Assembly: GCA_949292785.1 (NCBI GenBank)
Contig: CASFBK010000004.1
Location: 238,870 to 302,869 of the forward strand
Origin: an uncultured Eubacteriales bacterium
GTDB taxonomy: Bacteria > Bacillota > Clostridia > Lachnospirales > Lachnospiraceae
Length of the DNA: 64,000 nucleotides
Reading direction: 5' to 3'
The translations under genes were made by a program, and so were the position numbers. Positions within the stretch are counted from its first letter, which is position 1. Every line of letters starts with the position of its first letter. The notes under the pieces are model-generated. The model was given only the letters and a program-made list of their open reading frames with translations. It had not been told where the DNA came from and made no database searches. Of this stretch, positions 1 through 64,000 are shown piece by piece.

Positions 1-254
1 AATCCTTCACGGGTATAAATACATTCCTCGTCAATGGCATAACGATAGCGGCGATAGCGGAAAATGGGACCGAACAGGCAATCCGCTATGGCAAAGCCCA
101 GAATAATCCAAAATATAATGGTAACAGCGGGCTTTGAAAAAAGTGAGGTATAGTAAAGAATTGCCGTTATAATGGTTATGACGATAACTGTGGTAAGAAA
201 GGTTGTTGTGTACATACAGTACAGAGCTTTCTTGTTTAAATATTGAAATTCCAT
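1..254 (-). CDS. PH-domain membrane protein (YdbS-like), C-terminus cut by window edge
   Basis: Reading the minus strand from the ATG at 254 gives about 84 codons that run off the left edge. The protein starts MEFQYLNKKALYCMY, has two hydrophobic stretches (about residues 14-35 and 43-60), then a basic RYRRYRY segment entering a beta-type sequence. This is the layout of bacterial PH-domain (bPH2/YdbS) membrane proteins, whose function is poorly known. A GGAGAGGAG ribosome site lies just upstream of the start. It is divergent from the gene at 434. The family call is an inference from a partial sequence. Confidence 0.6.
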   Translation of the reverse strand, partial: MEFQYLNKKALYCMYTTTFLTTVIVITIITAILYYTSLFSKPAVTIIFWIILGFAIADCLFGPIFRYRRYRYAIDEECIYTREG

Positions 255-307
255 GAAAAATAACTCCTCTCCTGATATGATGTAATTGTAGATAGTATAT
301 GATAGAA

Positions 308-336
308 TTCTTAAGAATACAATGAAGTTTTCTTAA
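308..336. promoter_or_regulatory. Possible response-regulator site: two TTCTTAA repeats
   Basis: TTCTTAA occurs at 308-314 and 330-336, exactly 22 bases apart (two helical turns), and the first copy sits in the 12-base palindrome ATTCTTAAGAAT (307-318). OmpR-family regulators often bind direct repeats spaced this way, and an OmpR-type regulator is encoded at 1416. The site lies between two divergent genes. Low confidence. Confidence 0.3.
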
Positions 337-369
337 CGTAACCTAAAATGAATCTGAAATGAAAAGTTA

Positions 370-398
370 TTGCAACATAAATATAAATCTCCTATAAT
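370..398 (+). promoter_or_regulatory. Sigma-A promoter of the coiled-coil gene
   Basis: TTGCAA (370-375) and TATAAT (393-398) are separated by 17 bases, about 35 bases before the start codon at 434. Near-consensus vegetative promoter. Confidence 0.75.
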
Positions 399-433
399 AA
401 ATGAGAACAAGAAAGGGATAGGAGACTCAAAAT

Positions 434-1300
434 ATGAGTATACAGGATAAGATAGAACGTATTTTAAAGGAGATACATGTACTGTTTTCCCAGAGCCAGA
501 CCTATGAAAAGGATACCAACAAGGTCGTAGTGGATAAACAGCAGGTGTTTCAGCTGTTAGAACAACTCAATATGGCGGTCTATGAGGTGATGGACCAATA
601 TGAAGTGACCAGTCAGAAGCACGAAATGTCGGAACGGCGCAGTCAAAAGCGCGGGGAAGAGATTATAGGCAAGGCGAACCGCCATGCGGACGATATTTAT
701 GCCGCCTCCATTATCTATACGGATGATGCTTTAAGCAGAATTCAGTATATCATGGAAGATGCCAATAAATCGGTGCAGAGAATTTTTCGGAAAATGAATG
801 CAGAACTGAAGGATGAAAAAGAAAAGGTACGTCAGAATCAGTTTGAGTTAAAAGAGCAGCTGCAGGACTTTGCAGATACGCAGAAGTATCTTAAGGTAAT
901 CGAAGAACACAATCAGGAGCGGGAGAAAGAGTTACGGGAAAAGATAGGGAAGTCTAAGGGAAAGCGGATACAAAATGAGGGAAAGACGTATTCCGCTATC
1001 CAGCCGGAAATAAAGATAAACAAAGCATATTTTGACCAGGTCGGAAAACATTATGACGAGAACGGCAGTCTGGATAATCAAAATGAGGATGAAGTATCCC
1101 AAAGCCTCTCCAGATTGACCGGAAAGGAATTTGCAGAAAGCCTGCGCCAGAGAGCCTCCATGGGAGGGAACCGGGAGGAACAGGAAGAGCGTCCTGCTGT
1201 GCATACCGCGCCGGAAGTAAAAGTAAATCTGGATTCCGCATATTTTAAGCAGAAGCAGACAGAAAGTAAAGACAGGCGCTTTCCTTTTGGCAAAAAATAA
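434..1300 (+). CDS. Coiled-coil protein of unknown function
   Basis: 288 residues, no signal peptide and no membrane segment. Residues about 30-180 are a long charged helix rich in Glu, Lys and Gln, predicted coiled coil, followed by a low-complexity polar C-terminus ending in a basic FPFGKK. A short motif recurs in the tail (KINKAYF and NLDSAYF), suggesting two copies of a small peptide-binding element. The general look is that of DivIVA-like or ATPase-B-like structural coiled coils, but I do not recognise the family. It has its own promoter and lies upstream of a two-component system, so a cell-envelope role is possible but unproven. Confidence 0.7.
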   Translation: MSIQDKIERILKEIHVLFSQSQTYEKDTNKVVVDKQQVFQLLEQLNMAVYEVMDQYEVTSQKHEMSERRSQKRGEEIIGKANRHADDIYAASIIYTDDALSRIQYIMEDANKSVQRIFRKMNAELKDEKEKVRQNQFELKEQLQDFADTQKYLKVIEEHNQEREKELREKIGKSKGKRIQNEGKTYSAIQPEIKINKAYFDQVGKHYDENGSLDNQNEDEVSQSLSRLTGKEFAESLRQRASMGGNREEQEERPAVHTAPEVKVNLDSAYFKQKQTESKDRRFPFGKK

Positions 1301-1415
1301 TGACCTTTCGGAAATCTTAATAAATTTCCTGTTAGTAATTTAAAAATCAGCTGTTACAATAGGGACATACGTCAGAATAATATGGCAGATGTCCCTAACT
1401 TATGAGGTGAAGGAT

Positions 1416-2111
1416 ATGAAGAATATTTTAGTATGTGATGATGACAAAGAAATCGTAGACGCAATAGAGATATATTTGCAGCAGGAAGGATATAACATCC
1501 TGAAAGCATATGACGGGGAACAGGCGCTTTTAGTACTTCGGGAGAAAGAGGTGCATCTTTTGATTATTGACGTAATGATGCCCAAGTTAGATGGGATTCG
1601 TGCTACCCTAAAGATTCGGGAAGAAAGCAGTATTCCAATTATTATTCTTTCTGCAAAGTCAGAGGATGCAGACAAGATTCTGGGATTGAATATTGGGGCG
1701 GATGACTATGTTACAAAGCCCTTTAATCCATTGGAATTAGTGGCAAGAGTGAAGTCTCAGCTGCGGCGTTATACACAGCTTGGAAATGCAGCAGAAAACA
1801 GCCAGAGAATCTATCAGGTAGGTGGTCTGGTAATCAATGATGATTTGAAGGAAGTCACCGTAGATGACGAGATGGTCAAGCTTACTCCCATTGAATATAA
1901 TATTCTGCTTTTGTTAGTGAAGAATCAGGGAAAGGTATTTTCCATCAACCAGATATACGAAAATATATGGAATGAAGATGCCATTGGTGCGGATAATACG
2001 GTGGCAGTACACATTCGGCATATTCGGGAAAAAATAGAGATTAATCCTAAGGAACCAAGATATTTGAAAGTTGTTTGGGGAGTGGGATACAAAATAGAAA
2101 AATCCAAATAA
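1416..2111 (+). CDS. OmpR/PhoB-family response regulator
   Basis: 231 residues from the ATG at 1416, chosen over an in-frame ATG at 1389 because GAGGTGAAGG lies 5 to 12 bases before it. The N-terminal receiver domain shows the acidic pocket (CDDD, residues 7-10), phospho-acceptor Asp52 in IIDVMMPKLDG, and the conserved Lys in VTKPF. The C-terminal half is a winged helix of the Trans_Reg_C type ending VVWGVGYKIE. It is 12 bases upstream of a sensor kinase, so the two form a pair. It resembles the VanR-like group of clostridial regulators. Target genes are unknown; the neighbouring coiled-coil and lipoprotein genes are candidates. Confidence 0.9.
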   Translation: MKNILVCDDDKEIVDAIEIYLQQEGYNILKAYDGEQALLVLREKEVHLLIIDVMMPKLDGIRATLKIREESSIPIIILSAKSEDADKILGLNIGADDYVTKPFNPLELVARVKSQLRRYTQLGNAAENSQRIYQVGGLVINDDLKEVTVDDEMVKLTPIEYNILLLLVKNQGKVFSINQIYENIWNEDAIGADNTVAVHIRHIREKIEINPKEPRYLKVVWGVGYKIEKSK

Positions 2112-2123
2112 AGGAGTGAAGGA

Positions 2124-4850
2124 ATGAAGAAGCTTCGATATTCTACCGGATTAAAAGCGACTGTAGTAATTATCCAACAGATTCTTTTTGTTGTGCTGGT
2201 GATATCCATATTGTTGGTAACAACTCTTTTTCAGAAAAATATTCTGGATTTCGGAGATATCAAGAATAAGTCTTTTTCGACTTCAGCATATTTTTCCTCT
2301 CTGTTTCAGGAATCCGCGGAAGATATTTTTAATTTTGTGGAGCTTCGTAAAAAATTTGAAACCGCGGGAAACTATGATGCCGAGAAACAGATTGATATTA
2401 AAAAGTATTATAATAGCCAGGGAAGAGTTGGAGATGTTTCCGAGGATAAGCTGACAGAGGATGAAACGCAGTCAAGACGTTATTACCTGGGAGAACTGGT
2501 AGAGTGGGCAAGAAGCTATACTACATCGGATTACCAGTTTACCTCCACATTTTATATCAATAACGGAATCTATCAGAAGCAAAGTGTGAGCAGAGACGGT
2601 GCATCTGTTTTTAATCAGGAAAAGCAGATTGAAAGTCTGGGGGATATGAGCGCGGAATTACAGATGGTCATTGTTTCGCAGGTAGAGCGTTCCTATGGCG
2701 GTTCTTACAATGTTGCTTATTTGGAAAGCAGCGGAGTATTTAACAGTACAGAAGTGGCAGAAGAAAGTGACTTAGAAATAGAACCGTCCCAGGAGAGCGC
2801 TGACACAGAAGAGGGACAGCAGGAAGAACCGCTGGAGGAGATTATCCAAAGAGTCATTGCGGGAGAATTGTATGAATTAAACAGTGACGAACTGACCTTG
2901 TTACTACAGGATTTGGGAATGTTGAAGGGCTCTTATAGTAATGAATACAGTTTTGTGAATGAAGAATATCTTTCTGTAGACGGAAGCGGAATCTGGACAG
3001 ATTTTATTCAGGGAAAATGTACAGAAGTTCAGATGCAGAAGATGTATGAGGCATTGGAATATACCCTGGAAAATATAGGACAGGAAGTAAATACCTATAA
3101 GAAATGCTTAAATCGTTATAATCTGGGAAAAGAAGGAAGCAACGTTTATTACTGGATAAAAAAGGGAAATGAAGATAGTATATACACCAATCTGGAAGAC
3201 GTGGAAATCGAGGATTTCACAGAGTATGGAAAAGAAATGGGAAAATATTTCTTTTACAGAGAATCTGATATGCGTCTTGAGACCAATGTAAAGGGAATGG
3301 AAGATGTCTTTTACAATGGAATTGAACAGGTATATGGTGGAAAGGGAAATATTTTGTTTATCTGCGTAAACACATCATTTCCACAGGAAGACAGTTTTTA
3401 TCAAGCGAAGCAGGAATACAGTCAAATGTATCCGTGGATTTATATAGGTACGGTCGCCATGGTAATCAGTGCATTGGGATGTCTTATTTGTTTTATCTAT
3501 TTAAGCACCATTGCAGGAAAGACTGGGGAGCACAAAGAGCCTGTCATATGCTGGTTTGATAAAATTCCCACAGAGCTCGTATTTATAGCCGCAGCAATCT
3601 GGGCCATTACATCCATTGTAATTTATGGTGATGTGTTTTATCGATTCGGCGCTTCAGAGCTGGCAGGACTTTTGGTGATATCCGGGGTGCTTGCGTTTTT
3701 CAGTTTAGCGTTGTTTATGTTATTCTATCTGAGCTTTGTAAGAAGAATCCGTGCAGGCGTGCTTTGGAGCGGAAGTATTACCCATTGGCTCTTGCAGGGA
3801 ATCGGAAGTGCATTTCATGCCCGTAAGCCGGCAACCAAGATGATTATCTGGTTCGGAATACATTTTCTGGGGTGTCTGATTATGATTCCGCTATTAATGG
3901 AATGGGATGAAGCATATCAGATGCTTGGGATTATCTTCTTTATCGGCATGAGTCTGATAGAGGGCGTGTTCATTGTCCGGGAGGGCATTCAGCGCAACAA
4001 GGTGTTAGAAGGGATTCGCAATATTTCCGAAGGAGACCTTGAGTTTAAAATTGATACCAGGGAATTAAAGGGAGACAATAAAAAGCTTGCGGAGGCGGTA
4101 AATACCATTGGAGACGGATTATTCCATGCAGTAGATAACAGCATGAAGAATGAGCGTTTGAAAGCAGACTTAATTACCAATGTTTCCCATGATATCAAAA
4201 CACCGCTGACATCGATTATCAATTATGTTGATTTGCTGAAGCGGGAAGATATTCCAAATGAACGGGCGCAGAATTATCTTGAGGTATTAGAGCAGAAGTC
4301 CCAGAGATTGAAACAGCTGACAGAGGACCTGTTAGAGGCATCCAAGATAAGCTCGGGAAATATTACCCTTCAGATGGAACGGATTAATTTCGTGGAGCTG
4401 GTCTATCAGACCGGTGGTGAATTTAACGAAAAGTTTGAAGCAAAGGGATTAACCGCCATTACTAAACTGCCAAGAGAGCCGGTAGTCATTATGGCAGATG
4501 GCAGAAGAATATGGCGCGTAGTGGAAAATCTTTACAATAACGTGGCAAAATATGCTATGGCAAATACCCGTGTGTATGTGGATATGACGATGGAAGAGGA
4601 CTGGGTAACGCTTTCTATTAAGAATATTTCTCAGAATGCATTGAATATTCAGGCGGATGAACTGACAGAACGTTTCATTCGTGGAGATGTATCGCGAAGC
4701 ACCGAAGGAAGCGGTCTGGGATTGTCTATTGCCAAGAACCTTACGGAGCTTATGGGAGGCGAATTCGAAATCTATTTGGATGGAGACCTCTTTAAAGTCA
4801 GCATCAGTTTCCGGCGGGAGTCCACGGTAGAAAATGGCGCAGAAGATTGA
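2124..4850 (+). CDS. Large membrane sensor histidine kinase
   Basis: 908 residues, about twice the size of a typical kinase. One N-terminal membrane helix (about 14-36) is followed by an extracytoplasmic domain of about 390 residues with an acidic stretch, then five more membrane helices (about 440-620), a HAMP-like linker, a HisKA dimerisation domain with the phosphorylated His689 in NVSHDIKTPLTS, and an HATPase_c domain with GSGLGLSIAKNL. The five-helix block between sensor and HAMP is unusual and may itself sense a ligand in or near the membrane. It forms an operon with the upstream regulator. The signal is unknown; no resistance or transport genes accompany it. Confidence 0.9.
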   Translation: MKKLRYSTGLKATVVIIQQILFVVLVISILLVTTLFQKNILDFGDIKNKSFSTSAYFSSLFQESAEDIFNFVELRKKFETAGNYDAEKQIDIKKYYNSQGRVGDVSEDKLTEDETQSRRYYLGELVEWARSYTTSDYQFTSTFYINNGIYQKQSVSRDGASVFNQEKQIESLGDMSAELQMVIVSQVERSYGGSYNVAYLESSGVFNSTEVAEESDLEIEPSQESADTEEGQQEEPLEEIIQRVIAGELYELNSDELTLLLQDLGMLKGSYSNEYSFVNEEYLSVDGSGIWTDFIQGKCTEVQMQKMYEALEYTLENIGQEVNTYKKCLNRYNLGKEGSNVYYWIKKGNEDSIYTNLEDVEIEDFTEYGKEMGKYFFYRESDMRLETNVKGMEDVFYNGIEQVYGGKGNILFICVNTSFPQEDSFYQAKQEYSQMYPWIYIGTVAMVISALGCLICFIYLSTIAGKTGEHKEPVICWFDKIPTELVFIAAAIWAITSIVIYGDVFYRFGASELAGLLVISGVLAFFSLALFMLFYLSFVRRIRAGVLWSGSITHWLLQGIGSAFHARKPATKMIIWFGIHFLGCLIMIPLLMEWDEAYQMLGIIFFIGMSLIEGVFIVREGIQRNKVLEGIRNISEGDLEFKIDTRELKGDNKKLAEAVNTIGDGLFHAVDNSMKNERLKADLITNVSHDIKTPLTSIINYVDLLKREDIPNERAQNYLEVLEQKSQRLKQLTEDLLEASKISSGNITLQMERINFVELVYQTGGEFNEKFEAKGLTAITKLPREPVVIMADGRRIWRVVENLYNNVAKYAMANTRVYVDMTMEEDWVTLSIKNISQNALNIQADELTERFIRGDVSRSTEGSGLGLSIAKNLTELMGGEFEIYLDGDLFKVSISFRRESTVENGAED

Positions 4851-4875
4851 CACAGGAGAAAAACAAGGTTACAAT
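4847..4875 (+). promoter_or_regulatory. Promoter of the lipoprotein gene, overlapping the kinase stop codon
   Basis: TTGACA (4847-4852) and TACAAT (4870-4875) with a 17-base spacer. The -35 box contains the kinase TGA stop, so the lipoprotein can be expressed separately from the two-component operon. Confidence 0.65.
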
Positions 4876-4904
4876 AGAAAAAAATAAACCAAAGGGGAAG
4901 AGAT

Positions 4905-5669
4905 ATGAAGAAAAAAGTTATTTCATGTATGTTAGCGCTGACACTGGCACTTTCTATGACAGCATGTGGAAGTGATGATAAGAATGTGGAAAAAGGAGCA
5001 TTTGAGGCGAGCAAGCAGCAGAATGACGTGGATGTGGAAGACCTGAATGAAGACGACTTGAATGAAGACGACATTGAGGAAGAGGATTTCGACGAAGAAG
5101 ATATAGAAGTTGATAGCGAAGCAGTAACAGCAGAACGAGGAACCTTTGACGGAAATGTTTACACCAATGAGAGCATGGGAGTTCAGGCAACGATTCCGGA
5201 AGGATTTGTTTTGTATACGGAGGAACAGATTCAGCAGGCGTTGGGAGCTGGCGCAGAGATGATGGAGAATGCAGAATATGATAGTGATTCCATTCAGGAG
5301 AGCCTTGCCGGAACCATTTATGATGTAATAGCTGCAACAGAGGATAATTCAGCAAACATTCAGATTGTTATTGAAGAGACAAAACGTTCTATTGGTATGG
5401 AATTGGATGCAGATTCTTATGCAAAGCTTATGGAAAGCAATTTGAAGACGACATACCAGAGCGCCGGTTACACCATAGAAGAAACTGACATTACAGAAGA
5501 ATCACTGGGCGGAATGGATTTCACTGTTGTTTTCGTGAATGTAGCCGGAATGATGCAGAAGGCTTATATTCGTCAGGTAGGAAATTATGTGATGACATTT
5601 ACCGTAACATATACAGATGCATCAGAAAGTGCTGTACAGGAATTTTTAAATTCTATCACAGCAATTTAG
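4905..5669 (+). CDS. Predicted lipoprotein with acidic linker
   Basis: 254 residues. A lipoprotein signal peptide ends in the lipobox LSMTAC (Cys21), so the mature protein should be lipid-anchored outside the membrane. Residues about 40-70 are a highly acidic linker with repeated LNEDD/EEED units, followed by a folded alpha/beta domain of about 180 residues that I cannot assign to a named family. The promoter overlaps the end of the kinase gene, so the lipoprotein could be a target or an accessory of that system. Function unknown. Confidence 0.8.
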   Translation: MKKKVISCMLALTLALSMTACGSDDKNVEKGAFEASKQQNDVDVEDLNEDDLNEDDIEEEDFDEEDIEVDSEAVTAERGTFDGNVYTNESMGVQATIPEGFVLYTEEQIQQALGAGAEMMENAEYDSDSIQESLAGTIYDVIAATEDNSANIQIVIEETKRSIGMELDADSYAKLMESNLKTTYQSAGYTIEETDITEESLGGMDFTVVFVNVAGMMQKAYIRQVGNYVMTFTVTYTDASESAVQEFLNSITAI

Positions 5670-5687
5670 TAAAAAACGTATTTTACC

Positions 5688-5716
5688 TTGCAATTCCTGC
5701 GGGAGACCAGTATAAT
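5688..5716 (+). promoter_or_regulatory. Promoter of the hydratase gene
   Basis: TTGCAA (5688-5693) and TATAAT (5711-5716), 17-base spacer. The expected start point is near 5723, just before the hairpin at 5740. Confidence 0.75.
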
Positions 5717-5739
5717 ACGTTAATAGGGAAAAGTAAAGT

Positions 5740-5764
5740 CGATGGGATTTCCCATCGGCTTTTT
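5740..5764 (+). terminator. Leader hairpin with U-tract ahead of the hydratase
   Basis: CGATGGGA and TCCCATCG (5740-5757) form a stem followed by GCTTTTTC. It starts about 17 bases after the predicted transcription start and before the ribosome site AGGAGGA, so it acts on the hydratase transcript itself rather than only ending the lipoprotein transcript. Possible attenuator. Confidence 0.55.
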
Positions 5765-5796
5765 CATTATTAAATACCAAATTAGGAGGACAGATT

Positions 5797-8094
5797 ATGA
5801 TAAAATTGCATGACGGCGGTGTATATCTGGTAAATGGCACCACTTTGGTGGAGGACAATGCACAGGCCGAAGCAGCCATTAATTCAGCCGTTGGAAAGAG
5901 TATTTCAAAAGAAGAAGCAGCAAAAAACACCATTGCATACGGTATTCTTGCAGACCACAATACGTCTGGAAATATGGACAAGCTGAAAATCAAGTTTGAT
6001 AAATTAACATCCCATGATATCACATTCGTTGGAATCATTCAGACCGCAAGAGCATCAGGATTAGAAAAGTTCCCGGTACCTTATGTACTGACCAACTGCC
6101 ACAACTCCCTTTGTGCCGTAGGTGGAACCATCAACGAGGATGACCACATGTTTGGTCTGACCTGTGCCAAGAAGTACGGTGGTGTTTATGTGCCACCTCA
6201 TCAGGCAGTAATCCATCAGTTTGCAAGAGAAATGCTTGCAGGCGGCGGAAAAATGATTTTAGGCTCTGATTCCCATACCCGTTATGGTGCATTAGGAACC
6301 ATGGCAATGGGCGAAGGTGGTCCTGAATTAGTAAAACAGTTGTTAAACAAGACTTACGACATTAACATGCCAAAGGTAGTCGGCGTTTACATGACAGGAA
6401 AGCCGGAAAAGGGCGTAGGACCTCAGGACGTGGCGCTTGCCATTATCGGGGCAGTTTTTGCCAATGGTTATGTAAATAATAAAGTAATGGAATTCGTAGG
6501 ACCGGGCGTGTCTAACTTAAGCGCAGATTTCCGCATCGGCGTGGACGTTATGACCACAGAGACCACCTGTCTGTCTTCTATCTGGAGAACAGATGATACC
6601 ATTCGTGAATTCTATGACATTCATGGAAGAACAGAGGAATATAAGGAATTAAATCCGGGACAGGTAACATACTACGATGGAATGATTGAAGTAGATTTAA
6701 GCAAGGTAAAACCGATGATTGCAATGCCATTCCATCCAAGCAATACCTATACCATTGAAGAATTGAATGCAAACTTAATGGACATCTTAGATGACTGCGA
6801 GAAAAAGGCATTAGTAAGCTTAGACGGCGCCGTAGACTTTACATTGAAGGATAAAGTGAGAAACGGAAAGCTCTATGTTGACCAGGGAATCATCGCAGGC
6901 TGTGCCGGTGGCGGATTTGAAAATATCTGTGATGCAGCAGACATTTTAAAGGGAGCAAGCATTGGTTCTGATGAATTTACCTTAAGTGTATATCCTGCAA
7001 GTATGCCGGTATATATGGAACTGGTGAAAAACGGAGCAGCAGCAACCCTCATGGAGACCGGAGCTATCTTAAAGACAGCCTTCTGCGGACCATGCTTTGG
7101 TGCAGGAGATACCCCAAGCAACAATGGATTCTCTATCCGTCACTCAACAAGAAACTTCCCGAACCGTGAAGGTTCCAAGCTTCAGAGCGGACAGATTGCA
7201 TCCGTAGCCTTGATGGATGCCCGTTCCATTGCAGCAACAGCAGCGAATAAGGGATATTTAACACCTGCAACCGATATGGATGTAAACTACAGCAATCCAA
7301 AATATCACTTTGACAGCAATATCTACGCAAACCGCGTATTTGACAGCAAGGGTGTAGCAGACCCATCCCAGGAAATCAAGTTTGGTCCGAATATCAAAGA
7401 CTGGCCTGCAATGAGTGAGCTGCCGGAAAACATGGTGCTTAAGGTTGTTTCCGAGATTCACGACCCTGTTACCACCACAGACGAGCTGATTCCGTCCGGT
7501 GAGACCTCTTCCTATCGTTCCAACCCGTTGGGCTTAGCAGAGTTTACCTTATCCAGAAAAGACCCTGCTTATGTAGGACGTGCAAAAGAGATTCAGAAAG
7601 CACAGAAGGCAGTAGAAGCCGGAAAATGTCCGGTAGAAGCAGTAGAAGAGTTAAAGCCTGTCATGGCAGCTGTGAAAGAGAAATTCCCGGAAAAGGATTT
7701 CCACAAAGAGAGCAGTATTGGCTTCGGAAGTACGATTTTTGCAGTAAAACCGGGTGACGGTTCCGCAAGAGAGCAGGCAGCTTCCTGTCAGAAAGTGTTA
7801 GGCGGCTGGGCAAATATTGCGAACGAGTATGCAACCAAGCGTTATCGCTCAAACCTCATTAACTGGGGTATGCTTCCATTCCTGATTCAGGAGGGCGAAT
7901 TGCCGTTCACAAATGGAGATTATATTTTCGTGCCGGATGTTCGTAAGGCAGTAGAGGAACGCAAAACAGAAATTACAGCATATGTGGTAAAGGATAGCAC
8001 TCTGAAAGAGTTTACCCTGAAAATGGGAGAACTGACAGAGGATGAGCGTACCATCATCTTAAAGGGATGCTTGATTAACTACTACAAAGGATAG
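5797..8094 (+). CDS. Aconitase-family hydratase (YbhJ-like)
   Basis: 765 residues. The order of domains follows the aconitase superfamily: [12 protein letters not shown] in the N-terminal region, a Cys in IIAGCAGGG, the paired cluster cysteines in FCGPCFG, and a C-terminal swivel segment with [11 protein letters not shown]. The three cysteines fit a [4Fe-4S] cluster that binds and dehydrates a hydroxy acid. It differs from classical AcnA/AcnB in spacing and is closer to the uncharacterised YbhJ-type hydratases common in Clostridia, so the substrate is unknown. It is monocistronic, with a strong promoter and a hairpin in the leader. Confidence 0.85.
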
Positions 8095-8143
8095 ACATTC
8101 TGAAATTAGAGCATTTCAAAATGAAAAGAAAAGAGGAATCATT

Positions 8144-9487
8144 TTGGAAGAGAATAGCAAAAAGACAGAAAATCGAAAAGCGAACTGGAACATTAAGCCC
8201 TATTTAGCGATAGGGCTTACCGCTTTTATTGTAATTATAGCAAGCATATCCGTATTTTTTCTAATCTATCGGTATGCCGGACTGGCAGAGCTGTGGAATA
8301 AACTGTTAAATATTCTACAGCCTATCACGATTGGATTAATAATTGCTTATTTAGTAAATCCCATTGTAAAGTTTGAAGAGAAGCATTTACTGCCGCTTTT
8401 GAAAAAAAGAATGAAAAATCAGAAACGAGCAGAAAAATTCAGCCGCATGATAAGTATTTTGGGCGCACTGATATTCGTAGGATTAATCATTGGGATTTTA
8501 CTGCAAATGGTAATTCCGGAGCTGTATAGCAGCATAGAAGGAATGATTGTGGATTTGCCAAAACAGGTAAATTACTTTACGGACTGGGCAGGAAGCTATA
8601 TTGACGAGGAAAGCGAGATAGCGAAGTATTTAGAACAGGGACTTCGGCAGGGAATAACGTTTTTTGAAGATTGGGCGAAGACTGATTTTCTCCCGCAGAC
8701 CAAAAATATACTTACGTCTCTTACCACAGGAGCCATTAGCGTGGTAAAGGTTCTGTTTAATGTAATTATCGGAATTATTATTTCTATTTATGTACTGATG
8801 AGTAAGGAAACCTTTATCGGACAGGCGAAAAAACTGGTATATGCATTATTTCCGGCAAAGCAGGCAAACGCAATCGTGCACACAGGACACAAGAGCAACA
8901 AGATTTTTGGCGGATTTATTTCCGGAAAAATTTTAGATTCCCTGATTATCGGAATTCTTTGTTTTATAGGACTATCCATTTTAAAGATGCCATATACATT
9001 GTTAGTCAGCGTAATTGTAGGGGTTACGAACATCATTCCGTTTTTCGGACCATACCTTGGAGCCATTCCAAGTGCTATTTTGATTATGCTGTCAAGTCCG
9101 CTGCATGGATTGTATTTTATTATCTTTATTCTGGTGTTGCAGCAGGTGGATGGAAATATTATCGGACCTAAGATTTTAGGAGATTCTACAGGACTGACCT
9201 CTTTTTGGGTGGTGTTTGCCATTCTGATTGGAGGAGGGCTCTTCGGTGTACTGGGAATGATTATGGGAGTTCCTGTCTTTGCAGTAATTTATTATATTAT
9301 CCGCAATATAATAAATTATGTACTGGAAAGGAAAAAACTTCCGAAAGAAACAAGTCAATATACCGATGTACGGTGTCTGAATATCCAGGAGCATAAATTG
9401 GAACACTGGGAGACAGATAAAAATCCGGAGGATAAAAAGCAGAAAAATAAAAATCCGGAGGATGACAAAACAGAAGCCGGAAAATAG
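8144..9487 (+). CDS. AI-2E family transporter (permease) 1
   Basis: 447 residues starting at a TTG codon with AGAGG seven bases upstream. Eight or so hydrophobic segments and the conserved IIPFFGPYLGAIPSA and GLFGVLGMIMGVPVFAV segments identify the AI-2E/PerM/YdiK exporter family. Members export signals, lipids or ions; the name AI-2E comes from one member and does not show that autoinducer-2 is the substrate. The last 45 residues are a charged, repetitive cytoplasmic tail (KNPEDKKQKNKNPEDDK). It lies 49 bases after the hydratase. A second member is at 34990. Confidence 0.85.
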   Translation: MEENSKKTENRKANWNIKPYLAIGLTAFIVIIASISVFFLIYRYAGLAELWNKLLNILQPITIGLIIAYLVNPIVKFEEKHLLPLLKKRMKNQKRAEKFSRMISILGALIFVGLIIGILLQMVIPELYSSIEGMIVDLPKQVNYFTDWAGSYIDEESEIAKYLEQGLRQGITFFEDWAKTDFLPQTKNILTSLTTGAISVVKVLFNVIIGIIISIYVLMSKETFIGQAKKLVYALFPAKQANAIVHTGHKSNKIFGGFISGKILDSLIIGILCFIGLSILKMPYTLLVSVIVGVTNIIPFFGPYLGAIPSAILIMLSSPLHGLYFIIFILVLQQVDGNIIGPKILGDSTGLTSFWVVFAILIGGGLFGVLGMIMGVPVFAVIYYIIRNIINYVLERKKLPKETSQYTDVRCLNIQEHKLEHWETDKNPEDKKQKNKNPEDDKTEAGK

Positions 9488-9513
9488 TGGAAAGTGATTT
9501 TTTACACGTAACA

Positions 9514-9576
9514 AAATATAGTATTTTGCAAAGAAAACCAATCAAAGATATGGTAGTTTGCAGGATACTATTTTTT
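9514..9576 (+). terminator. Probable terminator after the permease
   Basis: ATAGTA...GCAAA and TTTGC...TACTAT pair across a loop of about 30 bases, followed by a run of T. Imperfect stem, so moderate confidence. Confidence 0.45.
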
Positions 9577-9586
9577 TGGATAAATT

Positions 9587-9615
9587 TTGACATATATAGG
9601 GTTCATATGTTACAC
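9587..9615 (+). promoter_or_regulatory. Promoter of the TPR/P-loop gene
   Basis: TTGACA (9587-9592), 17-base spacer, TTACAC (9610-9615). The -10 is weak, but the -35 is consensus. Confidence 0.5.
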
Positions 9616-9676
9616 TAAATGCAATAAAGTGATAATTAGGGAAGCTATACCTTTTATGGAGTTTGAGGTGACATAA

Positions 9677-12067
9677 GTGGATAAATATGAATACAAATTA
9701 AAGCTGGAACAGTTAAAAAACCTTGTAGCAGAAAAAGATTATAAGACAGCGGTAGAGATTGCAGATACGATTAATTGGCGTAAAGTAAAAAGTGCATCAA
9801 CCCTTTGTATGGTGGGAGAAATATATGACCGGAATAAGCGGTATGAAGACAGCAGAGAGATTCTTCTGATGGCATATGACCGCTCTTCTGTAGGAAGAAA
9901 TATTATTTATCGTTTGACGTTGGTTGCCCTCAAAATGGGAAATATTGAAGAGGCAAAGGAATATTATGATGAGTTTTTGGAGATTGCGCCTTACGATAAT
10001 CTTCGTTATGTATTGCGATATGAAATTGCCAAGGTAGGCGGAGCCTCTCTTGGAGAACAGATTGATATTTTGGAGGAATTTAAGGAACGGGAATATACCG
10101 AAGAGTGGGCGTTTGAATTGGCATATTTATATCACCGGGCAGGTAACAGTGAGCGTTGTGTTGCAATTTGTGATGAACTGATTTTATGGTTTGGTGATGG
10201 GAAATATGTAGAAAAGGCATTGGAATTAAAGATGCTTTATCAGCCCCTGAATAAGTTTCAGGAAGATAAGTACCGTCAGTTCAAGCATCGAAAAGAGGGA
10301 ATCGTAGAGGTTCGCCCTACCGATATGCTGGAATCCGGAGAAATTGTCCGGGAAACGGTTCAGATTCCCAAGGTGACAGCCAATACAGGTAAGTTCAATA
10401 CGGTGAATCTGCAGGCTGAGCTTGCAAAGAGCATGCAGCAGATTATGGACGCAAGCTCTCAGGAAACCGTAACAGATACGATGGATAACATAAAGAAAAT
10501 GGTAGAGGAAATACCATATCTGCAGATGCCGGCGGAGGAAGAGGGTGCCGAAGAAGAAAAATACGGACACATTGAAAGTGATGAAGAAATTGACGGTTCC
10601 TTGAAAATAAACTTTAAAGAGATGCTGGCGGAAGATTATGACGGACAGATTAGCCTGTTCGTACCGGAAAGCGGCAATCGCGAGCCACAGGTAAACGGAC
10701 AGATGAGCATAGAAGATGTATTGTCAGAGTGGGAAAGAACCAAGCGGGCAGCGGAGGCTGCCATGGAGACCGCAAGACAGAGAAAGCTTGAGTCTGCCAA
10801 AGCAAAGGCACTTCAGGAGGCAGAAGGGATTATGGAGCGCCTGACGGATGTAATGCCGAAGCTGGATGCCGGCGTTTCTCCACAGGAATTGATGGCAGAG
10901 CATTACTTACAGGGAACCGGAGAGCTGCCGGAGGTAGAGCTGCCGGAAGTAGAGCTGCCGGAGGATTTGTTAGAAGAGGAATTGCCATTACCGGAAGAAA
11001 CAGAAGAGCCGGAAGAAACAGAAGAGCTGGGAGAAACAGAAGAGCCGGAAGTAATAGCAGAACCGGAGGATTTAGAAGAACCGCAAGAATTGTCAGAACC
11101 GGAGGAGACCCCGGAAAACGTACCGGAGCCCACCATTGACTTAGCGGAAGTACAGCAGGCTTTAGAAGCAGGAACCATGCAGGCGATAGAAAAAGAACAG
11201 CAGGAACAGCAAGAATCCTCATCAGAGGAATATCTGGAAAGTCTGTTGAAGAATGAAGTGGAGCTTCCGAAAGAAGAGATAGAGCTTGCCAAAATTCAGG
11301 AAGAGCCCATTACAGCGCTGAACGAAGAGCAAAAGGAGATTTTCTCTTATTTTGTTCCGGTTACGGGAATGGAGAAGCAGTTGTGTCAGGTGCTGGAAGG
11401 AACCCTTCACAGACGCGGAAACAGCAATACTTCGGCTACAGGAAATATTCTTATTATGGGCGGAAGAGGAAGCGGAAAGACCGTGCTTGCTACGGATATT
11501 ATCAAAGCAATTCAAAAGAGTAGTAAGCAATCCAATGGAAAGATTGGAAAGATTGCAGCATCATCCCTGAATCAAAAGGATTTGTCCAAGTTGCTGAAAA
11601 AGGTAGCCGGCGGTTATCTGATTATTGAAAAAGCAGGTGACATGTCACAGGAGACCGTAACTAAGTTATCACTGCTGATGGAGCAGGATACACAGGGGCT
11701 TATGATTATTATGGAAGATACCAGAGCAGGAATAGAGAAGGTATTAGGAAGAGATGCAAACTTTACGCGTAAGTTTACGGAAAGGATTAAGATACCGGTG
11801 TTTACCAGTGATGAACTGGTAGAATTCGCCAAGTCATATGCTTTGGAACAGGAATGTGAGATTGACGATATGGGAATACTGGCCTTGTATAACTGCATCA
11901 GCAATATACAAAAGTTAGATGAGGCAACAACATTGACCGAGGTAAAAGAAATCGTAGATACAGCCATAGATCATGCGGACAGGGGCGGGCTTAAGAAATT
12001 ATTTGGCGGAAAGAAATATAGTCCGGAAGGTTATCTGTATTTACGTGAAAAAGATTTTGAAAACTAA
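9677..12067 (+). CDS. TPR protein with acidic repeat region and C-terminal P-loop ATPase domain
   Basis: 796 residues from a GTG start preceded by GAGGTG. Residues 1-190 are helical TPR-like repeats. Residues about 410-500 are a Glu/Pro-rich region with tandem LPEVE and EEPEETEEL-type units, probably extended. From about 590 there is a single nucleotide-binding domain with Walker A GGRGSGKT (about 595-602) and AAA-like fold features through LEQECEIDDMGILALY. I do not know a characterised homologue. The architecture, a repeat-based sensor tethered by an acidic arm to an ATPase, suggests a scaffold or assembly factor. It is 20 bases upstream of glgB and probably cotranscribed, which may hint at a link with glycogen metabolism. 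Confidence 0.8.
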   Translation: MDKYEYKLKLEQLKNLVAEKDYKTAVEIADTINWRKVKSASTLCMVGEIYDRNKRYEDSREILLMAYDRSSVGRNIIYRLTLVALKMGNIEEAKEYYDEFLEIAPYDNLRYVLRYEIAKVGGASLGEQIDILEEFKEREYTEEWAFELAYLYHRAGNSERCVAICDELILWFGDGKYVEKALELKMLYQPLNKFQEDKYRQFKHRKEGIVEVRPTDMLESGEIVRETVQIPKVTANTGKFNTVNLQAELAKSMQQIMDASSQETVTDTMDNIKKMVEEIPYLQMPAEEEGAEEEKYGHIESDEEIDGSLKINFKEMLAEDYDGQISLFVPESGNREPQVNGQMSIEDVLSEWERTKRAAEAAMETARQRKLESAKAKALQEAEGIMERLTDVMPKLDAGVSPQELMAEHYLQGTGELPEVELPEVELPEDLLEEELPLPEETEEPEETEELGETEEPEVIAEPEDLEEPQELSEPEETPENVPEPTIDLAEVQQALEAGTMQAIEKEQQEQQESSSEEYLESLLKNEVELPKEEIELAKIQEEPITALNEEQKEIFSYFVPVTGMEKQLCQVLEGTLHRRGNSNTSATGNILIMGGRGSGKTVLATDIIKAIQKSSKQSNGKIGKIAASSLNQKDLSKLLKKVAGGYLIIEKAGDMSQETVTKLSLLMEQDTQGLMIIMEDTRAGIEKVLGRDANFTRKFTERIKIPVFTSDELVEFAKSYALEQECEIDDMGILALYNCISNIQKLDEATTLTEVKEIVDTAIDHADRGGLKKLFGGKKYSPEGYLYLREKDFEN

Positions 12068-12087
12068 AAGGAACAGGAGTGGGAATT

Positions 12088-13980
12088 ATGGGCAGATTTT
12101 CAGAACTTGATATGTATTATTTTGGGCAGGCGACACACTATGATATTTACCGGAAGCTGGGAGCGCATCCTGTAGTAGAAAAAGGGAAAAAGGGTATCTG
12201 CTTTACCCTGTGGGCGCCTAATGCACAAAAGGTAAGCGTCATTGGCAGCTTTAATAACTGGCAGGAGGATGCTAATGAGATGGAGCGCCTGGAGCCTATG
12301 GGCATTTATGAGGCTTTTATACCGGAAGCGTCCGTAGGAGATATGTACAAATTCTATATAGAGACCCGTGACGGAAGAAAACTTTATAAGGCAGACCCTT
12401 ATGCAAATTATGCGGAGCTTCGTCCCGGTACAGCATCTGTGGTAACGGATATCGAGCATTTTAAATGGACCGATAATAAATGGATGGAAAAGCGGAAAGC
12501 CGTGAAGGATGTACATAGTCAGCCCATGGCGATTTATGAGGTACATCCTGGTTCCTGGATGCGTCATCCGGGCAGAGAGGATGAAGGCTTTTACAGTTAT
12601 CGGGAATTGGCAGAACGCCTGACGGCTTATGTAAAAGAGATGGGATACACCCATGTGGAATTAATGGGAATATCAGAGTATCCTTTCGATGGCTCCTGGG
12701 GCTATCAGGTAACCGGATATTATGCACCGACTGCACGGTATGGTACGCCGGAGGATTTTGCATACCTGGTAGATTATCTCCATAAAAATAATATTGGTGT
12801 GATTTTAGACTGGGTACCGGCTCATTTCCCGAAGGATGCCCATGGACTTGCGGAGTTTGACGGTACCTGTTTATATGAATATGCAGACCCAAAGAAAGGG
12901 GAGCATCCGGACTGGGGAACCAAGATTTTTGATTATGGAAAAAATGAAGTGAAGAACTTCCTCATTGGAAGCGCTTTGATGTGGATAGAGCATTATCATA
13001 TAGACGGACTGCGTGTAGATGCAGTTGCATCTATGTTGTATCTTGATTATGGTAAGCAGGATGGGCAGTGGGTTGCCAATGAATATGGCGGCAATAAGAA
13101 CCTGGAAGCAATCGAGTTCTTTAAGCATATTAACACATTGATTCTGGGAAGAAATCCGGGAGCCGTGATGATTGCAGAAGAATCTACTGCATGGCCGAAG
13201 GTTACAGGTTCTGTAGAAGAAGACGGACTGAACTTTAGCTTTAAGTGGAATATGGGATGGATGCATGATTTCCTGGATTATATGAAGCTGGACCCATATT
13301 TTAGAAAAGATAATCACAATAAGATGACCTTTGCTATGAGCTATAACAGCAGCGAAAATTATATTCTGGTATTGTCTCATGATGAAGTAGTACATTTAAA
13401 ATGCTCTATGATTAACAAAATGCCGGGAGAGGGAGAAGATAAGTTTTCCAATCTTAAGGCAGGATATGCCTTTATGATGGGACATCCGGGTAAAAAGCTT
13501 CTGTTTATGGGACAGGAATTTGGACAGCTCCGTGAATGGAGTGAGGAACGGGAGCTGGACTGGTTTTTATTAGCAGAAGACAGCCATAAACAGCTTCAGA
13601 CCTTTGTAAAAGATTTGCTGCATATATACACAAAATATCCGGCAATGTACGAAGCAGATACAGATTGGGATAATTTTGAATGGATTAATGCGGATGATGC
13701 ATACCGCAGTGTTTTCAGCTTTGTGAGAAAGAGTAAGAGCGGCAGAAGAAATCTGCTGTTTGTATGCAACTTTACTCCGGTGGCACGAGAGGATTACCGG
13801 GTAGGCGTACCAAAGAGAAAGCAGTATAAGCTGATTTTTAACAGTGATGAGGAAAAGTATGGTGGAACAGGCGAAAAGCGCCCGCTTACTTATAAGGCAG
13901 TGAAAAAGGAGTGCGATAACCGGGAATTTTCCTTTGCGTATCCTTTGCCGGCATATGGTGTGGCAGTGTTTGAGTATTAG
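12088..13980 (+). CDS. glgB: 1,4-alpha-glucan branching enzyme
   Basis: 630 residues from the ATG at 12088, preferred over a GTG at 12079 that lies inside the ribosome site CAGGAG. The enzyme makes alpha-1,6 branches in glycogen. An N-terminal carbohydrate-binding fold (IGSFNNWQ) leads into a GH13 barrel with the nucleophile Asp in GLRVDAVASM, the acid/base Glu in MIAEES and the third carboxylate in LSHDEV. The C-terminal all-beta domain ends VAVFEY. Length matches the family. No other glg genes are adjacent, so the remainder of glycogen synthesis is encoded elsewhere. Confidence 0.95.
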   Translation: MGRFSELDMYYFGQATHYDIYRKLGAHPVVEKGKKGICFTLWAPNAQKVSVIGSFNNWQEDANEMERLEPMGIYEAFIPEASVGDMYKFYIETRDGRKLYKADPYANYAELRPGTASVVTDIEHFKWTDNKWMEKRKAVKDVHSQPMAIYEVHPGSWMRHPGREDEGFYSYRELAERLTAYVKEMGYTHVELMGISEYPFDGSWGYQVTGYYAPTARYGTPEDFAYLVDYLHKNNIGVILDWVPAHFPKDAHGLAEFDGTCLYEYADPKKGEHPDWGTKIFDYGKNEVKNFLIGSALMWIEHYHIDGLRVDAVASMLYLDYGKQDGQWVANEYGGNKNLEAIEFFKHINTLILGRNPGAVMIAEESTAWPKVTGSVEEDGLNFSFKWNMGWMHDFLDYMKLDPYFRKDNHNKMTFAMSYNSSENYILVLSHDEVVHLKCSMINKMPGEGEDKFSNLKAGYAFMMGHPGKKLLFMGQEFGQLREWSEERELDWFLLAEDSHKQLQTFVKDLLHIYTKYPAMYEADTDWDNFEWINADDAYRSVFSFVRKSKSGRRNLLFVCNFTPVAREDYRVGVPKRKQYKLIFNSDEEKYGGTGEKRPLTYKAVKKECDNREFSFAYPLPAYGVAVFEY

Positions 13981-14030
13981 AACGTGAAACAGAGAGTTTT
14001 GTGCAAAAAACAGAAATAAAGACAAATTAT

Positions 14031-14073
14031 TGTGCAGACTGCACTGTTGAAAAGCATAGTTAGTCGATATAAT
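14031..14073 (+). promoter_or_regulatory. Type A operator and promoter of the first ABC operon
   Basis: Palindrome TGTGC-AGACT-GCACT (14031-14045) followed by TATAAT (14068-14073). The operator centre is 30 bases from the -10 start, so it covers the -35 position (weak TGTTGA at 14045), about -42 relative to transcription start. That is the position of a class II activator. The site is nearly identical to the one before allE (18796), with identical spacing. Confidence 0.7.
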
Positions 14074-14096
14074 AAACCTAAGTTAAGGGATGACAA

Positions 14097-14130
14097 AGAC
14101 GTCAAAAAAGTTTTTGTCGTCTCTTTTTTT
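14097..14130 (+). terminator. Leader terminator hairpin of the ABC operon
   Basis: AGACGTCAAAAA pairs with TTTTTGTCGTCT (one mismatch, 2-base loop) and is followed by C and seven T. It begins about 17 bases after the predicted start of transcription and precedes the ribosome site, so transcripts would stop unless antiterminated. Confidence 0.65.
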
Positions 14131-14184
14131 GGTTATTCCATGAAGTAAACCAAATCTAAAAATAAGAGGAAGGAGAGAAATGAT

Positions 14185-14955
14185 ATGTTATATGTAGATC
14201 ATTTATCCAAAAGCTTTTTAGATGAGAATGGAAATGAAAAGATTGTTTTGGATGACATTTCTTTTTTGGTAAAAGACCACGAATTTGTCTGTGTATTAGG
14301 AAAAAGCGGATGTGGAAAGAGTACGTTGCTTAGTATATTAGCCGGGTTTGCGGCGCCAACAAGAGGAGACTGCTGGATAGATTCAGAAGAAATCAAAAAG
14401 CCTTCACAAAGCAGAGGCGTCGTATTTCAGGAACATGCGTTATGTCCATGGTATACTGTTTTAGAAAATGTAGCATTTGGACCATCTGTGAATAAGAAAA
14501 AGAATGCAAAAGAGATTGCAATGAAATATGTAAAAATGGTGGGGATGGAAGAATATGCAGGTTATTATCCGGCAAGTCTTTCCGGTGGTATGAAACAGAG
14601 AGTTGGTATTGCAAGAGCTCTGGCAAACAATCCGGATATGCTGCTGATGGATGAGCCTTTTTCGGCACTGGACCCTTTTACCAGAGAAAATATGAGAAAA
14701 GAGCTGTTAAACATCTGGGAAAAGGAAAAGACAACCGTTTTGTTTATTACACATAGCGTTCCTGAGGCGGTTTACTTAGCCGACAGAATTATTATGTTGA
14801 AGAATGGAAAGATTGCAGTAAACGAAAAAATTGATATTCCAAGAGACAGAGAAATGAATCATCCGAAGTTCGTTGGGTATGTCAATCGTTACGAAGAAAT
14901 GCTGGCGGAAGGGCAGGCAGAACATGTAAATAAGACCATAATCACAAATGATTAA
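14185..14955 (+). CDS. ABC transporter ATPase (nitrate/sulfonate/taurine/ureide class)
   Basis: 256 residues. Walker A GKSGCGKST, signature LSGGMKQRVGIARAL and Walker B MLLMDEPFSALD are intact, and the sequence belongs to the SsuB/TauB class of importers. Ribosome site AGGAAGGAG. It energises the permease at 14973, with the binding protein at 15876. The substrate is not visible from the ATPase. Because its promoter shares the type A operator with the allE ureide operon, import of allantoin or another ureide is the best guess. Confidence 0.9.
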   Translation: MLYVDHLSKSFLDENGNEKIVLDDISFLVKDHEFVCVLGKSGCGKSTLLSILAGFAAPTRGDCWIDSEEIKKPSQSRGVVFQEHALCPWYTVLENVAFGPSVNKKKNAKEIAMKYVKMVGMEEYAGYYPASLSGGMKQRVGIARALANNPDMLLMDEPFSALDPFTRENMRKELLNIWEKEKTTVLFITHSVPEAVYLADRIIMLKNGKIAVNEKIDIPRDREMNHPKFVGYVNRYEEMLAEGQAEHVNKTIITND

Positions 14956-14972
14956 GAAAAGAGGTGCTGACT

Positions 14973-15803
14973 ATGGCAAGGATAAAAGAAGAAAATTCCA
15001 TAAAAAAGAAAAAGAGCGAAAAAAGATATAAGGTGTTAAATGTAGTTTCAATCGTAATGTTTCTGGTAATCTGGCAGATATGCAGTACCATGAATGAAAC
15101 GGCCCAATGGATGAATCCAAATTTCCTGCCCGGACCCATTAATATTCTTCAGACGGCAGCGGAGTATATTCAGAAGGGAACTTTGCTTGCACATATCTTC
15201 GCGAGCCTGCGGAGAGTGCTGATTGGATTTTTGGGAGGAACACTTTTAGCTGTTGTTGTAGGCTATATTTGTTGCAGTAATAAGGCAGTTTCTAACATAG
15301 TTGACCCAATTTTTAACTTTATCGGACCGATTCCGGCGTATGCATTTATGCCATTGTTTATTATCTGGTTCGGGATTGGAGAGCTTCCCAAATACATTAT
15401 GATTGGATATGTTACGTTCTTTCCAATGCTTTCCTATACGAGAGAAGGAATTAATAATATTGACCCGGCATTGATACGAATGGCACTGAGTCTTGGAGCT
15501 TCGCCCTGGCAGATATTTTATAAGATAACAATAAAAGCGGCATTGCCAACGGTAATAGCAGGTATGAAAACAAGTCTGGCACTCATATTTTCAGGACTGG
15601 TCGTAGCAGAGATGATGGGCTCGGCAACCGGTTTAGGCTATATTATTGTAGATTCCAAAAATTATTTCCGGGTTTCTGATATGTTTATGTCGATGTTTTT
15701 GATTGCAGCATTGTATCTGGTAATTTACTTCTTCATTAGTTTTATAGAAAACAGGCTGTTTAAATGGAAAAAGACAGGGATTGGTGCAGCAGTAGATAAC
15801 TAA
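14973..15803 (+). CDS. ABC transporter permease
   Basis: 276 residues from the ATG at 14973; the upstream GTG at 14964 lies within the ribosome site AAAGAGG and is unlikely. Six hydrophobic segments and the EAA-type loop MALSLGASPWQIFYKITIKAALP, shared with SsuC/TauC permeases, place it as the membrane subunit for the ATPase at 14185. The charged N-terminal 25 residues are cytoplasmic. Confidence 0.9.
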   Translation: MARIKEENSIKKKKSEKRYKVLNVVSIVMFLVIWQICSTMNETAQWMNPNFLPGPINILQTAAEYIQKGTLLAHIFASLRRVLIGFLGGTLLAVVVGYICCSNKAVSNIVDPIFNFIGPIPAYAFMPLFIIWFGIGELPKYIMIGYVTFFPMLSYTREGINNIDPALIRMALSLGASPWQIFYKITIKAALPTVIAGMKTSLALIFSGLVVAEMMGSATGLGYIIVDSKNYFRVSDMFMSMFLIAALYLVIYFFISFIENRLFKWKKTGIGAAVDN

Positions 15804-15875
15804 AACGCAGTTCACAGGGTTTTAATTACAGCAAAGTGTAATTTTAATAAAAAAGAAACAAAGGAGAGGAATATT

Positions 15876-16955
15876 ATGAAAAAAATGATGAAAAAACTTT
15901 TAGCAACAGGACTGACAGTGACAATGATGGCTGCAATGGCTGGCTGCGGAGGGAATACCCAAACCGCGTCAACGGAGAAATCTAAAACAGAAAGCACGAA
16001 GGAAGGTTCCGGTGAATTAACACCTGTCACTGTATATGCAATTAATGATCCGCAGATGTCGGCTGCTTATTATGTAGCGCTGGACCAGGGATATTTTGAG
16101 GAAGAAGGTCTTGATGTAACAACGGAAGTTGTAGCCAGTGGTCCTGACCTTGCAAGTTATGTAGCCAATGGTTCTAATGTTATTGCAATGGGTACCATGT
16201 ACAATTTATACGGCTGGCTGGAGAATAATGTTCCAATGAAAGCGGTTGTTCCTGTATGTAACATCGGCGGTACGCAGTCCTGTGCAATTCGTGAAGGGCT
16301 TGAAATCACAGAGGATAATGTATCAGAGCTTGAAGGGTTGACGGTTGGTATGGTTCCCGGAACAGAAGCATACCTTGCCATTGAAAAACTTTATGAGGAA
16401 TATGGACTTAATAAAGATTCCTTAACATTTGTAAACCTATCCGCATCAGAGCAGGTTGCAGCCCTTACTTCAGGACAAATTGATATTATGGTATGTTGGG
16501 AGCCATTTGTGACAAATGCAGTTTTACAGGGGGCACACTATCTCTGCTCGGGAACAAAAAATTATGTGGCTGATCCTGAAAATGGTAAGGACGTAAATTA
16601 CTGTCAGATTTACACCAGCTTAGAGGCTTCCGAGGACGTAATTGAGAATAATCCGGAAATTTTAGAAAAGATGATTGTGGCATTAAATAAGGGAACCGAT
16701 TTTATCAATGACAACCGAACAGAAGCAATTAGTATTTTAGCTCCGATCTATGAGATGGATGAAGATTTGTTAGAGATTATTATGAGTGAAAATGATTATA
16801 CAACTGTTGTTGACGACAATTTTATTGAAGCATGCCAAAGCGTTGCGGAATTTGCCGTAGAAGAAGAGGTAACTACAACTGTATTCACCGCTGAGGACTA
16901 TGCAGACTGGAGTATTTTAGAATCTGTATTGCCTGAAAAAGTAACAGCAAAATAG
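15876..16955 (+). CDS. Substrate-binding lipoprotein of the first ABC importer (NMT1/SsuA-like)
   Basis: 359 residues with a lipoprotein signal peptide ending MAAMAGC (Cys24). The mature protein follows the NMT1/SsuA-like fold: AAYYVALDQGYFEEEGLDV near the start, EGLTVGMVPGTEAYLA in the middle, and a WEPF motif in the second lobe. These proteins bind small anions, pyrimidines or ureides. It is less TauA-like than the protein at 24975, which argues that the two importers of the island have different substrates. It ends the operon at a hairpin (17015). Confidence 0.85.
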   Translation: MKKMMKKLLATGLTVTMMAAMAGCGGNTQTASTEKSKTESTKEGSGELTPVTVYAINDPQMSAAYYVALDQGYFEEEGLDVTTEVVASGPDLASYVANGSNVIAMGTMYNLYGWLENNVPMKAVVPVCNIGGTQSCAIREGLEITEDNVSELEGLTVGMVPGTEAYLAIEKLYEEYGLNKDSLTFVNLSASEQVAALTSGQIDIMVCWEPFVTNAVLQGAHYLCSGTKNYVADPENGKDVNYCQIYTSLEASEDVIENNPEILEKMIVALNKGTDFINDNRTEAISILAPIYEMDEDLLEIIMSENDYTTVVDDNFIEACQSVAEFAVEEEVTTTVFTAEDYADWSILESVLPEKVTAK

Positions 16956-16979
16956 CTTTAACATTTAAAATAAAAAGAG

Positions 16980-16994
16980 ATTCGCTGAACGAAT
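16980..16994. promoter_or_regulatory. Inverted repeat upstream of pucR-A
   Basis: ATTCG-CTGAA-CGAAT, perfect 5-base arms, 86 bases before the PucR start. It differs from the GTGC operators of the island, so it could be an autoregulatory site or chance. Confidence 0.25.
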
Positions 16995-17014
16995 ATTTTC
17001 ATAGGGCGGCTAAG

Positions 17015-17047
17015 AACCTGTTTTTCGAAAGAAAAGACAGGTTTTTG
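17015..17047 (+). terminator. Terminator between the first ABC operon and pucR-A
   Basis: AACCTGTTTTTC pairs with GAAAAGACAGGTT (one bulge), followed by TTTTTGG. It would end the ABC transcript; some readthrough could feed the regulator gene. Confidence 0.65.
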
Positions 17048-17079
17048 GCGCATTTAAAATAAGGAAGGAGATTCGTGAT

Positions 17080-18762
17080 ATGTCTATTACAATAAAACAT
17101 TTATTAAAACAGATTACGCATAATGAAATGACTTGTGTGGCAGGGGAAAATGGTCTGGATGCAAGAATTGAAAATGTCACCGTTATTGACAGTCCGGAAA
17201 TCCTTAACTGGCTGCGGGGAGGAGAGCTGGTGGTTTCAACCGGTTATGTTTCCTATAACAATACGGCAATCTTAAATGGACTAATCGCGGGACTTAAGGA
17301 AAAGGGCGCGGTTGGTCTGGGGATAAAAGTAAATCGTTATTATCGTGATGTTCCGGAGATTTTGATTGAAGAAGGAAACAGACTCGGATTTCCGGTTTTT
17401 GCAATTTCATACGAAATGCGAATGTCGGACATTATGAAGTTAGTATATGCTAACTTCTTCACCGATTCCATGAGCAAGATAGAAAAAGAAAATCTTTTAT
17501 ATCAGCAGGTAACAAAAGCAATCTTATCCGGTGAAAATATGGATGCAGCAGTATTTAATATATCTCTTGCTTTTCGCAATCCCGTAGTTTTACTGGATGA
17601 AAGTTTTAATCTGTTGTCTTTTGAAAATCATGAGGACAATAAGATTGCGGTTGAAGATTATTTGAATCTTTCTGGTGTAGAAGCAGTCTTTACAAAGTTT
17701 GACTGTCAAAATCTGATAGATTATTATAATGAAAATCAGTTCCGGCTTCACCGGATAAGTATCAGTAACGGAGAAGGAAACATAAATGTGATGATAAGCC
17801 CTGTTGCGATTGATAAAAATCTCAAAGGTTTTCTTGGGGTTGTTGAGACGATACACGAAGTACCAAAGGAAGAATATACCATTCTTGAAAACAGCGCCGG
17901 AGTGCTTGCAATTTATTTATTACAAAAAGAATTGCAAAATGAAAACAGGCGTTTTACACAGGAAGGATTTTTGACAAATGTATTAATGAATCACAATACT
18001 ACGGATGAAATGATTCAGCAATATTGTGATGTTTGGAATTTCGATTTTACCAAAAAGAGAATTTGTATGTTTTTTGAGATGGAAGGGTTTCAAAGGCTGA
18101 CATTTTATAAAAGAAAAGAGATTACGGAAAACTTTGAGCGTGCGGTGAAACAGACCACATATGAGAATAAATGTCTGGAATATGTAATTCCTTTTCGGGA
18201 TGGATTTATTGTATATCATCTGTATAGTGAGGAGCATACGGACAGGCTAATCAGAGAGAATACGGAGATTGCGGTAGAAAGGATACTTGGAGTCCTTTTA
18301 AAAATGGAGATACCAATAAAGATTAGTGTCAGCGCAACTGGCCGCTCCCTTCATCATATTTCGGAATCTTTCAGACAGGTCATTGAAGGAATTCGTTTAG
18401 GAAGAATTATTTTCCCGGAGAAAAATGTTTACTACTACGGAGATATGATGATTTATGATTTACTTGGAAATGCGATTTCTCTTGATCATCTGCTGTCAAT
18501 ATACAACAATACGGTGGTGGAATTAGATGTGTTTGACCGTGAGAACAACACAGATTTTTTGCAGACATTAGAAGCGTTTCTGGAGAATAATTGTAATACT
18601 TCAAAAGCGGCGCAAAAGCTGCACCTGCATAGAAATACAATGATGTGCCGTGTGGAGAGAATAGAAGATATATTGCAGGTTGATTTGAAAGTACCGGAGG
18701 TAATATTTAATCTGCGATTGGGAATCAGAGCAAAGAAAATCTTACAGAGTTACCATCAATAA
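17080..18762 (+). CDS. PucR-family transcriptional regulator A
   Basis: 560 residues. The N-terminal 120 residues form the PucR domain (IENVTVIDSPEILNWLRGGE), the centre is a GAF-like sensor region, and the C-terminal 50 residues hold the PucR-type helix-turn-helix with NTSKAAQKLHLHRNTMMCRV. PucR proteins activate purine and ureide catabolism in Bacillus. It sits between the ABC operon and the allE operon, whose promoters share the type A operator, so it is the natural candidate to bind that sequence. The effector could be a ureide such as allantoin. Binding is inference. Confidence 0.85.
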   Translation: MSITIKHLLKQITHNEMTCVAGENGLDARIENVTVIDSPEILNWLRGGELVVSTGYVSYNNTAILNGLIAGLKEKGAVGLGIKVNRYYRDVPEILIEEGNRLGFPVFAISYEMRMSDIMKLVYANFFTDSMSKIEKENLLYQQVTKAILSGENMDAAVFNISLAFRNPVVLLDESFNLLSFENHEDNKIAVEDYLNLSGVEAVFTKFDCQNLIDYYNENQFRLHRISISNGEGNINVMISPVAIDKNLKGFLGVVETIHEVPKEEYTILENSAGVLAIYLLQKELQNENRRFTQEGFLTNVLMNHNTTDEMIQQYCDVWNFDFTKKRICMFFEMEGFQRLTFYKRKEITENFERAVKQTTYENKCLEYVIPFRDGFIVYHLYSEEHTDRLIRENTEIAVERILGVLLKMEIPIKISVSATGRSLHHISESFRQVIEGIRLGRIIFPEKNVYYYGDMMIYDLLGNAISLDHLLSIYNNTVVELDVFDRENNTDFLQTLEAFLENNCNTSKAAQKLHLHRNTMMCRVERIEDILQVDLKVPEVIFNLRLGIRAKKILQSYHQ

Positions 18763-18795
18763 ACAGTGCACTTTGGGTTAAAATCCGGGAAACAA

Positions 18796-18838
18796 TGTGC
18801 AAACTGCACTAAACATAAGAAACGTATGTGTTTATAAT
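18796..18838 (+). promoter_or_regulatory. Type A operator and promoter of the ureide operon
   Basis: Palindrome TGTGC-AAACT-GCACT (18796-18810) and TATAAT (18833-18838), centre to -10 distance 30 bases, the same as at 14031. There is no good -35 hexamer, consistent with activator dependence. A further short palindrome AGTGCACT lies at 18765-18772. Confidence 0.7.
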
Positions 18839-18849
18839 AAAACCAGGTA

Positions 18850-18890
18850 GAGGCGATGAGGTTTCTATAAGAAACTTCGCGCCTCATTTT
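18850..18890 (+). terminator. Leader hairpin of the ureide operon
   Basis: GAGGCG/CGCCTC outer stem and GTTTC/GAAAC inner stem with a small internal loop, followed by ATTTTAG. Starts only about 5 bases after the predicted transcript start. U-tract short, so termination may be weak. Confidence 0.45.
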
Positions 18891-18911
18891 AGTTCATAGG
18901 AGGATGATAAT

Positions 18912-19676
18912 ATGGGATATCCAAAGGATTTATTAGGAACAAGAGCCGTTGTAAAACAAGGACTGTGGGCAGTAATTCCGGATACCGGATTGGTAAATAA
19001 CAGAATTCCTGAAATAGAAGGGTGTTATAACAGTATTATTGCATCACCTAAAATGGGAGCAGGATTTGTGCAGATTGTGGTGGAAGGCGACAGAGGTGGA
19101 AAAACGGTAAAGCCCTATGGGAAAACGGAAGGGATGGAAACATTTATTTATATCGTGGAAGGCGATGTAATGCTTAAGACGGAAGACGTGGAGGAAGTTC
19201 ATAATGCGGGAGGTTATCTATATGCGCCTCCGGCAGCGGGAATAGAGTTTGAAATTTTAAGCTCACATGCAAAGCTTTTATTGTATAAGCAAAGATATGT
19301 TCCATATGAGGATAAAAAACCATACGCAGTATGTGCGAATATTAATCATGTTCCATTTCGCATTTACGACGAGATGAAAGAAGTATGGATTAAGGATTTT
19401 CTGCCGGCAGATGATTTGGCGTTCGATATGAACATGCATATTTTGAGCTTTGAGCCAGGCGCAAGTCATGGGTTTGTTGAGACACATGTACAGGAGCATG
19501 GCGCATATGTTTTGTCAGGGGAAGGGATGTATTTGTTGGATGAAACATGGATGGGGATTAAGAAAAATGATTTTATCTGGATGGGAGCCTATTGTGCGCA
19601 GGCGGCATATGGAGTAGGAAGAGAGCCCTTTTCCTATGTTTATTCAAAAGATTGTAACAGGGACGTTCCGTTATAA
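18912..19676 (+). CDS. allE: (S)-ureidoglycine aminohydrolase
   Basis: 254 residues, close to the 261 of E. coli AllE (YlbA). It is a two-cupin protein; the second cupin carries SHGFVETHVQEHGAYVLSG, which is nearly the E. coli segment with its Mn-binding His, Glu and Gln residues, and the C-terminus SYVYSKDCNRDVPL is also AllE-like. The enzyme releases ammonia from ureidoglycine to form (S)-ureidoglycolate in allantoin breakdown. AGGAGGATGATAATATG gives a strong start. It heads an operon with amidohydrolase genes for the preceding two steps. Confidence 0.92.
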   Translation: MGYPKDLLGTRAVVKQGLWAVIPDTGLVNNRIPEIEGCYNSIIASPKMGAGFVQIVVEGDRGGKTVKPYGKTEGMETFIYIVEGDVMLKTEDVEEVHNAGGYLYAPPAAGIEFEILSSHAKLLLYKQRYVPYEDKKPYAVCANINHVPFRIYDEMKEVWIKDFLPADDLAFDMNMHILSFEPGASHGFVETHVQEHGAYVLSGEGMYLLDETWMGIKKNDFIWMGAYCAQAAYGVGREPFSYVYSKDCNRDVPL

Positions 19677-19693
19677 AGAATGGTGGTGTGTAT

Positions 19694-21037
19694 ATGAGAA
19701 TATTAGTAAAAAATGCGAAGGTTGTCAGTGCAAAAGAAGTGCAGGAAAAAAACGTATATATGGAAGACGGAAAATTCTGTGAAGCGTTTATGGGGGAAGC
19801 GGACAAGGTGATTGATGCGGATGGAAAGCTCATGCTGCCGGGTGCCATTGATGTCCATACTCATGTGGAACAGGAATCAGATGTGGATAAGACCTGTGAT
19901 GATTATTTTGAAGGAACAAGAGCTGCCGTTTCCGGCGGGACTACAACGGTAGTAATGTTTGCAGTACAAAGAAAGGGTGTTCTTCCATTAGCTCTTATCA
20001 AAGACAGAATGGCATCTGCGAAAAGCAAAGCCGTATGTGACTTTTCCTTTCATTTACAGCTTACCGATATTACGGACGAAACCCTTGCCCAACTGGAAGA
20101 AGTAGTTAAGATGGGGATTTCTTCGGTGAAAATATATATGGCAGGTGCAGGCTTTACCATCTGTAATACAAATATTATCAGACTAATGGAATTATCAAAA
20201 AAACTAGGATTTTTAATAGAGGTTCATGCAGAAAGTGACGAACTGGTTCGTTTTTATCGTGAAGATTTAGTAAGAGAAGGAAAGACACAGATGCAATATT
20301 ATGCGCCAAGCCGCCCGTTGGTGTGTGAAACTGCTGCACTTTCCCAGTTAAGTGCATATGCTAAGGCGTTAGGATGTAAGGTGTATATTGTGCATCTGAC
20401 AAGCAAAGAAGGACTGGAAATCTGCAAAAACAGTGATGGACATCTGATTGTGGAGACCTGTCCTCATTATTTGACCTTTACTTCTGATATTTATGAAAAG
20501 GAGGGACCAAGAGCCATACAGTCACCGCCCGTCAGGGAAGCAGAAGACAGGGAGGCGCTTTGGGAAGGAATACGAAACGGAGATGTTAAGACCGTTGGTT
20601 CCGACCATTGTCCTTTTTATCTGGAAGAGAAACAATTAGATGATTTCAGCAAGGTTCCCCTTGGAACACCGGGGATGGAGACGTTAATGCCGGTTGTATT
20701 TTCGGAAGGGGTATCAAAGGGAAAGATTCCGGTCACAAAGGTTGCAGAAGTGCTGAGCGAGAATCCTGCAAAGATTTTTAATCTTGAGAATAAAGGAAAG
20801 ATAGCTCCGGGGTATGATGCGGACTTTGTCTTACTGGACCCGAAGGAAGATTATGTGATGACGGACGATAAGGCTGTTACCACTGCGGGATATTCAACCT
20901 TTTCAGGGCTTACATTTCATGGAAAAGTAAAAGAAACTTATGTCAGAGGTCAGTTGGTGTATGCAGATAATGAACTTAAGGTGGAAAAAGGATTTGGAGC
21001 ATTTCAGGCAAGAAAGCCGATTCAAACAGTGGTTTAG
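19694..21037 (+). CDS. allB: Allantoinase / dihydropyrimidinase-family amidohydrolase
   Basis: 447 residues from the ATG at 19694; the GTG at 19688 overlaps the GGTGGTG ribosome site. The metal-dependent hydrolase barrel shows DVHTH, a carbamylated Lys in SVKIYMAG, EVHAE, IVHLTSKEGL and the catalytic Asp in GSDHCPF. These residues are shared by allantoinase, hydantoinase and dihydropyrimidinase. The KIYMAG motif is somewhat closer to hydantoinases, so the name rests on its position between allE and an allC-like gene. Expected reaction: allantoin to allantoate. Confidence 0.8.
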   Translation: MRILVKNAKVVSAKEVQEKNVYMEDGKFCEAFMGEADKVIDADGKLMLPGAIDVHTHVEQESDVDKTCDDYFEGTRAAVSGGTTTVVMFAVQRKGVLPLALIKDRMASAKSKAVCDFSFHLQLTDITDETLAQLEEVVKMGISSVKIYMAGAGFTICNTNIIRLMELSKKLGFLIEVHAESDELVRFYREDLVREGKTQMQYYAPSRPLVCETAALSQLSAYAKALGCKVYIVHLTSKEGLEICKNSDGHLIVETCPHYLTFTSDIYEKEGPRAIQSPPVREAEDREALWEGIRNGDVKTVGSDHCPFYLEEKQLDDFSKVPLGTPGMETLMPVVFSEGVSKGKIPVTKVAEVLSENPAKIFNLENKGKIAPGYDADFVLLDPKEDYVMTDDKAVTTAGYSTFSGLTFHGKVKETYVRGQLVYADNELKVEKGFGAFQARKPIQTVV

Positions 21038-21051
21038 AGGGAGGTGGTCTT

Positions 21052-22308
21052 ATGAGAGAAAAAGCGAATCAGGATAATATCAAAAAGTGGATTGAAGGCA
21101 TGGCGCGTTTTAACAGTACCCCGGAGTATGGAACAACGAGAATTCTGTTTACAAAACCGGAACTGGAAAATCGTGAATATGTGAAAAGCGAAATGAGAGG
21201 GATTGGGCTGGAAGTGGAAGAAGACGCCATAGGAAACATCTTTGCAAGGCTTGCCGGAACTAAGCCCGGGCTGGCTCCGGTCTGGACGGGTTCTCATATT
21301 GATACAGTGCCAAATGCCGGAAATTTTGATGGAATGGCGGGGGTGGTGTGCGGTATGGAAGCCTTGCGCATGATAAAAGAAAGTAATCTGGAACATAAAC
21401 GTGATATCATGGTCAATGTTTATACCTCAGAAGAGCCAACCCGGTTTGGACTGAGCTGCTTAGGAAGCAGAGCATTAGCGGGAGTCATGAGTCTGGAAGA
21501 CACAAAGCATATTTTTGACAAAAGTGAGCGGAGCCTTTATGATAAATTAGTAGAGCTTCACTATGACCTTGACAAATTTAAAGAGATTCCAAAGAAAATG
21601 GGAGAGGTATTTGCAGCAGTAGAGCTTCATATAGAGCAGAATAACCGTCTGGAAAAAAGCGGCAGACCCATTGGCATTGTCAAAAAAATATGCGCTCCGT
21701 CAAACTTTATCATTACGGTTACCGGTGTTCAGTCCCATGCTGGAGGAACCTCTATGGAAGAAAGACACGATGCTTTTGCGGCGGCATGCGAGATGGCTTT
21801 ATTTCTTGAAAATCTTGCATTGAAGTGTCCCAGTGAATATAATACGGCAACCATAGGAGTCGCCAATTTAATTCCCGGCGGTGTTAATGTGATTCCGGGA
21901 AAAGTCGTTTTTTCTGTTGATATCAGAGACTGTAATAAAGATACGAAAGAACGGCTGATGAAGGATATGTTTGCAGGCTTCGACGAAATAGCTGAAAGAA
22001 GAGGCGTAACGTATACCAGCCAGGAAGATAATAATGATATTCCGTTGACCTGTAATGAAAAAATTGTGGAGCTGCTTCGTACAAACTGTAAGGAAGAAAA
22101 TTTAGAATATGATGAGCTTATCAGTGGTCCCTATCATGATACGCTGTTTATCGGCAGGTTTGCTCCGGCTGCAATGATATTTGTGCCAAGTAGAAAAGGT
22201 ATCAGCCACAGTCCGGAGGAATGGACCGAATATAGCCAGCTGAAAAACGGCACAGAAGTTTTAGCAAAGACTCTGTTGGATTTGTCCAACATGGAAGAAA
22301 ATATATAG
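21052..22308 (+). CDS. allC: Allantoate amidohydrolase-like M20 metallohydrolase
   Basis: 418 residues with a GGGAGGTGG ribosome site. The M20/AllC/N-carbamoyl amino acid hydrolase pattern is present: WTGSHIDTVPNAGNFDGMAG binds the metals, SEEPTRFG supplies the catalytic Glu, VTGVQSHAGGTSME is the dimerisation-domain signature, and a late His lies in GISHSPEEW. AllC, ureidoglycolate amidohydrolase and carbamoylase cannot be told apart by these motifs. Given allE upstream, conversion of allantoate to ureidoglycine with release of ammonia and CO2 is most likely. Confidence 0.8.
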   Translation: MREKANQDNIKKWIEGMARFNSTPEYGTTRILFTKPELENREYVKSEMRGIGLEVEEDAIGNIFARLAGTKPGLAPVWTGSHIDTVPNAGNFDGMAGVVCGMEALRMIKESNLEHKRDIMVNVYTSEEPTRFGLSCLGSRALAGVMSLEDTKHIFDKSERSLYDKLVELHYDLDKFKEIPKKMGEVFAAVELHIEQNNRLEKSGRPIGIVKKICAPSNFIITVTGVQSHAGGTSMEERHDAFAAACEMALFLENLALKCPSEYNTATIGVANLIPGGVNVIPGKVVFSVDIRDCNKDTKERLMKDMFAGFDEIAERRGVTYTSQEDNNDIPLTCNEKIVELLRTNCKEENLEYDELISGPYHDTLFIGRFAPAAMIFVPSRKGISHSPEEWTEYSQLKNGTEVLAKTLLDLSNMEENI

Positions 22309-22324
22309 AAGAGAGGAAAAACAT

Positions 22325-23278
22325 ATGAAAATCAGTTTATTAGAGCCTATCGGAGTACCTGTTTCAACGATTGAGGAGCTTTCCAAAGACATGGTGGAGG
22401 CAGGTCATGAATTTACCTACTATGATACGAAGACAACAGATGTGGAAGAATTAAAAAAGAGAACAGAAGGTCAGGATATTGTGATGATTGCAAATAATCC
22501 ATATCCTGCGGAGGTGGTAAAATCTGCGGATGCACTGAAGATGATTTCCGTGGCATTTACCGGAATCGACCATATTGGTGTTGCGGCGTGTAACGAAAAG
22601 GATATTATGATTTGCAATGCTGCCGGATATTCCAATCAGACCGTTGCAGAGTTATCTATTGGAATGGCGATTGCAGCCCTGAGAAATCTGGTAGAAGCCG
22701 ATAGAAGGGTTAGAAACCAGGAAACAAGTGCCGGTATCGGTGGCCGTGAGATTGCAGGACGAACGGTTGGGATTGTAGGACTTGGAAAGATAGGGCTTAC
22801 TACGGCGAAGCTGTTTCAGGCATTTGGCGCAAGGGTGATTGCATATAACCGCAGTGAATCAGAAGAAGCAAAAGCATTGGGAATCGAATATAAGAGTCTT
22901 GATGAGGTCTTGTCAATGAGTGATATTATTTCCATTCATCTTCCTTTGAATGATAATACAAGAGGATTTATCAGTGCGGATAAAATAGCTCTGATGAAAA
23001 AAGATGCGATTCTTATAAACTGTGCGAGAGGACCGATTATTGATAATGCGGCATTAGCAGAAGCGTTAAAAAAAGGCGAGCTAGGATATGCATGTATCGA
23101 TGTATTTGATATGGAGCCGCCAATTCCTGCGGATTATCCATTGCTCAACTGTCCAAATACGTTTCTTGCGCCACATCAGGGATTTATCTCGGAAGAGTCA
23201 ATGCTTCGCAGGGCAAAGATAGTATTTGATAATGTATATGCATATCTGGACGGAAATCCTGTGAATGTATGTAAATAG
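22325..23278 (+). CDS. D-2-hydroxyacid dehydrogenase family protein
   Basis: 317 residues. Rossmann NAD site VGIVGLGKIG, catalytic Arg in INCARGPIID, Glu in FDMEPP and His in APHQGF are all intact, so it should be active. It is the last gene of the ureide operon, 16 bases after allC. The usual next enzymes, ureidoglycolate lyase (AllA) or ureidoglycolate dehydrogenase (AllD, a different fold), are absent. This protein may act on ureidoglycolate, or recycle glyoxylate made from it. The substrate is inference from context only. Confidence 0.85.
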   Translation: MKISLLEPIGVPVSTIEELSKDMVEAGHEFTYYDTKTTDVEELKKRTEGQDIVMIANNPYPAEVVKSADALKMISVAFTGIDHIGVAACNEKDIMICNAAGYSNQTVAELSIGMAIAALRNLVEADRRVRNQETSAGIGGREIAGRTVGIVGLGKIGLTTAKLFQAFGARVIAYNRSESEEAKALGIEYKSLDEVLSMSDIISIHLPLNDNTRGFISADKIALMKKDAILINCARGPIIDNAALAEALKKGELGYACIDVFDMEPPIPADYPLLNCPNTFLAPHQGFISEESMLRRAKIVFDNVYAYLDGNPVNVCK

Positions 23279-23286
23279 AATAGAGT

Positions 23287-23352
23287 TTGTGCATATGCAC
23301 AATGGTTTTTGTGGATATACCCGTTGCACTTTCAGAAAGCTTATTATAAAAT
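23287..23352 (+). promoter_or_regulatory. Type B operator and promoter of the NifI-tau operon
   Basis: Perfect 16-base palindrome TTGTGCATATGCACAA (23287-23302), then TTGCAC (23324-23329) and TAAAAT (23347-23352) with a 17-base spacer. The operator centre is 29.5 bases before the -35, about -64, a class I activator position. Exactly the same geometry occurs before the aminotransferase gene (28856). Confidence 0.75.
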
Positions 23353-23371
23353 GTGCTTAACAAACATGGTG

Positions 23372-23419
23372 CAGGGCAAAGAAGCCGAAGAATAAAAGGC
23401 TTTTTTGCCCTGTTTTTTA
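23372..23419 (+). terminator. Strong leader terminator of the NifI-tau operon
   Basis: CAGGGCAAA...AAGCC pairs with GGCTT...TTTGCCCTG, followed by TTTTTTATT. It begins about 13 bases after the predicted transcript start and precedes the ribosome site GAGGAGG, so the operon should be controlled by readthrough. Confidence 0.75.
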
Positions 23420-23440
23420 TTATTAAGAGGAGGAAAGCAT

Positions 23441-23767
23441 ATGAAAATGATACGTGCGATTATTCGTCCGGAAATGGCAGATAAGGTTGCAGATGCACTA
23501 TTGCAGGCAGGCTATCCGGCAATGACCAGACTGGATGTATATGGTAGAGGAAAACAAATGGGATTTCAGGTTGGAAGTGCATTTTACGATGAGCTGCCAA
23601 AGCATATGATTATGATGGTTGTACAGGATGAGGAGGAAGAAAAGGTTGCCCGGATTATTATGGAAAATGCATATACGGGTGATGATGGAAATTATGGAGA
23701 CGGAAGAATCTTTGTATCACAGGTAAGCAAAGCATATACCGTTAGTACAAGAACAACGAATCTGTAA
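23441..23767 (+). CDS. nifI1: NifI1-type PII signalling protein
   Basis: 108 residues from the ATG at 23441 behind GAGGAGG; an upstream in-frame ATG at 23405 falls inside the leader terminator. Start MKMIRAIIRPE, the T-loop region with GRGKQMGFQVGSAFYDELPK and the C-terminal GDGRIFVSQVSKAYTV are typical of NifI1, the PII branch that regulates nitrogenase by sensing 2-oxoglutarate and ATP/ADP. The GlnB uridylylation Tyr context is absent. No nif genes occur here; the partner nifI2 and tau genes follow. It probably gates taurine transport or metabolism by nitrogen status. Confidence 0.88.
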   Translation: MKMIRAIIRPEMADKVADALLQAGYPAMTRLDVYGRGKQMGFQVGSAFYDELPKHMIMMVVQDEEEEKVARIIMENAYTGDDGNYGDGRIFVSQVSKAYTVSTRTTNL

Positions 23768-23779
23768 GGAGGCGGGCAT

Positions 23780-24115
23780 ATGGTTGAAATACTTGCAATT
23801 ATTCGTCCACAGAAGCTTGCGGCGACGAAGAAAAAGTTGATTGAAACCGGTTATCCGGGGTTTACCTGTCATAGAGCTATGGGAAGAGGGAAAAAGCCGG
23901 TGGCGTTCCTGCTGGCAGATGGAACATCGGTCCGTACAAACTTAGTTGGAAAAAGAGTACTGAATATCATGGTTCCGGATGAGGCAGAGGATGAGGTTGT
24001 GAAAGCAATTATTGATGTAAACTCCACAGGGAATCCGGGAGATGGAAAAATATTTGTAGCACCAATCGAAAAGTCTTATAGAGTAAGAACCAGAACGTTA
24101 GATAATGAGGTATGA
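23780..24115 (+). CDS. nifI2: NifI2-type PII signalling protein
   Basis: 111 residues, 12 bases after nifI1, ribosome site AAGGAGGCGGG. It has the PII fold pattern (EILAIIRPQKLAATKKKLIETG, MGRGKK, NIMVPDEAEDEVV, GNPGDGKIFVAPIEKSYRVRTR) and an atypical T-loop (PVAFLLADGTSVRTNLVGKR), as expected of NifI2, which forms mixed complexes with NifI1 in diazotrophic archaea and clostridia. Its stop overlaps the region just before tauC, so translation of PII and permease is probably linked. A repurposed NifI pair is the oddest feature of the island. Confidence 0.87.
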   Translation: MVEILAIIRPQKLAATKKKLIETGYPGFTCHRAMGRGKKPVAFLLADGTSVRTNLVGKRVLNIMVPDEAEDEVVKAIIDVNSTGNPGDGKIFVAPIEKSYRVRTRTLDNEV

Positions 24116-24131
24116 AAGGAGAAACAGGGCT

Positions 24132-24905
24132 ATGAAAAAGAAAATATCAAAAGAAAAGTTAATCTCTATAGGTACCGTATTACTTATCTTTGTTTTATGG
24201 TTTGTGGCAAGTTCCCTTGGCTGGGTCGACAAGAAACTGATACCGTCACCCGGGCAGGTATGGGATGCATTCCTTGGTGTCTGCCGGGATTATAAAGGTC
24301 ATTCCCTGCTGCAGCATATCGGTGTTAGTATGCAGCGTTTGTGTATGGCATTCGGACTGGCATTTGTAACAGCGGTTCCTCTTGGGCTGTTGAGTGGATT
24401 TAGTTCAAAAATACGGGCAGCCTTTGAACCGATTATTGAGTTCTATCGTCCGTTACCGCCACTGGCATATTACACGCTGCTGGTATTGGCATTGGGGATT
24501 GATAATGCATCAAAAATTGCATTGCTGTTTCTGGCATGCTTCGCGCCGATTTACGTTTCCTGCGTATCGGCAGTTATAAAGGTAAAAGCAGATTACATCA
24601 ATAGTGCATATACATTGGGCGCCAGTAAGTTTCAGGTATTCTTTTCCGTTATTTTTCCATCCTGCCTGCCGGATATGTTCACCGGATTAAGAACCTCTAT
24701 CGGTGTAGGATATTCCACGCTGGTTGCGGCAGAAATGGTTGCGGCAAATACCGGTATTGGCTGGATGGTGTTAGATGCAAAGAACTGGTTAAGAAACGAC
24801 ATCGTATTTGTAGGAATTATTATCATGGGAATTACAGGTATCCTGATTAATATAATTCTGAATCTTCTGGAGAAAAAATTCGTGCCATGGAGAGGCAAGG
24901 CGTAA
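24132..24905 (+). CDS. tauC: Taurine ABC transporter permease
   Basis: 257 residues from the ATG at 24132 behind AAAGGAG; an in-frame ATG at 24105 overlaps nifI2 and lacks a ribosome site. About six membrane segments and the EAA loop AYTLGASKFQVFFSVIFPSCLPD match the SsuC/TauC permeases. It works with TauA (24975) and TauB (26042). The taurine call comes mainly from TauA. Confidence 0.85.
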   Translation: MKKKISKEKLISIGTVLLIFVLWFVASSLGWVDKKLIPSPGQVWDAFLGVCRDYKGHSLLQHIGVSMQRLCMAFGLAFVTAVPLGLLSGFSSKIRAAFEPIIEFYRPLPPLAYYTLLVLALGIDNASKIALLFLACFAPIYVSCVSAVIKVKADYINSAYTLGASKFQVFFSVIFPSCLPDMFTGLRTSIGVGYSTLVAAEMVAANTGIGWMVLDAKNWLRNDIVFVGIIIMGITGILINIILNLLEKKFVPWRGKA

Positions 24906-24974
24906 ACCGGGAGCAGGCAGCAACATGGTGATAGGACAATATAGAGCAATCGAAAGGTATAAGGAGGAAACATT

Positions 24975-26027
24975 ATGAAGAAGACGGTAAAAAAATGGTT
25001 AGCAGCAGTCATGACAGGTGTTTTATCAATGGCGCTTTTTACAGGATGCGGTGATTCATCATCGGATAACGGTGGTTCAACGGATTCCGGGGATGGAGCG
25101 GAAGTTACAAAGGTAGTAATCGGAACACAGGAAATGCCCAATGACGAAGGAATTGCAAAGGCATTGGATTATTTTTCAGAAGAAATGGGAGTAGAAGTGG
25201 AGCTTAAACAGTTCGATTCCGGAAAAGATGTAAATACAGCATTGGCTGCCGGAAGTATTGATTTTGGTTTATTAGGTTCCTGTCCGGCATCTCTGGCAAT
25301 CAGCCAGGAGCTTGGTGTAAAGTGTATCTGGATTCATGAAGTGCTCGGACCAACAGAAAGTTTTGTAGCAAGAGCAGATGCAGGTATAAGTACAGTTGCT
25401 GATTTAAAAGGCAAAAATATCGCAACCCCATTTGCCTCTACGGCACATTTTTCCTTACTTCATGCCTTAGAAGAAGCAGGATTAAGTGAATCTGATGTAA
25501 ATCTTTTAGATATGCAGCCAAGTGAGATTTATGCAGCATGGCAGAATGAACAGATTGACGCAGCTTATATCTGGGAGCCGACCTTATCCGAATTGGAGAA
25601 TCAGGTGCTGCTGTGTACCAGCACAGATATGGCAGATGCCGGATATATGACATCTAACGTAGAACTGGTTCGAACAGAGTTTATGGAGCAGAATCCGGAG
25701 CTGGTAGCAGGCTATATCCGTGCGTTGGCAAAGGCAGTGGATATGTATCAGAGTAACACAGATGAGGCGGTTGCTACCATTGCAGATGCATTAGAGCTGT
25801 CAGAAGAGGACGCCAAAAGCCAGATGGCAGGGTCTGTATGGTTAAGTGCAAGTGAGCAGTTAGGAGCAGACTATTTTGGAACAAGTGATGCAAAGGGAGC
25901 CCTGGTTCAGAATCTGTATGATACGGCAACATTTTTAAAGGAGCAGGGCAGTATTGCGGAGGTACCGGACATGTCTGTTTTTGAAGAGGCAGTAGATGCG
26001 TCTGGAATTGAGGCAGCATTAAAGTAA
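24975..26027 (+). CDS. tauA: Taurine-binding lipoprotein
   Basis: 350 residues; lipobox LFTGC (Cys25) shows a membrane-anchored binding protein. The mature part follows E. coli TauA closely as I remember it: KQFDSGKDVNTALAAGSID, GLLGSCPASLAISQ, ATPFASTAHFSLLHALEEAG, LDMQPSEIYAAWQNEQIDAA, and TATFLKEQG near the C-terminus. This collinear match over most of the length is the main evidence that taurine, or a close aminosulfonate, is the substrate. Alkanesulfonates remain an alternative. Confidence 0.85.
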   Translation: MKKTVKKWLAAVMTGVLSMALFTGCGDSSSDNGGSTDSGDGAEVTKVVIGTQEMPNDEGIAKALDYFSEEMGVEVELKQFDSGKDVNTALAAGSIDFGLLGSCPASLAISQELGVKCIWIHEVLGPTESFVARADAGISTVADLKGKNIATPFASTAHFSLLHALEEAGLSESDVNLLDMQPSEIYAAWQNEQIDAAYIWEPTLSELENQVLLCTSTDMADAGYMTSNVELVRTEFMEQNPELVAGYIRALAKAVDMYQSNTDEAVATIADALELSEEDAKSQMAGSVWLSASEQLGADYFGTSDAKGALVQNLYDTATFLKEQGSIAEVPDMSVFEEAVDASGIEAALK

Positions 26028-26041
26028 GGAGGCGTGCTGAT

Positions 26042-26848
26042 ATGGAGGATGAAAAGGTAGTAGTTTCGATCAAACATGCTAATTTAGAGTATGACAGTGA
26101 AAAGGGAAAGGTACTGGCATTACGGGATGCCAATCTGGATATCAAAAAAGGTGAATTTATCTGTGTGTTAGGTCCTTCCGGATGTGGAAAGAGTACGTTG
26201 TTAAATATTATCGCGGGATTTCATAAGCCAACGTCCGGTTCTGCCACTATGGATGGAGAAGAGATACAGGGACCAGGCTGGAATCGCGGCGTTGTATTTC
26301 AGACACCGCCCTTGTATCCATGGCTTAATATTTACGAGAACATTGCCTATGGTCCCAAGAAAAGAAAGCTGCCCAAAGACCAGATTGAGGCAGAGGTAAA
26401 TAAATACATGGAAATCGTAGGACTGAAAGACTTTAAAAAGCATAAGCCATACGAATTATCCGGTGGTATGAGGCAGAGAGCTTCATTGGCAAGAGTGCTG
26501 GTAAATCAGCCGGAAATGATACTGATGGATGAGCCCTTAGGAGCATTGGATGCCTTGACCCGAACCAACATGCAGGCGCTGATTCGTGATATATGGAATA
26601 AAAATGGAAATACCATATTTTTTATTACCCACGATGTAGATGAAGCATTGGCATTGGCGACCAGAGTAATTGTAATGTCAGCAAGACCGGGACGTATTGT
26701 CAAGGAATTTCATACAGATTTTACATATGACATGGGTGGCTTAAATCAGGAAGCGGCTCGTTATTCCAAAGAATATATGGAGATTCGCGAAGAGATTCTG
26801 AATATTATCAATACGCAGAATGCTGCGGCTGCCGGAAGTAATGCTTAA
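26042..26848 (+). CDS. tauB: Taurine ABC transporter ATPase
   Basis: 268 residues. Walker A GPSGCGKST, signature LSGGMRQRASLARVL, Walker B MILMDEPLGALD and switch His in FFITHDVDEA are intact, with the C-terminal extension usual for SsuB/TauB. It starts 14 bases after tauA behind AAGGAGG. Together nifI1-nifI2-tauC-tauA-tauB form one transcription unit. Confidence 0.88.
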   Translation: MEDEKVVVSIKHANLEYDSEKGKVLALRDANLDIKKGEFICVLGPSGCGKSTLLNIIAGFHKPTSGSATMDGEEIQGPGWNRGVVFQTPPLYPWLNIYENIAYGPKKRKLPKDQIEAEVNKYMEIVGLKDFKKHKPYELSGGMRQRASLARVLVNQPEMILMDEPLGALDALTRTNMQALIRDIWNKNGNTIFFITHDVDEALALATRVIVMSARPGRIVKEFHTDFTYDMGGLNQEAARYSKEYMEIREEILNIINTQNAAAAGSNA

Positions 26849-26866
26849 ATTGGCTCTGAAAAGAGG

Positions 26867-26906
26867 AATGGTTATCAGAGGAGAAATCCGCTGATAGCCA
26901 TTTTGT
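26867..26906 (+). terminator. Hairpin between tauB and pucR-B
   Basis: AATGGTTATCAG pairs with CTGATAGCCATT (one wobble), followed by TTTGTC. Likely a partial terminator that lowers expression of the regulator gene relative to the transporter. Confidence 0.55.
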
Positions 26907-26934
26907 CGAATAGAAAGGTCTGGAGGGAAAGAAG

Positions 26935-28110
26935 ATGTCAGTAACGTTAGGAATGTTATATGATAAAGTAAAAAACGAAGAAGAGATACAACTGGTGGCA
27001 GGAGAAAAAGGACTTGTAAAGATGGTACGCTGGGTGCACATGGTGGAAGGGACTGATATTTCTTCTTTTTTAGAAGGGGATGAGGTGGCATTTACCACGG
27101 GAATTGCATTAGGCTCCAAAGAAGAGCTGTATGAGCTGGTAGAATTTAATTATAAGCAGAAAGCCGCCGGTATGGTCATTAATGTAGGACCTTATATTAA
27201 AGAGATTCCACAGGAAGTTCTGGACTTTGGCAATCAGCATGATTTTCCGATTTTTGAAGTGCCGTGGCGGGTACATATGGCAAATATTATGAGAGAGTTT
27301 TCTATTCAGATTAATTTAGACGAGCAAAAAGAACTGGAAATCGTATCTGCATTAAAAAACGCCATTATTTTTCCCGAAAATGAAACACTCTATGTACCAA
27401 CATTATTAAAATATGGATATAAGCGGGAATGGTCCTACTGTATTGTAGTGGCAGAAGTGTATAATAAGCAGTCGATGGCTTTGAAAAGCACGGATAAAAA
27501 ACATTTGCTTCGTTATGCCAGAAGATATTTTAATTCCTGGGGACAAAAGGCGGCGGTCTGGGAACTGGATGAAGATTTTGTTTTCCTTTTTGCGAACTGC
27601 AACGCGGAAAAGGTGAAAAAAGAGATGGAAAAGTTTTGGAAGGAAACAGAGCCATTTCTGTTGCGGGGAGCTATTTTATATGCCGGAGTTGGCAGAGCTA
27701 CCAAAAGTATGCACTGCATTGGCAAATCATTTGTTCAGGCAGAGAAAATTAAAAAACTGCACAAAAAGAAGCAGGAGAAAAATACCTTTACCACTTATAA
27801 TGAACTCGGAATATACAAGCTGCTGTTATCCATGGAGGATACGGAAACCATGCAGGAGTATTACAGGGAAAATCTGGGGCGTTTAGAAGAATACGACCAT
27901 ATAAACGAAACCGATTATTTCTATTTTTTAAAGCAATATTTTGAGCTGGGATGCAGTGTACAGGATATCGCAGCAAAAATGTATATACATAGAAATTCCG
28001 TCACATATAAACTCCATAAAATTGAAGAAATATTAGGTATGGACATAAGCAGACAGGGAAATCGAATGATATTGATGGTTGGGTTCATGATAAAGGAGAT
28101 TATAACATAA
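26935..28110 (+). CDS. PucR-family transcriptional regulator B
   Basis: 391 residues, shorter than regulator A (560). N-terminal PucR domain (KMVRWVHMVEGTDISSFLEGDE) and C-terminal helix-turn-helix with VQDIAAKMYIHRNSVTYKLHK. It lies between the tau genes and the exporter gene and overlaps the latter by one base. The two promoters of module B share the type B operator, so this protein is the candidate binder. Its effector might be taurine or sulfoacetaldehyde; unknown. Confidence 0.85.
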   Translation: MSVTLGMLYDKVKNEEEIQLVAGEKGLVKMVRWVHMVEGTDISSFLEGDEVAFTTGIALGSKEELYELVEFNYKQKAAGMVINVGPYIKEIPQEVLDFGNQHDFPIFEVPWRVHMANIMREFSIQINLDEQKELEIVSALKNAIIFPENETLYVPTLLKYGYKREWSYCIVVAEVYNKQSMALKSTDKKHLLRYARRYFNSWGQKAAVWELDEDFVFLFANCNAEKVKKEMEKFWKETEPFLLRGAILYAGVGRATKSMHCIGKSFVQAEKIKKLHKKKQEKNTFTTYNELGIYKLLLSMEDTETMQEYYRENLGRLEEYDHINETDYFYFLKQYFELGCSVQDIAAKMYIHRNSVTYKLHKIEEILGMDISRQGNRMILMVGFMIKEIIT

Positions 28111-28820
28111 TGGTAAACGATATTTTATTTCAGCTCGTATTGTTTTTCTCTAATATGATACAGTCCATTACGGGATTTGCGGGAACTTTACTGGCGATGC
28201 CTTTTTCTATCCGATTGGTTGGGGTAGTAGAGGCAAAGACTGTTTTGAATATTTTTACACTGATGGCATGTCTGGTAATTTCCATACAAAATAGAAGATA
28301 TGTGAATTACAAGGTGCTGGCAAAAATGGCTGCGGGTATGCTAATAGGAATGGTAATAGGAATCTGGTTGTTTGAACAGGTGCCCTTACAAATACTGCTG
28401 ACCTTTTATGCGGTTTTAATCATTCTTATAGCGATTAAAAAAATGTTCTGGAAAAAGGAAATAACCTTGCCGGGCTGGGTAATGGTGATGGTACTGGTGG
28501 CAGCAGGTATCATTCATGGAATGTTCTTGTCAGGTGGCGCATTGCTGGTGATTTACGCAGTTTATGCATTAAAGGATAAAGCGGAATTTCGCGCAACGAT
28601 ATCCGCAGTGTGGGTGCTTTTAAATAGTCTGCTGATTGTAATGAGTTATCAGGCAGCAAATTATAACACTGCAACCATAAAGGCGATTTTGATTAGTATG
28701 ATTCCTTTAGCGTTATCTGTAAAAATTGGAAATATTCTTTATAAAAAAATTAATCAGCAGCAGTTTTTGAAGGTTACATATGTATTGCTGCTTATCTCAG
28801 GGGCATCTCTTCTTTTTTGA
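28110..28820 (+). CDS. tauE: TSUP/TauE-family permease, probable isethionate exporter
   Basis: 236 residues, about eight hydrophobic segments. The two half-repeats (MIQSITGFAGTLLAMPF near the start and GIIHGMFLSGGALLVIYAV in the middle) identify the TauE/SafE family of anion exporters for sulfite, sulfoacetate and isethionate. Start codon overlaps the pucR-B stop (TAATG), so the two are translationally coupled. Beside an aminotransferase and an alcohol dehydrogenase, export of isethionate is the best reading. Direction and substrate are not provable from sequence. Confidence 0.8.
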   Translation: MVNDILFQLVLFFSNMIQSITGFAGTLLAMPFSIRLVGVVEAKTVLNIFTLMACLVISIQNRRYVNYKVLAKMAAGMLIGMVIGIWLFEQVPLQILLTFYAVLIILIAIKKMFWKKEITLPGWVMVMVLVAAGIIHGMFLSGGALLVIYAVYALKDKAEFRATISAVWVLLNSLLIVMSYQAANYNTATIKAILISMIPLALSVKIGNILYKKINQQQFLKVTYVLLLISGASLLF

Positions 28821-28855
28821 GTGCAGCAAGGTATTTTGAAAAAGAAGGACAGGAC

Positions 28856-28920
28856 TGTGCATACGCACAAAAAACTTTAGTTTGGCAACCATTGAGGAGG
28901 GTTTTTCAGAGTGCTATGAT
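28856..28920 (+). promoter_or_regulatory. Type B operator and promoter of the aminotransferase operon
   Basis: Near-perfect palindrome TGTGC-ATAC-GCACA (28856-28869), then TTGAGG (28892-28897) and TATGAT (28915-28920), 17-base spacer. Operator centre to -35 is 29.5 bases, identical to the site at 23287. The promoter lies downstream of an in-frame start at 28882, which rules that start out. Confidence 0.72.
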
Positions 28921-28953
28921 GAATCCAACAAAAAAAGCGAAAGGAGTTTTTTT

Positions 28954-30303
28954 ATGAGTATGACAGGAAAAGAAGTAGCAGAAATGCACAAAAATTATAT
29001 TATGCAGTCATGGGGCAAAGCAGGGGGAGATGCCACCCCTATCGAGAGAGCAGAAGGAATTTATTTTTGGGATTATGATGGAAATAAATATGCAGATATG
29101 TCTTCCCTTTTGGTATGTTCGAACTTAGGACACAGTCTTCCGGAAATTGTAGAGGCAATCAAAGCGCAGGCAGATAAAATGTGTTTTATGTCTCCGGCTT
29201 ATGCATCTGAGCCAAAGAGCAAACTGGCAAAAATGTTAGTAGAGGCAGCTGGGGAAGATACTTATAAGAGAGTGTTTTTTACAAACGGCGGAGCAGATGC
29301 AAATGAAAACGCAATTAAGATGGCACGTATGGTAACCGGAAGAACGAAGATTTTTTCCTGCTATAGAAGCTACCACGGAGCGACGATGGCAGCATCAAAC
29401 GCGTCCGGTGACTGGAGAAGATTTGCCGCTGAAATTGGTGGAGCAAACGGATTTGTGAAGTTTATGAATCCGCAGATGTATCGGGATGGATTCACTTATG
29501 GAAAAGATGATGAGGCGGTAACAAAGAAGGCACTGGCAGACCTGGACCTGCAGCTTCGGTATGAAGGCACGCAGAATGTGGCAGCAATTTTAATGGAATC
29601 GATTGTAGGAGCAAACGGTGTTATTCTTCCGCCAAAGGGATATATGGAGGGCGTCAGAGCGCTTTGCAATAAATATGGTATTTTAATGATTTGTGATGAG
29701 GTCATGGCAGGTTTCTTCCGTACCGGTAAATGGTTTGCATGGCAGAACTTTGCCATCAAGCCGGATTTGATTACTTTTGCAAAAGGTGTAACCTGTGGTT
29801 ATGTACAGCTCGGCGGAGTTATCGTAAATGAAAGAGTAGCAAAATATTTTGAAGAAAATGTATTACAATGTGGTCTTACTTATTCCGGACATACATTGGC
29901 ATGTGCAGCAGGTGTTGCAGCCGTAAATTATTACAAAGAGCATAACATAGAGCAGCATGTTGCTAAAATGCATGAAATCGTAGCAAAATTTATGGACGAA
30001 ATGGTAGAAAAACATACTTGTATCGGGGAAGCAAGGTGCATTGGTCTATTTGGAGCGTTAGAAGTAGTTAAGAATAAAGAGACAAGAGAACCGATGCAGG
30101 AGTATGGTGTGCCGGGTCCATGGATGCCTTGGATTTTTGCAGAATTGAAAAAACGTGGATTTGCAACCTTTGGGCGAGAGAATTTTATTGAAATCTGTCC
30201 GCCATTAATTATTACAAAGGAAGAATTAGAGGAATATCTGCCGGTGTTAGACGAGGTACTTACGTTAGTAGATGAGAAAATTGCTTCCGGAGAAATCAAG
30301 TGA
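28954..30303 (+). CDS. toa: Class III aminotransferase, probable taurine aminotransferase
   Basis: 449 residues from the ATG at 28954 behind GAAAGGAG. It is a PLP-dependent class III enzyme: FFTNGGADANENAIKMAR, SYHGAT, ICDEVMAGF and the PLP Lys in ITFAKGV. Relatives include taurine:pyruvate and taurine:2-oxoglutarate aminotransferases as well as beta-alanine and GABA aminotransferases. Adjacent tauABC, TauE and an iron-type dehydrogenase favour taurine, giving sulfoacetaldehyde plus glutamate or alanine. The amino acceptor cannot be told from motifs. Confidence 0.75.
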   Translation: MSMTGKEVAEMHKNYIMQSWGKAGGDATPIERAEGIYFWDYDGNKYADMSSLLVCSNLGHSLPEIVEAIKAQADKMCFMSPAYASEPKSKLAKMLVEAAGEDTYKRVFFTNGGADANENAIKMARMVTGRTKIFSCYRSYHGATMAASNASGDWRRFAAEIGGANGFVKFMNPQMYRDGFTYGKDDEAVTKKALADLDLQLRYEGTQNVAAILMESIVGANGVILPPKGYMEGVRALCNKYGILMICDEVMAGFFRTGKWFAWQNFAIKPDLITFAKGVTCGYVQLGGVIVNERVAKYFEENVLQCGLTYSGHTLACAAGVAAVNYYKEHNIEQHVAKMHEIVAKFMDEMVEKHTCIGEARCIGLFGALEVVKNKETREPMQEYGVPGPWMPWIFAELKKRGFATFGRENFIEICPPLIITKEELEEYLPVLDEVLTLVDEKIASGEIK

Positions 30304-30357
30304 TTAAAAAAAATCAGGTCATGAGAATCGTTATAATGGTAGGAAAGGAAGAGACAT

Positions 30358-31476
30358 ATGGAGTGGGAATATTTGCAGCCGGTTACCATAAAATTTGGAA
30401 ATGGCATTAGAACGGAATTAAAGGAAATAGCAGAGTCTCTGGGCTGTAAGGCAGGACTATTAGTAAGTGATCCATTTTTTGTATCAAGTGGACTGGCAGA
30501 ACAGATTGTAGCAGAAAGCGATGGAATATTGACCGGGATTTATGGGGAAGTATCCCCGAACCCGGATGTTACAGAGGTGGATGCCTGTGCAGCAGTTATA
30601 AAAGAAAATAATCAGGATTTTGTGGTTGCATTAGGCGGTGGAAGCGCCCTTGATTGTGCCAAGGCAGCAGCGAGTATTTGTCTGACGTCGGATTCGATTC
30701 GGAAATACCATGGAACCGGAGAGGCTATGCCGCAGGAGCATCTTCCTTTGATTGCAGTACCAACTACTGCAGGCACCGGAAGCGAGGTAACCTGTGTTTC
30801 CGTACTTACAGACCATGCAAATGGAAAGAAGTCTCCGATTGTTTCCAATGGATTTTATCCTTCTATTGCAATCATTGACCCGGAGCTTACTTATTCCATG
30901 CCGCCTAAGGTAACGGCAAGTACGGGAATTGATGTACTTTGCCACGCTTTAGAGGGCTTTTGGAGCAAAGGGCATCAGCCGGTATGTGATGCACTTGCAC
31001 TGCATGCATGTAAAATAGTATTTACTTATCTGAAAAGAGCATACTTAGACGGAGAAGATAAGGAAGCAAGAGAAAAAATGGCAGAAGCCTCTGTGATTGC
31101 AGGAATGGCATTTACGCTTCCTAAGACCACCGCTTCCCATGCATGTTCGTTTCCGTTAACCAATTTGTATCATATTCCGCACGGAGAAGCATGTGGATTG
31201 ACGCTGGACTATTTTGCAAGAATTAATGCTTCTGTGGAAGATGGCAGATTAGAGGGATTTGCGAAGGAATTGGGATTTGCAGATGTGGCGGAGCTATCAG
31301 ATGCGATTCATGGGTTGAAGGAAGAATTGGGACTAAGAAATGATTTGAAGGATTTGAACTTAACCGATAATCAGATTGCTGAGTTAGTAAGAATCAGTCG
31401 CCATCCAAATCTTTATAACAATCCGGTGGAAATTACAGACGAAATGTTACAGGAGATGTATGAATCTTTCCGGTAG
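30358..31476 (+). CDS. Iron-type alcohol dehydrogenase, probable sulfoacetaldehyde reductase
   Basis: 372 residues. Dinucleotide site ALGGGSALDCAKA, PTTAGTGSEVT, metal ligands Asp and His in TGIDVLCHALEG, and two further His in ASHACSFPLTNLYHIPHGEA match group III (Fe-dependent) alcohol dehydrogenases. It follows the aminotransferase by 54 bases with no terminator between. Reduction of sulfoacetaldehyde to isethionate by this family is known (SarD/TauF type). Other aldehydes, such as malonate semialdehyde, are possible if the aminotransferase substrate is not taurine. Confidence 0.78.
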   Translation: MEWEYLQPVTIKFGNGIRTELKEIAESLGCKAGLLVSDPFFVSSGLAEQIVAESDGILTGIYGEVSPNPDVTEVDACAAVIKENNQDFVVALGGGSALDCAKAAASICLTSDSIRKYHGTGEAMPQEHLPLIAVPTTAGTGSEVTCVSVLTDHANGKKSPIVSNGFYPSIAIIDPELTYSMPPKVTASTGIDVLCHALEGFWSKGHQPVCDALALHACKIVFTYLKRAYLDGEDKEAREKMAEASVIAGMAFTLPKTTASHACSFPLTNLYHIPHGEACGLTLDYFARINASVEDGRLEGFAKELGFADVAELSDAIHGLKEELGLRNDLKDLNLTDNQIAELVRISRHPNLYNNPVEITDEMLQEMYESFR

Positions 31477-31501
31477 GAGATAATCCTTGAATGAAAAATA
31501 C

Positions 31502-31530
31502 TTGCAGAGCCAAAAAAAGCCTATTATAAT
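31502..31530 (+). promoter_or_regulatory. Promoter of the GGDEF gene
   Basis: TTGCAG (31502-31507) and TATAAT (31525-31530) with a 17-base spacer, about 70 bases before the start codon. Confidence 0.65.
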
Positions 31531-31602
31531 GTAAACGATAAAATGATAACAAATTTACAAAGAATTTATTGAAATATTATCAGGTACATAAGAGGTAGAA
31601 AG

Positions 31603-33033
31603 ATGATTGGTTCAGTTGCCGGAAAAAAAAACAGAATTATAGAAAATAAAATTTCATACATCAATCGCCTTGATGGCGGCATTCTGGCTGCGGTATTTGT
31701 AATGTTTATTGTTTTGATTATTGGTGTCAGCACAGAAACACAACGTTATAAGAATAGTCAAATGGCTCAGATTCAGGATTCTATGGAGGTTCTTGCAGAC
31801 AATCAAAGAGTGCAGTTTGAGAAATATATATCAGAAAAGGTTTCATTATTGCAGGCGTTGGTGACCTTTCCGGATATATATGAGATGGATATGGAACGGC
31901 AGAAAGCGTTTATTAGGGAGCGTTCCGAAAAGCTGGGGTTTCATCATCTTTTTATCATAAAAGAGGATGGGACCGGCTTCTATGTGGAAGAGGGAGTCTG
32001 TCGTAACCAGAAGGAAGAGCCGTTCTTCCAAGATGTTATGGATAATGATGTATACATAACAGAGCCGTTTTATGGTGCAGATGCCGCCACAATGACCATT
32101 AGTGTTTCCATTCTCGATGAAGATTACCGAAAGATAGGGGCGCTTTGCGGAGCCATTGAATTGAATGAGATTCGAGAAATGTTTGCAGCTAACAGGATGT
32201 TTTTTAATGGAGAAAGCTATCTGATTAACCGTGATGGATATTATATGGCTGCAGAGGATATGCATAAGGTCTATGACAGGGTCAATATTTTCGAAAAGAC
32301 GGATTCAGAGGTTGAATTGATTCGTTCTGTATTTGAGGGATGCGAGGATAAGACAGGAAGCATTGTGGAAGATGGCATAGAATATCAGGCGAACGTTACC
32401 TATTTGAAGGATTATGACTGGGTCATTGTACAGTGTATTGAAACAAAGGAAATATTTAAAGGACTGAAATATATTGATTATTGGAAATATGCGTCTCTTT
32501 TTATTGTTGCAATTATCATTTTGTGCGTGATAAGGATTATTGTATATTGGCATCGAAGCAATCGCAAGATTAACACAGATACCTTAACCGGATGCAGAAG
32601 CCGCGCAGCTATGCAGAATCTGCTGGAAAAGCTGGAACATATTCTGAAATATGACATTACTATTATTTATTTAGATTTAAATTATTTCAAGCAAGTGAAT
32701 GATAATTATGGTCATGAAAACGGCGACCGGATTTTATGCATTTTTAGCAGGGTACTGATGGAAGTGTTTCGGGGAAAAGGACAGGTAGGACGTATTGGGG
32801 GAGACGAGTTCATGGTCGTTCTGCTTAATGTACAGGAAGAAGAGACAGAAAAGCTTTGCAAAGAAGTGGACAAAAGATTGCGCGAAGAGGCTGCAAAACT
32901 GGAATTTGAGTGCAAGATAAGTACAGCCTATGGATATGCAATGCGTAAAAAGGATTGTGCGGAGCGTCTCGAAAGAGTGGTCACACAGGCAGATGCGAAT
33001 GTGTATCGCCATAAGGAAGGAAATAGAGAATAA
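31603..33033 (+). CDS. Membrane diguanylate cyclase with extracytoplasmic Cache-like sensor
   Basis: 476 residues. A membrane helix (about 28-46), an extracytoplasmic region of about 240 residues with a dCache-like pattern (ITEPFYGADAATMTISVSI), a second helix (about 292-313), then a GGDEF domain with DTLTGCRSR and an intact RIGGDEF. It should make cyclic di-GMP from GTP in response to a small extracellular ligand. The RxxD inhibitory site normally just upstream of GGDEF is absent. Monocistronic, ending at a bidirectional terminator. Confidence 0.87.
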   Translation: MIGSVAGKKNRIIENKISYINRLDGGILAAVFVMFIVLIIGVSTETQRYKNSQMAQIQDSMEVLADNQRVQFEKYISEKVSLLQALVTFPDIYEMDMERQKAFIRERSEKLGFHHLFIIKEDGTGFYVEEGVCRNQKEEPFFQDVMDNDVYITEPFYGADAATMTISVSILDEDYRKIGALCGAIELNEIREMFAANRMFFNGESYLINRDGYYMAAEDMHKVYDRVNIFEKTDSEVELIRSVFEGCEDKTGSIVEDGIEYQANVTYLKDYDWVIVQCIETKEIFKGLKYIDYWKYASLFIVAIIILCVIRIIVYWHRSNRKINTDTLTGCRSRAAMQNLLEKLEHILKYDITIIYLDLNYFKQVNDNYGHENGDRILCIFSRVLMEVFRGKGQVGRIGGDEFMVVLLNVQEEETEKLCKEVDKRLREEAAKLEFECKISTAYGYAMRKKDCAERLERVVTQADANVYRHKEGNRE

Positions 33034-33048
33034 AAGTAATATTTGTGG

Positions 33049-33085
33049 AAAGAAGCAGTTCATACAATGCATGAACTGCTTCTTT
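33049..33085. terminator. Bidirectional terminator between the GGDEF gene and tyrS
   Basis: AAAGAAGCAGTTCAT pairs perfectly with ATGAACTGCTTCTTT around a 7-base loop; A and T runs on both sides let it serve both converging genes. Confidence 0.8.
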
Positions 33086-33106
33086 GTTTGTAGTGCATTT
33101 CTGTTT

Positions 33107-34324
33107 TTACATTTCTACTTTTCTAAAATTTTTCTTTCCCTTTTTCACAACCTTTGCTTCCTTGAAGTCCTCAGGGGTAAAAGCAGCTCTGGTGTCAGTA
33201 ATCTTTTCTCCGTCAACAGAAACACCGCCCTGTTCTACGGCGCGACGGGCCTCGGAACGGGAAGCAGCCAGACCGGAAGATACCAGAACACCTAATATAT
33301 CGATGGAACCATCGGTAAAGTCAGCATCTGTCAGTGTAGCAGTCGGCATATTCTGGGCATTTCCGCTGGAGAACAGTGCGCGGGCACCCTCCTGTGCTTT
33401 CTTGGCTTCTTCCTCACCATGAACTAATTTTGTCAGTTCAAAAGCAAGAATCTCCTTTGCAGTATTTAACTGCGCGCCCTCCCAGTCATTCATCTTGTCA
33501 ATCTCTTCTAATGGCAGGAAGGTCAGCATACGGATACATTTTAATACGTCACTGTCTGCCACGTTTCTCCAGTACTGGTAAAAATCAAATGGAGAAGTCT
33601 TCTCCGGGTCAAGCCATACGGCACCGGACTGGGTCTTGCCCATTTTTTTACCCTCGGAGTTTAAAAGCAGGTTAATTGTCATGGCATAAGCATCTTTTCC
33701 GAGCTTACGGCGGATTAACTCCGTACCGCCTAACATATTCGCCCACTGGTCGTCTCCGCCAAACTGCATATTGCAGCCGTATTTCTGGAACAATTCGTAG
33801 AAGTCATAGCTTTGCATAATCATGTAGTTAAATTCCAGGAAAGTAAGGCCTCGTTCCATTCTCTGCTTATAACATTCGTGTGTCAACATTCTGTTGACAG
33901 AAAAGTGTGGTCCTACTTCACGTAATACTTCTACATAGTTTAAATCCATCAGCCAGTCAGCGTTATTTACCAGCATAGCCTTTCCCTCAGAAAAGTCAAT
34001 GAATCGGCTCATCTGTTTCTGGAAGCAGTCTACGTTATGCTGAATGGTTTCCGGAGTCATCATCTGACGCATGTCCGTTCTTCCGGATGGGTCACCAATC
34101 ATTGCTGTACCGCCGCCGATTAATGCGATGGGTTTATTGCCTGCCATCTGTAACCGTTTCATTAAGCATAAAGCCATAAAATGTCCTACATGAAGACTGT
34201 CTGCGGTAGGGTCAAATCCAATGTAAAATACAGCCTTTCCGTTATTTATAAGTTCCTTGATTTCTTCTTCATCTGTTACCTGGGCAATCAGCCCTCTGGC
34301 AACCAGTTCGTCATATACTGTCAT
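33107..34324 (-). CDS. tyrS: Tyrosyl-tRNA synthetase
   Basis: 405 residues. The class I signature is HVGH (residues about 41-45), the second signature is KMGKT, and [16 protein letters not shown] form the tyrosine pocket. The C-terminal 70 residues are an S4-type RNA-binding domain ([21 protein letters not shown]). Length fits the bacterial TyrS family. Expression is governed by a T-box leader (34555-34845) separated from the start codon by a 37-base tandem hairpin repeat. Ribosome site AGGAGGTAAAC on the minus strand. Confidence 0.96.
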
Positions 34325-34355
34325 ATGTGTTTACCTCCTGATTTGTTGATTCACA

Positions 34356-34558
34356 TTGCGCGATAAGGCAGCCCTGAATTGCTCCTGCCTTAATGTGCGA
34401 TAAGGCAGCCCTGAATTGCTCCTGCCTTAATGTGCGATAAGGCAGCCCTGAATTGCTCCGCAATCCAGGCTCGCGTGGCTCGTCAAATACCCAAAAAGCC
34501 ATATGTCTGCAAGCAGTCAATGTCTTTTTGTGGTATTTTCCTCTGCCTTAACGCGCAA
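34356..34558. repeat. Repeat element with inverted ends and three 37-base hairpin units in the tyrS leader
   Basis: The unit with AAGGCAG...CTGCCTT recurs with an exact 37-base period starting at 34361, 34398 and 34435; each of the first two copies can fold as a hairpin. The region is bounded by TTGCGCGATAAGGCAG (34356-34371) and its inverted copy CTGCCTTAACGCGCAA (34543-34558), 15 of 16 matching. It fills the gap between the T-box terminator and tyrS. It looks like a small non-coding mobile or amplifying repeat. No protein is encoded. Confidence 0.7.
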
Positions 34559-34845
34559 AAAAAAGCTTCCGCCCTGCAAAGGACGAAAGCTAAAACTTAC
34601 GTGTTACCACCTTTATTCACAGACAACTCACGCTGTCTGCCTTAGTAAGTGCCTGTCAGCACTCCTGCATCTTAACGGTTGCAATTCCGTCACAGCCTAC
34701 TTATGGAGTATGGCCACTTGTTCGGTGTGAAGCTCCTGGATGTATTCACAAAAAGTTCTTCCTGCGCCTCTCATCAGCCGGCTGCTTTCTGTTGGATTCC
34801 CTGATTGCTACTTCTTCCAATCGTTGCTTTTGCTTATTGAAACTA
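34555..34845 (-). ncRNA. T-box leader (tyrosine) of tyrS
   Basis: On the minus strand the leader holds a stem I region with the Tyr codon TAC (34742-34744) in a GAATACATC loop, the T-box sequence AAAGGTGGTAACACGTAAG (about 34595-34614) and a terminator whose arms AGCTTTCGTCC and GGGCGGAAGCT are followed by a U-run (34555-34592). Uncharged tRNA-Tyr should stabilise the antiterminator and switch tyrS on. All expected parts are present. Confidence 0.9.
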
Positions 34846-34850
34846 TGCTC

Positions 34851-34880
34851 ATTATAAACAAAAAGAAGAAAGCTTGTCAA
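34851..34880 (-). promoter_or_regulatory. Promoter of the tyrS T-box leader
   Basis: On the minus strand TTGACA (34875-34880) and TATAAT (34851-34856), 18-base spacer. Confidence 0.75.
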
Positions 34881-34989
34881 GAAAATATTAAATTACTCTA
34901 AAGTATCTAGGAAAAAGCAACGGAATCTTTTATAATAGTAACTATAATATTTCGTACTTCAAAGCGTTTAGAAAAAGAAAGGAAAAAAG

Positions 34990-36138
34990 ATGGACTTAAA
35001 CAAGAATAATGTGAAGAAAATATTGGGAATTATTACGTTTACCCTGGTTCTTATGGCAGTGCTGCTCAATTTTAAGGCAGTGGGAAACTATCTGATGTTT
35101 CTATGGGGAATCGTATTTCCCTTTGTGGTGGGAGGTGCGATTGCATTTATTTTAAATATTCCTATGTCTGCCATTGAAAAACAGCTTCGCAAAATAAAAG
35201 TAAAGACCCCGAAAGCAGAAAAAATAAGAAACCGGATGATAAGACCTGTCAGTATGGTGCTTTCTATTTTACTGGTATTTCTTATTATAGGGATTGTGAT
35301 TGGAGTTGTGGTTCCGCAATTAGGACAGACCATTAACACCATAGGTGAGAGTATGAGCAATTCGCTGCCAAAGATTCAGAAGTGGTTAGAGCAGACATTT
35401 CAGGATCAGGAAGAGATTGTGGATTATATCAGGAATCTGGATTTTGATTGGCAGAACTGGCTGAACAGTATTAAAGATTTTGCGTGGAGCGGCGCGGGAA
35501 GCGTTCTTTCTTATACTATGTTTGCCACCAGGATGGTTGTGAATGGAGTTATCACATTTTTCATTGCGTTCATCTTTGCCTTATATATTCTCAGCCAGAA
35601 AGAAAATCTGGGAAGACAGAGCAAAAAGTTGATAACGGCATTATTTCCAAAGAAAATTGTGGAAAAGATACTTTCTGTATGCAGTCTTTCTTATAAAACC
35701 TTTTCTAAATTTATTACGGGACAGTGCTTAGAAGCAATGATTCTTGGAGCAATGTTTTTTATATGCATGACAATTTTCCGCCTGCCGTATGCGCTTCTAG
35801 TTGGTGTTCTCATTGCCTTCACTGCATTGATTCCTATTGTTGGAGCATTTATCGGTTGCTTTGTCGGGGCGCTTTTGATTTTGATGGTCAATCCGATGCA
35901 GGCAGTATTTTTTGTTATTTTGTTCCTCATACTGCAGCAGGTAGAAGGAAATCTGATTTATCCCCATGTAGTAGGCAATTCTGTGGGGCTGCCGTCTATC
36001 TGGGTACTGTTTGCAGTAACCATAGGCAGCAAGCTGATGGGGATTGTTGGTATGCTTATTTTTATCCCGTTGACTTCTGTTTTATATTCTTTATTGCGCG
36101 AGTGGGTCAATCATAGAATATCTGTAAAGAAAGTGTAA
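34990..36138 (+). CDS. AI-2E family transporter (permease) 2
   Basis: 382 residues. Same family as the protein at 8144: two N-terminal helices, a central soluble segment, and the C-terminal membrane block with AFTALIPIVGAFIGCFVGA and IVGMLIFIPLTSVLYSLL. Lacks the charged C-terminal tail of the first copy. Substrate unknown. It is the last gene before the phosphate-regulated unit, and its final codons contain TTTACA-type repeats on the opposite strand. Confidence 0.85.
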   Translation: MDLNKNNVKKILGIITFTLVLMAVLLNFKAVGNYLMFLWGIVFPFVVGGAIAFILNIPMSAIEKQLRKIKVKTPKAEKIRNRMIRPVSMVLSILLVFLIIGIVIGVVVPQLGQTINTIGESMSNSLPKIQKWLEQTFQDQEEIVDYIRNLDFDWQNWLNSIKDFAWSGAGSVLSYTMFATRMVVNGVITFFIAFIFALYILSQKENLGRQSKKLITALFPKKIVEKILSVCSLSYKTFSKFITGQCLEAMILGAMFFICMTIFRLPYALLVGVLIAFTALIPIVGAFIGCFVGALLILMVNPMQAVFFVILFLILQQVEGNLIYPHVVGNSVGLPSIWVLFAVTIGSKLMGIVGMLIFIPLTSVLYSLLREWVNHRISVKKV

Positions 36139-36142
36139 AGAT

Positions 36143-36181
36143 TTTACACAGACTTTACACAAATTATGTATCTCATTTACA
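36143..36181 (+). promoter_or_regulatory. PhoP/PhoB box array before the Na/phosphate cotransporter
   Basis: TTTACA occurs at 36143, 36154 and 36176, and a degenerate TATGTA at 36165: four direct repeats with an exact 11-base period, the PhoP box layout of Firmicutes. A TATACAAT-like -10 follows at 36189-36196. The regulator is probably the PhoP-like protein at 38072, downstream in the same unit. Confidence 0.8.
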
Positions 36182-36275
36182 GAAGCAGTATACAATAAGT
36201 GTGATAAAGGGCAGACTGCGCCTTTATCAGTTGGGTTTGGATATAAAATAGAGGAATCACTTAGGAGGATGAAAA

Positions 36276-38045
36276 ATGAATATTTTTGGATTTCTGTCAT
36301 TGCTTGGCGGGTTGGCCTTGTTTTTGTACGGAATGAACGTAATGGGCGGCGGCTTGGAAAAGGTGTCCGGTGGAAAGCTGGAACGAATTCTCGAGAAGCT
36401 TACTTCTAATCCGCTGAAGGCTGTGTTGTTAGGTGCCGGTGTGACCGCTGTCATACAGTCGTCATCTGCCACCACAGTTATGCTGGTCGGATTTGTGAAT
36501 TCGGGAATTATGAAGCTGTCTCAGGCAGTGGGCATTATTATGGGTGCCAATATCGGTACGACAGCTACGTCATGGATATTGAGTCTGACAGGGATTGAAA
36601 GCGACAACTTTTTTATCAGTATGCTGAAGCCCTCTTCCTTTTCGCCAATTCTTGCTGTAATCGGAATTATTTTGATTATGGGAGGCAATAGTGACCGTAG
36701 AAAAGATGTGGGAGAGATTCTGATTGGATTTGCGGTACTGATGTTTGGTATGGACGCTATGAGCAGTGCGGTAAAGCCGCTGGCAGACGTGCCGGAGTTT
36801 ACAGGAATCCTTACAAAGTTCAGTAATCCGCTCTTGGGCGTTTTAGTAGGCGCAATATTGACTGCGGTAATTCAGAGTTCTTCTGCTTCTGTAGGTATTT
36901 TGCAGGCATTGTCTGTAACAGGAGCATTTACTTATGGCTCTGTAATACCGATTATTATGGGACAAAATATTGGAACCTGTGTAACTGCTATGTTATCCGC
37001 AGTTGGTGCGAATAAAGGCGCAAAACGTACAGCATTTGTGCACTTGTATTTTAATATCATTGGTTCCATTGTATTTTTAGCAGTATATACCATACTGAAT
37101 GCAGTATTTCATTTTAGCTTTGCAAATGAGACAGTAGGCGTTGCAGGAATTGCTGCAATCCACAGTATTTTTAATATATTTGCGACTTTAATCTTACTTC
37201 CTTTTACCAAAGGACTGGAGAAGCTGGCGTATCTTACGATTCCTGTGGACGAGTCTGAATTTTCAAAAGCAGGAGAGGAAGAAGTATTTAAGATTTTGGA
37301 CAGTCGTTTTCTGGCAACGCCGAATTTTGCCATTGAACAGTGTGTCACAGTAGCAAAACAAATGGCAGAGATTACAAGAGACACGCTGGTATCCGCGAAA
37401 AATTTATTTACGGATTATTCAGAAGAAATGGCGATACGAGTGGAGCGTCAGGAAAACCTTATTGATAAATATGATGACAAGTTAAGTGCATATCTGACAC
37501 AGTTAAACAGTCAGAATTTATCTTACCGTGATAGTCAGATAGTATCAACTTTGATACACAGCATCAATGATTTTGAACGTATTGCTGACCACGGGGTGAA
37601 TCTGATGGAGATTGCCCAGAAGATGAACCGAAAAGAACAGGTATTTTCTAAGAAAGCCCAGAGCGAAATGGAGATATTCGGAGATGCAGTAGAGGATATC
37701 TTAGACCGTTCTGTGCGTGCCTTTGTAGAAAATAATATGGAGCTTGCGCAGACCGTGGAGCCATTAGAGGAAGTCATTGACGATTTGAACAAGGAAGTGA
37801 AAAAGCGTCATATTAAGCGGCTGAGAAAAGGAAAATGTACCATTGATCTTGGATTGGTGCTTGCCGATGTTGCCGCTAATTATGAGAGAGTAGCGGATCA
37901 CTGTTCTAATATTGCCGTATATATGATTCAGATGGAGGACAATTCTATCGAAGCCCATGACTACATTAATACATTGACAGAAGAAAATAGAGAACAATTT
38001 GAACAAATGCAGGAAACATACCGGGAAAAGTATCAGCTTTCCTAG
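36276..38045 (+). CDS. Na+/phosphate cotransporter with PhoU-like C-terminal domain
   Basis: 589 residues. Two inverted membrane repeats carry the PNaS-family motif, VIQSSSATTVML and VIQSSSASVGIL, within about eight helices up to residue 330. The C-terminal 220 residues are a helical PhoU-like domain with two copies of an E-R-x-A-D-H motif (FERIADHGVNL and YERVADHCSNI). Such YjbB/NptA proteins move phosphate with sodium; the PhoU part likely couples to phosphate signalling. It precedes a PhoP/PhoR-like pair and is itself preceded by PhoP boxes, making a self-contained phosphate unit without a Pst transporter. Confidence 0.92.
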   Translation: MNIFGFLSLLGGLALFLYGMNVMGGGLEKVSGGKLERILEKLTSNPLKAVLLGAGVTAVIQSSSATTVMLVGFVNSGIMKLSQAVGIIMGANIGTTATSWILSLTGIESDNFFISMLKPSSFSPILAVIGIILIMGGNSDRRKDVGEILIGFAVLMFGMDAMSSAVKPLADVPEFTGILTKFSNPLLGVLVGAILTAVIQSSSASVGILQALSVTGAFTYGSVIPIIMGQNIGTCVTAMLSAVGANKGAKRTAFVHLYFNIIGSIVFLAVYTILNAVFHFSFANETVGVAGIAAIHSIFNIFATLILLPFTKGLEKLAYLTIPVDESEFSKAGEEEVFKILDSRFLATPNFAIEQCVTVAKQMAEITRDTLVSAKNLFTDYSEEMAIRVERQENLIDKYDDKLSAYLTQLNSQNLSYRDSQIVSTLIHSINDFERIADHGVNLMEIAQKMNRKEQVFSKKAQSEMEIFGDAVEDILDRSVRAFVENNMELAQTVEPLEEVIDDLNKEVKKRHIKRLRKGKCTIDLGLVLADVAANYERVADHCSNIAVYMIQMEDNSIEAHDYINTLTEENREQFEQMQETYREKYQLS

Positions 38046-38071
38046 TGTGAAAAGGAAAAGGGGGAATATCC

Positions 38072-38749
38072 GTGTCATTGATATATATTGTGGAGGATGA
38101 TGTGAACATTCGGGAAATCGAGCGTTATGCCTTGAAAAACAGTGGCTTTGAGGTGCAGGAATTTGAATGTGGAAAAGAACTGTACAAGGCGGTAGAAAAG
38201 CATGTGCCCAGCTTGATTTTGCTGGATATTATGCTGCCGAATGAAGATGGACTTGATATTTTGACAGAACTAAGAAGTAAAAAAGCAACCAAAAGAGTGC
38301 CGATTATCATGGTAACGGCGAAGACAACAGAGCTGGACAAGGTAAAAGGATTAGACCTTGGAGCGGATGATTATATGACAAAGCCATTTGGAATTATGGA
38401 ATTGATTTCCAGAGTAAAGGCGCTGCTTAGAAGAACAGAAGATGTGGCAGAGGCGCCTGTGCTTACCAATGGAGAAATTGTCATTGATACGGATAAACGC
38501 AGTGTTACCGTAAGTGGAAGGGTCTGTGAACTGACCTATAAGGAATTTGAACTGCTGAAAATGCTTTTATTGAACCGGGGCATTGTGCTGACCAGAGATA
38601 AGATTATGGACCAGGTCTGGGGCTTTGAGTATGAGGGGGAAAGTCGTACCGTTGATATGCACATCAAGACTCTGCGCCAGAAGCTGGGCACAGCGGGAAG
38701 CGCCATTAAGACAGTGCGGAATGTTGGTTATATGATAGATTCCGTGTAG
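38072..38749 (+). CDS. phoP: PhoP/PhoB-like response regulator
   Basis: 225 residues from a GTG start behind AAGGGGGAA. Receiver domain with Asp52 in LLDIMLPNEDG, Lys in MTKPFG, and a winged-helix output domain ending TVRNVGYMIDSV. Twenty-six bases after the phosphate cotransporter and 14 before its kinase. The PhoP boxes at 36143 are its likely target, giving positive feedback under phosphate limitation. Confidence 0.88.
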   Translation: MSLIYIVEDDVNIREIERYALKNSGFEVQEFECGKELYKAVEKHVPSLILLDIMLPNEDGLDILTELRSKKATKRVPIIMVTAKTTELDKVKGLDLGADDYMTKPFGIMELISRVKALLRRTEDVAEAPVLTNGEIVIDTDKRSVTVSGRVCELTYKEFELLKMLLLNRGIVLTRDKIMDQVWGFEYEGESRTVDMHIKTLRQKLGTAGSAIKTVRNVGYMIDSV

Positions 38750-38763
38750 AGAGAGCAGACAAG

Positions 38764-40080
38764 ATGAAGAAAAAAATTAATGTTCAATTTATGGCAGTAT
38801 CGGCATTGGCAGTGGTCATCACTGCAATTACGTCTATGATATTGTTTTACAGTATATTTAAGAATCAGGTCTTTGATGACATTGAGGCATATGCGCATGT
38901 GATTCAGCCACTGAATCAGGAATTCTGGGAGGAACCCAGGAATCAGGAACGCTTAGAACAGGATGGACTTCGTATTACGCTGATAGCGGAGAATGGAAAA
39001 GTGATATATGACACTGCCGCAGATGAGAATATGATGGAGAATCACAAGGATCGTCCGGAAATCAAGAAAGCTATGGAGGAGGGGCAGGGAACCGCAGTAC
39101 GATGGTCTGCCACCAGTTCGCTGCATACTTTGTATTATGCAGAAAAGTTGGAAAACGGACAGATATTGCGAGTGGGGAAGGATTCCGAAAATATTTTTCA
39201 GATTATGATAAACACAATATCGATTGTTCTGGTCCTTTCCGTATTTATTGTGCTGTTATGTGTTCTGCTTTCCCACATTTTGACCAAGCGGCTGTTAATG
39301 CCCATTGAAAAGCTGGCAACGAATCTGGATGGAGTGAATCAGGATAATATCTACGATGAGATAAAACCATTTATTCAGACCATCAAAGAGCAGCATATTA
39401 ATATTTTAAACAGTGCAAAAATGCGTCAGGAATTTACCGCCAATGTTTCCCATGAATTGAAAACACCTCTGACAGCAATTTCCGGTTATGCGGAGCTGAT
39501 TGGAAGTGGAATGGCAGATGAGAAGGATACCAAGCGGTTTGCCGAGGAAATACATCGTAGCTCGGATCGTTTGCTGACCCTGATTAATGATATTATAAAA
39601 CTCTCAGAACTAGACTGCGAGGATTTAGAATTTGATTTTGAGCAGGTGGATTTGTATCAGATGGCACAGGGCTGTCTGGATATGATGGATGTACAGGCGG
39701 GAAAGCAGGATGTTACCTTAAAGTTAGAAGGGGAACACTGTACTGTGGTGGCAAATCGTAATTTGATGGATGAACTGTTATATAATCTCTGCAGCAATGC
39801 GGTGCGTTATAATAACCGTGGTGGAAGTGTTACGGTTACAGTCAGACCGGTGAACGGAAGAGTGATGCTGTCGGTAAAGGACACCGGAATCGGAATCCCC
39901 AAAGAACACCAGGAACGGGTATTTGAGCGGTTTTACCGGGTGGATAAGAGCAGATCAAAACAAAGTGGTGGAACCGGATTAGGGCTTGCCATTGTAAAAC
40001 ATATTGTCGCCCAGCATAATGCAGAAATGGTTTTAGAAAGTGAAGAGGGAAAGGGAACCGAAATAAAAATTTTATTTTAG
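38764..40080 (+). CDS. phoR: PhoR-like sensor histidine kinase
   Basis: 438 residues. Two membrane helices (about 9-29 and 150-172) flank a small extracytoplasmic domain, followed by HisKA with His230 in NVSHELKTPLTAISGY and an HATPase domain with DTGIGIP and GGTGLGLAIVKH. The layout fits short clostridial PhoR kinases without a PAS domain. Probably senses phosphate status through the PhoU-like domain of the cotransporter; this is inference from gene order. Confidence 0.86.
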   Translation: MKKKINVQFMAVSALAVVITAITSMILFYSIFKNQVFDDIEAYAHVIQPLNQEFWEEPRNQERLEQDGLRITLIAENGKVIYDTAADENMMENHKDRPEIKKAMEEGQGTAVRWSATSSLHTLYYAEKLENGQILRVGKDSENIFQIMINTISIVLVLSVFIVLLCVLLSHILTKRLLMPIEKLATNLDGVNQDNIYDEIKPFIQTIKEQHINILNSAKMRQEFTANVSHELKTPLTAISGYAELIGSGMADEKDTKRFAEEIHRSSDRLLTLINDIIKLSELDCEDLEFDFEQVDLYQMAQGCLDMMDVQAGKQDVTLKLEGEHCTVVANRNLMDELLYNLCSNAVRYNNRGGSVTVTVRPVNGRVMLSVKDTGIGIPKEHQERVFERFYRVDKSRSKQSGGTGLGLAIVKHIVAQHNAEMVLESEEGKGTEIKILF

Positions 40081-40083
40081 TAG

Positions 40084-40113
40084 TTGACAAATATTATCAA
40101 AAACTGTTATAGT
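40084..40113 (+). promoter_or_regulatory. Promoter of the mntP riboswitch
   Basis: TTGACA (40084-40089) and TATAGT (40108-40113), 18-base spacer, immediately after the phoR stop. Confidence 0.7.
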
Positions 40114-40119
40114 ATGAAA

Positions 40120-40247
40120 AGACTTCGTGAGGGAGTAATTCGCGTGAAGACGTGATTTGTCAACATCCTGGTCAGGCGATGCCGTAAAGACCTGGCAAAT
40201 CTTAAAGAATGAGACTCATGTATGCCCCAGGGCATACGTGGGTCTTT
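40120..40247 (+). ncRNA. yybP-ykoY manganese riboswitch with terminator
   Basis: The leader has the family hallmarks GAGGGAGTAATTCGCG near the 5' end, CATCCTGGTCAGGC, GATGCCGTAAAGACCTGG and AATGAGACTCATG, then a terminator with GACTCATGTATGCCC pairing to GGGCATACGTGGGTC (40212-40243) and TTTTGTT. It sits directly before mntP, a classic target; Mn binding should relieve termination and turn on export. Confidence 0.88.
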
Positions 40248-40283
40248 TGTTATTAAATAATCTTATCGCAAAGGAGAAAAATC

Positions 40284-40859
40284 ATGGGAATTGTTGAGTT
40301 GCTGCTGATTGGTATCGGCCTATCTATGGATGCATTTGCTGTATCCATCTGCAAGGGACTGAATATGAAAAAGGTGAATAAAGTCCATTGTGCAGTGATT
40401 GCTTTGTTTTTTGGAGGATTTCAGGCACTGATGCCGCTCATTGGCTGGGCATTAGGAAAACAATTTGAATCCTATATTACTTCCATAGACCATTGGATTG
40501 CATTTGTCCTTCTGGCATTGATTGGTGGAAATATGGTGAGAGAATCCAGACAAAAAGAAGAGGAAGAAGTGGAAAAATGCGAGCCTAAGCTGAATATCAA
40601 AGAGCTGTTCCTTCTTGCGATTGCTACAAGCATAGATGCACTGGCAGTAGGAATTACCTTTGCGTTTTTAAAAGTTAATATTATTCCGGCCATTGCAATC
40701 ATTGGAACTACCACATTTATTATTTCTGCCATTGGCGTATTTGTTGGAAATATTTTTGGAAGTAAATACAAAGATAAGGCAGAGCTTGCCGGCGGAATTA
40801 TATTAGTTTTGATTGGTGTTAAGATTTTGCTGGAACATTTAGGCATACTGAATTTTTAA
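40284..40859 (+). CDS. mntP: Manganese efflux pump
   Basis: 191 residues, six hydrophobic segments. Both halves carry the MntP motif with a membrane Asp: [16 protein letters not shown] and [15 protein letters not shown]. The central loop is highly charged. The protein exports Mn2+ and its mRNA leader is a Mn-sensing riboswitch, so gene identity and regulation agree. Confidence 0.95.
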
Positions 40860-40918
40860 CCGGATATACTATCTAATAATGGGATACGGACAAAGAACAA
40901 AAGAAAAGAGGAAAAGAA

Positions 40919-41848
40919 ATGTTGGATTACGTTTTATTAATTGTAGGCTTTGTATTATTGATTAAGGGGGCAGACTTCTTTGTAGATGGAAGTGCCAGTG
41001 TGGCGAAAAAGCTGCGGGTTCCGACCATGATTATTGGAATGACCATTGTGGCAATGGGGACAAGCGCGCCGGAATGTGCGGTAAGTATAGCCGCTTCTGT
41101 AAAAGGAAGTAATACCATGGCAATTAGTAATGTTATTGGTTCCAATATTTTTAATCTGATGATTGTCTGTGGTGCTTGTGCATTGTTTACTCCGCTGGCG
41201 GTAAAAGTATCTACCTTAAAGCAGGAGTTTCCTTTGTCGGTTTTAGCAGCAGTGCTTTTGTTAGGTATGGGGTATCTTGGAATGAGCGTCAACCGTGTAG
41301 AAGGTGTAATTTTACTGGTTATTTTTGCACTGTTTTTAGTATGGATGGTGTGGGAGGCAAAAAAAGCAAGAGATAATGCAGAGGTAGAGGAAATTGAAAC
41401 CCTCCCCGGATGGAAATGCCTGGTCTATATTGTTGGAGGTATTATTGCGATTGTAATCGGAGGAGATTTGGTGGTAGACTGTGCATCTGCGATTGCAGCA
41501 GCATTTGGGCTGAGCCAGACATTAATCGGACTTACCATAGTTGCATTTGGAACCTCTCTGCCGGAACTGGTAACGTCTCTTGTGGCAGCGAAAAAGGGTG
41601 AGACCGATATGGCACTTGGAAATGTCATCGGTTCTAACATTTTTAATATCCTTCTGGTGCTGGCAGTTGCGGCAGCAGTCAGTCCTATGGCAGTCTTGAT
41701 GGACAATCTTATTGATGATATAATATTAATCGCGGTAAGTATTTTGATTTGGATTTTTGCATGGAGTAAAAAGGAATTAAACCGGATACATGGTGTTATA
41801 ATGATTGTTATATATGCGGCATATGTGGTATATATCTGTATGCGTTAA
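40919..41848 (+). CDS. Ca2+/Na+ antiporter (CaCA family, YrbG-like)
   Basis: 309 residues with ten or so hydrophobic segments. The two alpha repeats are clear: GMTIVAMGTSAPECAVS with NVIGSNIFNL, and GLTIVAFGTSLPELVTS with NVIGSNIFNI. These segments form the cation-binding site of Na/Ca exchangers. It lies 59 bases after mntP with no terminator in between, so it may share the Mn-controlled transcript, an association worth noting because some CaCA members also move Mn. Confidence 0.9.
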   Translation: MLDYVLLIVGFVLLIKGADFFVDGSASVAKKLRVPTMIIGMTIVAMGTSAPECAVSIAASVKGSNTMAISNVIGSNIFNLMIVCGACALFTPLAVKVSTLKQEFPLSVLAAVLLLGMGYLGMSVNRVEGVILLVIFALFLVWMVWEAKKARDNAEVEEIETLPGWKCLVYIVGGIIAIVIGGDLVVDCASAIAAAFGLSQTLIGLTIVAFGTSLPELVTSLVAAKKGETDMALGNVIGSNIFNILLVLAVAAAVSPMAVLMDNLIDDIILIAVSILIWIFAWSKKELNRIHGVIMIVIYAAYVVYICMR

Positions 41849-41862
41849 AAGGAGGAAGCAGC

Positions 41863-42249
41863 ATGGATTTTTTTACTAAGTTAGGAGACACGATTTCTGC
41901 AACGGGAAAGGATGTTTCCAAAAAAGCAAAAGATTTGACCGGACTTGCAAAACTTAATATGGATGTAAGAGCAAAAGAAGAATATGTACTGAAACAGTAT
42001 ACGGAGATTGGAAAGCGGTACTATGAACAGCATAAAGATGATACAGAGCCTGCCTTTGGAGAGATTGTTCTGATAAAGGAAGCGATGGAAGAAATCGAGG
42101 CGCTCAAAGGTGAGATTGCCCAGCTGAAGGGCTTGAAGAAGTGCCCGGCGTGTGGAGCAGTTATGGAATTGGATGCGGTGTTCTGTAATAAATGCGGAGC
42201 GAAGTATGAAGAGCCGGAAAAGGAAGTATTTACTGGAGAGGTAGAGTAA
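41863..42249 (+). CDS. Zinc-ribbon protein with N-terminal helical region
   Basis: 128 residues. The first 85 are charged amphipathic helix; residues about 93-115 form a zinc ribbon with CPACG and CNKCG. This small family is common in Clostridia and Bacilli without known function. It follows the antiporter by 14 bases behind AAAGGAGGA and ends the unit at a good terminator. Confidence 0.8.
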   Translation: MDFFTKLGDTISATGKDVSKKAKDLTGLAKLNMDVRAKEEYVLKQYTEIGKRYYEQHKDDTEPAFGEIVLIKEAMEEIEALKGEIAQLKGLKKCPACGAVMELDAVFCNKCGAKYEEPEKEVFTGEVE

Positions 42250-42274
42250 GAAAAGTAGTTACCGGAAAGGATAG

Positions 42275-42312
42275 AAAGACCATGTTGATGAAAGGTCAGC
42301 ATGGTCTTTTGC
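42275..42312 (+). terminator. Terminator after the zinc-ribbon gene
   Basis: AAAGACCATGTTGA pairs with TCAGCATGGTCTTT (one wobble, 7-base loop), then TTTGC. Confidence 0.8.
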
Positions 42313-42407
42313 TATTAAAACAGACGTTAATTACACATGGCGTATATTTGGTTGAATTGGCGTGGAGAATAGCCGATGCATTATATAAATACGAGGGAAA
42401 CAAATAG

Positions 42408-43058
42408 AAAAAAGGAAATCTTCCCAAACGGAGCCGTTATCATCAGGCGGAAATGGATGTATCATCGCTGAAGCCGGGAGAGGATTTCGATGATTTAAAG
42501 CCGAGCTGTATCATTTTTATTTGTACCTTTGACCCGTTTGGAAAGAAACTGTACCGGTATACCTTTGAAGAAAGATGTTTAGAGTGGGATTTTCCATTAG
42601 GAGATGAAACGAAGAAACTATTTTTAAGTACCAAAGGGAAGAATAAGGATGAGGTACCACAGGAATTGATACATTTTCTGGAGTATATAGAAGAGAGTAC
42701 GGATGAATATGTGGCGGCGGTAGAGGAAGAAAGCATAAGCAGGCTGCATACACGGGTAACAGAGCTAAAGAAACGGCGGGAAATGGAGGCGAGGTATATG
42801 ACGTTTGAGGAATTACTGAGGTCCAGAGAAAAAGAAGGAAGAGCAGCAGGACTGGAAGAAGGAAAAGCAGCAGGGCTAGAAGAAGGAAAAGCAGCAGGGC
42901 TGGCAGAAGCAATTCTGGAACTTCTGGAGGAAGCCGGAACTGTTCCGGAAGCTTTGAAAGAGAAGATTCTTGCGGAAAAGGATGTAGAGCTTCTGAAGAA
43001 GTGGAACAGACTTGCGGCAAAAGCAACAAGGATAGAGAAATTTACAGAGAACATGTAA
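42408..43058 (+). pseudogene. Remnant of an Rpn/PD-(D/E)XK nuclease-transposase family gene
   Basis: The frame is open from the TAG at 42405 to 43058; the first ATG is at 42453 but the family-like sequence RYHQAEMDV starts before it. The part left (PSCIIFICTFDPFGK, YTFEERC) is the C-terminal half of Rpn-type recombination-promoting nucleases; the N-terminal catalytic domain is missing. The tail has the usual Gly-Leu-Glu-Glu-Gly-Lys-Ala repeats, encoded by 24-base units at 42843 and 42867. No ribosome site before the ATG is convincing. Probably a decayed mobile gene. Confidence 0.75.
42843..42901 (+). repeat. 24-base coding tandem repeat
   Basis: Units starting at 42843, 42867 and a partial one at 42891 encode AAGLEEGK repeats in the Rpn remnant. 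The copies differ by one or two bases. Typical of this family; not a CRISPR. Confidence 0.7.
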
Positions 43059-43084
43059 ACTTCTTTTAATACAAAAGAATAATC

Positions 43085-43108
43085 CCGGCATTCATCTGAG
43101 AATGCCGG
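43085..43108 (+). terminator. Hairpin after the Rpn remnant
   Basis: CCGGCATTC and GAATGCCGG, perfect 9-base stem with a 6-base loop, but no U-tract. Confidence 0.4.
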
Positions 43109-43167
43109 ATATAAAATTGTTATAATTATTTCAGTGCATATTAAGATAAAAATGGAAAAACTAAAAC

Positions 43168-43196
43168 TTGACTTAAAACATTTTCTGTGCTACTGT
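43168..43196 (+). promoter_or_regulatory. Promoter of the metG T-box leader
   Basis: TTGACT (43168-43173) and TACTGT (43191-43196), 17-base spacer. Confidence 0.6.
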
Positions 43197-43202
43197 TTTT
43201 AA

Positions 43203-43478
43203 ATAAAGCAAACACTGAGAAAAAGAGAGTACACATGGAAGAATGGCAAAGAGAGTCCCGGCAGCTGAAAAGGGATACAGGAGAACGTGTGGAAGATGGC
43301 TTTGGAGTGGCATTGCCGAACTGCGCTGAGGCAGCAGATAGGCAGTGACAGGGTCGCCTGTTACAGCGAAAAGTATGAAGGTACTTGATGAGGTCTGCAT
43401 CGTGAGGTGTAGACGAAGAGAAGTGGTATCGCGGACAATAATTGCCCGTCTTCTATATTTGGTAGAAGACGGGTTTTT
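43203..43478 (+). ncRNA. T-box leader of metG
   Basis: A long leader with a stem I region (GAGAGTCCCGGCAGCTG...GGGATACAGG), the T-box sequence GAAGTGGTATCGCGGAC (43420-43436) and a terminator CCCGTCTTCTA/TAGAAGACGGG (43445-43473) followed by TTTTTT. An ATG in the GGAAGATGGC segment (near 43290) can be the methionine specifier, matching the downstream gene. Specifier assignment is less certain than the T-box itself. Confidence 0.85.
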
Positions 43479-43534
43479 TATTTCATAGGATATTAATTCC
43501 TAAAAGGGAATTTTAAATTTAGGAGGAAAAATTT

Positions 43535-45559
43535 ATGTGTACAAAGTGTAACAAAGGAAAGTATTATATGACAACGGCAATCGCCTATACATCAGGAAAG
43601 CCTCATATCGGCAATACTTATGAAATCGTGCTGGCCGATGCTATTGCCAGATTCCGCCGTCAGGAGGGCTACGATGTTTATTTTCAGACGGGAACGGACG
43701 AGCATGGTCAGAAAATTGAGCTAAAGGCACAAGAGCAGGGAATCACGCCAAAGGAATATGTAGATAAGGTTGCAGGAGAGGTAAAGCGAATCTGGGATTT
43801 GATGGGCTCCTCCTATGATAATTTTGTCCGTACTACGGATAAGGACCATGAGGAACAGGTACAGAAGATTTTTAAGAAGCTTTATGAGCAGGGAGACATA
43901 TACAAGGGAGCATATGAGGGACTTTACTGTACCCCTTGTGAATCCTTCTGGACAGAATCCCAGCTGGTAGACGGAAAATGTCCGGATTGCGGAAGAGAAG
44001 TGCAGCCGGCAAAGGAAGAAGCATACTTCTTTAAAATGAGCAAGTACGCAGACCGTTTGATTGAACACATCAATACCCATCCGGAGTTTATTCAACCGGT
44101 ATCCCGTAAAAATGAGATGATGAATAACTTCTTATTACCAGGATTGCAGGATTTGTGCGTGTCAAGAACTTCCTTTAGCTGGGGAATCCCGGTGGATTTT
44201 GAGCCGAAGCATGTGGTCTATGTGTGGCTGGATGCACTGACGAACTATATTACAAAGATTGGTTACGATGCAGACGGAAATTCCTCAGAGCTGTTTCAAA
44301 AGAACTGGCCGGCAGACCTTCATTTGATTGGAAAAGATATCATCCGTTTCCATACGATTTACTGGCCGATTTTCCTGATGGCTCTGGATTTACCGCTTCC
44401 AAAGCAGGTATTCGGACATCCATGGCTTTTACAGGGTGGAGAGAAAATGAGTAAGTCAAAGGGAAATGTAATTTATGCAGACGATATGGTAAAACTGTTT
44501 GGCGTAGATGCGACCCGTTATTTTGTACTGCATGAAATGCCTTTTGAAAATGACGGAACGATTACCTGGGAGCTTGTGATAGAGCGTTTTAACTCCGACC
44601 TTGCAAATGTTCTGGGCAATCTGGTGAGCCGAACCATTTCCATGAGTAATAAGTATTTTGATGGAGAGGTAAAGTCTACCGGTGTTGTGGAAGCAGTGGA
44701 TGAAGAATTAAAGGGCGTAGTCACAGCGGTAAAGGAAAAAGTTGAAGAGAAAATGGCAGGTTTGCATGTGGCAGACGCAATTTCTGAGGTATTTAGTATC
44801 TTCCGCCGCTGCAACAAATATATCGATGAAACAATGCCATGGGCGCTTGCAAAGGAAGAAGCAAAAAAAGAGCGCTTAAGTGAGGTTTTGTATAATCTGG
44901 TAGAGTCCATTACCATAGGCGCCAGTCTGCTGCATAGCTTTCTGCCAGAGACAGCGGAACGAATTTTAGAGCAGCTCAATATCGGGCTGAGAGAGTTTGA
45001 GGATTTAAACAGATTTGGCTTATATCCTAATGGAAACAAGGTTACGAAGCAGCCGGAAATCCTGTTCGCACGTCTGGATGCAAAAGAAATAATGCCGAAG
45101 GTTGAGGAAATTCGTGCGGCACAGCGTGCAGAATTTGAAGCAGAGCAGCGTGCCCTTGGAAAAGAGATTCCGGGAGAAGAGAAGAAAACGGAAAATACAG
45201 AAAAAGAAGTAACCATAGATATTGAATCTAAGCCGGAAATAGAGTATGATGATTTTATGAAAATGCAGTTCCAGGTAGGAGAAATCATTGCCTGTGAGGC
45301 TGTAGAAAAGTCGAAAAAGTTACTTTGTTCCCAGGTACGGATTGGAAGTCAGGTAAAGCAGATTGTATCTGGCATCCGTAAGTTCTATACACCGGAGGAA
45401 ATGGTAGGAAAGAAAGTAATGGTTCTGGTGAATTTAAAGCCGGCTAAGTTAGCGGGAGTATTATCAGAGGGAATGCTGCTCTGTGCAGAAGATGAAAACG
45501 GACAACTTGCTTTAGTTGTGCCAGAGAAAAGCATGCCGTCGGGAGCTGAAATCTGCTAA
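43535..45559 (+). CDS. metG: Methionyl-tRNA synthetase with C-terminal tRNA-binding domain
   Basis: 674 residues. Catalytic signatures HIGN (about residue 26) and KMSKS, a zinc knuckle with CTPC and CPDC, an anticodon-binding helical domain, a Glu-rich linker (about 535-570) and a C-terminal EMAP/Trbp111-like domain (MQFQVGEIIACEAVEKSKKL). This is the long MetG form. Controlled by the T-box upstream. Ribosome site TTAGGAGGA. Confidence 0.96.
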   Translation: MCTKCNKGKYYMTTAIAYTSGKPHIGNTYEIVLADAIARFRRQEGYDVYFQTGTDEHGQKIELKAQEQGITPKEYVDKVAGEVKRIWDLMGSSYDNFVRTTDKDHEEQVQKIFKKLYEQGDIYKGAYEGLYCTPCESFWTESQLVDGKCPDCGREVQPAKEEAYFFKMSKYADRLIEHINTHPEFIQPVSRKNEMMNNFLLPGLQDLCVSRTSFSWGIPVDFEPKHVVYVWLDALTNYITKIGYDADGNSSELFQKNWPADLHLIGKDIIRFHTIYWPIFLMALDLPLPKQVFGHPWLLQGGEKMSKSKGNVIYADDMVKLFGVDATRYFVLHEMPFENDGTITWELVIERFNSDLANVLGNLVSRTISMSNKYFDGEVKSTGVVEAVDEELKGVVTAVKEKVEEKMAGLHVADAISEVFSIFRRCNKYIDETMPWALAKEEAKKERLSEVLYNLVESITIGASLLHSFLPETAERILEQLNIGLREFEDLNRFGLYPNGNKVTKQPEILFARLDAKEIMPKVEEIRAAQRAEFEAEQRALGKEIPGEEKKTENTEKEVTIDIESKPEIEYDDFMKMQFQVGEIIACEAVEKSKKLLCSQVRIGSQVKQIVSGIRKFYTPEEMVGKKVMVLVNLKPAKLAGVLSEGMLLCAEDENGQLALVVPEKSMPSGAEIC

Positions 45560-45582
45560 TAATAAGGGCTGATTGCATGCTC

Positions 45583-45638
45583 AAAAACGTATTTAGGAGG
45601 TTGTGCGATGGAGCACAATGATTCTTAAATACGTTTTT
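45583..45638 (+). terminator. Terminator after metG
   Basis: AAAAACGTATTTA and TAAATACGTTTTT form a perfect 13-base outer stem, with a second inner stem TTGTGC/GCACAA, followed by C and T bases. Confidence 0.8.
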
Positions 45639-45661
45639 CTATACGGAAAGGAATGTGGCCC

Positions 45662-47323
45662 ATGAATTTTTCCAATGATTCAATCGAGATTAGAACGATA
45701 ATGGATGATATATTGACAAAAGGGGCGTCAGACCCGCAAGCCTGTCTGGAACTATGTCAAAAATTGATTCAACAGGGAAAAAAGGAAGAAGACGCGACTC
45801 TTTTGGGATTTGGATATTATTATCTGGCGAGAGCATATTTTGCGTTGAATGATTACAATCATTTTGTAGAATATCTCCATCTGGGCATTGAGTATCAAAA
45901 AGAGTCCTCGCAGTGGCCGATTTTAGTGCGTTCCTATAATCTCATGGGAATTAATGCCATAAGGCAGGGAAATATGACCGTTGCATTAGACCAGTATCTT
46001 CTGGGCTTGAAGGCTGGAAAAAGACATAAGTGCGAATATGAGATGGCGATGATATACAATAATCTGGGACAGCTCTACATGCGCTTGGAGGAGTTTGAAC
46101 GGGCGATACACTATTTTTTGGAGGAAGAAGAATTGCTCCATAAGTTTCAGGCAGATGTTCAGGCAAGGAAAAGCATTGTCATGATGTATACCATGTTGGG
46201 CCAATGTTATCTGGTACTTGGAAAAATCTTTGAAGCAGAAGCAGTAGAAGTCGAGATGAGAAAATGGATTCGGGGAGAAAATCTCGAAAACGCAGATATG
46301 CTTTTAATTCAAAGCTTTTATGCCCAGTTGAGACATGTGCAGGAGAGAAGTGAGGAACGGGACCGGTATATTGCAGAGGTATTAAAGCGCCTGGGGGCCT
46401 CCCGGATATATTTAGAAGCGTGGGAGAATATTTCCAGCTTTGGATATTTTCTGTTACAGATTGGAAAGTACACCGAGTTGAAGCAGCTCCTGGATGAGGT
46501 AGAATCTAAAGTCGAGCAGATACAGATTAACAATATGAAGACAGAGTTTCTGCGCCTGAAGATTCGTTATTGCCGGGAACAAAAGGATAGAGAGGCATAT
46601 TTAGAGGCATGTGCCATGCTCTATGAGTACGAAGAGAAGCAAAATAAGGAAAATATAGCCATGTTGCGGCGTTCTGCAGAATTACGGTTTTATCTGGAAG
46701 AAGCAAGAGGAAAGGAAAAAATGCTTTTAAAGGAAACCACCATGTTACGGGAAAGAGCAGAACGGGATGCGCTTACGGGGCTTCCCAACAGATATCGTTT
46801 AAAAGAATTTGCGGAAAAAATTTATGAAAAGGCATATAAGGAGCAGACGAACTTTGGAATAGAAATACTGGATGTGGATTATTTTAAACAGTATAATGAT
46901 GGATATGGACATCAAAAGGGAGACGAGTGTCTGGTAGCCATAGGAGAAGTTCTCATGCAGATGATGGAAGAGGAAGAAGACACTTTTTGTGCCAGATACG
47001 GCGGAGATGAATTTGTAATTATCTATTATGGAAAATCGGACGAAGAAATATTGCATCAGGCAGTGCATTTAAGGAAACGTATTTTGAAGAAAAAAATTAT
47101 GCATGAGTATTCTCCGGATGGAAAGATAATTACCATATCTCAGGGAATACATAATACCGTGCCGAAAGAGAAAAAGTATGTGTGGGATTATCTTCATTCT
47201 GCAGACGGTGCCCTGTATCAGGCAAAACAATATGAGAAGAACAGTGTTTGTATGAAATATGAGAAAGAGGATGACCTCGTGGATACGGTTGTTCTGGTAA
47301 GTAGGAGAAAGAATGATATTTGA
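45662..47323 (+). CDS. TPR-GGDEF diguanylate cyclase 1
   Basis: 553 residues from the ATG at 45662, about ten bases after AAAGGA; the ATG at 45653 touches that ribosome site. No membrane segment. Residues 1-340 are TPR-like helical repeats, then a short coiled coil, then a GGDEF domain with DALTGLPNR and intact RYGGDEF. A cytoplasmic cyclic di-GMP synthase controlled by protein-protein contacts. The RxxD inhibitory site is missing. It is a paralogue of the gene at 53244. Overlaps tatD by 11 bases. Confidence 0.87.
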   Translation: MNFSNDSIEIRTIMDDILTKGASDPQACLELCQKLIQQGKKEEDATLLGFGYYYLARAYFALNDYNHFVEYLHLGIEYQKESSQWPILVRSYNLMGINAIRQGNMTVALDQYLLGLKAGKRHKCEYEMAMIYNNLGQLYMRLEEFERAIHYFLEEEELLHKFQADVQARKSIVMMYTMLGQCYLVLGKIFEAEAVEVEMRKWIRGENLENADMLLIQSFYAQLRHVQERSEERDRYIAEVLKRLGASRIYLEAWENISSFGYFLLQIGKYTELKQLLDEVESKVEQIQINNMKTEFLRLKIRYCREQKDREAYLEACAMLYEYEEKQNKENIAMLRRSAELRFYLEEARGKEKMLLKETTMLRERAERDALTGLPNRYRLKEFAEKIYEKAYKEQTNFGIEILDVDYFKQYNDGYGHQKGDECLVAIGEVLMQMMEEEEDTFCARYGGDEFVIIYYGKSDEEILHQAVHLRKRILKKKIMHEYSPDGKIITISQGIHNTVPKEKKYVWDYLHSADGALYQAKQYEKNSVCMKYEKEDDLVDTVVLVSRRKNDI

Positions 47324-48089
47324 AAGTCATGCGCATTATGATGATAAGCAGTTTGAGGAAGATAGAGAAGCGTTGTTATTATCCATGAAGGAAAATGGAA
47401 TCGGAACCATTATAAATGTTGGTTCTGATTTTCGCGGCTGTTTGGAGACGGTAGCACTTACGGAAAAATATGATTTTATCTATGGAGCGATAGGAATCCA
47501 TCCAAGCGAGATTGCGGATTTCAAGGAAGAGACCTGTCAGTGGTTGAAAGAAAAGGCGGCATTAGAAAAGGTAGTAGCAATCGGGGAGATTGGATTAGAT
47601 TACTACTGGGAGAAAGAGGAAGAGGTACAAAAAGAGCAGAGATACTGGTTTGAATGGCAGATGCAGCTGGCAAAAGAAGTAAAGCTTCCGGTCATTATTC
47701 ATTCCAGAGACGCGGCAGAAGATACCTTAACATTAATGAAGAAAATACACGCAGAAGAGATTCCGGGAGTAATTCACTGTTTTTCCTATTCCAAAGAGAT
47801 GGCGGCGGAGTATGTGAAAATGGGATATTATATCGGAATCGGTGGAGTAGTGACCTTTAAAAATGCAAAAAAGTTAAAAGAAGTAGCAGCATCGGTGCCA
47901 TTGGAACGAATCTTACTGGAAACAGATTGCCCTTACCTTGCGCCGGAACCTCATAGAGGAAGTCGTAACTCTTCGCTGAATCTGCCTTATGTGGCGGCAG
48001 AGATAGCGCGGATTCGGGAGATTACGCCGGAAGAGGTAATCGAAGCCACCAGGAAAAATGCAGAGAGATTGTTTATGCAGAAGGCATAA
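47313..48089 (+). CDS. tatD: TatD-family metal-dependent deoxyribonuclease
   Basis: 258 residues. Metal ligands in ESHAHYDD, Glu in IGEIGLDYYW, HSRDAAEDT, VIHCFSY and the final Asp in LLETDCPYLAP match the TatD/YcfH family of 3'-5' exonucleases. Starts within the end of the GGDEF gene. It precedes rsmA by 41 bases, the metG-tatD-rsmA order common in Firmicutes, here interrupted by a GGDEF gene. Confidence 0.92.
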   Translation: MIFESHAHYDDKQFEEDREALLLSMKENGIGTIINVGSDFRGCLETVALTEKYDFIYGAIGIHPSEIADFKEETCQWLKEKAALEKVVAIGEIGLDYYWEKEEEVQKEQRYWFEWQMQLAKEVKLPVIIHSRDAAEDTLTLMKKIHAEEIPGVIHCFSYSKEMAAEYVKMGYYIGIGGVVTFKNAKKLKEVAASVPLERILLETDCPYLAPEPHRGSRNSSLNLPYVAAEIARIREITPEEVIEATRKNAERLFMQKA

Positions 48090-48130
48090 ATGGTTTGTAT
48101 TATAAGAAATAAGATAAAAGAGGAGTAACC

Positions 48131-48997
48131 ATGGCAACATTAGGAAATCCACAAAATACCATTGCAGTATTGCAAAAATACAATTTTAATTTTCAAAAAA
48201 AGTTTGGACAGAACTTTCTGATAGATACAAGGGTGTTAGAGCGTATCATTGCAGCTGCGGGCGTAACAAAGGAAGATTTTGTATTAGAGATTGGACCGGG
48301 TATCGGAACTATGACACAATATCTTTGCGAACATGCAAGAGCAGTAGCTGCGGTAGAGATTGATAAGAATCTGATTCCTATTCTGGCAGATACCTTAAGT
48401 GAGTATGATAATGTAGAGGTAATTAATGAGGATATTTTGAAAGTAGATATTAATCGTCTGGCAGAAGAACGAAATGGTGGAAAGCCAATCAAGGTGGTTG
48501 CCAATCTACCCTACTATATTACCACACCCATTATTATGGGCTTGTTTGAAAGTCATGTTCCCATTGACAGTATTACTATTATGGTGCAAAAGGAAGTGGC
48601 GGACCGGATGCAGGTAGGACCGGGGACAAAGGATTACGGTGCACTTTCCCTGGCAGTTCAGTATTATGCCAAACCGGAAATTGTAGCAAATGTTCCTCCG
48701 AATTGTTTTATGCCAAGACCAAATGTAGGAAGTGCAGTAATACGTCTGACGAGGCATAAAGAAGTTCCGGTTCAGGTAGCGGATGAAAAGCTGATGTTTC
48801 GAATTATTCGCGCATCCTTCAATCAGCGGAGAAAGACGCTGGCAAATGGGCTGAACAATGCGCCTGATATTCCACTGTCGAAAGAGAAGATAGCAGAAGC
48901 AATCGCAGAGCTTGGGGTAAACCCCAGTATTCGTGGAGAAGCATTGACCTTAGAAGAATTTGCAGCCCTGAGCAACATTATCGGAAGAATGCTTTAG
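48131..48997 (+). CDS. rsmA: 16S rRNA dimethyladenosine transferase
   Basis: 288 residues. S-adenosylmethionine site EIGPGIGTMT, catalytic NLPYYI, and the start KKFGQNFLID identify RsmA/KsgA, which dimethylates two adenines in the 3' hairpin of 16S rRNA. Standard length. Its last four bases overlap the end of the opposite-strand gene. Confidence 0.96.
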   Translation: MATLGNPQNTIAVLQKYNFNFQKKFGQNFLIDTRVLERIIAAAGVTKEDFVLEIGPGIGTMTQYLCEHARAVAAVEIDKNLIPILADTLSEYDNVEVINEDILKVDINRLAEERNGGKPIKVVANLPYYITTPIIMGLFESHVPIDSITIMVQKEVADRMQVGPGTKDYGALSLAVQYYAKPEIVANVPPNCFMPRPNVGSAVIRLTRHKEVPVQVADEKLMFRIIRASFNQRRKTLANGLNNAPDIPLSKEKIAEAIAELGVNPSIRGEALTLEEFAALSNIIGRML

Positions 48998-49794
48998 CTG
49001 CGGGAAGTAAACGTAAATTCCACGGTATCTTTTTGAAAACGTTTGGGAATATTTTGATTTTGCAGCTTGGGATTGCATCTGGCTTCAATGGCAATACTCT
49101 CAAAGAAGCCACACCATAGCCGCTGGTATTCCAGCTCTTCCGGAGAAAAACGATGCAACATTTCTTCATTCAGGCCCTCGGTGCCGGTCAGGAAAAAGTA
49201 AGAACCTTTCCGGTGCAGAGCGGCCTTTTTGCGTGTCTCGTCATAAATCATAAAGTTTTCTTCCGGCAAACGGTCAGAAAAGTGGTCTCCAAGCAATGGA
49301 AGCACATCATTCTTTGGATGAATTCGGGCAAAAAGAACACCGTTTTCCAGTTCCTGAAAGCGTAAAAATCCCAAAAGGTGATGTGCTTCATTTCCGGTAG
49401 CCCGGGACAACTGGAAGACGCGATTAATATAGGGTTCTCCTAAATACGCCATAACACGCCGGCCCTCTTTCAGAGACAGACCGAGGACAATGGTGCGGTA
49501 AATAGCATCTGCCTTTGGAAGCTGTCTGGTTCTGGAGCCGGATTCTTCCATAGCGGAGGCAGCATCGCAAATCTGGGAATAGACCTCTTCTCCCAGTCGC
49601 CGCCGCAGTGTGTCTGCAACCTTGCGGCTCTTTTCTATATCGGTAGTTACGGTGATATATTCGTCAAATAAGGTATAGTTGTCTGGTGCGTGGGTAGTAA
49701 GAGCTACGTTGCGATGCCCATAGTTACTTGCCCAGGCATCGTATACACCGGTAAAAATACCGTCGATACTGTCTTCACAAAGAAAAATATACAT
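48994..49794 (-). CDS. TIGR03915-type DNA metabolism protein (radical-SAM/UDG-linked)
   Basis: 266 residues. Start MYIFLCEDSIDGIFTGVYDAW and the later GNEAHHLLGFLRF and LLGDHFSDR segments match the TIGR03915/DUF4130 family, which is encoded next to a particular radical-SAM protein; some members are fused to uracil-DNA glycosylase. It lies downstream of that radical-SAM gene and probably shares its transcript. A nucleic-acid repair role is assumed but not shown. Confidence 0.85.
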   Translation of the reverse strand: MYIFLCEDSIDGIFTGVYDAWASNYGHRNVALTTHAPDNYTLFDEYITVTTDIEKSRKVADTLRRRLGEEVYSQICDAASAMEESGSRTRQLPKADAIYRTIVLGLSLKEGRRVMAYLGEPYINRVFQLSRATGNEAHHLLGFLRFQELENGVLFARIHPKNDVLPLLGDHFSDRLPEENFMIYDETRKKAALHRKGSYFFLTGTEGLNEEMLHRFSPEELEYQRLWCGFFESIAIEARCNPKLQNQNIPKRFQKDTVEFTFTSRS

Positions 49795-49825
49795 ATAAAT
49801 CCTCCTTTTCTATCAGTATTCAACC

Positions 49826-49893
49826 CAGCGGTACATTCAATGCAGTGGCACATTAAATGCAGCGGTACATTCAACGCAGCGGCACAAGCAGGC
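49826..49893. repeat. Four 17-base tandem repeats between the two repair genes
   Basis: Units CAGCGGTACATTCAATG and variants start at 49826, 49843, 49860 and 49877, with an exact 17-base period and one to four changes per copy; the last is truncated and runs up to the stop of the radical-SAM gene. It fills nearly all of the gap between the genes. Confidence 0.8.
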
Positions 49894-51246
49894 TTACACC
49901 GCGGTAATCTGTTGTCCCGGCGGAATAATCTGTGCATCCGTCAAATGAAAGTCAGAGCGCATATCCTGGTCAAAAAAGCTTAACTGCCGGTAGCCCCCTT
50001 CCCGAATTTCTCTGGGAATTTGCGTTTTATCCCGCATAAGATTTTCACAGATGTAGTTTTCTTCTAACTTGGTGCGATACATCATCTTGCCGGAACAGGT
50101 AATAAAGTAGAGGGCGCGTTTTAATACCACACCGATTTTCTTAAGGTCATCAAAGGTAAGTGTAGTCCTCTTACGAGCCTTTACGATACGTTCGGCAGAC
50201 TTATAACCAATGCCGGGAACCCGCAGCAGAGTCTGATAGCTGGCACGGTTAATCTCCACAGGAAAGTATTCCAGATGCCGCAGCGCCCAGTCGCACTTGG
50301 GGTCCAAAAAGATGTTAAAATCGGGGCGGTCCTCGGACAGTAGCTCCGATACCTCGAAGTTATAATAGCGAAGAAGCCAGTCAGCCTGATACAATCGATG
50401 CTCCCGCAGCAGAGGAGGACCACTTGAAGTAGCAGGAAGACTGGAATTATTATTTACATTTACAAAAGCAGAGTAAAAGACACGTTTTAAGGAAAACTTT
50501 TTATAAAGCCCTTCTGCTACGCTCATAATCTGAAAATCATTTTCCGGTGTAGCACCAATAATCATCTGGGTGGACTGCCCTGCCGGAACAAAGGCGGGAG
50601 TCTTGCGATATACCATGAGCTCATGTTTATTTTCTATAATGCCGTTTTGAATCTGGCGCATCGGCTTTAAAATGGTGTTTCGTGACTTATAAGGAGCAAG
50701 CTTCTTAAGACCGTCTGCGGTCGGAAGTTCCAGATTAATGCTCATACGGTCTGCAAGAAATCCGGTCTTTTCCACAAGGACAGGGTCTGCGCCGGGAATC
50801 GCCTTTACATGAATATATCCATTAAAATGGTGAACCGTTCTCAGCTGATAGACGGTCTGATAGATGAAATCCATGGTATAATTGGGACTAATCATAATGC
50901 CGGAACTTAGGAACAATCCTTCGATATAATTACGACGATAAAACTCCATGGTAATGGTGCAGACTTCCTCCGGTGTGAAAGCGGCACGCTTCACGTCACT
51001 GTTACAGTTATTCAGGCAATAAGCACAGTTAAAAATACATTCATTGGTAAAAAGAATTTTCAAAAGGGAAACGCAGCGTCCATCCGCAGAAAAGGTGTGG
51101 CAAATGCCCGGCGCAATAGAATTCCCCATCCCTCTGCCATTTCCCTTACGGTCAACGCCGCTGGAAGTGCAGGCAACGTCGTACTTGGCAGCATCAGAAA
51201 GAATTGTCAGCTTCTCCATTAAATCCATATTCATCTGCAGCTTCAT
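49894..51246 (-). CDS. Radical SAM protein with helix-hairpin-helix (TIGR03916, UDG-linked)
   Basis: 450 residues. The cluster motif is C-x3-C-x2-C in NECIFNCAYCLNNC; the C-terminal third holds a helix-hairpin-helix (LLRVPGIGYKSAERIVKARKR) that binds DNA. The family is annotated as putative DNA modification/repair radical SAM proteins, linked to TIGR03915. Its promoter is bracketed by two LexA-like boxes, which supports a role in the damage response. Reaction unknown. Confidence 0.88.
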   Translation of the reverse strand: MKLQMNMDLMEKLTILSDAAKYDVACTSSGVDRKGNGRGMGNSIAPGICHTFSADGRCVSLLKILFTNECIFNCAYCLNNCNSDVKRAAFTPEEVCTITMEFYRRNYIEGLFLSSGIMISPNYTMDFIYQTVYQLRTVHHFNGYIHVKAIPGADPVLVEKTGFLADRMSINLELPTADGLKKLAPYKSRNTILKPMRQIQNGIIENKHELMVYRKTPAFVPAGQSTQMIIGATPENDFQIMSVAEGLYKKFSLKRVFYSAFVNVNNNSSLPATSSGPPLLREHRLYQADWLLRYYNFEVSELLSEDRPDFNIFLDPKCDWALRHLEYFPVEINRASYQTLLRVPGIGYKSAERIVKARKRTTLTFDDLKKIGVVLKRALYFITCSGKMMYRTKLEENYICENLMRDKTQIPREIREGGYRQLSFFDQDMRSDFHLTDAQIIPPGQQITAV

Positions 51247-51262
51247 GGCTATCCCTCCTAAA

Positions 51263-51324
51263 CAAACATACGTTCTAAAGACAGAATACCATAAGGAATA
51301 GAAAAATGCAAGAACATTCGTTCG
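51263..51324 (-). promoter_or_regulatory. Promoter of the radical-SAM operon flanked by two LexA-like boxes
   Basis: On the minus strand TTGCAT (51306-51311) and TATTCT (51283-51288) have a 17-base spacer. CGAACGAATGTTCT (51311-51324) abuts the -35 and AGAACGTATGTTTG (51263-51276) lies just after the -10. Both fit the Firmicutes LexA box CGAAC-N4-GTTCG with one or two changes, so SOS repression is likely. Confidence 0.75.
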
Positions 51325-51334
51325 GAAAATGTAA

Positions 51335-51364
51335 GGTATTTTTTTGTATTTTTGTTCATAGACT
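51335..51364 (+). promoter_or_regulatory. Possible sigma-E promoter of spoIID
   Basis: GGTATTT (51335-51341) and CATAGACT (51357-51364), 15-base spacer, resembling the mother-cell sigma-E consensus (ATATT and CATACANT). In known sporulators spoIID is a sigma-E gene. Confidence 0.5.
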
Positions 51365-51384
51365 ACATCAGAAAGGGGAATTCC

Positions 51385-52308
51385 ATGAAAGAAAAAATAA
51401 AGACCTTTTTTTCCATTTGTGTATTAGTGGTTGCCGTTCCTTATATTGTAACATTGCTGTTTCAGGGAAATGAGACAAGCTCCGCTCAAAAGAGCATAGA
51501 AAAAATAAAAAACGAAAATACGGATGTGCAGAGTTCGGAGAGCAAAATCGATGTTGAGGAATATGTAAAGGGTGTAGTGGCAAAGCAGATTTCTTTAGAA
51601 AGTGAAATGGAAACACTGAAGGCGCAGACCGTTATTGCAAGAACCATGATTGTAAAAGCCCAGGAAGACGGAACCGATTTGCCGGAATCAATGGAAACGG
51701 AAGAATTGTTAGAATTGCTGGGACAAAAAGGATTTGAAGAAAAATATAGTGCATTAGAGGAGGCGGCAGCTTCTACCAGAGGAGAAATTCTGATGTGGCA
51801 GGAAAAGCCCGCAGAACCAGCCTATCACGCAGTAAGTGCCGGAATGACCAGAAGTGGACAGATTGCCTTAGGAAGAGAAGATGTTCCTTATATGGAAGCA
51901 GTAGAGAGCCAGAAGGATATGTTATCTCCCGATTATCTGAAGGTTGTTTTTATGGAAAAAACAGAAGTAGCACAAGAACTGCAGGCGGCGGATGCGTCCC
52001 TTGCATTAAATCCGGAGGAAATTCCGGGAAATATTCAGATTACAGGAAGAGATGATAGTGGATATGTGACCCAGGTGCAGATAGGAGAAGTGACTCTGTC
52101 GGGAGAACAGTTTCGTCAGTATCTGGGATTGAATTCTGCCTGTTTTTATATAAAAGAAGTAGAGGGACAGGTGCGTATCCTTACCAAGGGACTTGGACAC
52201 GGACTGGGACTCAGTCAGTATGGGGCAAACGAGATGGCAAAAGAGGGAAAGGATTATAAAGAAATTTTAAATTATTATTATCAAGGCTTAGAATTAAAGA
52301 GCTATTAA
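51385..52308 (+). CDS. spoIID: Stage II sporulation protein D
   Basis: 307 residues from the ATG at 51385 behind AAAGGGG; an ATG at 51352 has no ribosome site and overlaps the presumed promoter. One N-terminal membrane anchor, then a SpoIID/LytB domain with DVEEYVKGVVAKQ, LKAQTVIARTM and the ending GHGLGLSQYGANEMA. SpoIID is the lytic transglycosylase that drives engulfment of the forespore. Next to spoIIQ, as in Clostridioides. Confidence 0.92.
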   Translation: MKEKIKTFFSICVLVVAVPYIVTLLFQGNETSSAQKSIEKIKNENTDVQSSESKIDVEEYVKGVVAKQISLESEMETLKAQTVIARTMIVKAQEDGTDLPESMETEELLELLGQKGFEEKYSALEEAAASTRGEILMWQEKPAEPAYHAVSAGMTRSGQIALGREDVPYMEAVESQKDMLSPDYLKVVFMEKTEVAQELQAADASLALNPEEIPGNIQITGRDDSGYVTQVQIGEVTLSGEQFRQYLGLNSACFYIKEVEGQVRILTKGLGHGLGLSQYGANEMAKEGKDYKEILNYYYQGLELKSY

Positions 52309-52349
52309 AATTACTCTTTGGATTTTTGTAAGCAAATTTTCATTCTATT

Positions 52350-52377
52350 GCATAAACCTGTATTTTCCGGCAAAACT
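52350..52377 (+). promoter_or_regulatory. Sigma-F promoter of spoIIQ
   Basis: GCATA (52350-52354), 14-base spacer, GGCAAAACT (52369-52377): an exact fit to the forespore sigma-F consensus GYATA and GGNNANANT. It supports the spoIIQ identification. Confidence 0.75.
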
Positions 52378-52409
52378 AACAGGGAAATAAAAAAATGGAA
52401 GGTGATAGG

Positions 52410-53159
52410 ATGAGAAGTAGAAAAACAGGTCTAAAACAGAAATCTTATGTCATTGCGGCAGTCATTATGCTGGCAGCAGCGTTTGGTATGACAGGAATTT
52501 ATTATTCACAGCAGAATAAGAAGCAGGAGGCCCAGCTGGCAAAGGAACAGGAAGAAGCGCAGCAGCAAGCAGCCAAGGAGAAAGAAGAAGCCTTGAAGGA
52601 AGAACAACAGGCAAAGGCAGAAAAAGAGAATGAGGAGCAACAGACAGAGGCGGTATCTGGAATTATTCCGCCAGAGAGCAATGATTTTATGGATTCTCCA
52701 GAAGTAGTGGCAGAAAAAGAGCCGGTTGCCCAGGAGGCAGAATTACATTTTGATGCAGAGAATATGAGCTGGCCCCTTCAGGGAAATGTAATCATGAATT
52801 ACAGCATGGACCAGACGGTGTATTTTGCAACCTTAGACCAGTATAAGTATAACCCGGCAATTATTATTCAGGCAGAAGTGAATACTCCGGTAGAAGCGGT
52901 AGCTCCAGGAAAAGTAACCTCCGTCGAAACCAGTGCAGAAACGGGAGCTACTGTGACGGTGGATATGGGAGACGGTTACAGTGCAGTATACGGGCAGTTA
53001 AAAGAGATTTCATGGAATACCGGAGACGAAGTAGCCGCTGGTGATATCATCGGTTATGTAAGTGAACCCACAAAATATTATTCCGTAGAAGGTGCCAATC
53101 TGTATTTTGAATTAATGAAGGATGGAGCGCCGGTAAACCCAATGGAATACCTGGAATAA
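52410..53159 (+). CDS. spoIIQ: SpoIIQ-like protein with degenerate LytM (M23) domain
   Basis: 249 residues from the ATG at 52410, behind GGTGATAGG. One N-terminal membrane helix (about 13-33), an Gln/Glu/Lys-rich linker (35-75), then a LytM fold with NTPVEAVAPGKV and GANLYFEL. The zinc ligands are gone: the H-x3-D site reads NPAII, the Y-x-H site reads YGQL, and H-L-H reads N-L-Y. It can therefore only be structural, as the forespore half of the SpoIIQ-SpoIIIAH channel. Sigma-F promoter and position after spoIID agree. Confidence 0.87.
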   Translation: MRSRKTGLKQKSYVIAAVIMLAAAFGMTGIYYSQQNKKQEAQLAKEQEEAQQQAAKEKEEALKEEQQAKAEKENEEQQTEAVSGIIPPESNDFMDSPEVVAEKEPVAQEAELHFDAENMSWPLQGNVIMNYSMDQTVYFATLDQYKYNPAIIIQAEVNTPVEAVAPGKVTSVETSAETGATVTVDMGDGYSAVYGQLKEISWNTGDEVAAGDIIGYVSEPTKYYSVEGANLYFELMKDGAPVNPMEYLE

Positions 53160-53186
53160 ATTGGAATATTATTTTTGGAGCCTTTC

Positions 53187-53215
53187 TTTACACTTCTGGG
53201 GAAAGTTAGTATAAT
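53187..53215 (+). promoter_or_regulatory. Promoter of TPR-GGDEF gene 2
   Basis: TTTACA (53187-53192) and TATAAT (53210-53215), 17-base spacer. Confidence 0.65.
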
Positions 53216-53243
53216 GTAGAAAAGTGAGAAGAAGGGAACGGAC

Positions 53244-54845
53244 ATGAAGCAGAAAAATTATTCTTCTACGGTTCAACGGTGGATGGAGCAGGTGATGAAG
53301 AACCGAGGGAGCAACGCAGAAGAGGTATTGCATTATTGCGATAAGCTGCAAGAGCATGGTGAAAAAGTAAAGGATTGTAATCTATTAGGATTTGCCCAGT
53401 ACTATAGAGGTGAGACATATTATCTGTTGAATTATGCAGATGGGATGTTCCGTAACCTTATTAGTGCTATAGATAATCTTAGAAAAGCAGGTGTGCATGA
53501 ACTGGAAGCAAACGCCTACAATTTGTTGGGTATTGTATCTGTGAGCCAGGGAAATGCACATTTTGCATTGGATTATTATCTGACAGGGCTTCAGATTTGT
53601 AAGAAATATAAGTTAATTGAAGAATTAGAACGGTTTCAATATAACATTGGTTCTTTGTACTTCAAATATCATGCATATACTCAGGCAAGGGAATATTTTA
53701 CCAAAAGTATGCGTCTGCGCAAAAAGAGTGAAAGACATTTTTATACAAATATCACGATTGCCTCCTGTTATTTGGAGGAGGGGAAGCTGGAAGAGGCGAA
53801 AGAATATGGGGAAGCTGCCAGAGAAACTTTCGTTCCCCCGTTGGATGAAGTAACAAAGCTGTGCTTATGGTGTTTTTGCGCCAGATATGCTTATCACGAT
53901 AAGAATCTGGAGGCAAGAGAATATTATATCAGGAAGATTACGGATGTTATCAATAAAAATATGCCCATTATGGAAATGTTCGAGGACTTATATATGTACT
54001 GTGAAATGCTCCTGAAAACAGAACATTATTTGGAATTGCAAAAAATGATTCAGACCATGGGGCAGGTGGTAGAGCAGGCAGATATCCTGCATTTGCGAAT
54101 GCGGTTACTGGAATTGAACATCGGCTTGTATAAAAAAACAGGACAACAGCAGGCATATCTCACGGCAGCAGCGGATTATTATGAACTGGGGCAGCTTGCA
54201 GAGCAGGAGAATCGTTATGTGATTAATGCTATAATGGAGGTTCAGTTTTCTCTGGAAGAGGAGAAAAGGCATAGTCATGAAATAGAAGAGGCAAATAAGA
54301 TTCTTCAGCGAAGGTCAGAAATGGACCCACTGACAGGGCTTTCGAATCGCTTTCGCTTGAACGAGTATGCGGAAAAGGCATTTCAAAATGCAGTCTTAGA
54401 AGGGGATATGCTGGCCATCGAAATTTTTGATATGGATTATTTCAAGGAATACAACGATAATTACGGACATCAGCGAGGAGATGAATGTCTGATTAAGATA
54501 GCGGATGTGTTGAAAAAATTTATAGCAAATGAAAAAATCTTTTGTGCCCGGTACGGTGGGGATGAATTTATTCTGATTTATGAAAAATATACCAGGGAAG
54601 AGGTTCAGAATCTGGCAGAGCAGTTGAAGCGGGAAATTGCGGAACGGAATATAGAGCATAAATTTTCCGGCATAGATAATAAAGTAACCATTTCCCAGGG
54701 AATCTGCATTGGTATTCCTAAGAAGGGGCAGAAGGTCTGGGATTATTTATATCAGGCAGATAAGATGCTTTATGAGGTAAAGAAAAAGAGTAGAAATGCA
54801 ATCGCTCTTTGTGAGAATCACGGAGAAGATACAGGCACAGAGTAG
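53244..54845 (+). CDS. TPR-GGDEF diguanylate cyclase 2
   Basis: 533 residues, no membrane segment. Same architecture as the protein at 45662: TPR-like repeats (NLLGIVSVSQGNAHFALDYY and similar), a coiled-coil linker, then GGDEF with DPLTGLSNR and RYGGDEF. No RxxD inhibitory site. The two proteins share long similar stretches such as MDYFKEYNDNYGHQRGDECL versus VDYFKQYNDGYGHQKGDECL, so they are recent paralogues about 7.6 kb apart. Confidence 0.87.
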   Translation: MKQKNYSSTVQRWMEQVMKNRGSNAEEVLHYCDKLQEHGEKVKDCNLLGFAQYYRGETYYLLNYADGMFRNLISAIDNLRKAGVHELEANAYNLLGIVSVSQGNAHFALDYYLTGLQICKKYKLIEELERFQYNIGSLYFKYHAYTQAREYFTKSMRLRKKSERHFYTNITIASCYLEEGKLEEAKEYGEAARETFVPPLDEVTKLCLWCFCARYAYHDKNLEAREYYIRKITDVINKNMPIMEMFEDLYMYCEMLLKTEHYLELQKMIQTMGQVVEQADILHLRMRLLELNIGLYKKTGQQQAYLTAAADYYELGQLAEQENRYVINAIMEVQFSLEEEKRHSHEIEEANKILQRRSEMDPLTGLSNRFRLNEYAEKAFQNAVLEGDMLAIEIFDMDYFKEYNDNYGHQRGDECLIKIADVLKKFIANEKIFCARYGGDEFILIYEKYTREEVQNLAEQLKREIAERNIEHKFSGIDNKVTISQGICIGIPKKGQKVWDYLYQADKMLYEVKKKSRNAIALCENHGEDTGTE

Positions 54846-54992
54846 TGATAAAATCATACAATAGAGTATGGCGAGAAAAACCGCAGTCGTATATTTAATT
54901 ACAAGAAGTAGTAAGGAGTGCAGTCACTTTTTCCGTGTGGAAAAGGGATTGCGTTTGGGTGAAGTACGTGGAAACGACTGCTTTGCATACAG

Positions 54993-55011
54993 GAGACTGC
55001 CTGGCAGTCTC
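54993..55011 (+). terminator. Palindromic hairpin before the GIY-YIG gene
   Basis: GAGACTGCC-T-GGCAGTCTC, perfect 9-base arms, followed by TTTACAT. Could end the GGDEF transcript; U-tract weak. The 12-base unit CTTTACATAGAA is duplicated right after it. Confidence 0.4.
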
Positions 55012-55048
55012 TTTACATAGAACTTTACATAGAAATAGAAGGAAGAAA

Positions 55049-55324
55049 ATGAAACAGAATGTAACCTATATGTTGGAATGTAGTGATAAAACACTGTATA
55101 CAGGGTGGACAAACAATATTGAAAAGCGGCTGGAAGCCCACAATTCCGGGCAGGGAGCAAAATATACCAGAGGAAGGCTGCCGGTAAAGCTGGTATACTT
55201 AGAAGTTCATGACACCAAGCAGGAAGCCATGCAGCGGGAAGCATTTATCAAAAGGCTTTCCCGTGCACAGAAACAAGCTTTGATACAGCAATATACAGCA
55301 ACCTCAAAGGAGCTTTCAAGCTGA
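55049..55324 (+). CDS. GIY-YIG domain protein (UPF0213/YhbQ type)
   Basis: 91 residues from the ATG at 55049 behind GAAGGAAG. The single GIY-YIG nuclease domain is compact: [39 protein letters not shown] and [16 protein letters not shown]. Small stand-alone members such as YhbQ and YazA are of uncertain function, with nuclease activity reported for some. Longer in-frame starts exist up to 54935 but have no family-like sequence. Confidence 0.85.
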
Positions 55325-55337
55325 AATAAAATCAATA

Positions 55338-56003
55338 TTATAGGAGCGGCATTTTTGCTACAAAACAGTACATCATAATAAAGTGACAGATGCTTCCGCC
55401 CATTACAAATAAATGAAAAATCTCGTGAGAACCGAAATTCTTGTGTTTGGAGTTGAAAATCGGCAGCTTCAAAGCATATATAACTCCGCCAACGGTATAG
55501 ATAATACCACCTGCTAACAGCCAGCCAAATGCCTGAGGTGACAAAGAGTTAATAATCTGGGTAAAAGCAAGCACACATACCCATCCCATTGCAATATACA
55601 ATACAGAGGAGAACCATTTCGGACAAGTAATCCAAAAGCCCTTAATCAAAATTCCCAAAAGGGCAATTCCCCATACCAAAGCAAGAAGGGTATAACCCAG
55701 CTTACCGCCAAGTACAATCACGCATACCGGCGTATAGCTGCCTGCAATCAGAATAAAAATCATCATGTGATCCAGCTTGCGCAAAATGCGGTTGGCACGT
55801 TCGGATAAATCAAGTGCATGGTAGGTGGCGCTTGCAGCATAAAGCATAATCATACTGATGATAAAAATAGCAAGCGATATGACATGAACCTTATCTGGGT
55901 TTGTGGAGGCACGTATCAATAAAGGCGTCGCAGCAAACAGCGCCATCAGCATACCGATAAAATGAGTAATAGAACTTCCGGGGTCTTTTAATTTTAATTT
56001 CAT
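55338..56003 (-). CDS. trhA: Hemolysin III family (TrhA/PAQR) membrane protein
   Basis: 221 residues, seven hydrophobic segments. Family motifs: SSITHFIGMLMAL near the start, YAASATYHALDLSERANRILRKLDHMMIFILIAGSYTP, and a C-terminal HEIFHLFVMGGSICHFI supplying the metal-binding His. These PAQR-like proteins act in membrane-fluidity control; the hemolysin name is historical. Convergent with the GIY-YIG gene. Confidence 0.9.
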   Translation of the reverse strand: MKLKLKDPGSSITHFIGMLMALFAATPLLIRASTNPDKVHVISLAIFIISMIMLYAASATYHALDLSERANRILRKLDHMMIFILIAGSYTPVCVIVLGGKLGYTLLALVWGIALLGILIKGFWITCPKWFSSVLYIAMGWVCVLAFTQIINSLSPQAFGWLLAGGIIYTVGGVIYALKLPIFNSKHKNFGSHEIFHLFVMGGSICHFIMMYCFVAKMPLL

Positions 56004-56211
56004 ATCATCATCTCCTTTATGGATATTGTATGTAATGTTTTTGAAAAATATAACACGTAGTAATAAAAACTACATCTAAGATAAATAAATACTACTACTT
56101 GTGGAAAGATAAGTCAATAGGATTTTTGAAAAAATGTATCAGTTTGACAATAATGGCAATGTCTGTTATGATAAGCAACAGGCTTTAAAAATAGCCAATG
56201 AAAGGAAATAT

Positions 56212-57801
56212 ATGGAAACAGTAAGATTTGATGAATTAGATTTATCCCCTCAGATATTGAGAGGGATTCGGGAAATGGGATTTGAAGAGACTACACCGAT
56301 TCAGGGGCAGGCGATTCCCGTAGTGCTTGCAGGCGGGGATGTGATAGGTCAGGCTCAGACAGGAACCGGAAAGACAGCCGCATTCGGAATCCCTTTATTA
56401 ATGAAAGCGGATCCGCAGAATAAGAAAACCCAGGCTATCGTTTTGTGTCCTACCAGAGAATTAGCTATTCAGGTAGCAGACGAAATACGAAATTTAGCAA
56501 AATATATGCACGGAGTAAAGGTACTTCCTGTATATGGCGGACAGGAAATCAGTAAACAGATTCGCTCTTTAAAGGGAGGAGCCCAGATTATCGTAGGAAC
56601 TCCCGGACGTGTGATGGATCATCTGAGAAGAAAGACCATTAAATGTGATTATATTGATACGATTGTATTAGACGAAGCGGACGAGATGCTGAACATGGGA
56701 TTTCGAGAGGACATCGAGACCGTATTAGGGTATTTGAAGGAAGAACGACAGGTGGTGCTTTTTTCTGCCACTATGCCGAAAGCAATTATGGATATCACCA
56801 GAAAATACCAGAAGAATGCCACTACCATTAAGGTGGTAAAAAAGGAGCTGACGGTTCCTAATATTGAGCAGTATTACTATGATGTAAAGCGAAAAGACAA
56901 GGTAGAGGTATTGAGCCGTCTTCTTGATGTATATAATCCAAAGCTTTCTTTAGTATTCTGCAATACCAAGCGCATGGTAGATGAGCTGGTAACCGCATTG
57001 CAGGGCAGAGGATATTTTGCAGAAGGACTTCATGGGGACATGAAGCAGCAGCAGAGAGACCGGGTCATGAATAACTTCAGAAATGGGAAAACGGAGATTT
57101 TGGTAGCTACCGATGTGGCAGCCAGAGGAATTGACGTAGATGACGTGGAGGCTGTTTTTAACTTTGATGTGCCACAGGATGATGAATATTATGTACATCG
57201 TATCGGAAGAACCGGGCGTGCCGGAAGAACCGGACGTTCCTTTACCTTTGTAAAGGGAAAAGAAGTATATAAGCTGAAGGATATCCAGCGGTACTGTAAG
57301 ACCAAAATTCTTGCACAGAAGATTCCCACCATGGAGGATGTAGCGCAGGTAAAACTGGATAAAATTATGGATAAGGTATCTACCGTGATTGAGGAAGAAG
57401 ATTTATCACAGATGCTTAACATGATTGAAGCCCAGGTAAATGAATCCGATTATACGGCTATGGACATTGCAGCAGCATTTTTAAAGCTTGCTATGGGTGG
57501 AAATGAAGAGCCATCAGAAGAAAGCGATAACTTCAACTTTGGAGATACCGGAGCAGAAGAGGGAATGGTTCGTCTCTTCATTAATATAGGAAAGAAACAG
57601 AAAGTAAAGCCGGGAGATATTTTAGGAGCCATTGCCGGAGAATCCGGAATGCCGGGAAAACTGGTAGGTGCTATTGATATGTTTGATAAATATACCTTTG
57701 TGGAAGTACCGAGAGAGTACGGAAGAGAAGTCCTTCTGGCTTTGGCAGGCGCTAAGATAAAAGGAAAGAGCATTAGCATTGAACCGGCTAATCAGAAATA
57801 A
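56212..57801 (+). CDS. DEAD-box RNA helicase with DbpA-type RNA-binding domain
   Basis: 529 residues from the ATG at 56212 behind GAAAGGA; an ATG at 56134 adds 26 residues without family match. Motifs Q (TTPIQGQAIP), I (AQTGTGKT), II (LDEADEM), III (SAT) and VI (HRIGRTGRAGR) are intact. The C-terminal 75 residues (VRLFINIGKKQKVKPGDILGAI) are the DbpA/CsdA RNA-binding fold. Likely a cold-shock or ribosome-assembly helicase of the CshA/DeaD group. Confidence 0.93.
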   Translation: METVRFDELDLSPQILRGIREMGFEETTPIQGQAIPVVLAGGDVIGQAQTGTGKTAAFGIPLLMKADPQNKKTQAIVLCPTRELAIQVADEIRNLAKYMHGVKVLPVYGGQEISKQIRSLKGGAQIIVGTPGRVMDHLRRKTIKCDYIDTIVLDEADEMLNMGFREDIETVLGYLKEERQVVLFSATMPKAIMDITRKYQKNATTIKVVKKELTVPNIEQYYYDVKRKDKVEVLSRLLDVYNPKLSLVFCNTKRMVDELVTALQGRGYFAEGLHGDMKQQQRDRVMNNFRNGKTEILVATDVAARGIDVDDVEAVFNFDVPQDDEYYVHRIGRTGRAGRTGRSFTFVKGKEVYKLKDIQRYCKTKILAQKIPTMEDVAQVKLDKIMDKVSTVIEEEDLSQMLNMIEAQVNESDYTAMDIAAAFLKLAMGGNEEPSEESDNFNFGDTGAEEGMVRLFINIGKKQKVKPGDILGAIAGESGMPGKLVGAIDMFDKYTFVEVPREYGREVLLALAGAKIKGKSISIEPANQK

Positions 57802-57818
57802 AAATATTGGAAATAGAG

Positions 57819-57851
57819 AAGGTTCTACACGGGTAAGTGTAGAACCTTTTT
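57819..57851. terminator. Bidirectional terminator between the helicase and cheW
   Basis: AAGGTTCTACAC and GTGTAGAACCTT, perfect 12-base stem, 6-base loop, T-run on the plus side and A-rich sequence on the other. Confidence 0.85.
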
Positions 57852-57880
57852 GCTGCACATAGCCGAGTAACAACGAATGA

Positions 57881-58360
57881 TTATTGTTTCTGTAAATCAA
57901 TATTTTTCAATGCCTCATCAGACAGAATGGTAACAATGTCAAGAATCGGAATTAATCTGCCATTGTGTAAAGCAACACTGGAAATAATATGTTTTCCTTT
58001 GGAATCGGCAATCTTTGGAATGGTAGAAATATTGTCAGGCTCAAGGTTTATGATTTCGCCGATGGATTCTACAATGAGTCCAAGGTCCCCATCCTGGACG
58101 GAGAGGACAACAATTTTTGCCGTATCACTTTTTTCTACGGAGGCTTCCTGAAGCCTTAGTCCAAGGTCGATGACCGGAATATTTTCATTTCGCAGATGCA
58201 AAATCCCCCGAATATAATCTGGCATTTCTGGAATAGGAGTGATAAAGGGAGGCTCAATAAGCTGCAATACATCAAAACTGGAAACGGCATAGATATTTCC
58301 GTTTGCCCAGAAAGTGAGATATTTGCACACCCCATTCATTTTTAACGTTTTATTTTCCAT
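57881..58360 (-). CDS. cheW: CheW-like chemotaxis coupling protein
   Basis: 159 residues covering one CheW domain: YLTFWANGNIYAVSSFDVLQLIEPP, GILHLRNENIPVIDLGLRL, and VESIGEIINLEPDNISTIP. CheW links receptors to the CheA kinase. No other chemotaxis gene is in the window, so it is an orphan here. It has its own promoter (58408). Confidence 0.9.
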   Translation of the reverse strand: MENKTLKMNGVCKYLTFWANGNIYAVSSFDVLQLIEPPFITPIPEMPDYIRGILHLRNENIPVIDLGLRLQEASVEKSDTAKIVVLSVQDGDLGLIVESIGEIINLEPDNISTIPKIADSKGKHIISSVALHNGRLIPILDIVTILSDEALKNIDLQKQ

Positions 58361-58407
58361 AATTATCTCCTTTATCGGTAGGTTTTATTAACAGTACCCT
58401 TACTATA

Positions 58408-58436
58408 ATTGTACACATAATGGAGGAAATTTACAA
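58408..58436 (-). promoter_or_regulatory. Promoter of cheW
   Basis: On the minus strand TTGTAA (58431-58436) and TACAAT (58408-58413), 17-base spacer. Confidence 0.6.
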
Positions 58437-58480
58437 GAAAACATTAAAATGTTACAGAGAAATTCTTCGGATAAATTTAA

Positions 58481-58600
58481 ATGGAAAAGGAAAAAATTGT
58501 GAAAAAATATGAAACGACCAATACCGTTAGAGAAGGAGCGACGTTAGAAAAGGTGCAGCATTCTTTCAACTCCGTAACAACCTTACGCAGTTACAAATAA
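58481..58600 (+). CDS. Candidate small protein of 33 to 39 residues
   Basis: A short frame starts at ATG 58481 (39 residues) or at GTG 58499 (33 residues); the GTG has AAAAGG eight to ten bases upstream and is the better start. The sequence is mixed and polar, ends in VTTLRSYK, and shows no low complexity. It stands alone between two minus-strand genes and is followed at 58626 by a strong terminator. No known family recognised; could be chance. Confidence 0.4.
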   Translation: MEKEKIVKKYETTNTVREGATLEKVQHSFNSVTTLRSYK

Positions 58601-58625
58601 GTAATAAGGAAGGAAAAAAATAGTG

Positions 58626-58652
58626 AAAAGACTGCCGTTTTGGCAGTCTTTT
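58626..58652. terminator. Bidirectional terminator
   Basis: AAAAGACTGCC and GGCAGTCTTTT, perfect 11-base stem with a 5-base loop. Serves the small ORF on the plus strand and rubrerythrin on the minus strand. Confidence 0.8.
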
Positions 58653-58698
58653 CTAAGAGTTTAGTATTAAAGAGGAAGTTATCCTCCAGGGGAGCTTA

Positions 58699-59286
58699 TT
58701 AACCGAAGTATCTCTTTAACAGACCTTCAAATGCTTTTCCATGGCGAGCTTCATCCTTAGCCATTTCATGTACAGTGTCATGGATAGCGTCAAGATTGTT
58801 CATCTTAGCGCATTTTGCAAGATCAAACTTGCCGTTGGTTGCGCCGTACTCACATTCAACTCTCCATGCAAGGTTTGCCTTTGTGGAAGCCTTCATGTTC
58901 GGCTCTAAATCCTCGCCCAGAATCTCGGCAAATTTTGACGCATGTTCTGCTTCTTCGAAAGCAGCTTTTTCCCAGTAAAGACCAATCTCAGGATAGCCTT
59001 CTCTGTGTGCGATACGCGCCATGCAAAGGTACATGCCGACTTCAGCGCATTCTCCGTTAAAGTTTGCCTGGAGCTGTTCGAAAATGTATTTCTTATCCTC
59101 TTCGCTGATTTCTGGGTTGTTCTTTACGGTCTTTGCATAGATGCCGTATTCGTGCTCTGCTGCAAGCTTAATCTCGCCATTTACCTCGTTAAACTTATCA
59201 GCCTTTGCGTGACATACAGGACATTCCGCAGGAGCTGCTTCTCCTTCATAAATATAACCACATACAGTACATACAAATTTTTTCAT
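58699..59286 (-). CDS. rbr: Rubrerythrin with N-terminal rubredoxin domain
   Basis: 195 residues. The rubredoxin-like iron site comes first (CTVCG and CPVCH, residues 6-26), the reverse of classical rubrerythrin, followed by the diiron four-helix domain with [22 protein letters not shown] and DEARHGKAF. Such reverse rubrerythrins reduce peroxide and oxygen in anaerobes using NADH-linked donors. A strong promoter (59357) overlaps PerR-like sequence, and perR is the next gene upstream. Confidence 0.93.
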
Positions 59287-59356
59287 TTTTTTCTTTCCTT
59301 TCTTTATAAAAAATATTTTAAATTAAAAATAGTAACTATTACTGATTTACAAGTAG

Positions 59357-59385
59357 ATAATATCATGTTGATAATCATTTGTCAA
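59357..59385 (-). promoter_or_regulatory. Promoter of rubrerythrin with a PerR-like site in the spacer
   Basis: On the minus strand TTGACA (59380-59385) and TATTAT (59357-59362), 17-base spacer. The spacer has the palindromic core TGATTATCA, resembling Fur/PerR sites, suggesting peroxide-responsive repression. Confidence 0.7.
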
Positions 59386-59394
59386 TAAGAAATT

Positions 59395-59784
59395 TTATTT
59401 TTTTAAACAGTCACCACATTTTCCATAAAAATAAGTGATGTGCCCGTCAATCTCCCCATCAAACTGGTTGGCTGCAATGATGTTAATATGGTCGATACCA
59501 TCCATTTCCAAATCAATCACGCTTCCGCACTGATTGCAGAAGAAATGATAATGGGGGTTCGGATTGCCGTCAAAACGGTCAGGTCCTATACCGGTAGATA
59601 TTTTTTGTATTTCGCCTAATTCAGCCAGAAGGGAAAGGTTACGGTATACAGTTCCCAGACTAATATTAGGAAATTCTTTTTTTACATTAAGATAAACGGT
59701 TTCTGCCGTAGGATGATCATAACGGCTGATTAAGAACTGTTTAATACATTCCCTTTGTCGGCTGTATTTAATCAATATGTTCAC
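59395..59784 (-). CDS. perR: Fur-family regulator, probably PerR
   Basis: 129 residues. Winged helix with SLGTVYRNLSLLAELGEI, then HYHFFCNQCGSVIDLEM and KCGDCLKK: two CxxC pairs bind structural zinc and His residues bind the regulatory metal. Its location next to rubrerythrin and the palindrome before its own start point to PerR (peroxide sensing) rather than Fur (iron). Confidence 0.85.
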   Translation of the reverse strand: MNILIKYSRQRECIKQFLISRYDHPTAETVYLNVKKEFPNISLGTVYRNLSLLAELGEIQKISTGIGPDRFDGNPNPHYHFFCNQCGSVIDLEMDGIDHINIIAANQFDGEIDGHITYFYGKCGDCLKK

Positions 59785-59794
59785 CTCCTATTTA

Positions 59795-59814
59795 GTAATA
59801 ATGATAATTATTAC
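59795..59814. promoter_or_regulatory. PerR/Fur-type operator before perR
   Basis: GTAATAAT-GATA-ATTATTAC: perfect 8-base arms around a 4-base centre, ten bases before the perR start on its upstream side. Fits the AT-rich Per/Fur box and indicates autoregulation. Confidence 0.7.
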
Positions 59815-59970
59815 TATTATGAATTAAGTATAATCAAAATAAAAGAAAATGTCAAGAAGAAAAGCAATATTGACATTTTCTCATAGAATTGCCTGTCTTG
59901 TTATTTCGTATATGTGATGCTAAAATAAAATTTATTATATGAGTGTGCAGGTAATCGTGAGGTGGACAAA

Positions 59971-60762
59971 ATGGAAGAGGAACGTTTGGGTTTAATCTAT
60001 AAACTTTTTCTAATTGTAAATCAGAATCATGAGGATGAGCCGGAATATGTATTGGCAAAATATTTTCTGGAGAACTATACCAAGCTTGGAAAGATGAATA
60101 TCTATGAACTGGCAGAAGAGTGTTATATGTCGAGAAGCAGTATTCGTCGATTCTGTAAAAAAATCGGTTATGATAATTTCAAGGATTTAAAGGATGAGTT
60201 TAAGGAATTTGATTATCAATATAACTATTTTATGAAGCTTACATCAAAAAATAATTTTCGTTCCTGGCTGGCGGGAGAATTGGAAAATATGGTGGCGGAA
60301 TTGAACCAACGGATGGATACAGACGAAATGGAGCGTATTGCTGCCAGGATACATGACAGTAAAAATGTGGTGTTTTTGTCTTCTTATTCTAATGTTGGGT
60401 GTTTAATGGAGTTTCAAAGACCGCTGATTTTAAGCGGGAAGCTGGTACGGCTTATGACAGATACCACGATGGATGAAGATTTTTTGAGTCAGCTTTCACC
60501 AGAAGATTATTTAATGACCGTATCAGCTACCGGGAATTTTGCCAGAGCGATGCGCACAAAGCTTAGTTCTGTGCAGGCATATAAAGTGCTGCTTACTGTT
60601 TCAAGAAAGCAGGAGATAGAAGAGTCCTATGATATGGTATATCACTTGAGTGCAAAGGATTATTCTGATGTGAAAAGTGTATATGGAAAATACGGTCTGG
60701 AATATTTCTTTGATGTTCTCTATAGTGCCTATGTGAGAAAATACGGAACAACCATTAAGTAA
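59971..60762 (+). CDS. RpiR/MurR-family transcriptional regulator
   Basis: 263 residues from ATG 59971, six bases after GAGGTGG (GTG at 59962 lies in that site). N-terminal helix-turn-helix with NIYELAEECYMSRSSIRRFCKK, C-terminal SIS-like sugar-phosphate-binding domain (NVVFLSSYSNVGCLMEFQR, DYLMTVSATGNFARAM). It precedes the GH1 and PTS genes and probably senses a phosphorylated beta-glucoside. Confidence 0.87.
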   Translation: MEEERLGLIYKLFLIVNQNHEDEPEYVLAKYFLENYTKLGKMNIYELAEECYMSRSSIRRFCKKIGYDNFKDLKDEFKEFDYQYNYFMKLTSKNNFRSWLAGELENMVAELNQRMDTDEMERIAARIHDSKNVVFLSSYSNVGCLMEFQRPLILSGKLVRLMTDTTMDEDFLSQLSPEDYLMTVSATGNFARAMRTKLSSVQAYKVLLTVSRKQEIEESYDMVYHLSAKDYSDVKSVYGKYGLEYFFDVLYSAYVRKYGTTIK

Positions 60763-60792
60763 ATATTTTGAATTAGTGTGATTGTAAAAGTG

Positions 60793-60834
60793 GAGAAAAG
60801 GGGGCAGAAATTGCCCCCTCTTCTCGTTTTTCTT
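60793..60834 (+). terminator. Terminator after the RpiR gene
   Basis: GAGAAAAGGGGGCA and TTGCCCCCTCTTCTC pair around GAAA, followed by GTTTTTC. Confidence 0.85.
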
Positions 60835-60882
60835 TTGTTATGATATATGCATAAAAGAACAAAACCGGTTAATAAAAAATTC

Positions 60883-60896
60883 ATTCATGCATGAAT
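60883..60896. promoter_or_regulatory. Palindrome before the GH1-PTS operon
   Basis: ATTCATGCATGAAT, perfect 14-base palindrome 22 bases before the GH1 start; a candidate RpiR-family operator or 5' UTR element. Confidence 0.4.
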
Positions 60897-60917
60897 TATG
60901 AAAAGGAGAAGGAAAAT

Positions 60918-62360
60918 ATGTATTACAATCATAAACCAAAATTTCCCGATGGATTTATGTGGGGTGCCAGCAGTGCTGCCTGGCAGGTAGAAGGAGCAAC
61001 TTTAGAAGGAGGCAGAACACAGTCTGTGATTGATTTGAATTCTCAGACCAAAAAGCCATATACGGATAATTCCATTGCGGCGGATCATTATCATCGTTAT
61101 AAGGAAGATGTAAATTTGATGGTGGAATGTGGATTTACATCCTATCGTTTCTCAATTTCCTGGTCACGGATTATTCCGAATGCTGAGCGTAAGTTAAATC
61201 CGGAGGGAATTGCATTTTATAATAATTTAATTAATGAATTGATAGCCCATAATATCACCCCTATTGTGACGTTGTATCATTATGATATGCCATGCTGGGT
61301 GGAAGAAAAATACGGCGGCTGGCTGGATAGACACATCATAGACGAGTTTGACTATTATTGCAGGGTGTGTTTTGAGCAGTTTGGCGACAGGGTAAAATAC
61401 TGGCTGTCTATCAATGAACAGAATATGCAGATTTGTTATGGGGACTGGTTGGGAGTATCAAAAAACTGTACCGACTGGTTCAGGCAAAAGTGGATGATTA
61501 ATCATATTATGAATCTGTGCCACGCAAAAGCGGTAATTGCCTGCCATGAACTGGTAGAAGATGGAAAGATTGGTCCGGTTCCGGGATATGTTCCTATTTA
61601 TCCGGAAAGCTGTAAGCCGGAGGATCAGATTGCAGCAATGAATGCAGAGGAATTAACACAAAAGATCTGGAATGATTTATATGCTTATGGTGAGTATAGT
61701 GAGTTTGTAAAAAAGTATTGGAAAGAACATGAGATTGACCCGGATATCCGTCCGGGAGACATGGAGCTGATTGCACAGGCAAAAATAGATTTTTTTGCAC
61801 TGAACTGTTACAGGAGCAATGTAGCAAAAGAGGCAAAGATGGGTACGCAGTATCAGGAACTTGGACTTAATAAGAGCGGTAGAAAGGGAGAATTTGTATA
61901 TCCGAATTATCCGGGAGAATATGCGCTGGCACCCAATCCATATGTGCAGACAACGGACTGGGATTGGGAAATTGACCCGGTAGCAATGCGTTATATGCTG
62001 CGTTATATGAATGACCACTATCATTTGCCTATGATGATTACAGAAAACGGATATGGAGCGCATGAATCCATTGCGGAAGATGGACATGTACATGACCCGA
62101 AACGTGTTGATTTTCTGAGAGATCAGATTTATCAGATAGGGCTTGCGATAGAAGATGGGTGTGATGTGATTGCATATAATCTATGGTCCTTTACGGATTT
62201 GCTCAGTACCGGAAATGGTATGGCAAAAAGATATGGTCTGGTATATGTCAATACGACAGATGAAGAAGTATTGGATTTGAGAAGAATACCGAAGGATTCT
62301 TTCTACTGGTATTCAAGACTTATAAAATCAAATGGTCAGGATTGGGGAAAGGAGATGTAG
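60918..62360 (+). CDS. bglA: 6-phospho-beta-glucosidase (GH1)
   Basis: 480 residues from the ATG at 60918 behind AAGGAGAAGG; a start at 60891 lacks a ribosome site. GH1 landmarks: FPDGFMWGASSAAWQVEG at the N-terminus, acid/base Glu in LSINEQN, and nucleophile Glu in MITENGYGAHE. Cleaves phosphorylated beta-glucosides delivered by the PTS gene four bases downstream. Confidence 0.92.
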   Translation: MYYNHKPKFPDGFMWGASSAAWQVEGATLEGGRTQSVIDLNSQTKKPYTDNSIAADHYHRYKEDVNLMVECGFTSYRFSISWSRIIPNAERKLNPEGIAFYNNLINELIAHNITPIVTLYHYDMPCWVEEKYGGWLDRHIIDEFDYYCRVCFEQFGDRVKYWLSINEQNMQICYGDWLGVSKNCTDWFRQKWMINHIMNLCHAKAVIACHELVEDGKIGPVPGYVPIYPESCKPEDQIAAMNAEELTQKIWNDLYAYGEYSEFVKKYWKEHEIDPDIRPGDMELIAQAKIDFFALNCYRSNVAKEAKMGTQYQELGLNKSGRKGEFVYPNYPGEYALAPNPYVQTTDWDWEIDPVAMRYMLRYMNDHYHLPMMITENGYGAHESIAEDGHVHDPKRVDFLRDQIYQIGLAIEDGCDVIAYNLWSFTDLLSTGNGMAKRYGLVYVNTTDEEVLDLRRIPKDSFYWYSRLIKSNGQDWGKEM

Positions 62361-62364
62361 AACT

Positions 62365-63744
62365 ATGGCAGCAGATATGGGGAAGTTAGCGAAAGCAATT
62401 TTTGATACAGTGGGAGGAGAAAGCAATATAAGCGTGGTAAATCACTGTGCCACGCGTCTTCGCCTGACGCTTAATGATGCAGATAAGGTAGATGATGCTT
62501 CAGTAAAAAAAATTCCGGGGGTAATGGGGCTTATAAAGCGCGATGACGAAATTCAGATTGTCATAGGGACTGAAGTGGGGAAAGTCTATAATGAATTTAT
62601 CCGGCTTGGTAAATTTAAGAAGAGCGGGAAAGTAGATGAAAATGGAAAAAAGAAGGGAGCAGGAGCGGTATTTGGTAAAATTGTTGACTTTGTAGCAGGC
62701 GTTTTCGTACCGGTTCTTCCGGTTTTGGTGGCAGGAGGACTGATTTCTGCTGTACTGACAGTATGTACTACTTTCTTCGGACTTGGAACTGAGAGCGGAA
62801 CCTATACCATATTAATGGCAATTTACAATGCTGCTTTTTATTTTCTTCCGGTTTTTGTGGGTTATAGTGCAGCAAATAAACTTGGCATAAGTCCTTCGCT
62901 TGGAGCATTGTTGGGTGGGGTACTGGTATACTCCGGTATCAATGGAGCAGAAGGTCTTGATTTTCTGGGAATCCCGGTAACTACAGTAACTTATAATGGT
63001 TCTGTGGTACCGATTATTCTTGGGGTATTGTTTATGGCATTGATTTATAAGCCGGTAGACCGTGTTGTACCGAAAGAAATAAAATTCTTTGTTGTACCGC
63101 TTGTCACCATGTTGATTACGGTACCGGTTACACTTGTAGCGTTAGGACCGCTGGGGGAATGGATTGGTACAGGGTTAGCAATAGGTCTGCAATGGGTAAA
63201 TGAGAAGCTGGGCTGGTTTTCGGTAGGTTTAATGGGAATGGTATCTCCGGTTCTTGTTATGATGGGAATGAATCAGGCGCTTTTTCCGTTGTGTTTTGCA
63301 GAATTTGATGCTTTTGGATGTGATCCCTTTGTGCTTCCGGGAATGCTGGCAGCCAACGTAGCAGTAGGCGCAGCGGCATTGGCGGTATGGGCAAAATCAA
63401 AAAACAAAGAGGTTAAGGCATTGTCACTATCAGCAGGGCTTACTGGAATATTTGGGATTACAGAACCCTCTATTTTCGGAGTGTTATTGCGATTTAAACG
63501 TCCGTTTATTGGGGCAATGATTGGCGGATTTGTAGGAGGTATTTTTGCAGGAATTGTAAACCTGGCAGAGTATTCTATTGTATCCCCCGGTGTGGCAAGT
63601 ATCCTTGCTTTTATTAATCCGGACGGAACTATGACGAACTTTTGGATGGCGATTATTACTATGGTGATTGCAGCAGCCACTTCCTTTATTGCTACTTGGC
63701 TGCTGGGCTTTAAAGATGAGCTGGAAAAACCACAGGCAGAATAG
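62365..63744 (+). CDS. PTS beta-glucoside-type EIIBC permease
   Basis: 459 residues from the ATG at 62365 behind AAAGGAGATG. N-terminal EIIB domain with the phosphorylated Cys in VVNHCATRLRLTL, then an EIIC membrane domain of about ten segments (GVFVPVLPVLVAGGLISA, GITEPSIFGVLLRF). No EIIA domain is fused at the C-terminus, unlike BglF/BglP, so EIIA must come from elsewhere, often the glucose-type EIIA. Specificity for a beta-glucoside follows from the GH1 gene. Confidence 0.92.
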   Translation: MAADMGKLAKAIFDTVGGESNISVVNHCATRLRLTLNDADKVDDASVKKIPGVMGLIKRDDEIQIVIGTEVGKVYNEFIRLGKFKKSGKVDENGKKKGAGAVFGKIVDFVAGVFVPVLPVLVAGGLISAVLTVCTTFFGLGTESGTYTILMAIYNAAFYFLPVFVGYSAANKLGISPSLGALLGGVLVYSGINGAEGLDFLGIPVTTVTYNGSVVPIILGVLFMALIYKPVDRVVPKEIKFFVVPLVTMLITVPVTLVALGPLGEWIGTGLAIGLQWVNEKLGWFSVGLMGMVSPVLVMMGMNQALFPLCFAEFDAFGCDPFVLPGMLAANVAVGAAALAVWAKSKNKEVKALSLSAGLTGIFGITEPSIFGVLLRFKRPFIGAMIGGFVGGIFAGIVNLAEYSIVSPGVASILAFINPDGTMTNFWMAIITMVIAAATSFIATWLLGFKDELEKPQAE

Positions 63745-63757
63745 TATAGGAACAGAT

Positions 63758-63800
63758 AAAGGGCGAACGGAAAGTTTATTACGTTTCGCTCTTTAAATTT
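63758..63800 (+). terminator. Terminator after the PTS gene
   Basis: AAAGGGCGAACG pairs with CGTTTCGCTCTTT (one bulge), followed by AAATTTGT. Weak U-tract. Confidence 0.5.
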
Positions 63801-63823
63801 GTAAATTAATAGAAAAAGCAGGA

Positions 63824-63852
63824 TTGACATTGCAAAAAGAAACAATTAAAAT
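63824..63852 (+). promoter_or_regulatory. Promoter of a transcript leaving the window
   Basis: TTGACA (63824-63829), 17-base spacer, TAAAAT (63847-63852). No start codon with a ribosome site follows within 140 bases. Confidence 0.65.
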
Positions 63853-63858
63853 AATAGG

Positions 63859-64000
63859 TGGAGTTACGAGGGAAGAGTTACGATAATGAAGGGCTAGGGG
63901 TAGTCATTCATAGCTTATCATTCGATAAGCGGCTAATTCAGTAATTAATCCAGAACAGGACAATTAAATATTGTAAGTAGTGAATAAAGTGTAGAGTTTC
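63859..64000 (+). other. Start of an unidentified 5' leader
   Basis: At least 140 bases with repeated GAGTTACGA elements (GGAGTTACGA and AGAGTTACGA), a GGGCTAGGGG segment and a perfect hairpin GCTTATC-ATTC-GATAAGC (63913-63930), without an obvious reading frame. It may be a structured regulatory leader. I could not match it to a known riboswitch class. Confidence 0.35.

Follow-up and report, generated by a model that had tools for sequence, protein, structure and literature searches.

The locus raises the question of why a pair of NifI-type PII proteins should head a set of taurine genes in a genome without a recognizable nitrogenase. The window analyzed here is a stretch of 64,000 nucleotides, and its source organism is probably from a gut-dwelling family. 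The genome (G000) has no PF00148 matches for nitrogenase, and its best NifH-family match reaches 52 bits. All nine open reading frames between 23287 and 31476 were present in an ORF check, and all lie on the plus strand, with intergenic gaps of -11 to 133 nt from NifI1 to TauF. They encode a NifI1-type PII protein of 108 amino acids (23441..23767; PF00543, 83.8 bits), a NifI2-type PII protein of 111 amino acids with a shortened T-loop region (23780..24115; PF00543, 68.7 bits), a TauC-like permease (24105..24905), a TauA-like binding protein (24975..26027), a TauB-like ATPase (26042..26848), a PucR-family transcription regulator (26935..28110; PF07905 and PF13556, HTH_30), a TSUP/TauE-family membrane protein (28110..28820; PF01925, 84.7 bits), a class III aminotransferase (28954..30303), and an iron-type alcohol dehydrogenase (30358..31476; PF00465). 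A prior sequence-only reading had assigned these families, from P-II to Fe-ADH, and a single orientation for the module genes; both claims were borne out.

The two enzymes have characterized relatives. The aminotransferase is 72.8% identical over 441 amino acids to the crystallized taurine:2-oxoglutarate aminotransferase of B. kashiwanohense, BkToa (6jix; E 2.7e-222), and the dehydrogenase is 66.9% identical to the crystallized metal-dependent sulfoacetaldehyde reductase BkTauF (6jko; E 3e-173). Among solved structures, BkToa matched at 742 bits and the next structure at 223, a lead of more than 500 bits, while BkTauF matched at 579 bits and the next at 197. The proposed likeness of the proteins at 28954 and 30358 to Toa and TauF is thus confirmed, and with the characterized pair as closest solved relatives the taurine-nitrogen reading gains support. 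Six of seven reported active-site residues of TauF are identical (D192, F252, T257, H261, F265, H275). The Q196 position is His, a swap reported among TauF homologues (PMC6616044). The binding protein at 24975 had been compared with TauA, and TauA 6ssy is indeed its best match among solved structures (E 2.5e-42). Taurine equivalogs of NCBIfam are the best models for all three importer proteins, strong matches that score below the cut-offs: TauC, NF007545, 223 bits against 342; TauA, TIGR01729, 4.6e-64 and 216.7 bits against 304; TauB, NF008421, 244.8 bits against 357. TSUP relatives occur in 21 of 23 Toa-TauF clusters, the window counted; L019 and L033 have none, and the L033 contig begins just before Toa. 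The operon very probably serves taurine nitrogen scavenging as a whole pathway, from TauABC through Toa and TauF to isethionate export. TauABC would import taurine, which Toa would then transaminate with 2-oxoglutarate as acceptor to yield glutamate and sulfoacetaldehyde. The aldehyde would be reduced by TauF with NAD(P)H to isethionate, which the TSUP protein probably exports with its sulfur uncut.

Two other uses of these enzymes were considered. Class III aminotransferases are broad in specificity, so the substrate might be beta-alanine, GABA or another omega-amine, with the dehydrogenase reducing a carboxylic semialdehyde; BkTauF indeed retains 15% activity on 3-hydroxypropionate (PMC6616044). 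However, the same genome already carries, at L115, a separate aminotransferase (57% identical) and alcohol dehydrogenase beside PreA and a dihydropyrimidinase-like gene, and such a pair next to dihydropyrimidine dehydrogenase is the expected beta-alanine set. That dehydrogenase has I/V/R where the window TauF keeps the substrate residues F252/T257/F265, and the binding protein is closest to TauA. With a paralogous pair adjoining PreA, we rejected the beta-alanine or GABA reading as very improbable. The operon might alternatively supply sulfur rather than nitrogen, isethionate or sulfoacetaldehyde being later cut to sulfite. At L116 of G183, a family relative, the genes for TauF, TauCAB and a Toa-like protein do lie next to sulfur-assimilation genes and to a glycyl radical enzyme (GRE) that matches the sulfopropanediol type at 1478 bits (cut-off 1000), but that locus has no NifI. 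In the genome studied here, the single PFL-like protein is pyruvate formate-lyase (formate C-acetyltransferase), which leaves no IslA-type cleavage, and the best Xsc match stays at 325 bits against a cut-off of 676 (such below-cut-off matches also occur in 14 of 14 control genomes). This search covered two types of C-S lyase, PFL-like and Xsc, and within those types it agrees with the claim that the taurine skeleton is not cleaved. The sulfur-source reading was rejected on the same results and is extremely improbable. Conversion of taurine to glutamate and excreted isethionate is the best reading of the predicted enzymes. Bile salts had been suggested as one example of a taurine source. A search of the genome for bile-salt hydrolases (PF02275) gave no match, so self-supply was rejected, and bile-salt taurine would need release by other cells.

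The regulatory layer begins with a palindrome. A perfect copy of TTGTGC-N4-GCACAA, TTGTGCATATGCACAA, lies at 23287..23302, 5' of the NifI-TauCAB unit, and a second match, CTGTGCATACGCACAA, at 28855..28870, 5' of Toa. These are the only matches with up to three mismatches in the 64 kb, where 0.51 are expected; because 12 of 100 shuffled windows also reach two, the pair in the window alone is only suggestive. It is the cross-species comparison that makes the motif significant, as it precedes 18 of 23 Toa genes, and at L013 it stands before NifI1 as in the window. A PucR relative is found in 20 of the 23 clusters (window counted). The link between regulator and operator is not one-to-one, since five Toa genes lack the operator and at L019 the operator is present while the upstream flank (8.4 kb) encodes no PucR relative. 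We lean towards PucR, the candidate reader of the palindrome, acting through it at both transcription starts, probably upon sensing taurine or a product. The "two matching promoters" noted previously hold as this repeated palindrome; an enrichment of consensus sigma-70 promoters was rejected, with 15 found against 22.8 expected from shuffles. Between operator and NifI1, a terminator-like hairpin with a T-run (23371..23413, plus strand; 16-pair stem, -28.7 kcal/mol) is a possible attenuator. L013 has a hairpin at the corresponding place in its leader, of unrelated sequence. A known riboswitch in the NifI leader was rejected, as the search returned only a T-box elsewhere.

The identity of the PII pair is supported by phylogeny. 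The window NifI1 falls in the clade of nif-operon NifI1 (support 100/98) and NifI2 groups with nif-operon NifI2 (93/88), in agreement with the original NifI call. Three proteins were kept out of that tree: a PII-like protein encoded at L114, the incomplete PII at L019, and the PII at L029, whose protein domain is the same as that of L028. A GlnK/GlnB identity was rejected, as the GlnK-like and Amt-fused PII proteins encoded in the same genome branch outside. The best PDB chain for NifI1 is 9p1x_H (102 bits); for NifI2 it is 3t9z (78 bits), with 9p1x third (74 bits). In a larger, midpoint-rooted tree of NifI2 only, the copies from taurine clusters branch apart from the nif group without uniting into a single one. 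The spacing from GRG to GDG in the window NifI2 is 52 residues, whereas the commonest nif length is 67, about 15 residues longer. Importer-linked copies span 51-59 (12/12) and nitrogenase-linked copies 60-70 (50/50), where L196 is counted as nitrogenase-linked because its cluster is alternative-nitrogenase-like; the nif rows L197_1498 and L201_1438 and the type-C rows L024, L025 and L028 are NifI1 and lie outside these counts.

Genomic context points to the importer as the partner of the pair. The importers of Toa-TauF clusters are of three unrelated types: ABC, GltS-type and APC. NifI1 is encoded in 19 of 23 clusters, the remainder being two cut-off loci and two from Bifidobacterium (L026, with a split Toa and a PII fragment, was left out of the counts). 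It adjoins the importer gene in all 18 clusters that show both, with gaps of -11 to 92 nt (6 ABC, 8 GltS, 4 APC), standing before tauC, after gltS or before the APC gene while the gene order of the locus is otherwise shuffled. Further NifI pairs neighbor NitT/TauT-type ABC genes elsewhere, at L113 in the same genome and at L184, L185, L187, L190 and L222; the companion enzymes there include urea carboxylase (L184, L185, L222) and an agmatinase-like protein with GABA-type enzymes (L190). In the two Bifidobacterium loci, operator and enzymes occur without NifI, which is therefore not essential to the pathway.

Could the pair instead be a functionless relic of a lost nif operon? The absence of a nitrogenase match would suit such a history. 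Against it, the pair is intact, NifI1 has an AGGAGG ribosome site, the pair is kept with taurine genes in six type-A loci, the NifI2 copies share a shortened loop region when linked to importers, and the NifI1 copies linked to tau genes are joined in a single supported group (98/97) that also takes in two nif rows on long branches. We regard a relic as very unlikely. A stronger contender, though still doubtful in our judgment, keeps the taurine pathway the same and has NifI act on Toa or on PucR and transcription rather than on the importer. Linkage by itself does not tell Toa from the importer as the target, since NifI occurs together with the enzymes as much as with the importer, and NifI and Toa share a cluster in 19 of 19 NifI-bearing loci. 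Direct control of Toa would also make sense, as the enzyme uses up the PII ligand 2-oxoglutarate. The known NifI target, nitrogenase, is an enzyme, as described in a passage of PMC9765008. Weighing against Toa or PucR, NifI stays by the importer gene despite the shuffled order, and where other enzymes make up the locus its pairs still adjoin NitT/TauT-type ABC genes. GltS and APC carriers are not known to act as trimers. A precedent for control of importers is PII inhibition of NrtABCD and UrtABCDE in cyanobacteria, described in passages of two papers (PMC6603209; PMC10710835). In the latter, one passage states that PII action on transporters seems restricted to those able to act as trimers, a restriction that would count against NifI gating of GltS or APC importers.

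Whether the NifI pair gates the importer by 2-oxoglutarate and adenylate state appears to us evenly balanced. NifI1 and NifI2 would sense 2-oxoglutarate and adenylates. Under nitrogen sufficiency, with 2-oxoglutarate low, NifI would bind the importer, most likely its TauB/TauC part, and stop uptake; under nitrogen need, 2-oxoglutarate and ATP would release it. The full explanation, a taurine nitrogen operon with a PucR operator and a NifI importer gate, is in our estimation reasonably probable. It rests on orthology, active-site conservation, linkage, NifI phylogeny, the shortened NifI2, operator conservation and the lack of a nitrogenase match; from these we infer the substrate in the host, export, PucR-operator binding, the NifI target and the direction of control. 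A wider proposal, which we hold with equal measures of confidence and doubt, is that NifI proteins are not confined to nitrogenase and serve as interchangeable gates on importers of nitrogen compounds, in hosts that need not fix nitrogen. They would probably have been recruited twice, once to taurine clusters and once to the NitT/TauT-type importers of other loci (urea/guanidine-carboxylase and agmatinase/GABA-type). The NifI2 loop region would have shortened with the change of target, and NifI1 alone would have been kept in taurine clusters when the ABC importer gave way to a GltS-type or APC-type carrier. Were taurine uptake under NifI control, this nitrogenase switch would gain a second target class, and short-loop NifI2 with several importer types would be a ready system for studying a PII partner change. 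Taurine-to-isethionate conversion in the gut may feed sulfite-reducing, H2S-making bacteria, a question raised in PMC6616044, and under such gating the isethionate flow would be governed by how well commensal Lachnospiraceae are supplied with nitrogen.

The pathway itself is known. The proposal of a taurine pathway in a gut anaerobe is supported, but a 2019 paper had already described TauF clusters in strictly anaerobic gut bacteria (PMC6616044). The B. kashiwanohense cluster described there shares with the window orthologous Toa and TauF and a taurine ABC importer. Two further Bifidobacterium loci, L031 (olomucense) and L033 (scaligerum), also carry the window operator ahead of Toa, and neither has the NifI1-NifI2 pair that the window adds. 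The text of PMC6616044 makes no mention of PII, NifI or PucR, and literature searches did not find the NifI wiring in print, in keeping with the suggestion that NifI and PucR control would be new; the nitrogen-control layer by NifI is apparently unreported. In Klebsiella oxytoca and Chromohalobacter salexigens, the IsfD pathway likewise joins a taurine aminotransferase to sulfoacetaldehyde reduction and isethionate release in nitrogen metabolism (PMC6616044), but its reductase is the SDR-type IsfD of IsfDE, and that of the window is the M-ADH TauF. The NifI1,2 of nitrogenase operons belong to the same clades as the window pair and have the same I1-I2 order. The window differs in having no nitrogenase match, a shorter NifI2 loop region and importer neighbors. 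NrtABCD belongs to an ABC subfamily related to that of TauABC. In GlnK-AmtB and cyanobacterial PII-NrtABCD/UrtABCDE, as in the window, a PII gene or protein is tied to nitrogen importers, and the constant PII-importer gene linkage expected of a PII-gated importer is seen across the 18 taurine clusters that show both genes. Unlike in those systems, the PII proteins of the window are a dedicated pair of the NifI type, and the importer beside them is a predicted organosulfonate carrier.

Every feature that the sequence-only reading had picked out by eye in the taurine block (23287-31476) was found on the + strand with tight spacing, and Pfam and NCBIfam agree with its family labels. The PII genes, NifI1 and NifI2, start at ATG 23441 and ATG 23780, and NifI2 overlaps tauC by 11 nt. 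What had been seen as two matching promoters is a palindromic site at 23287, repeated with two mismatches at 28855; these precede NifI1 and the aminotransferase gene, respectively. The latter had been read as a taurine aminotransferase gene, and the best solved relative of its product is taurine:2-oxoglutarate aminotransferase (Toa) from Bifidobacterium kashiwanohense (PDB 6jix, E 2.7e-222; 72.8% identity, 441 residues), with the next-best structure at only E 5.1e-65. The reductase assignment also held, since its best solved relative is TauF of the same species (BkTauF, PDB 6jko, E 3e-173; 66.9% identity, 369 residues; next best, E 4.6e-57), described as a sulfoacetaldehyde reductase (PMC6616044). 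The BkTauF residues named in that paper (D192, Q196, F252, T257, H261, F265, and H275) are all retained except Q196, which is replaced by His, as is reported there for a number of homologues (PMC6616044). Because TauA (6ssy, E 2.5e-42) is the nearest solved structure to the TauA-like binding protein but the latter scores below the NCBIfam taurine cut-off, taurine binding is likely, short of proof.

The same genome (G000, 99.74% complete) carries at C2 a second Toa-like aminotransferase, 57.4-58% identical to the window protein. PreA (577.7 bits, cut-off 335) lies next to it, as do genes for an Fe-ADH, an ABC importer, and a dihydropyrimidinase-like protein. Reductive degradation of pyrimidines via beta-alanine would be expected to use such a set, and the Fe-ADH has I, V, and R at TauF positions F252, T257, and F265. 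Judging from this gene set and these substitutions, the two modules look like a division between beta-alanine on C2 and taurine in the window. The proposal that taurine is used without C-S cleavage is supported by searches for two types of C-S lyase. The sole PFL-like protein in G000 is a formate C-acetyltransferase (1162 bits, cut-off 994). The Xsc model matched four G000 proteins, none above the cut-off (best 325 vs 676 bits), and 14 of 14 control genomes likewise matched only below it. No match to the bile-salt hydrolase family PF02275 was found in G000. A gut habitat is likely from the family of the organism, most probably Lachnospiraceae.

The PII pair belongs to the NifI type, otherwise known as nitrogenase regulators. 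As a reference, we used the stretch upstream of nifD in 14 genomes of the order, all of which have two PII genes there. A tree built from 57 PII proteins groups window PII1 with nif NifI1 (support 100/98) and PII2 with nif NifI2 (93/88), apart from four other PII proteins of the same genome, which are GlnK-like or Amt-fused (100/99). Searches of G000 for nitrogenase gave no match to PF00148, and the best NifH-family match reached 52 bits. A second NifI pair in G000 (L113, C6:200000-218000) neighbors PucR, a TauC/TauB-like pair, a nitrilase-family protein, a GABA-type aminotransferase, and two Fe-ADHs; this locus probably takes up a different amine for its nitrogen.

NifI recurs beside importers of different kinds in Toa-TauF clusters. 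With 80 of 208 loci kept in the TauF scan, 23 clusters, the window included, pair TauF with an adjoining Toa that scores 700 bits or more. Six, the window, L013, L021, L023, L032, and L034, have NifI1-NifI2-tauCAB (type A); eight have a GltS-family symporter followed by NifI1 (type B: L009, L010, L012, L018, L020, L022, L035, and L038; PF03616 checked in L009); and four have NifI1 followed by an APC permease (type C: L024, L025, L028, and L029; PF13520 checked in L028). Together with a partial copy at the contig end in L019, NifI1 is therefore present in 19 of 23. In L011, the GltS gene is interrupted by the contig end, and in both L011 and L014 the sequence ends 1.3 kb or less downstream of TauF. 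The Bifidobacterium loci (L031 and L033) are without NifI and have an ABC importer farther downstream. The order of the enzyme genes varies between loci, but in every one of the 18 clusters that show both NifI and the importer gene, the two are neighbors (gap -11 to 92 nt). The 11 single PII proteins of types B and C in the tree are all NifI1-type. Relatives of TSUP, the candidate isethionate exporter, are absent only from L019 and L033 (21/23), and those of PucR from L019, L033, and L038 (20/23).

Other arrangements were also seen. An Amidohydro_3 relative (for example L009 13119-14720, PF07969), conceivably releasing taurine from conjugates such as N-acyl forms, occurs in 10 of 23 clusters, namely the eight type-B clusters with NifI and both from Bifidobacterium. 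Three loci (L015, L016, and L017) have TauF relatives of 76-77% identity and no Toa relative found in the flanks. In a family relative (G183 C63, L116), a Toa-like gene, TauCAB, and TauF adjoin a sulfopropanediol-type glycyl radical enzyme with its activase as well as sulfur-assimilation genes. Taurine is perhaps a sulfur source there, and in this single case NifI is absent.

A scan of 782,315 bases (the window and L009-L053) for the palindrome TTGTGC-N4-GCACAA, tolerating no more than one mismatch among its 12 defined positions, gave 23 sites against 1.6 expected by chance. It lies about 270 nt or less upstream of 18 of the 23 Toa starts, both Bifidobacterium loci included, and also precedes NifI1 in the window and L013; the remaining three are a second pre-Toa site (L019 8582) and strays at L019 3123 and L030 7490. 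At this threshold, no site was found for Toa of L021, L022, L023, L025, and L038. Among further loci scanned, a perfect copy precedes a beta-alanine-type aminotransferase in L118, one-mismatch copies precede ABC genes in L118 and the C2 locus (L115), a type C cluster (L191) has the operator, and L070 and L186 have one stray copy each. The co-occurrence of PucR with this operator suggests that PucR may bind it. The NifI1 leader, downstream of the operator, contains a hairpin of 16 pairs followed by a T-run (23371-23413), which ends only about 15 nt short of the ribosome site and looks like a terminator; no Rfam family matched it in the window search. Because the leader of L013 forms a hairpin in the corresponding place, with 15 perfect pairs but an unrelated sequence, the element may perhaps serve attenuation or antitermination.

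Directly upstream of the block, a second nitrogen operon (14185-23278) encodes a NitT/TauT-type ABC importer, a 560-aa PucR, an (S)-ureidoglycine aminohydrolase (316.6 bits, cut-off 200), hydantoinase/allantoinase-like and allantoate-amidohydrolase-like proteins, and a 2-hydroxyacid dehydrogenase. It looks like an operon for ureide/allantoin use, and operator scans found no taurine operator in it. Downstream, a T-box leader (34576-34833, - strand; RF00230, 96.5 bits) precedes a gene recognized by eye as tyrosyl-tRNA synthetase (33107-34324), an ordinary arrangement.

Importer-linked NifI extends beyond taurine. At E<=1e-18, 15 of the 299 genomes of the family have a NifI1, namely G000 and 14 others; the loci of these 14 are nine nif operons, four importer-linked loci, and the type C cluster L191. 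The four (L184, L185, L187, and L190) have a NifI pair adjoining a NitT/TauT-type ABC importer, with urea-carboxylase-like and allophanate-hydrolase-like genes in L184 (carboxylase 1693 bits, cut-off 1304) and L185. At class level, there were matches in 26 of 391 genomes, G000 included; the others gave 30 matches, 28 with a locus and two in G791. Of these loci, 27 are nitrogenase clusters and in one (L218, wider L222) NifI1-NifI2 are accompanied by genes for an ABC importer, urea carboxylase, and a UAAP2 protein. In L221 and L224, NifI1-NifI2 adjoin alternative-nitrogenase-like clusters, in L221 after the structural genes.

Measured across the T-loop, from GRG to GDG, the spacing is 52 in all six taurine NifI2, 51-59 in the six other importer-linked NifI2, and 60-70 in 50 of 50 nitrogenase-linked ones (L196 counted among them); NifI1 shows no difference (48-51). 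PII proteins contact their targets through the T-loop, so the shorter spacing fits a changed partner. Such contact is described for GlnK-AmtB (PMC10710835). Taurine NifI1 copies form one group (98/97) that also takes in two long-branch nif sequences, and a further group unites the other six importer-linked copies (NifI1 89/86, NifI2 99/95). The taurine NifI2 copies are split in their tree into two groups, both outside that of the nif copies, compatible with one origin or more. Two recruitments of NifI would be the simplest reading of these trees, in which short proteins leave many forks poorly resolved.

For strict anaerobes, the taurine pathway has already been described (PMC6616044). Among the titles and abstract openings listed from the open-licence PMC library, we found no report that ties NifI to importers, of taurine or otherwise; a guanidine review (PMC12186494) does not mention PII, and a review of transporter control (PMC10710835) mentions neither NifI nor taurine. 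Because PII is reported to control ABC importers in cyanobacteria (PMC6603209), the control principle is known, and it is the NifI form of importer control that seems new.
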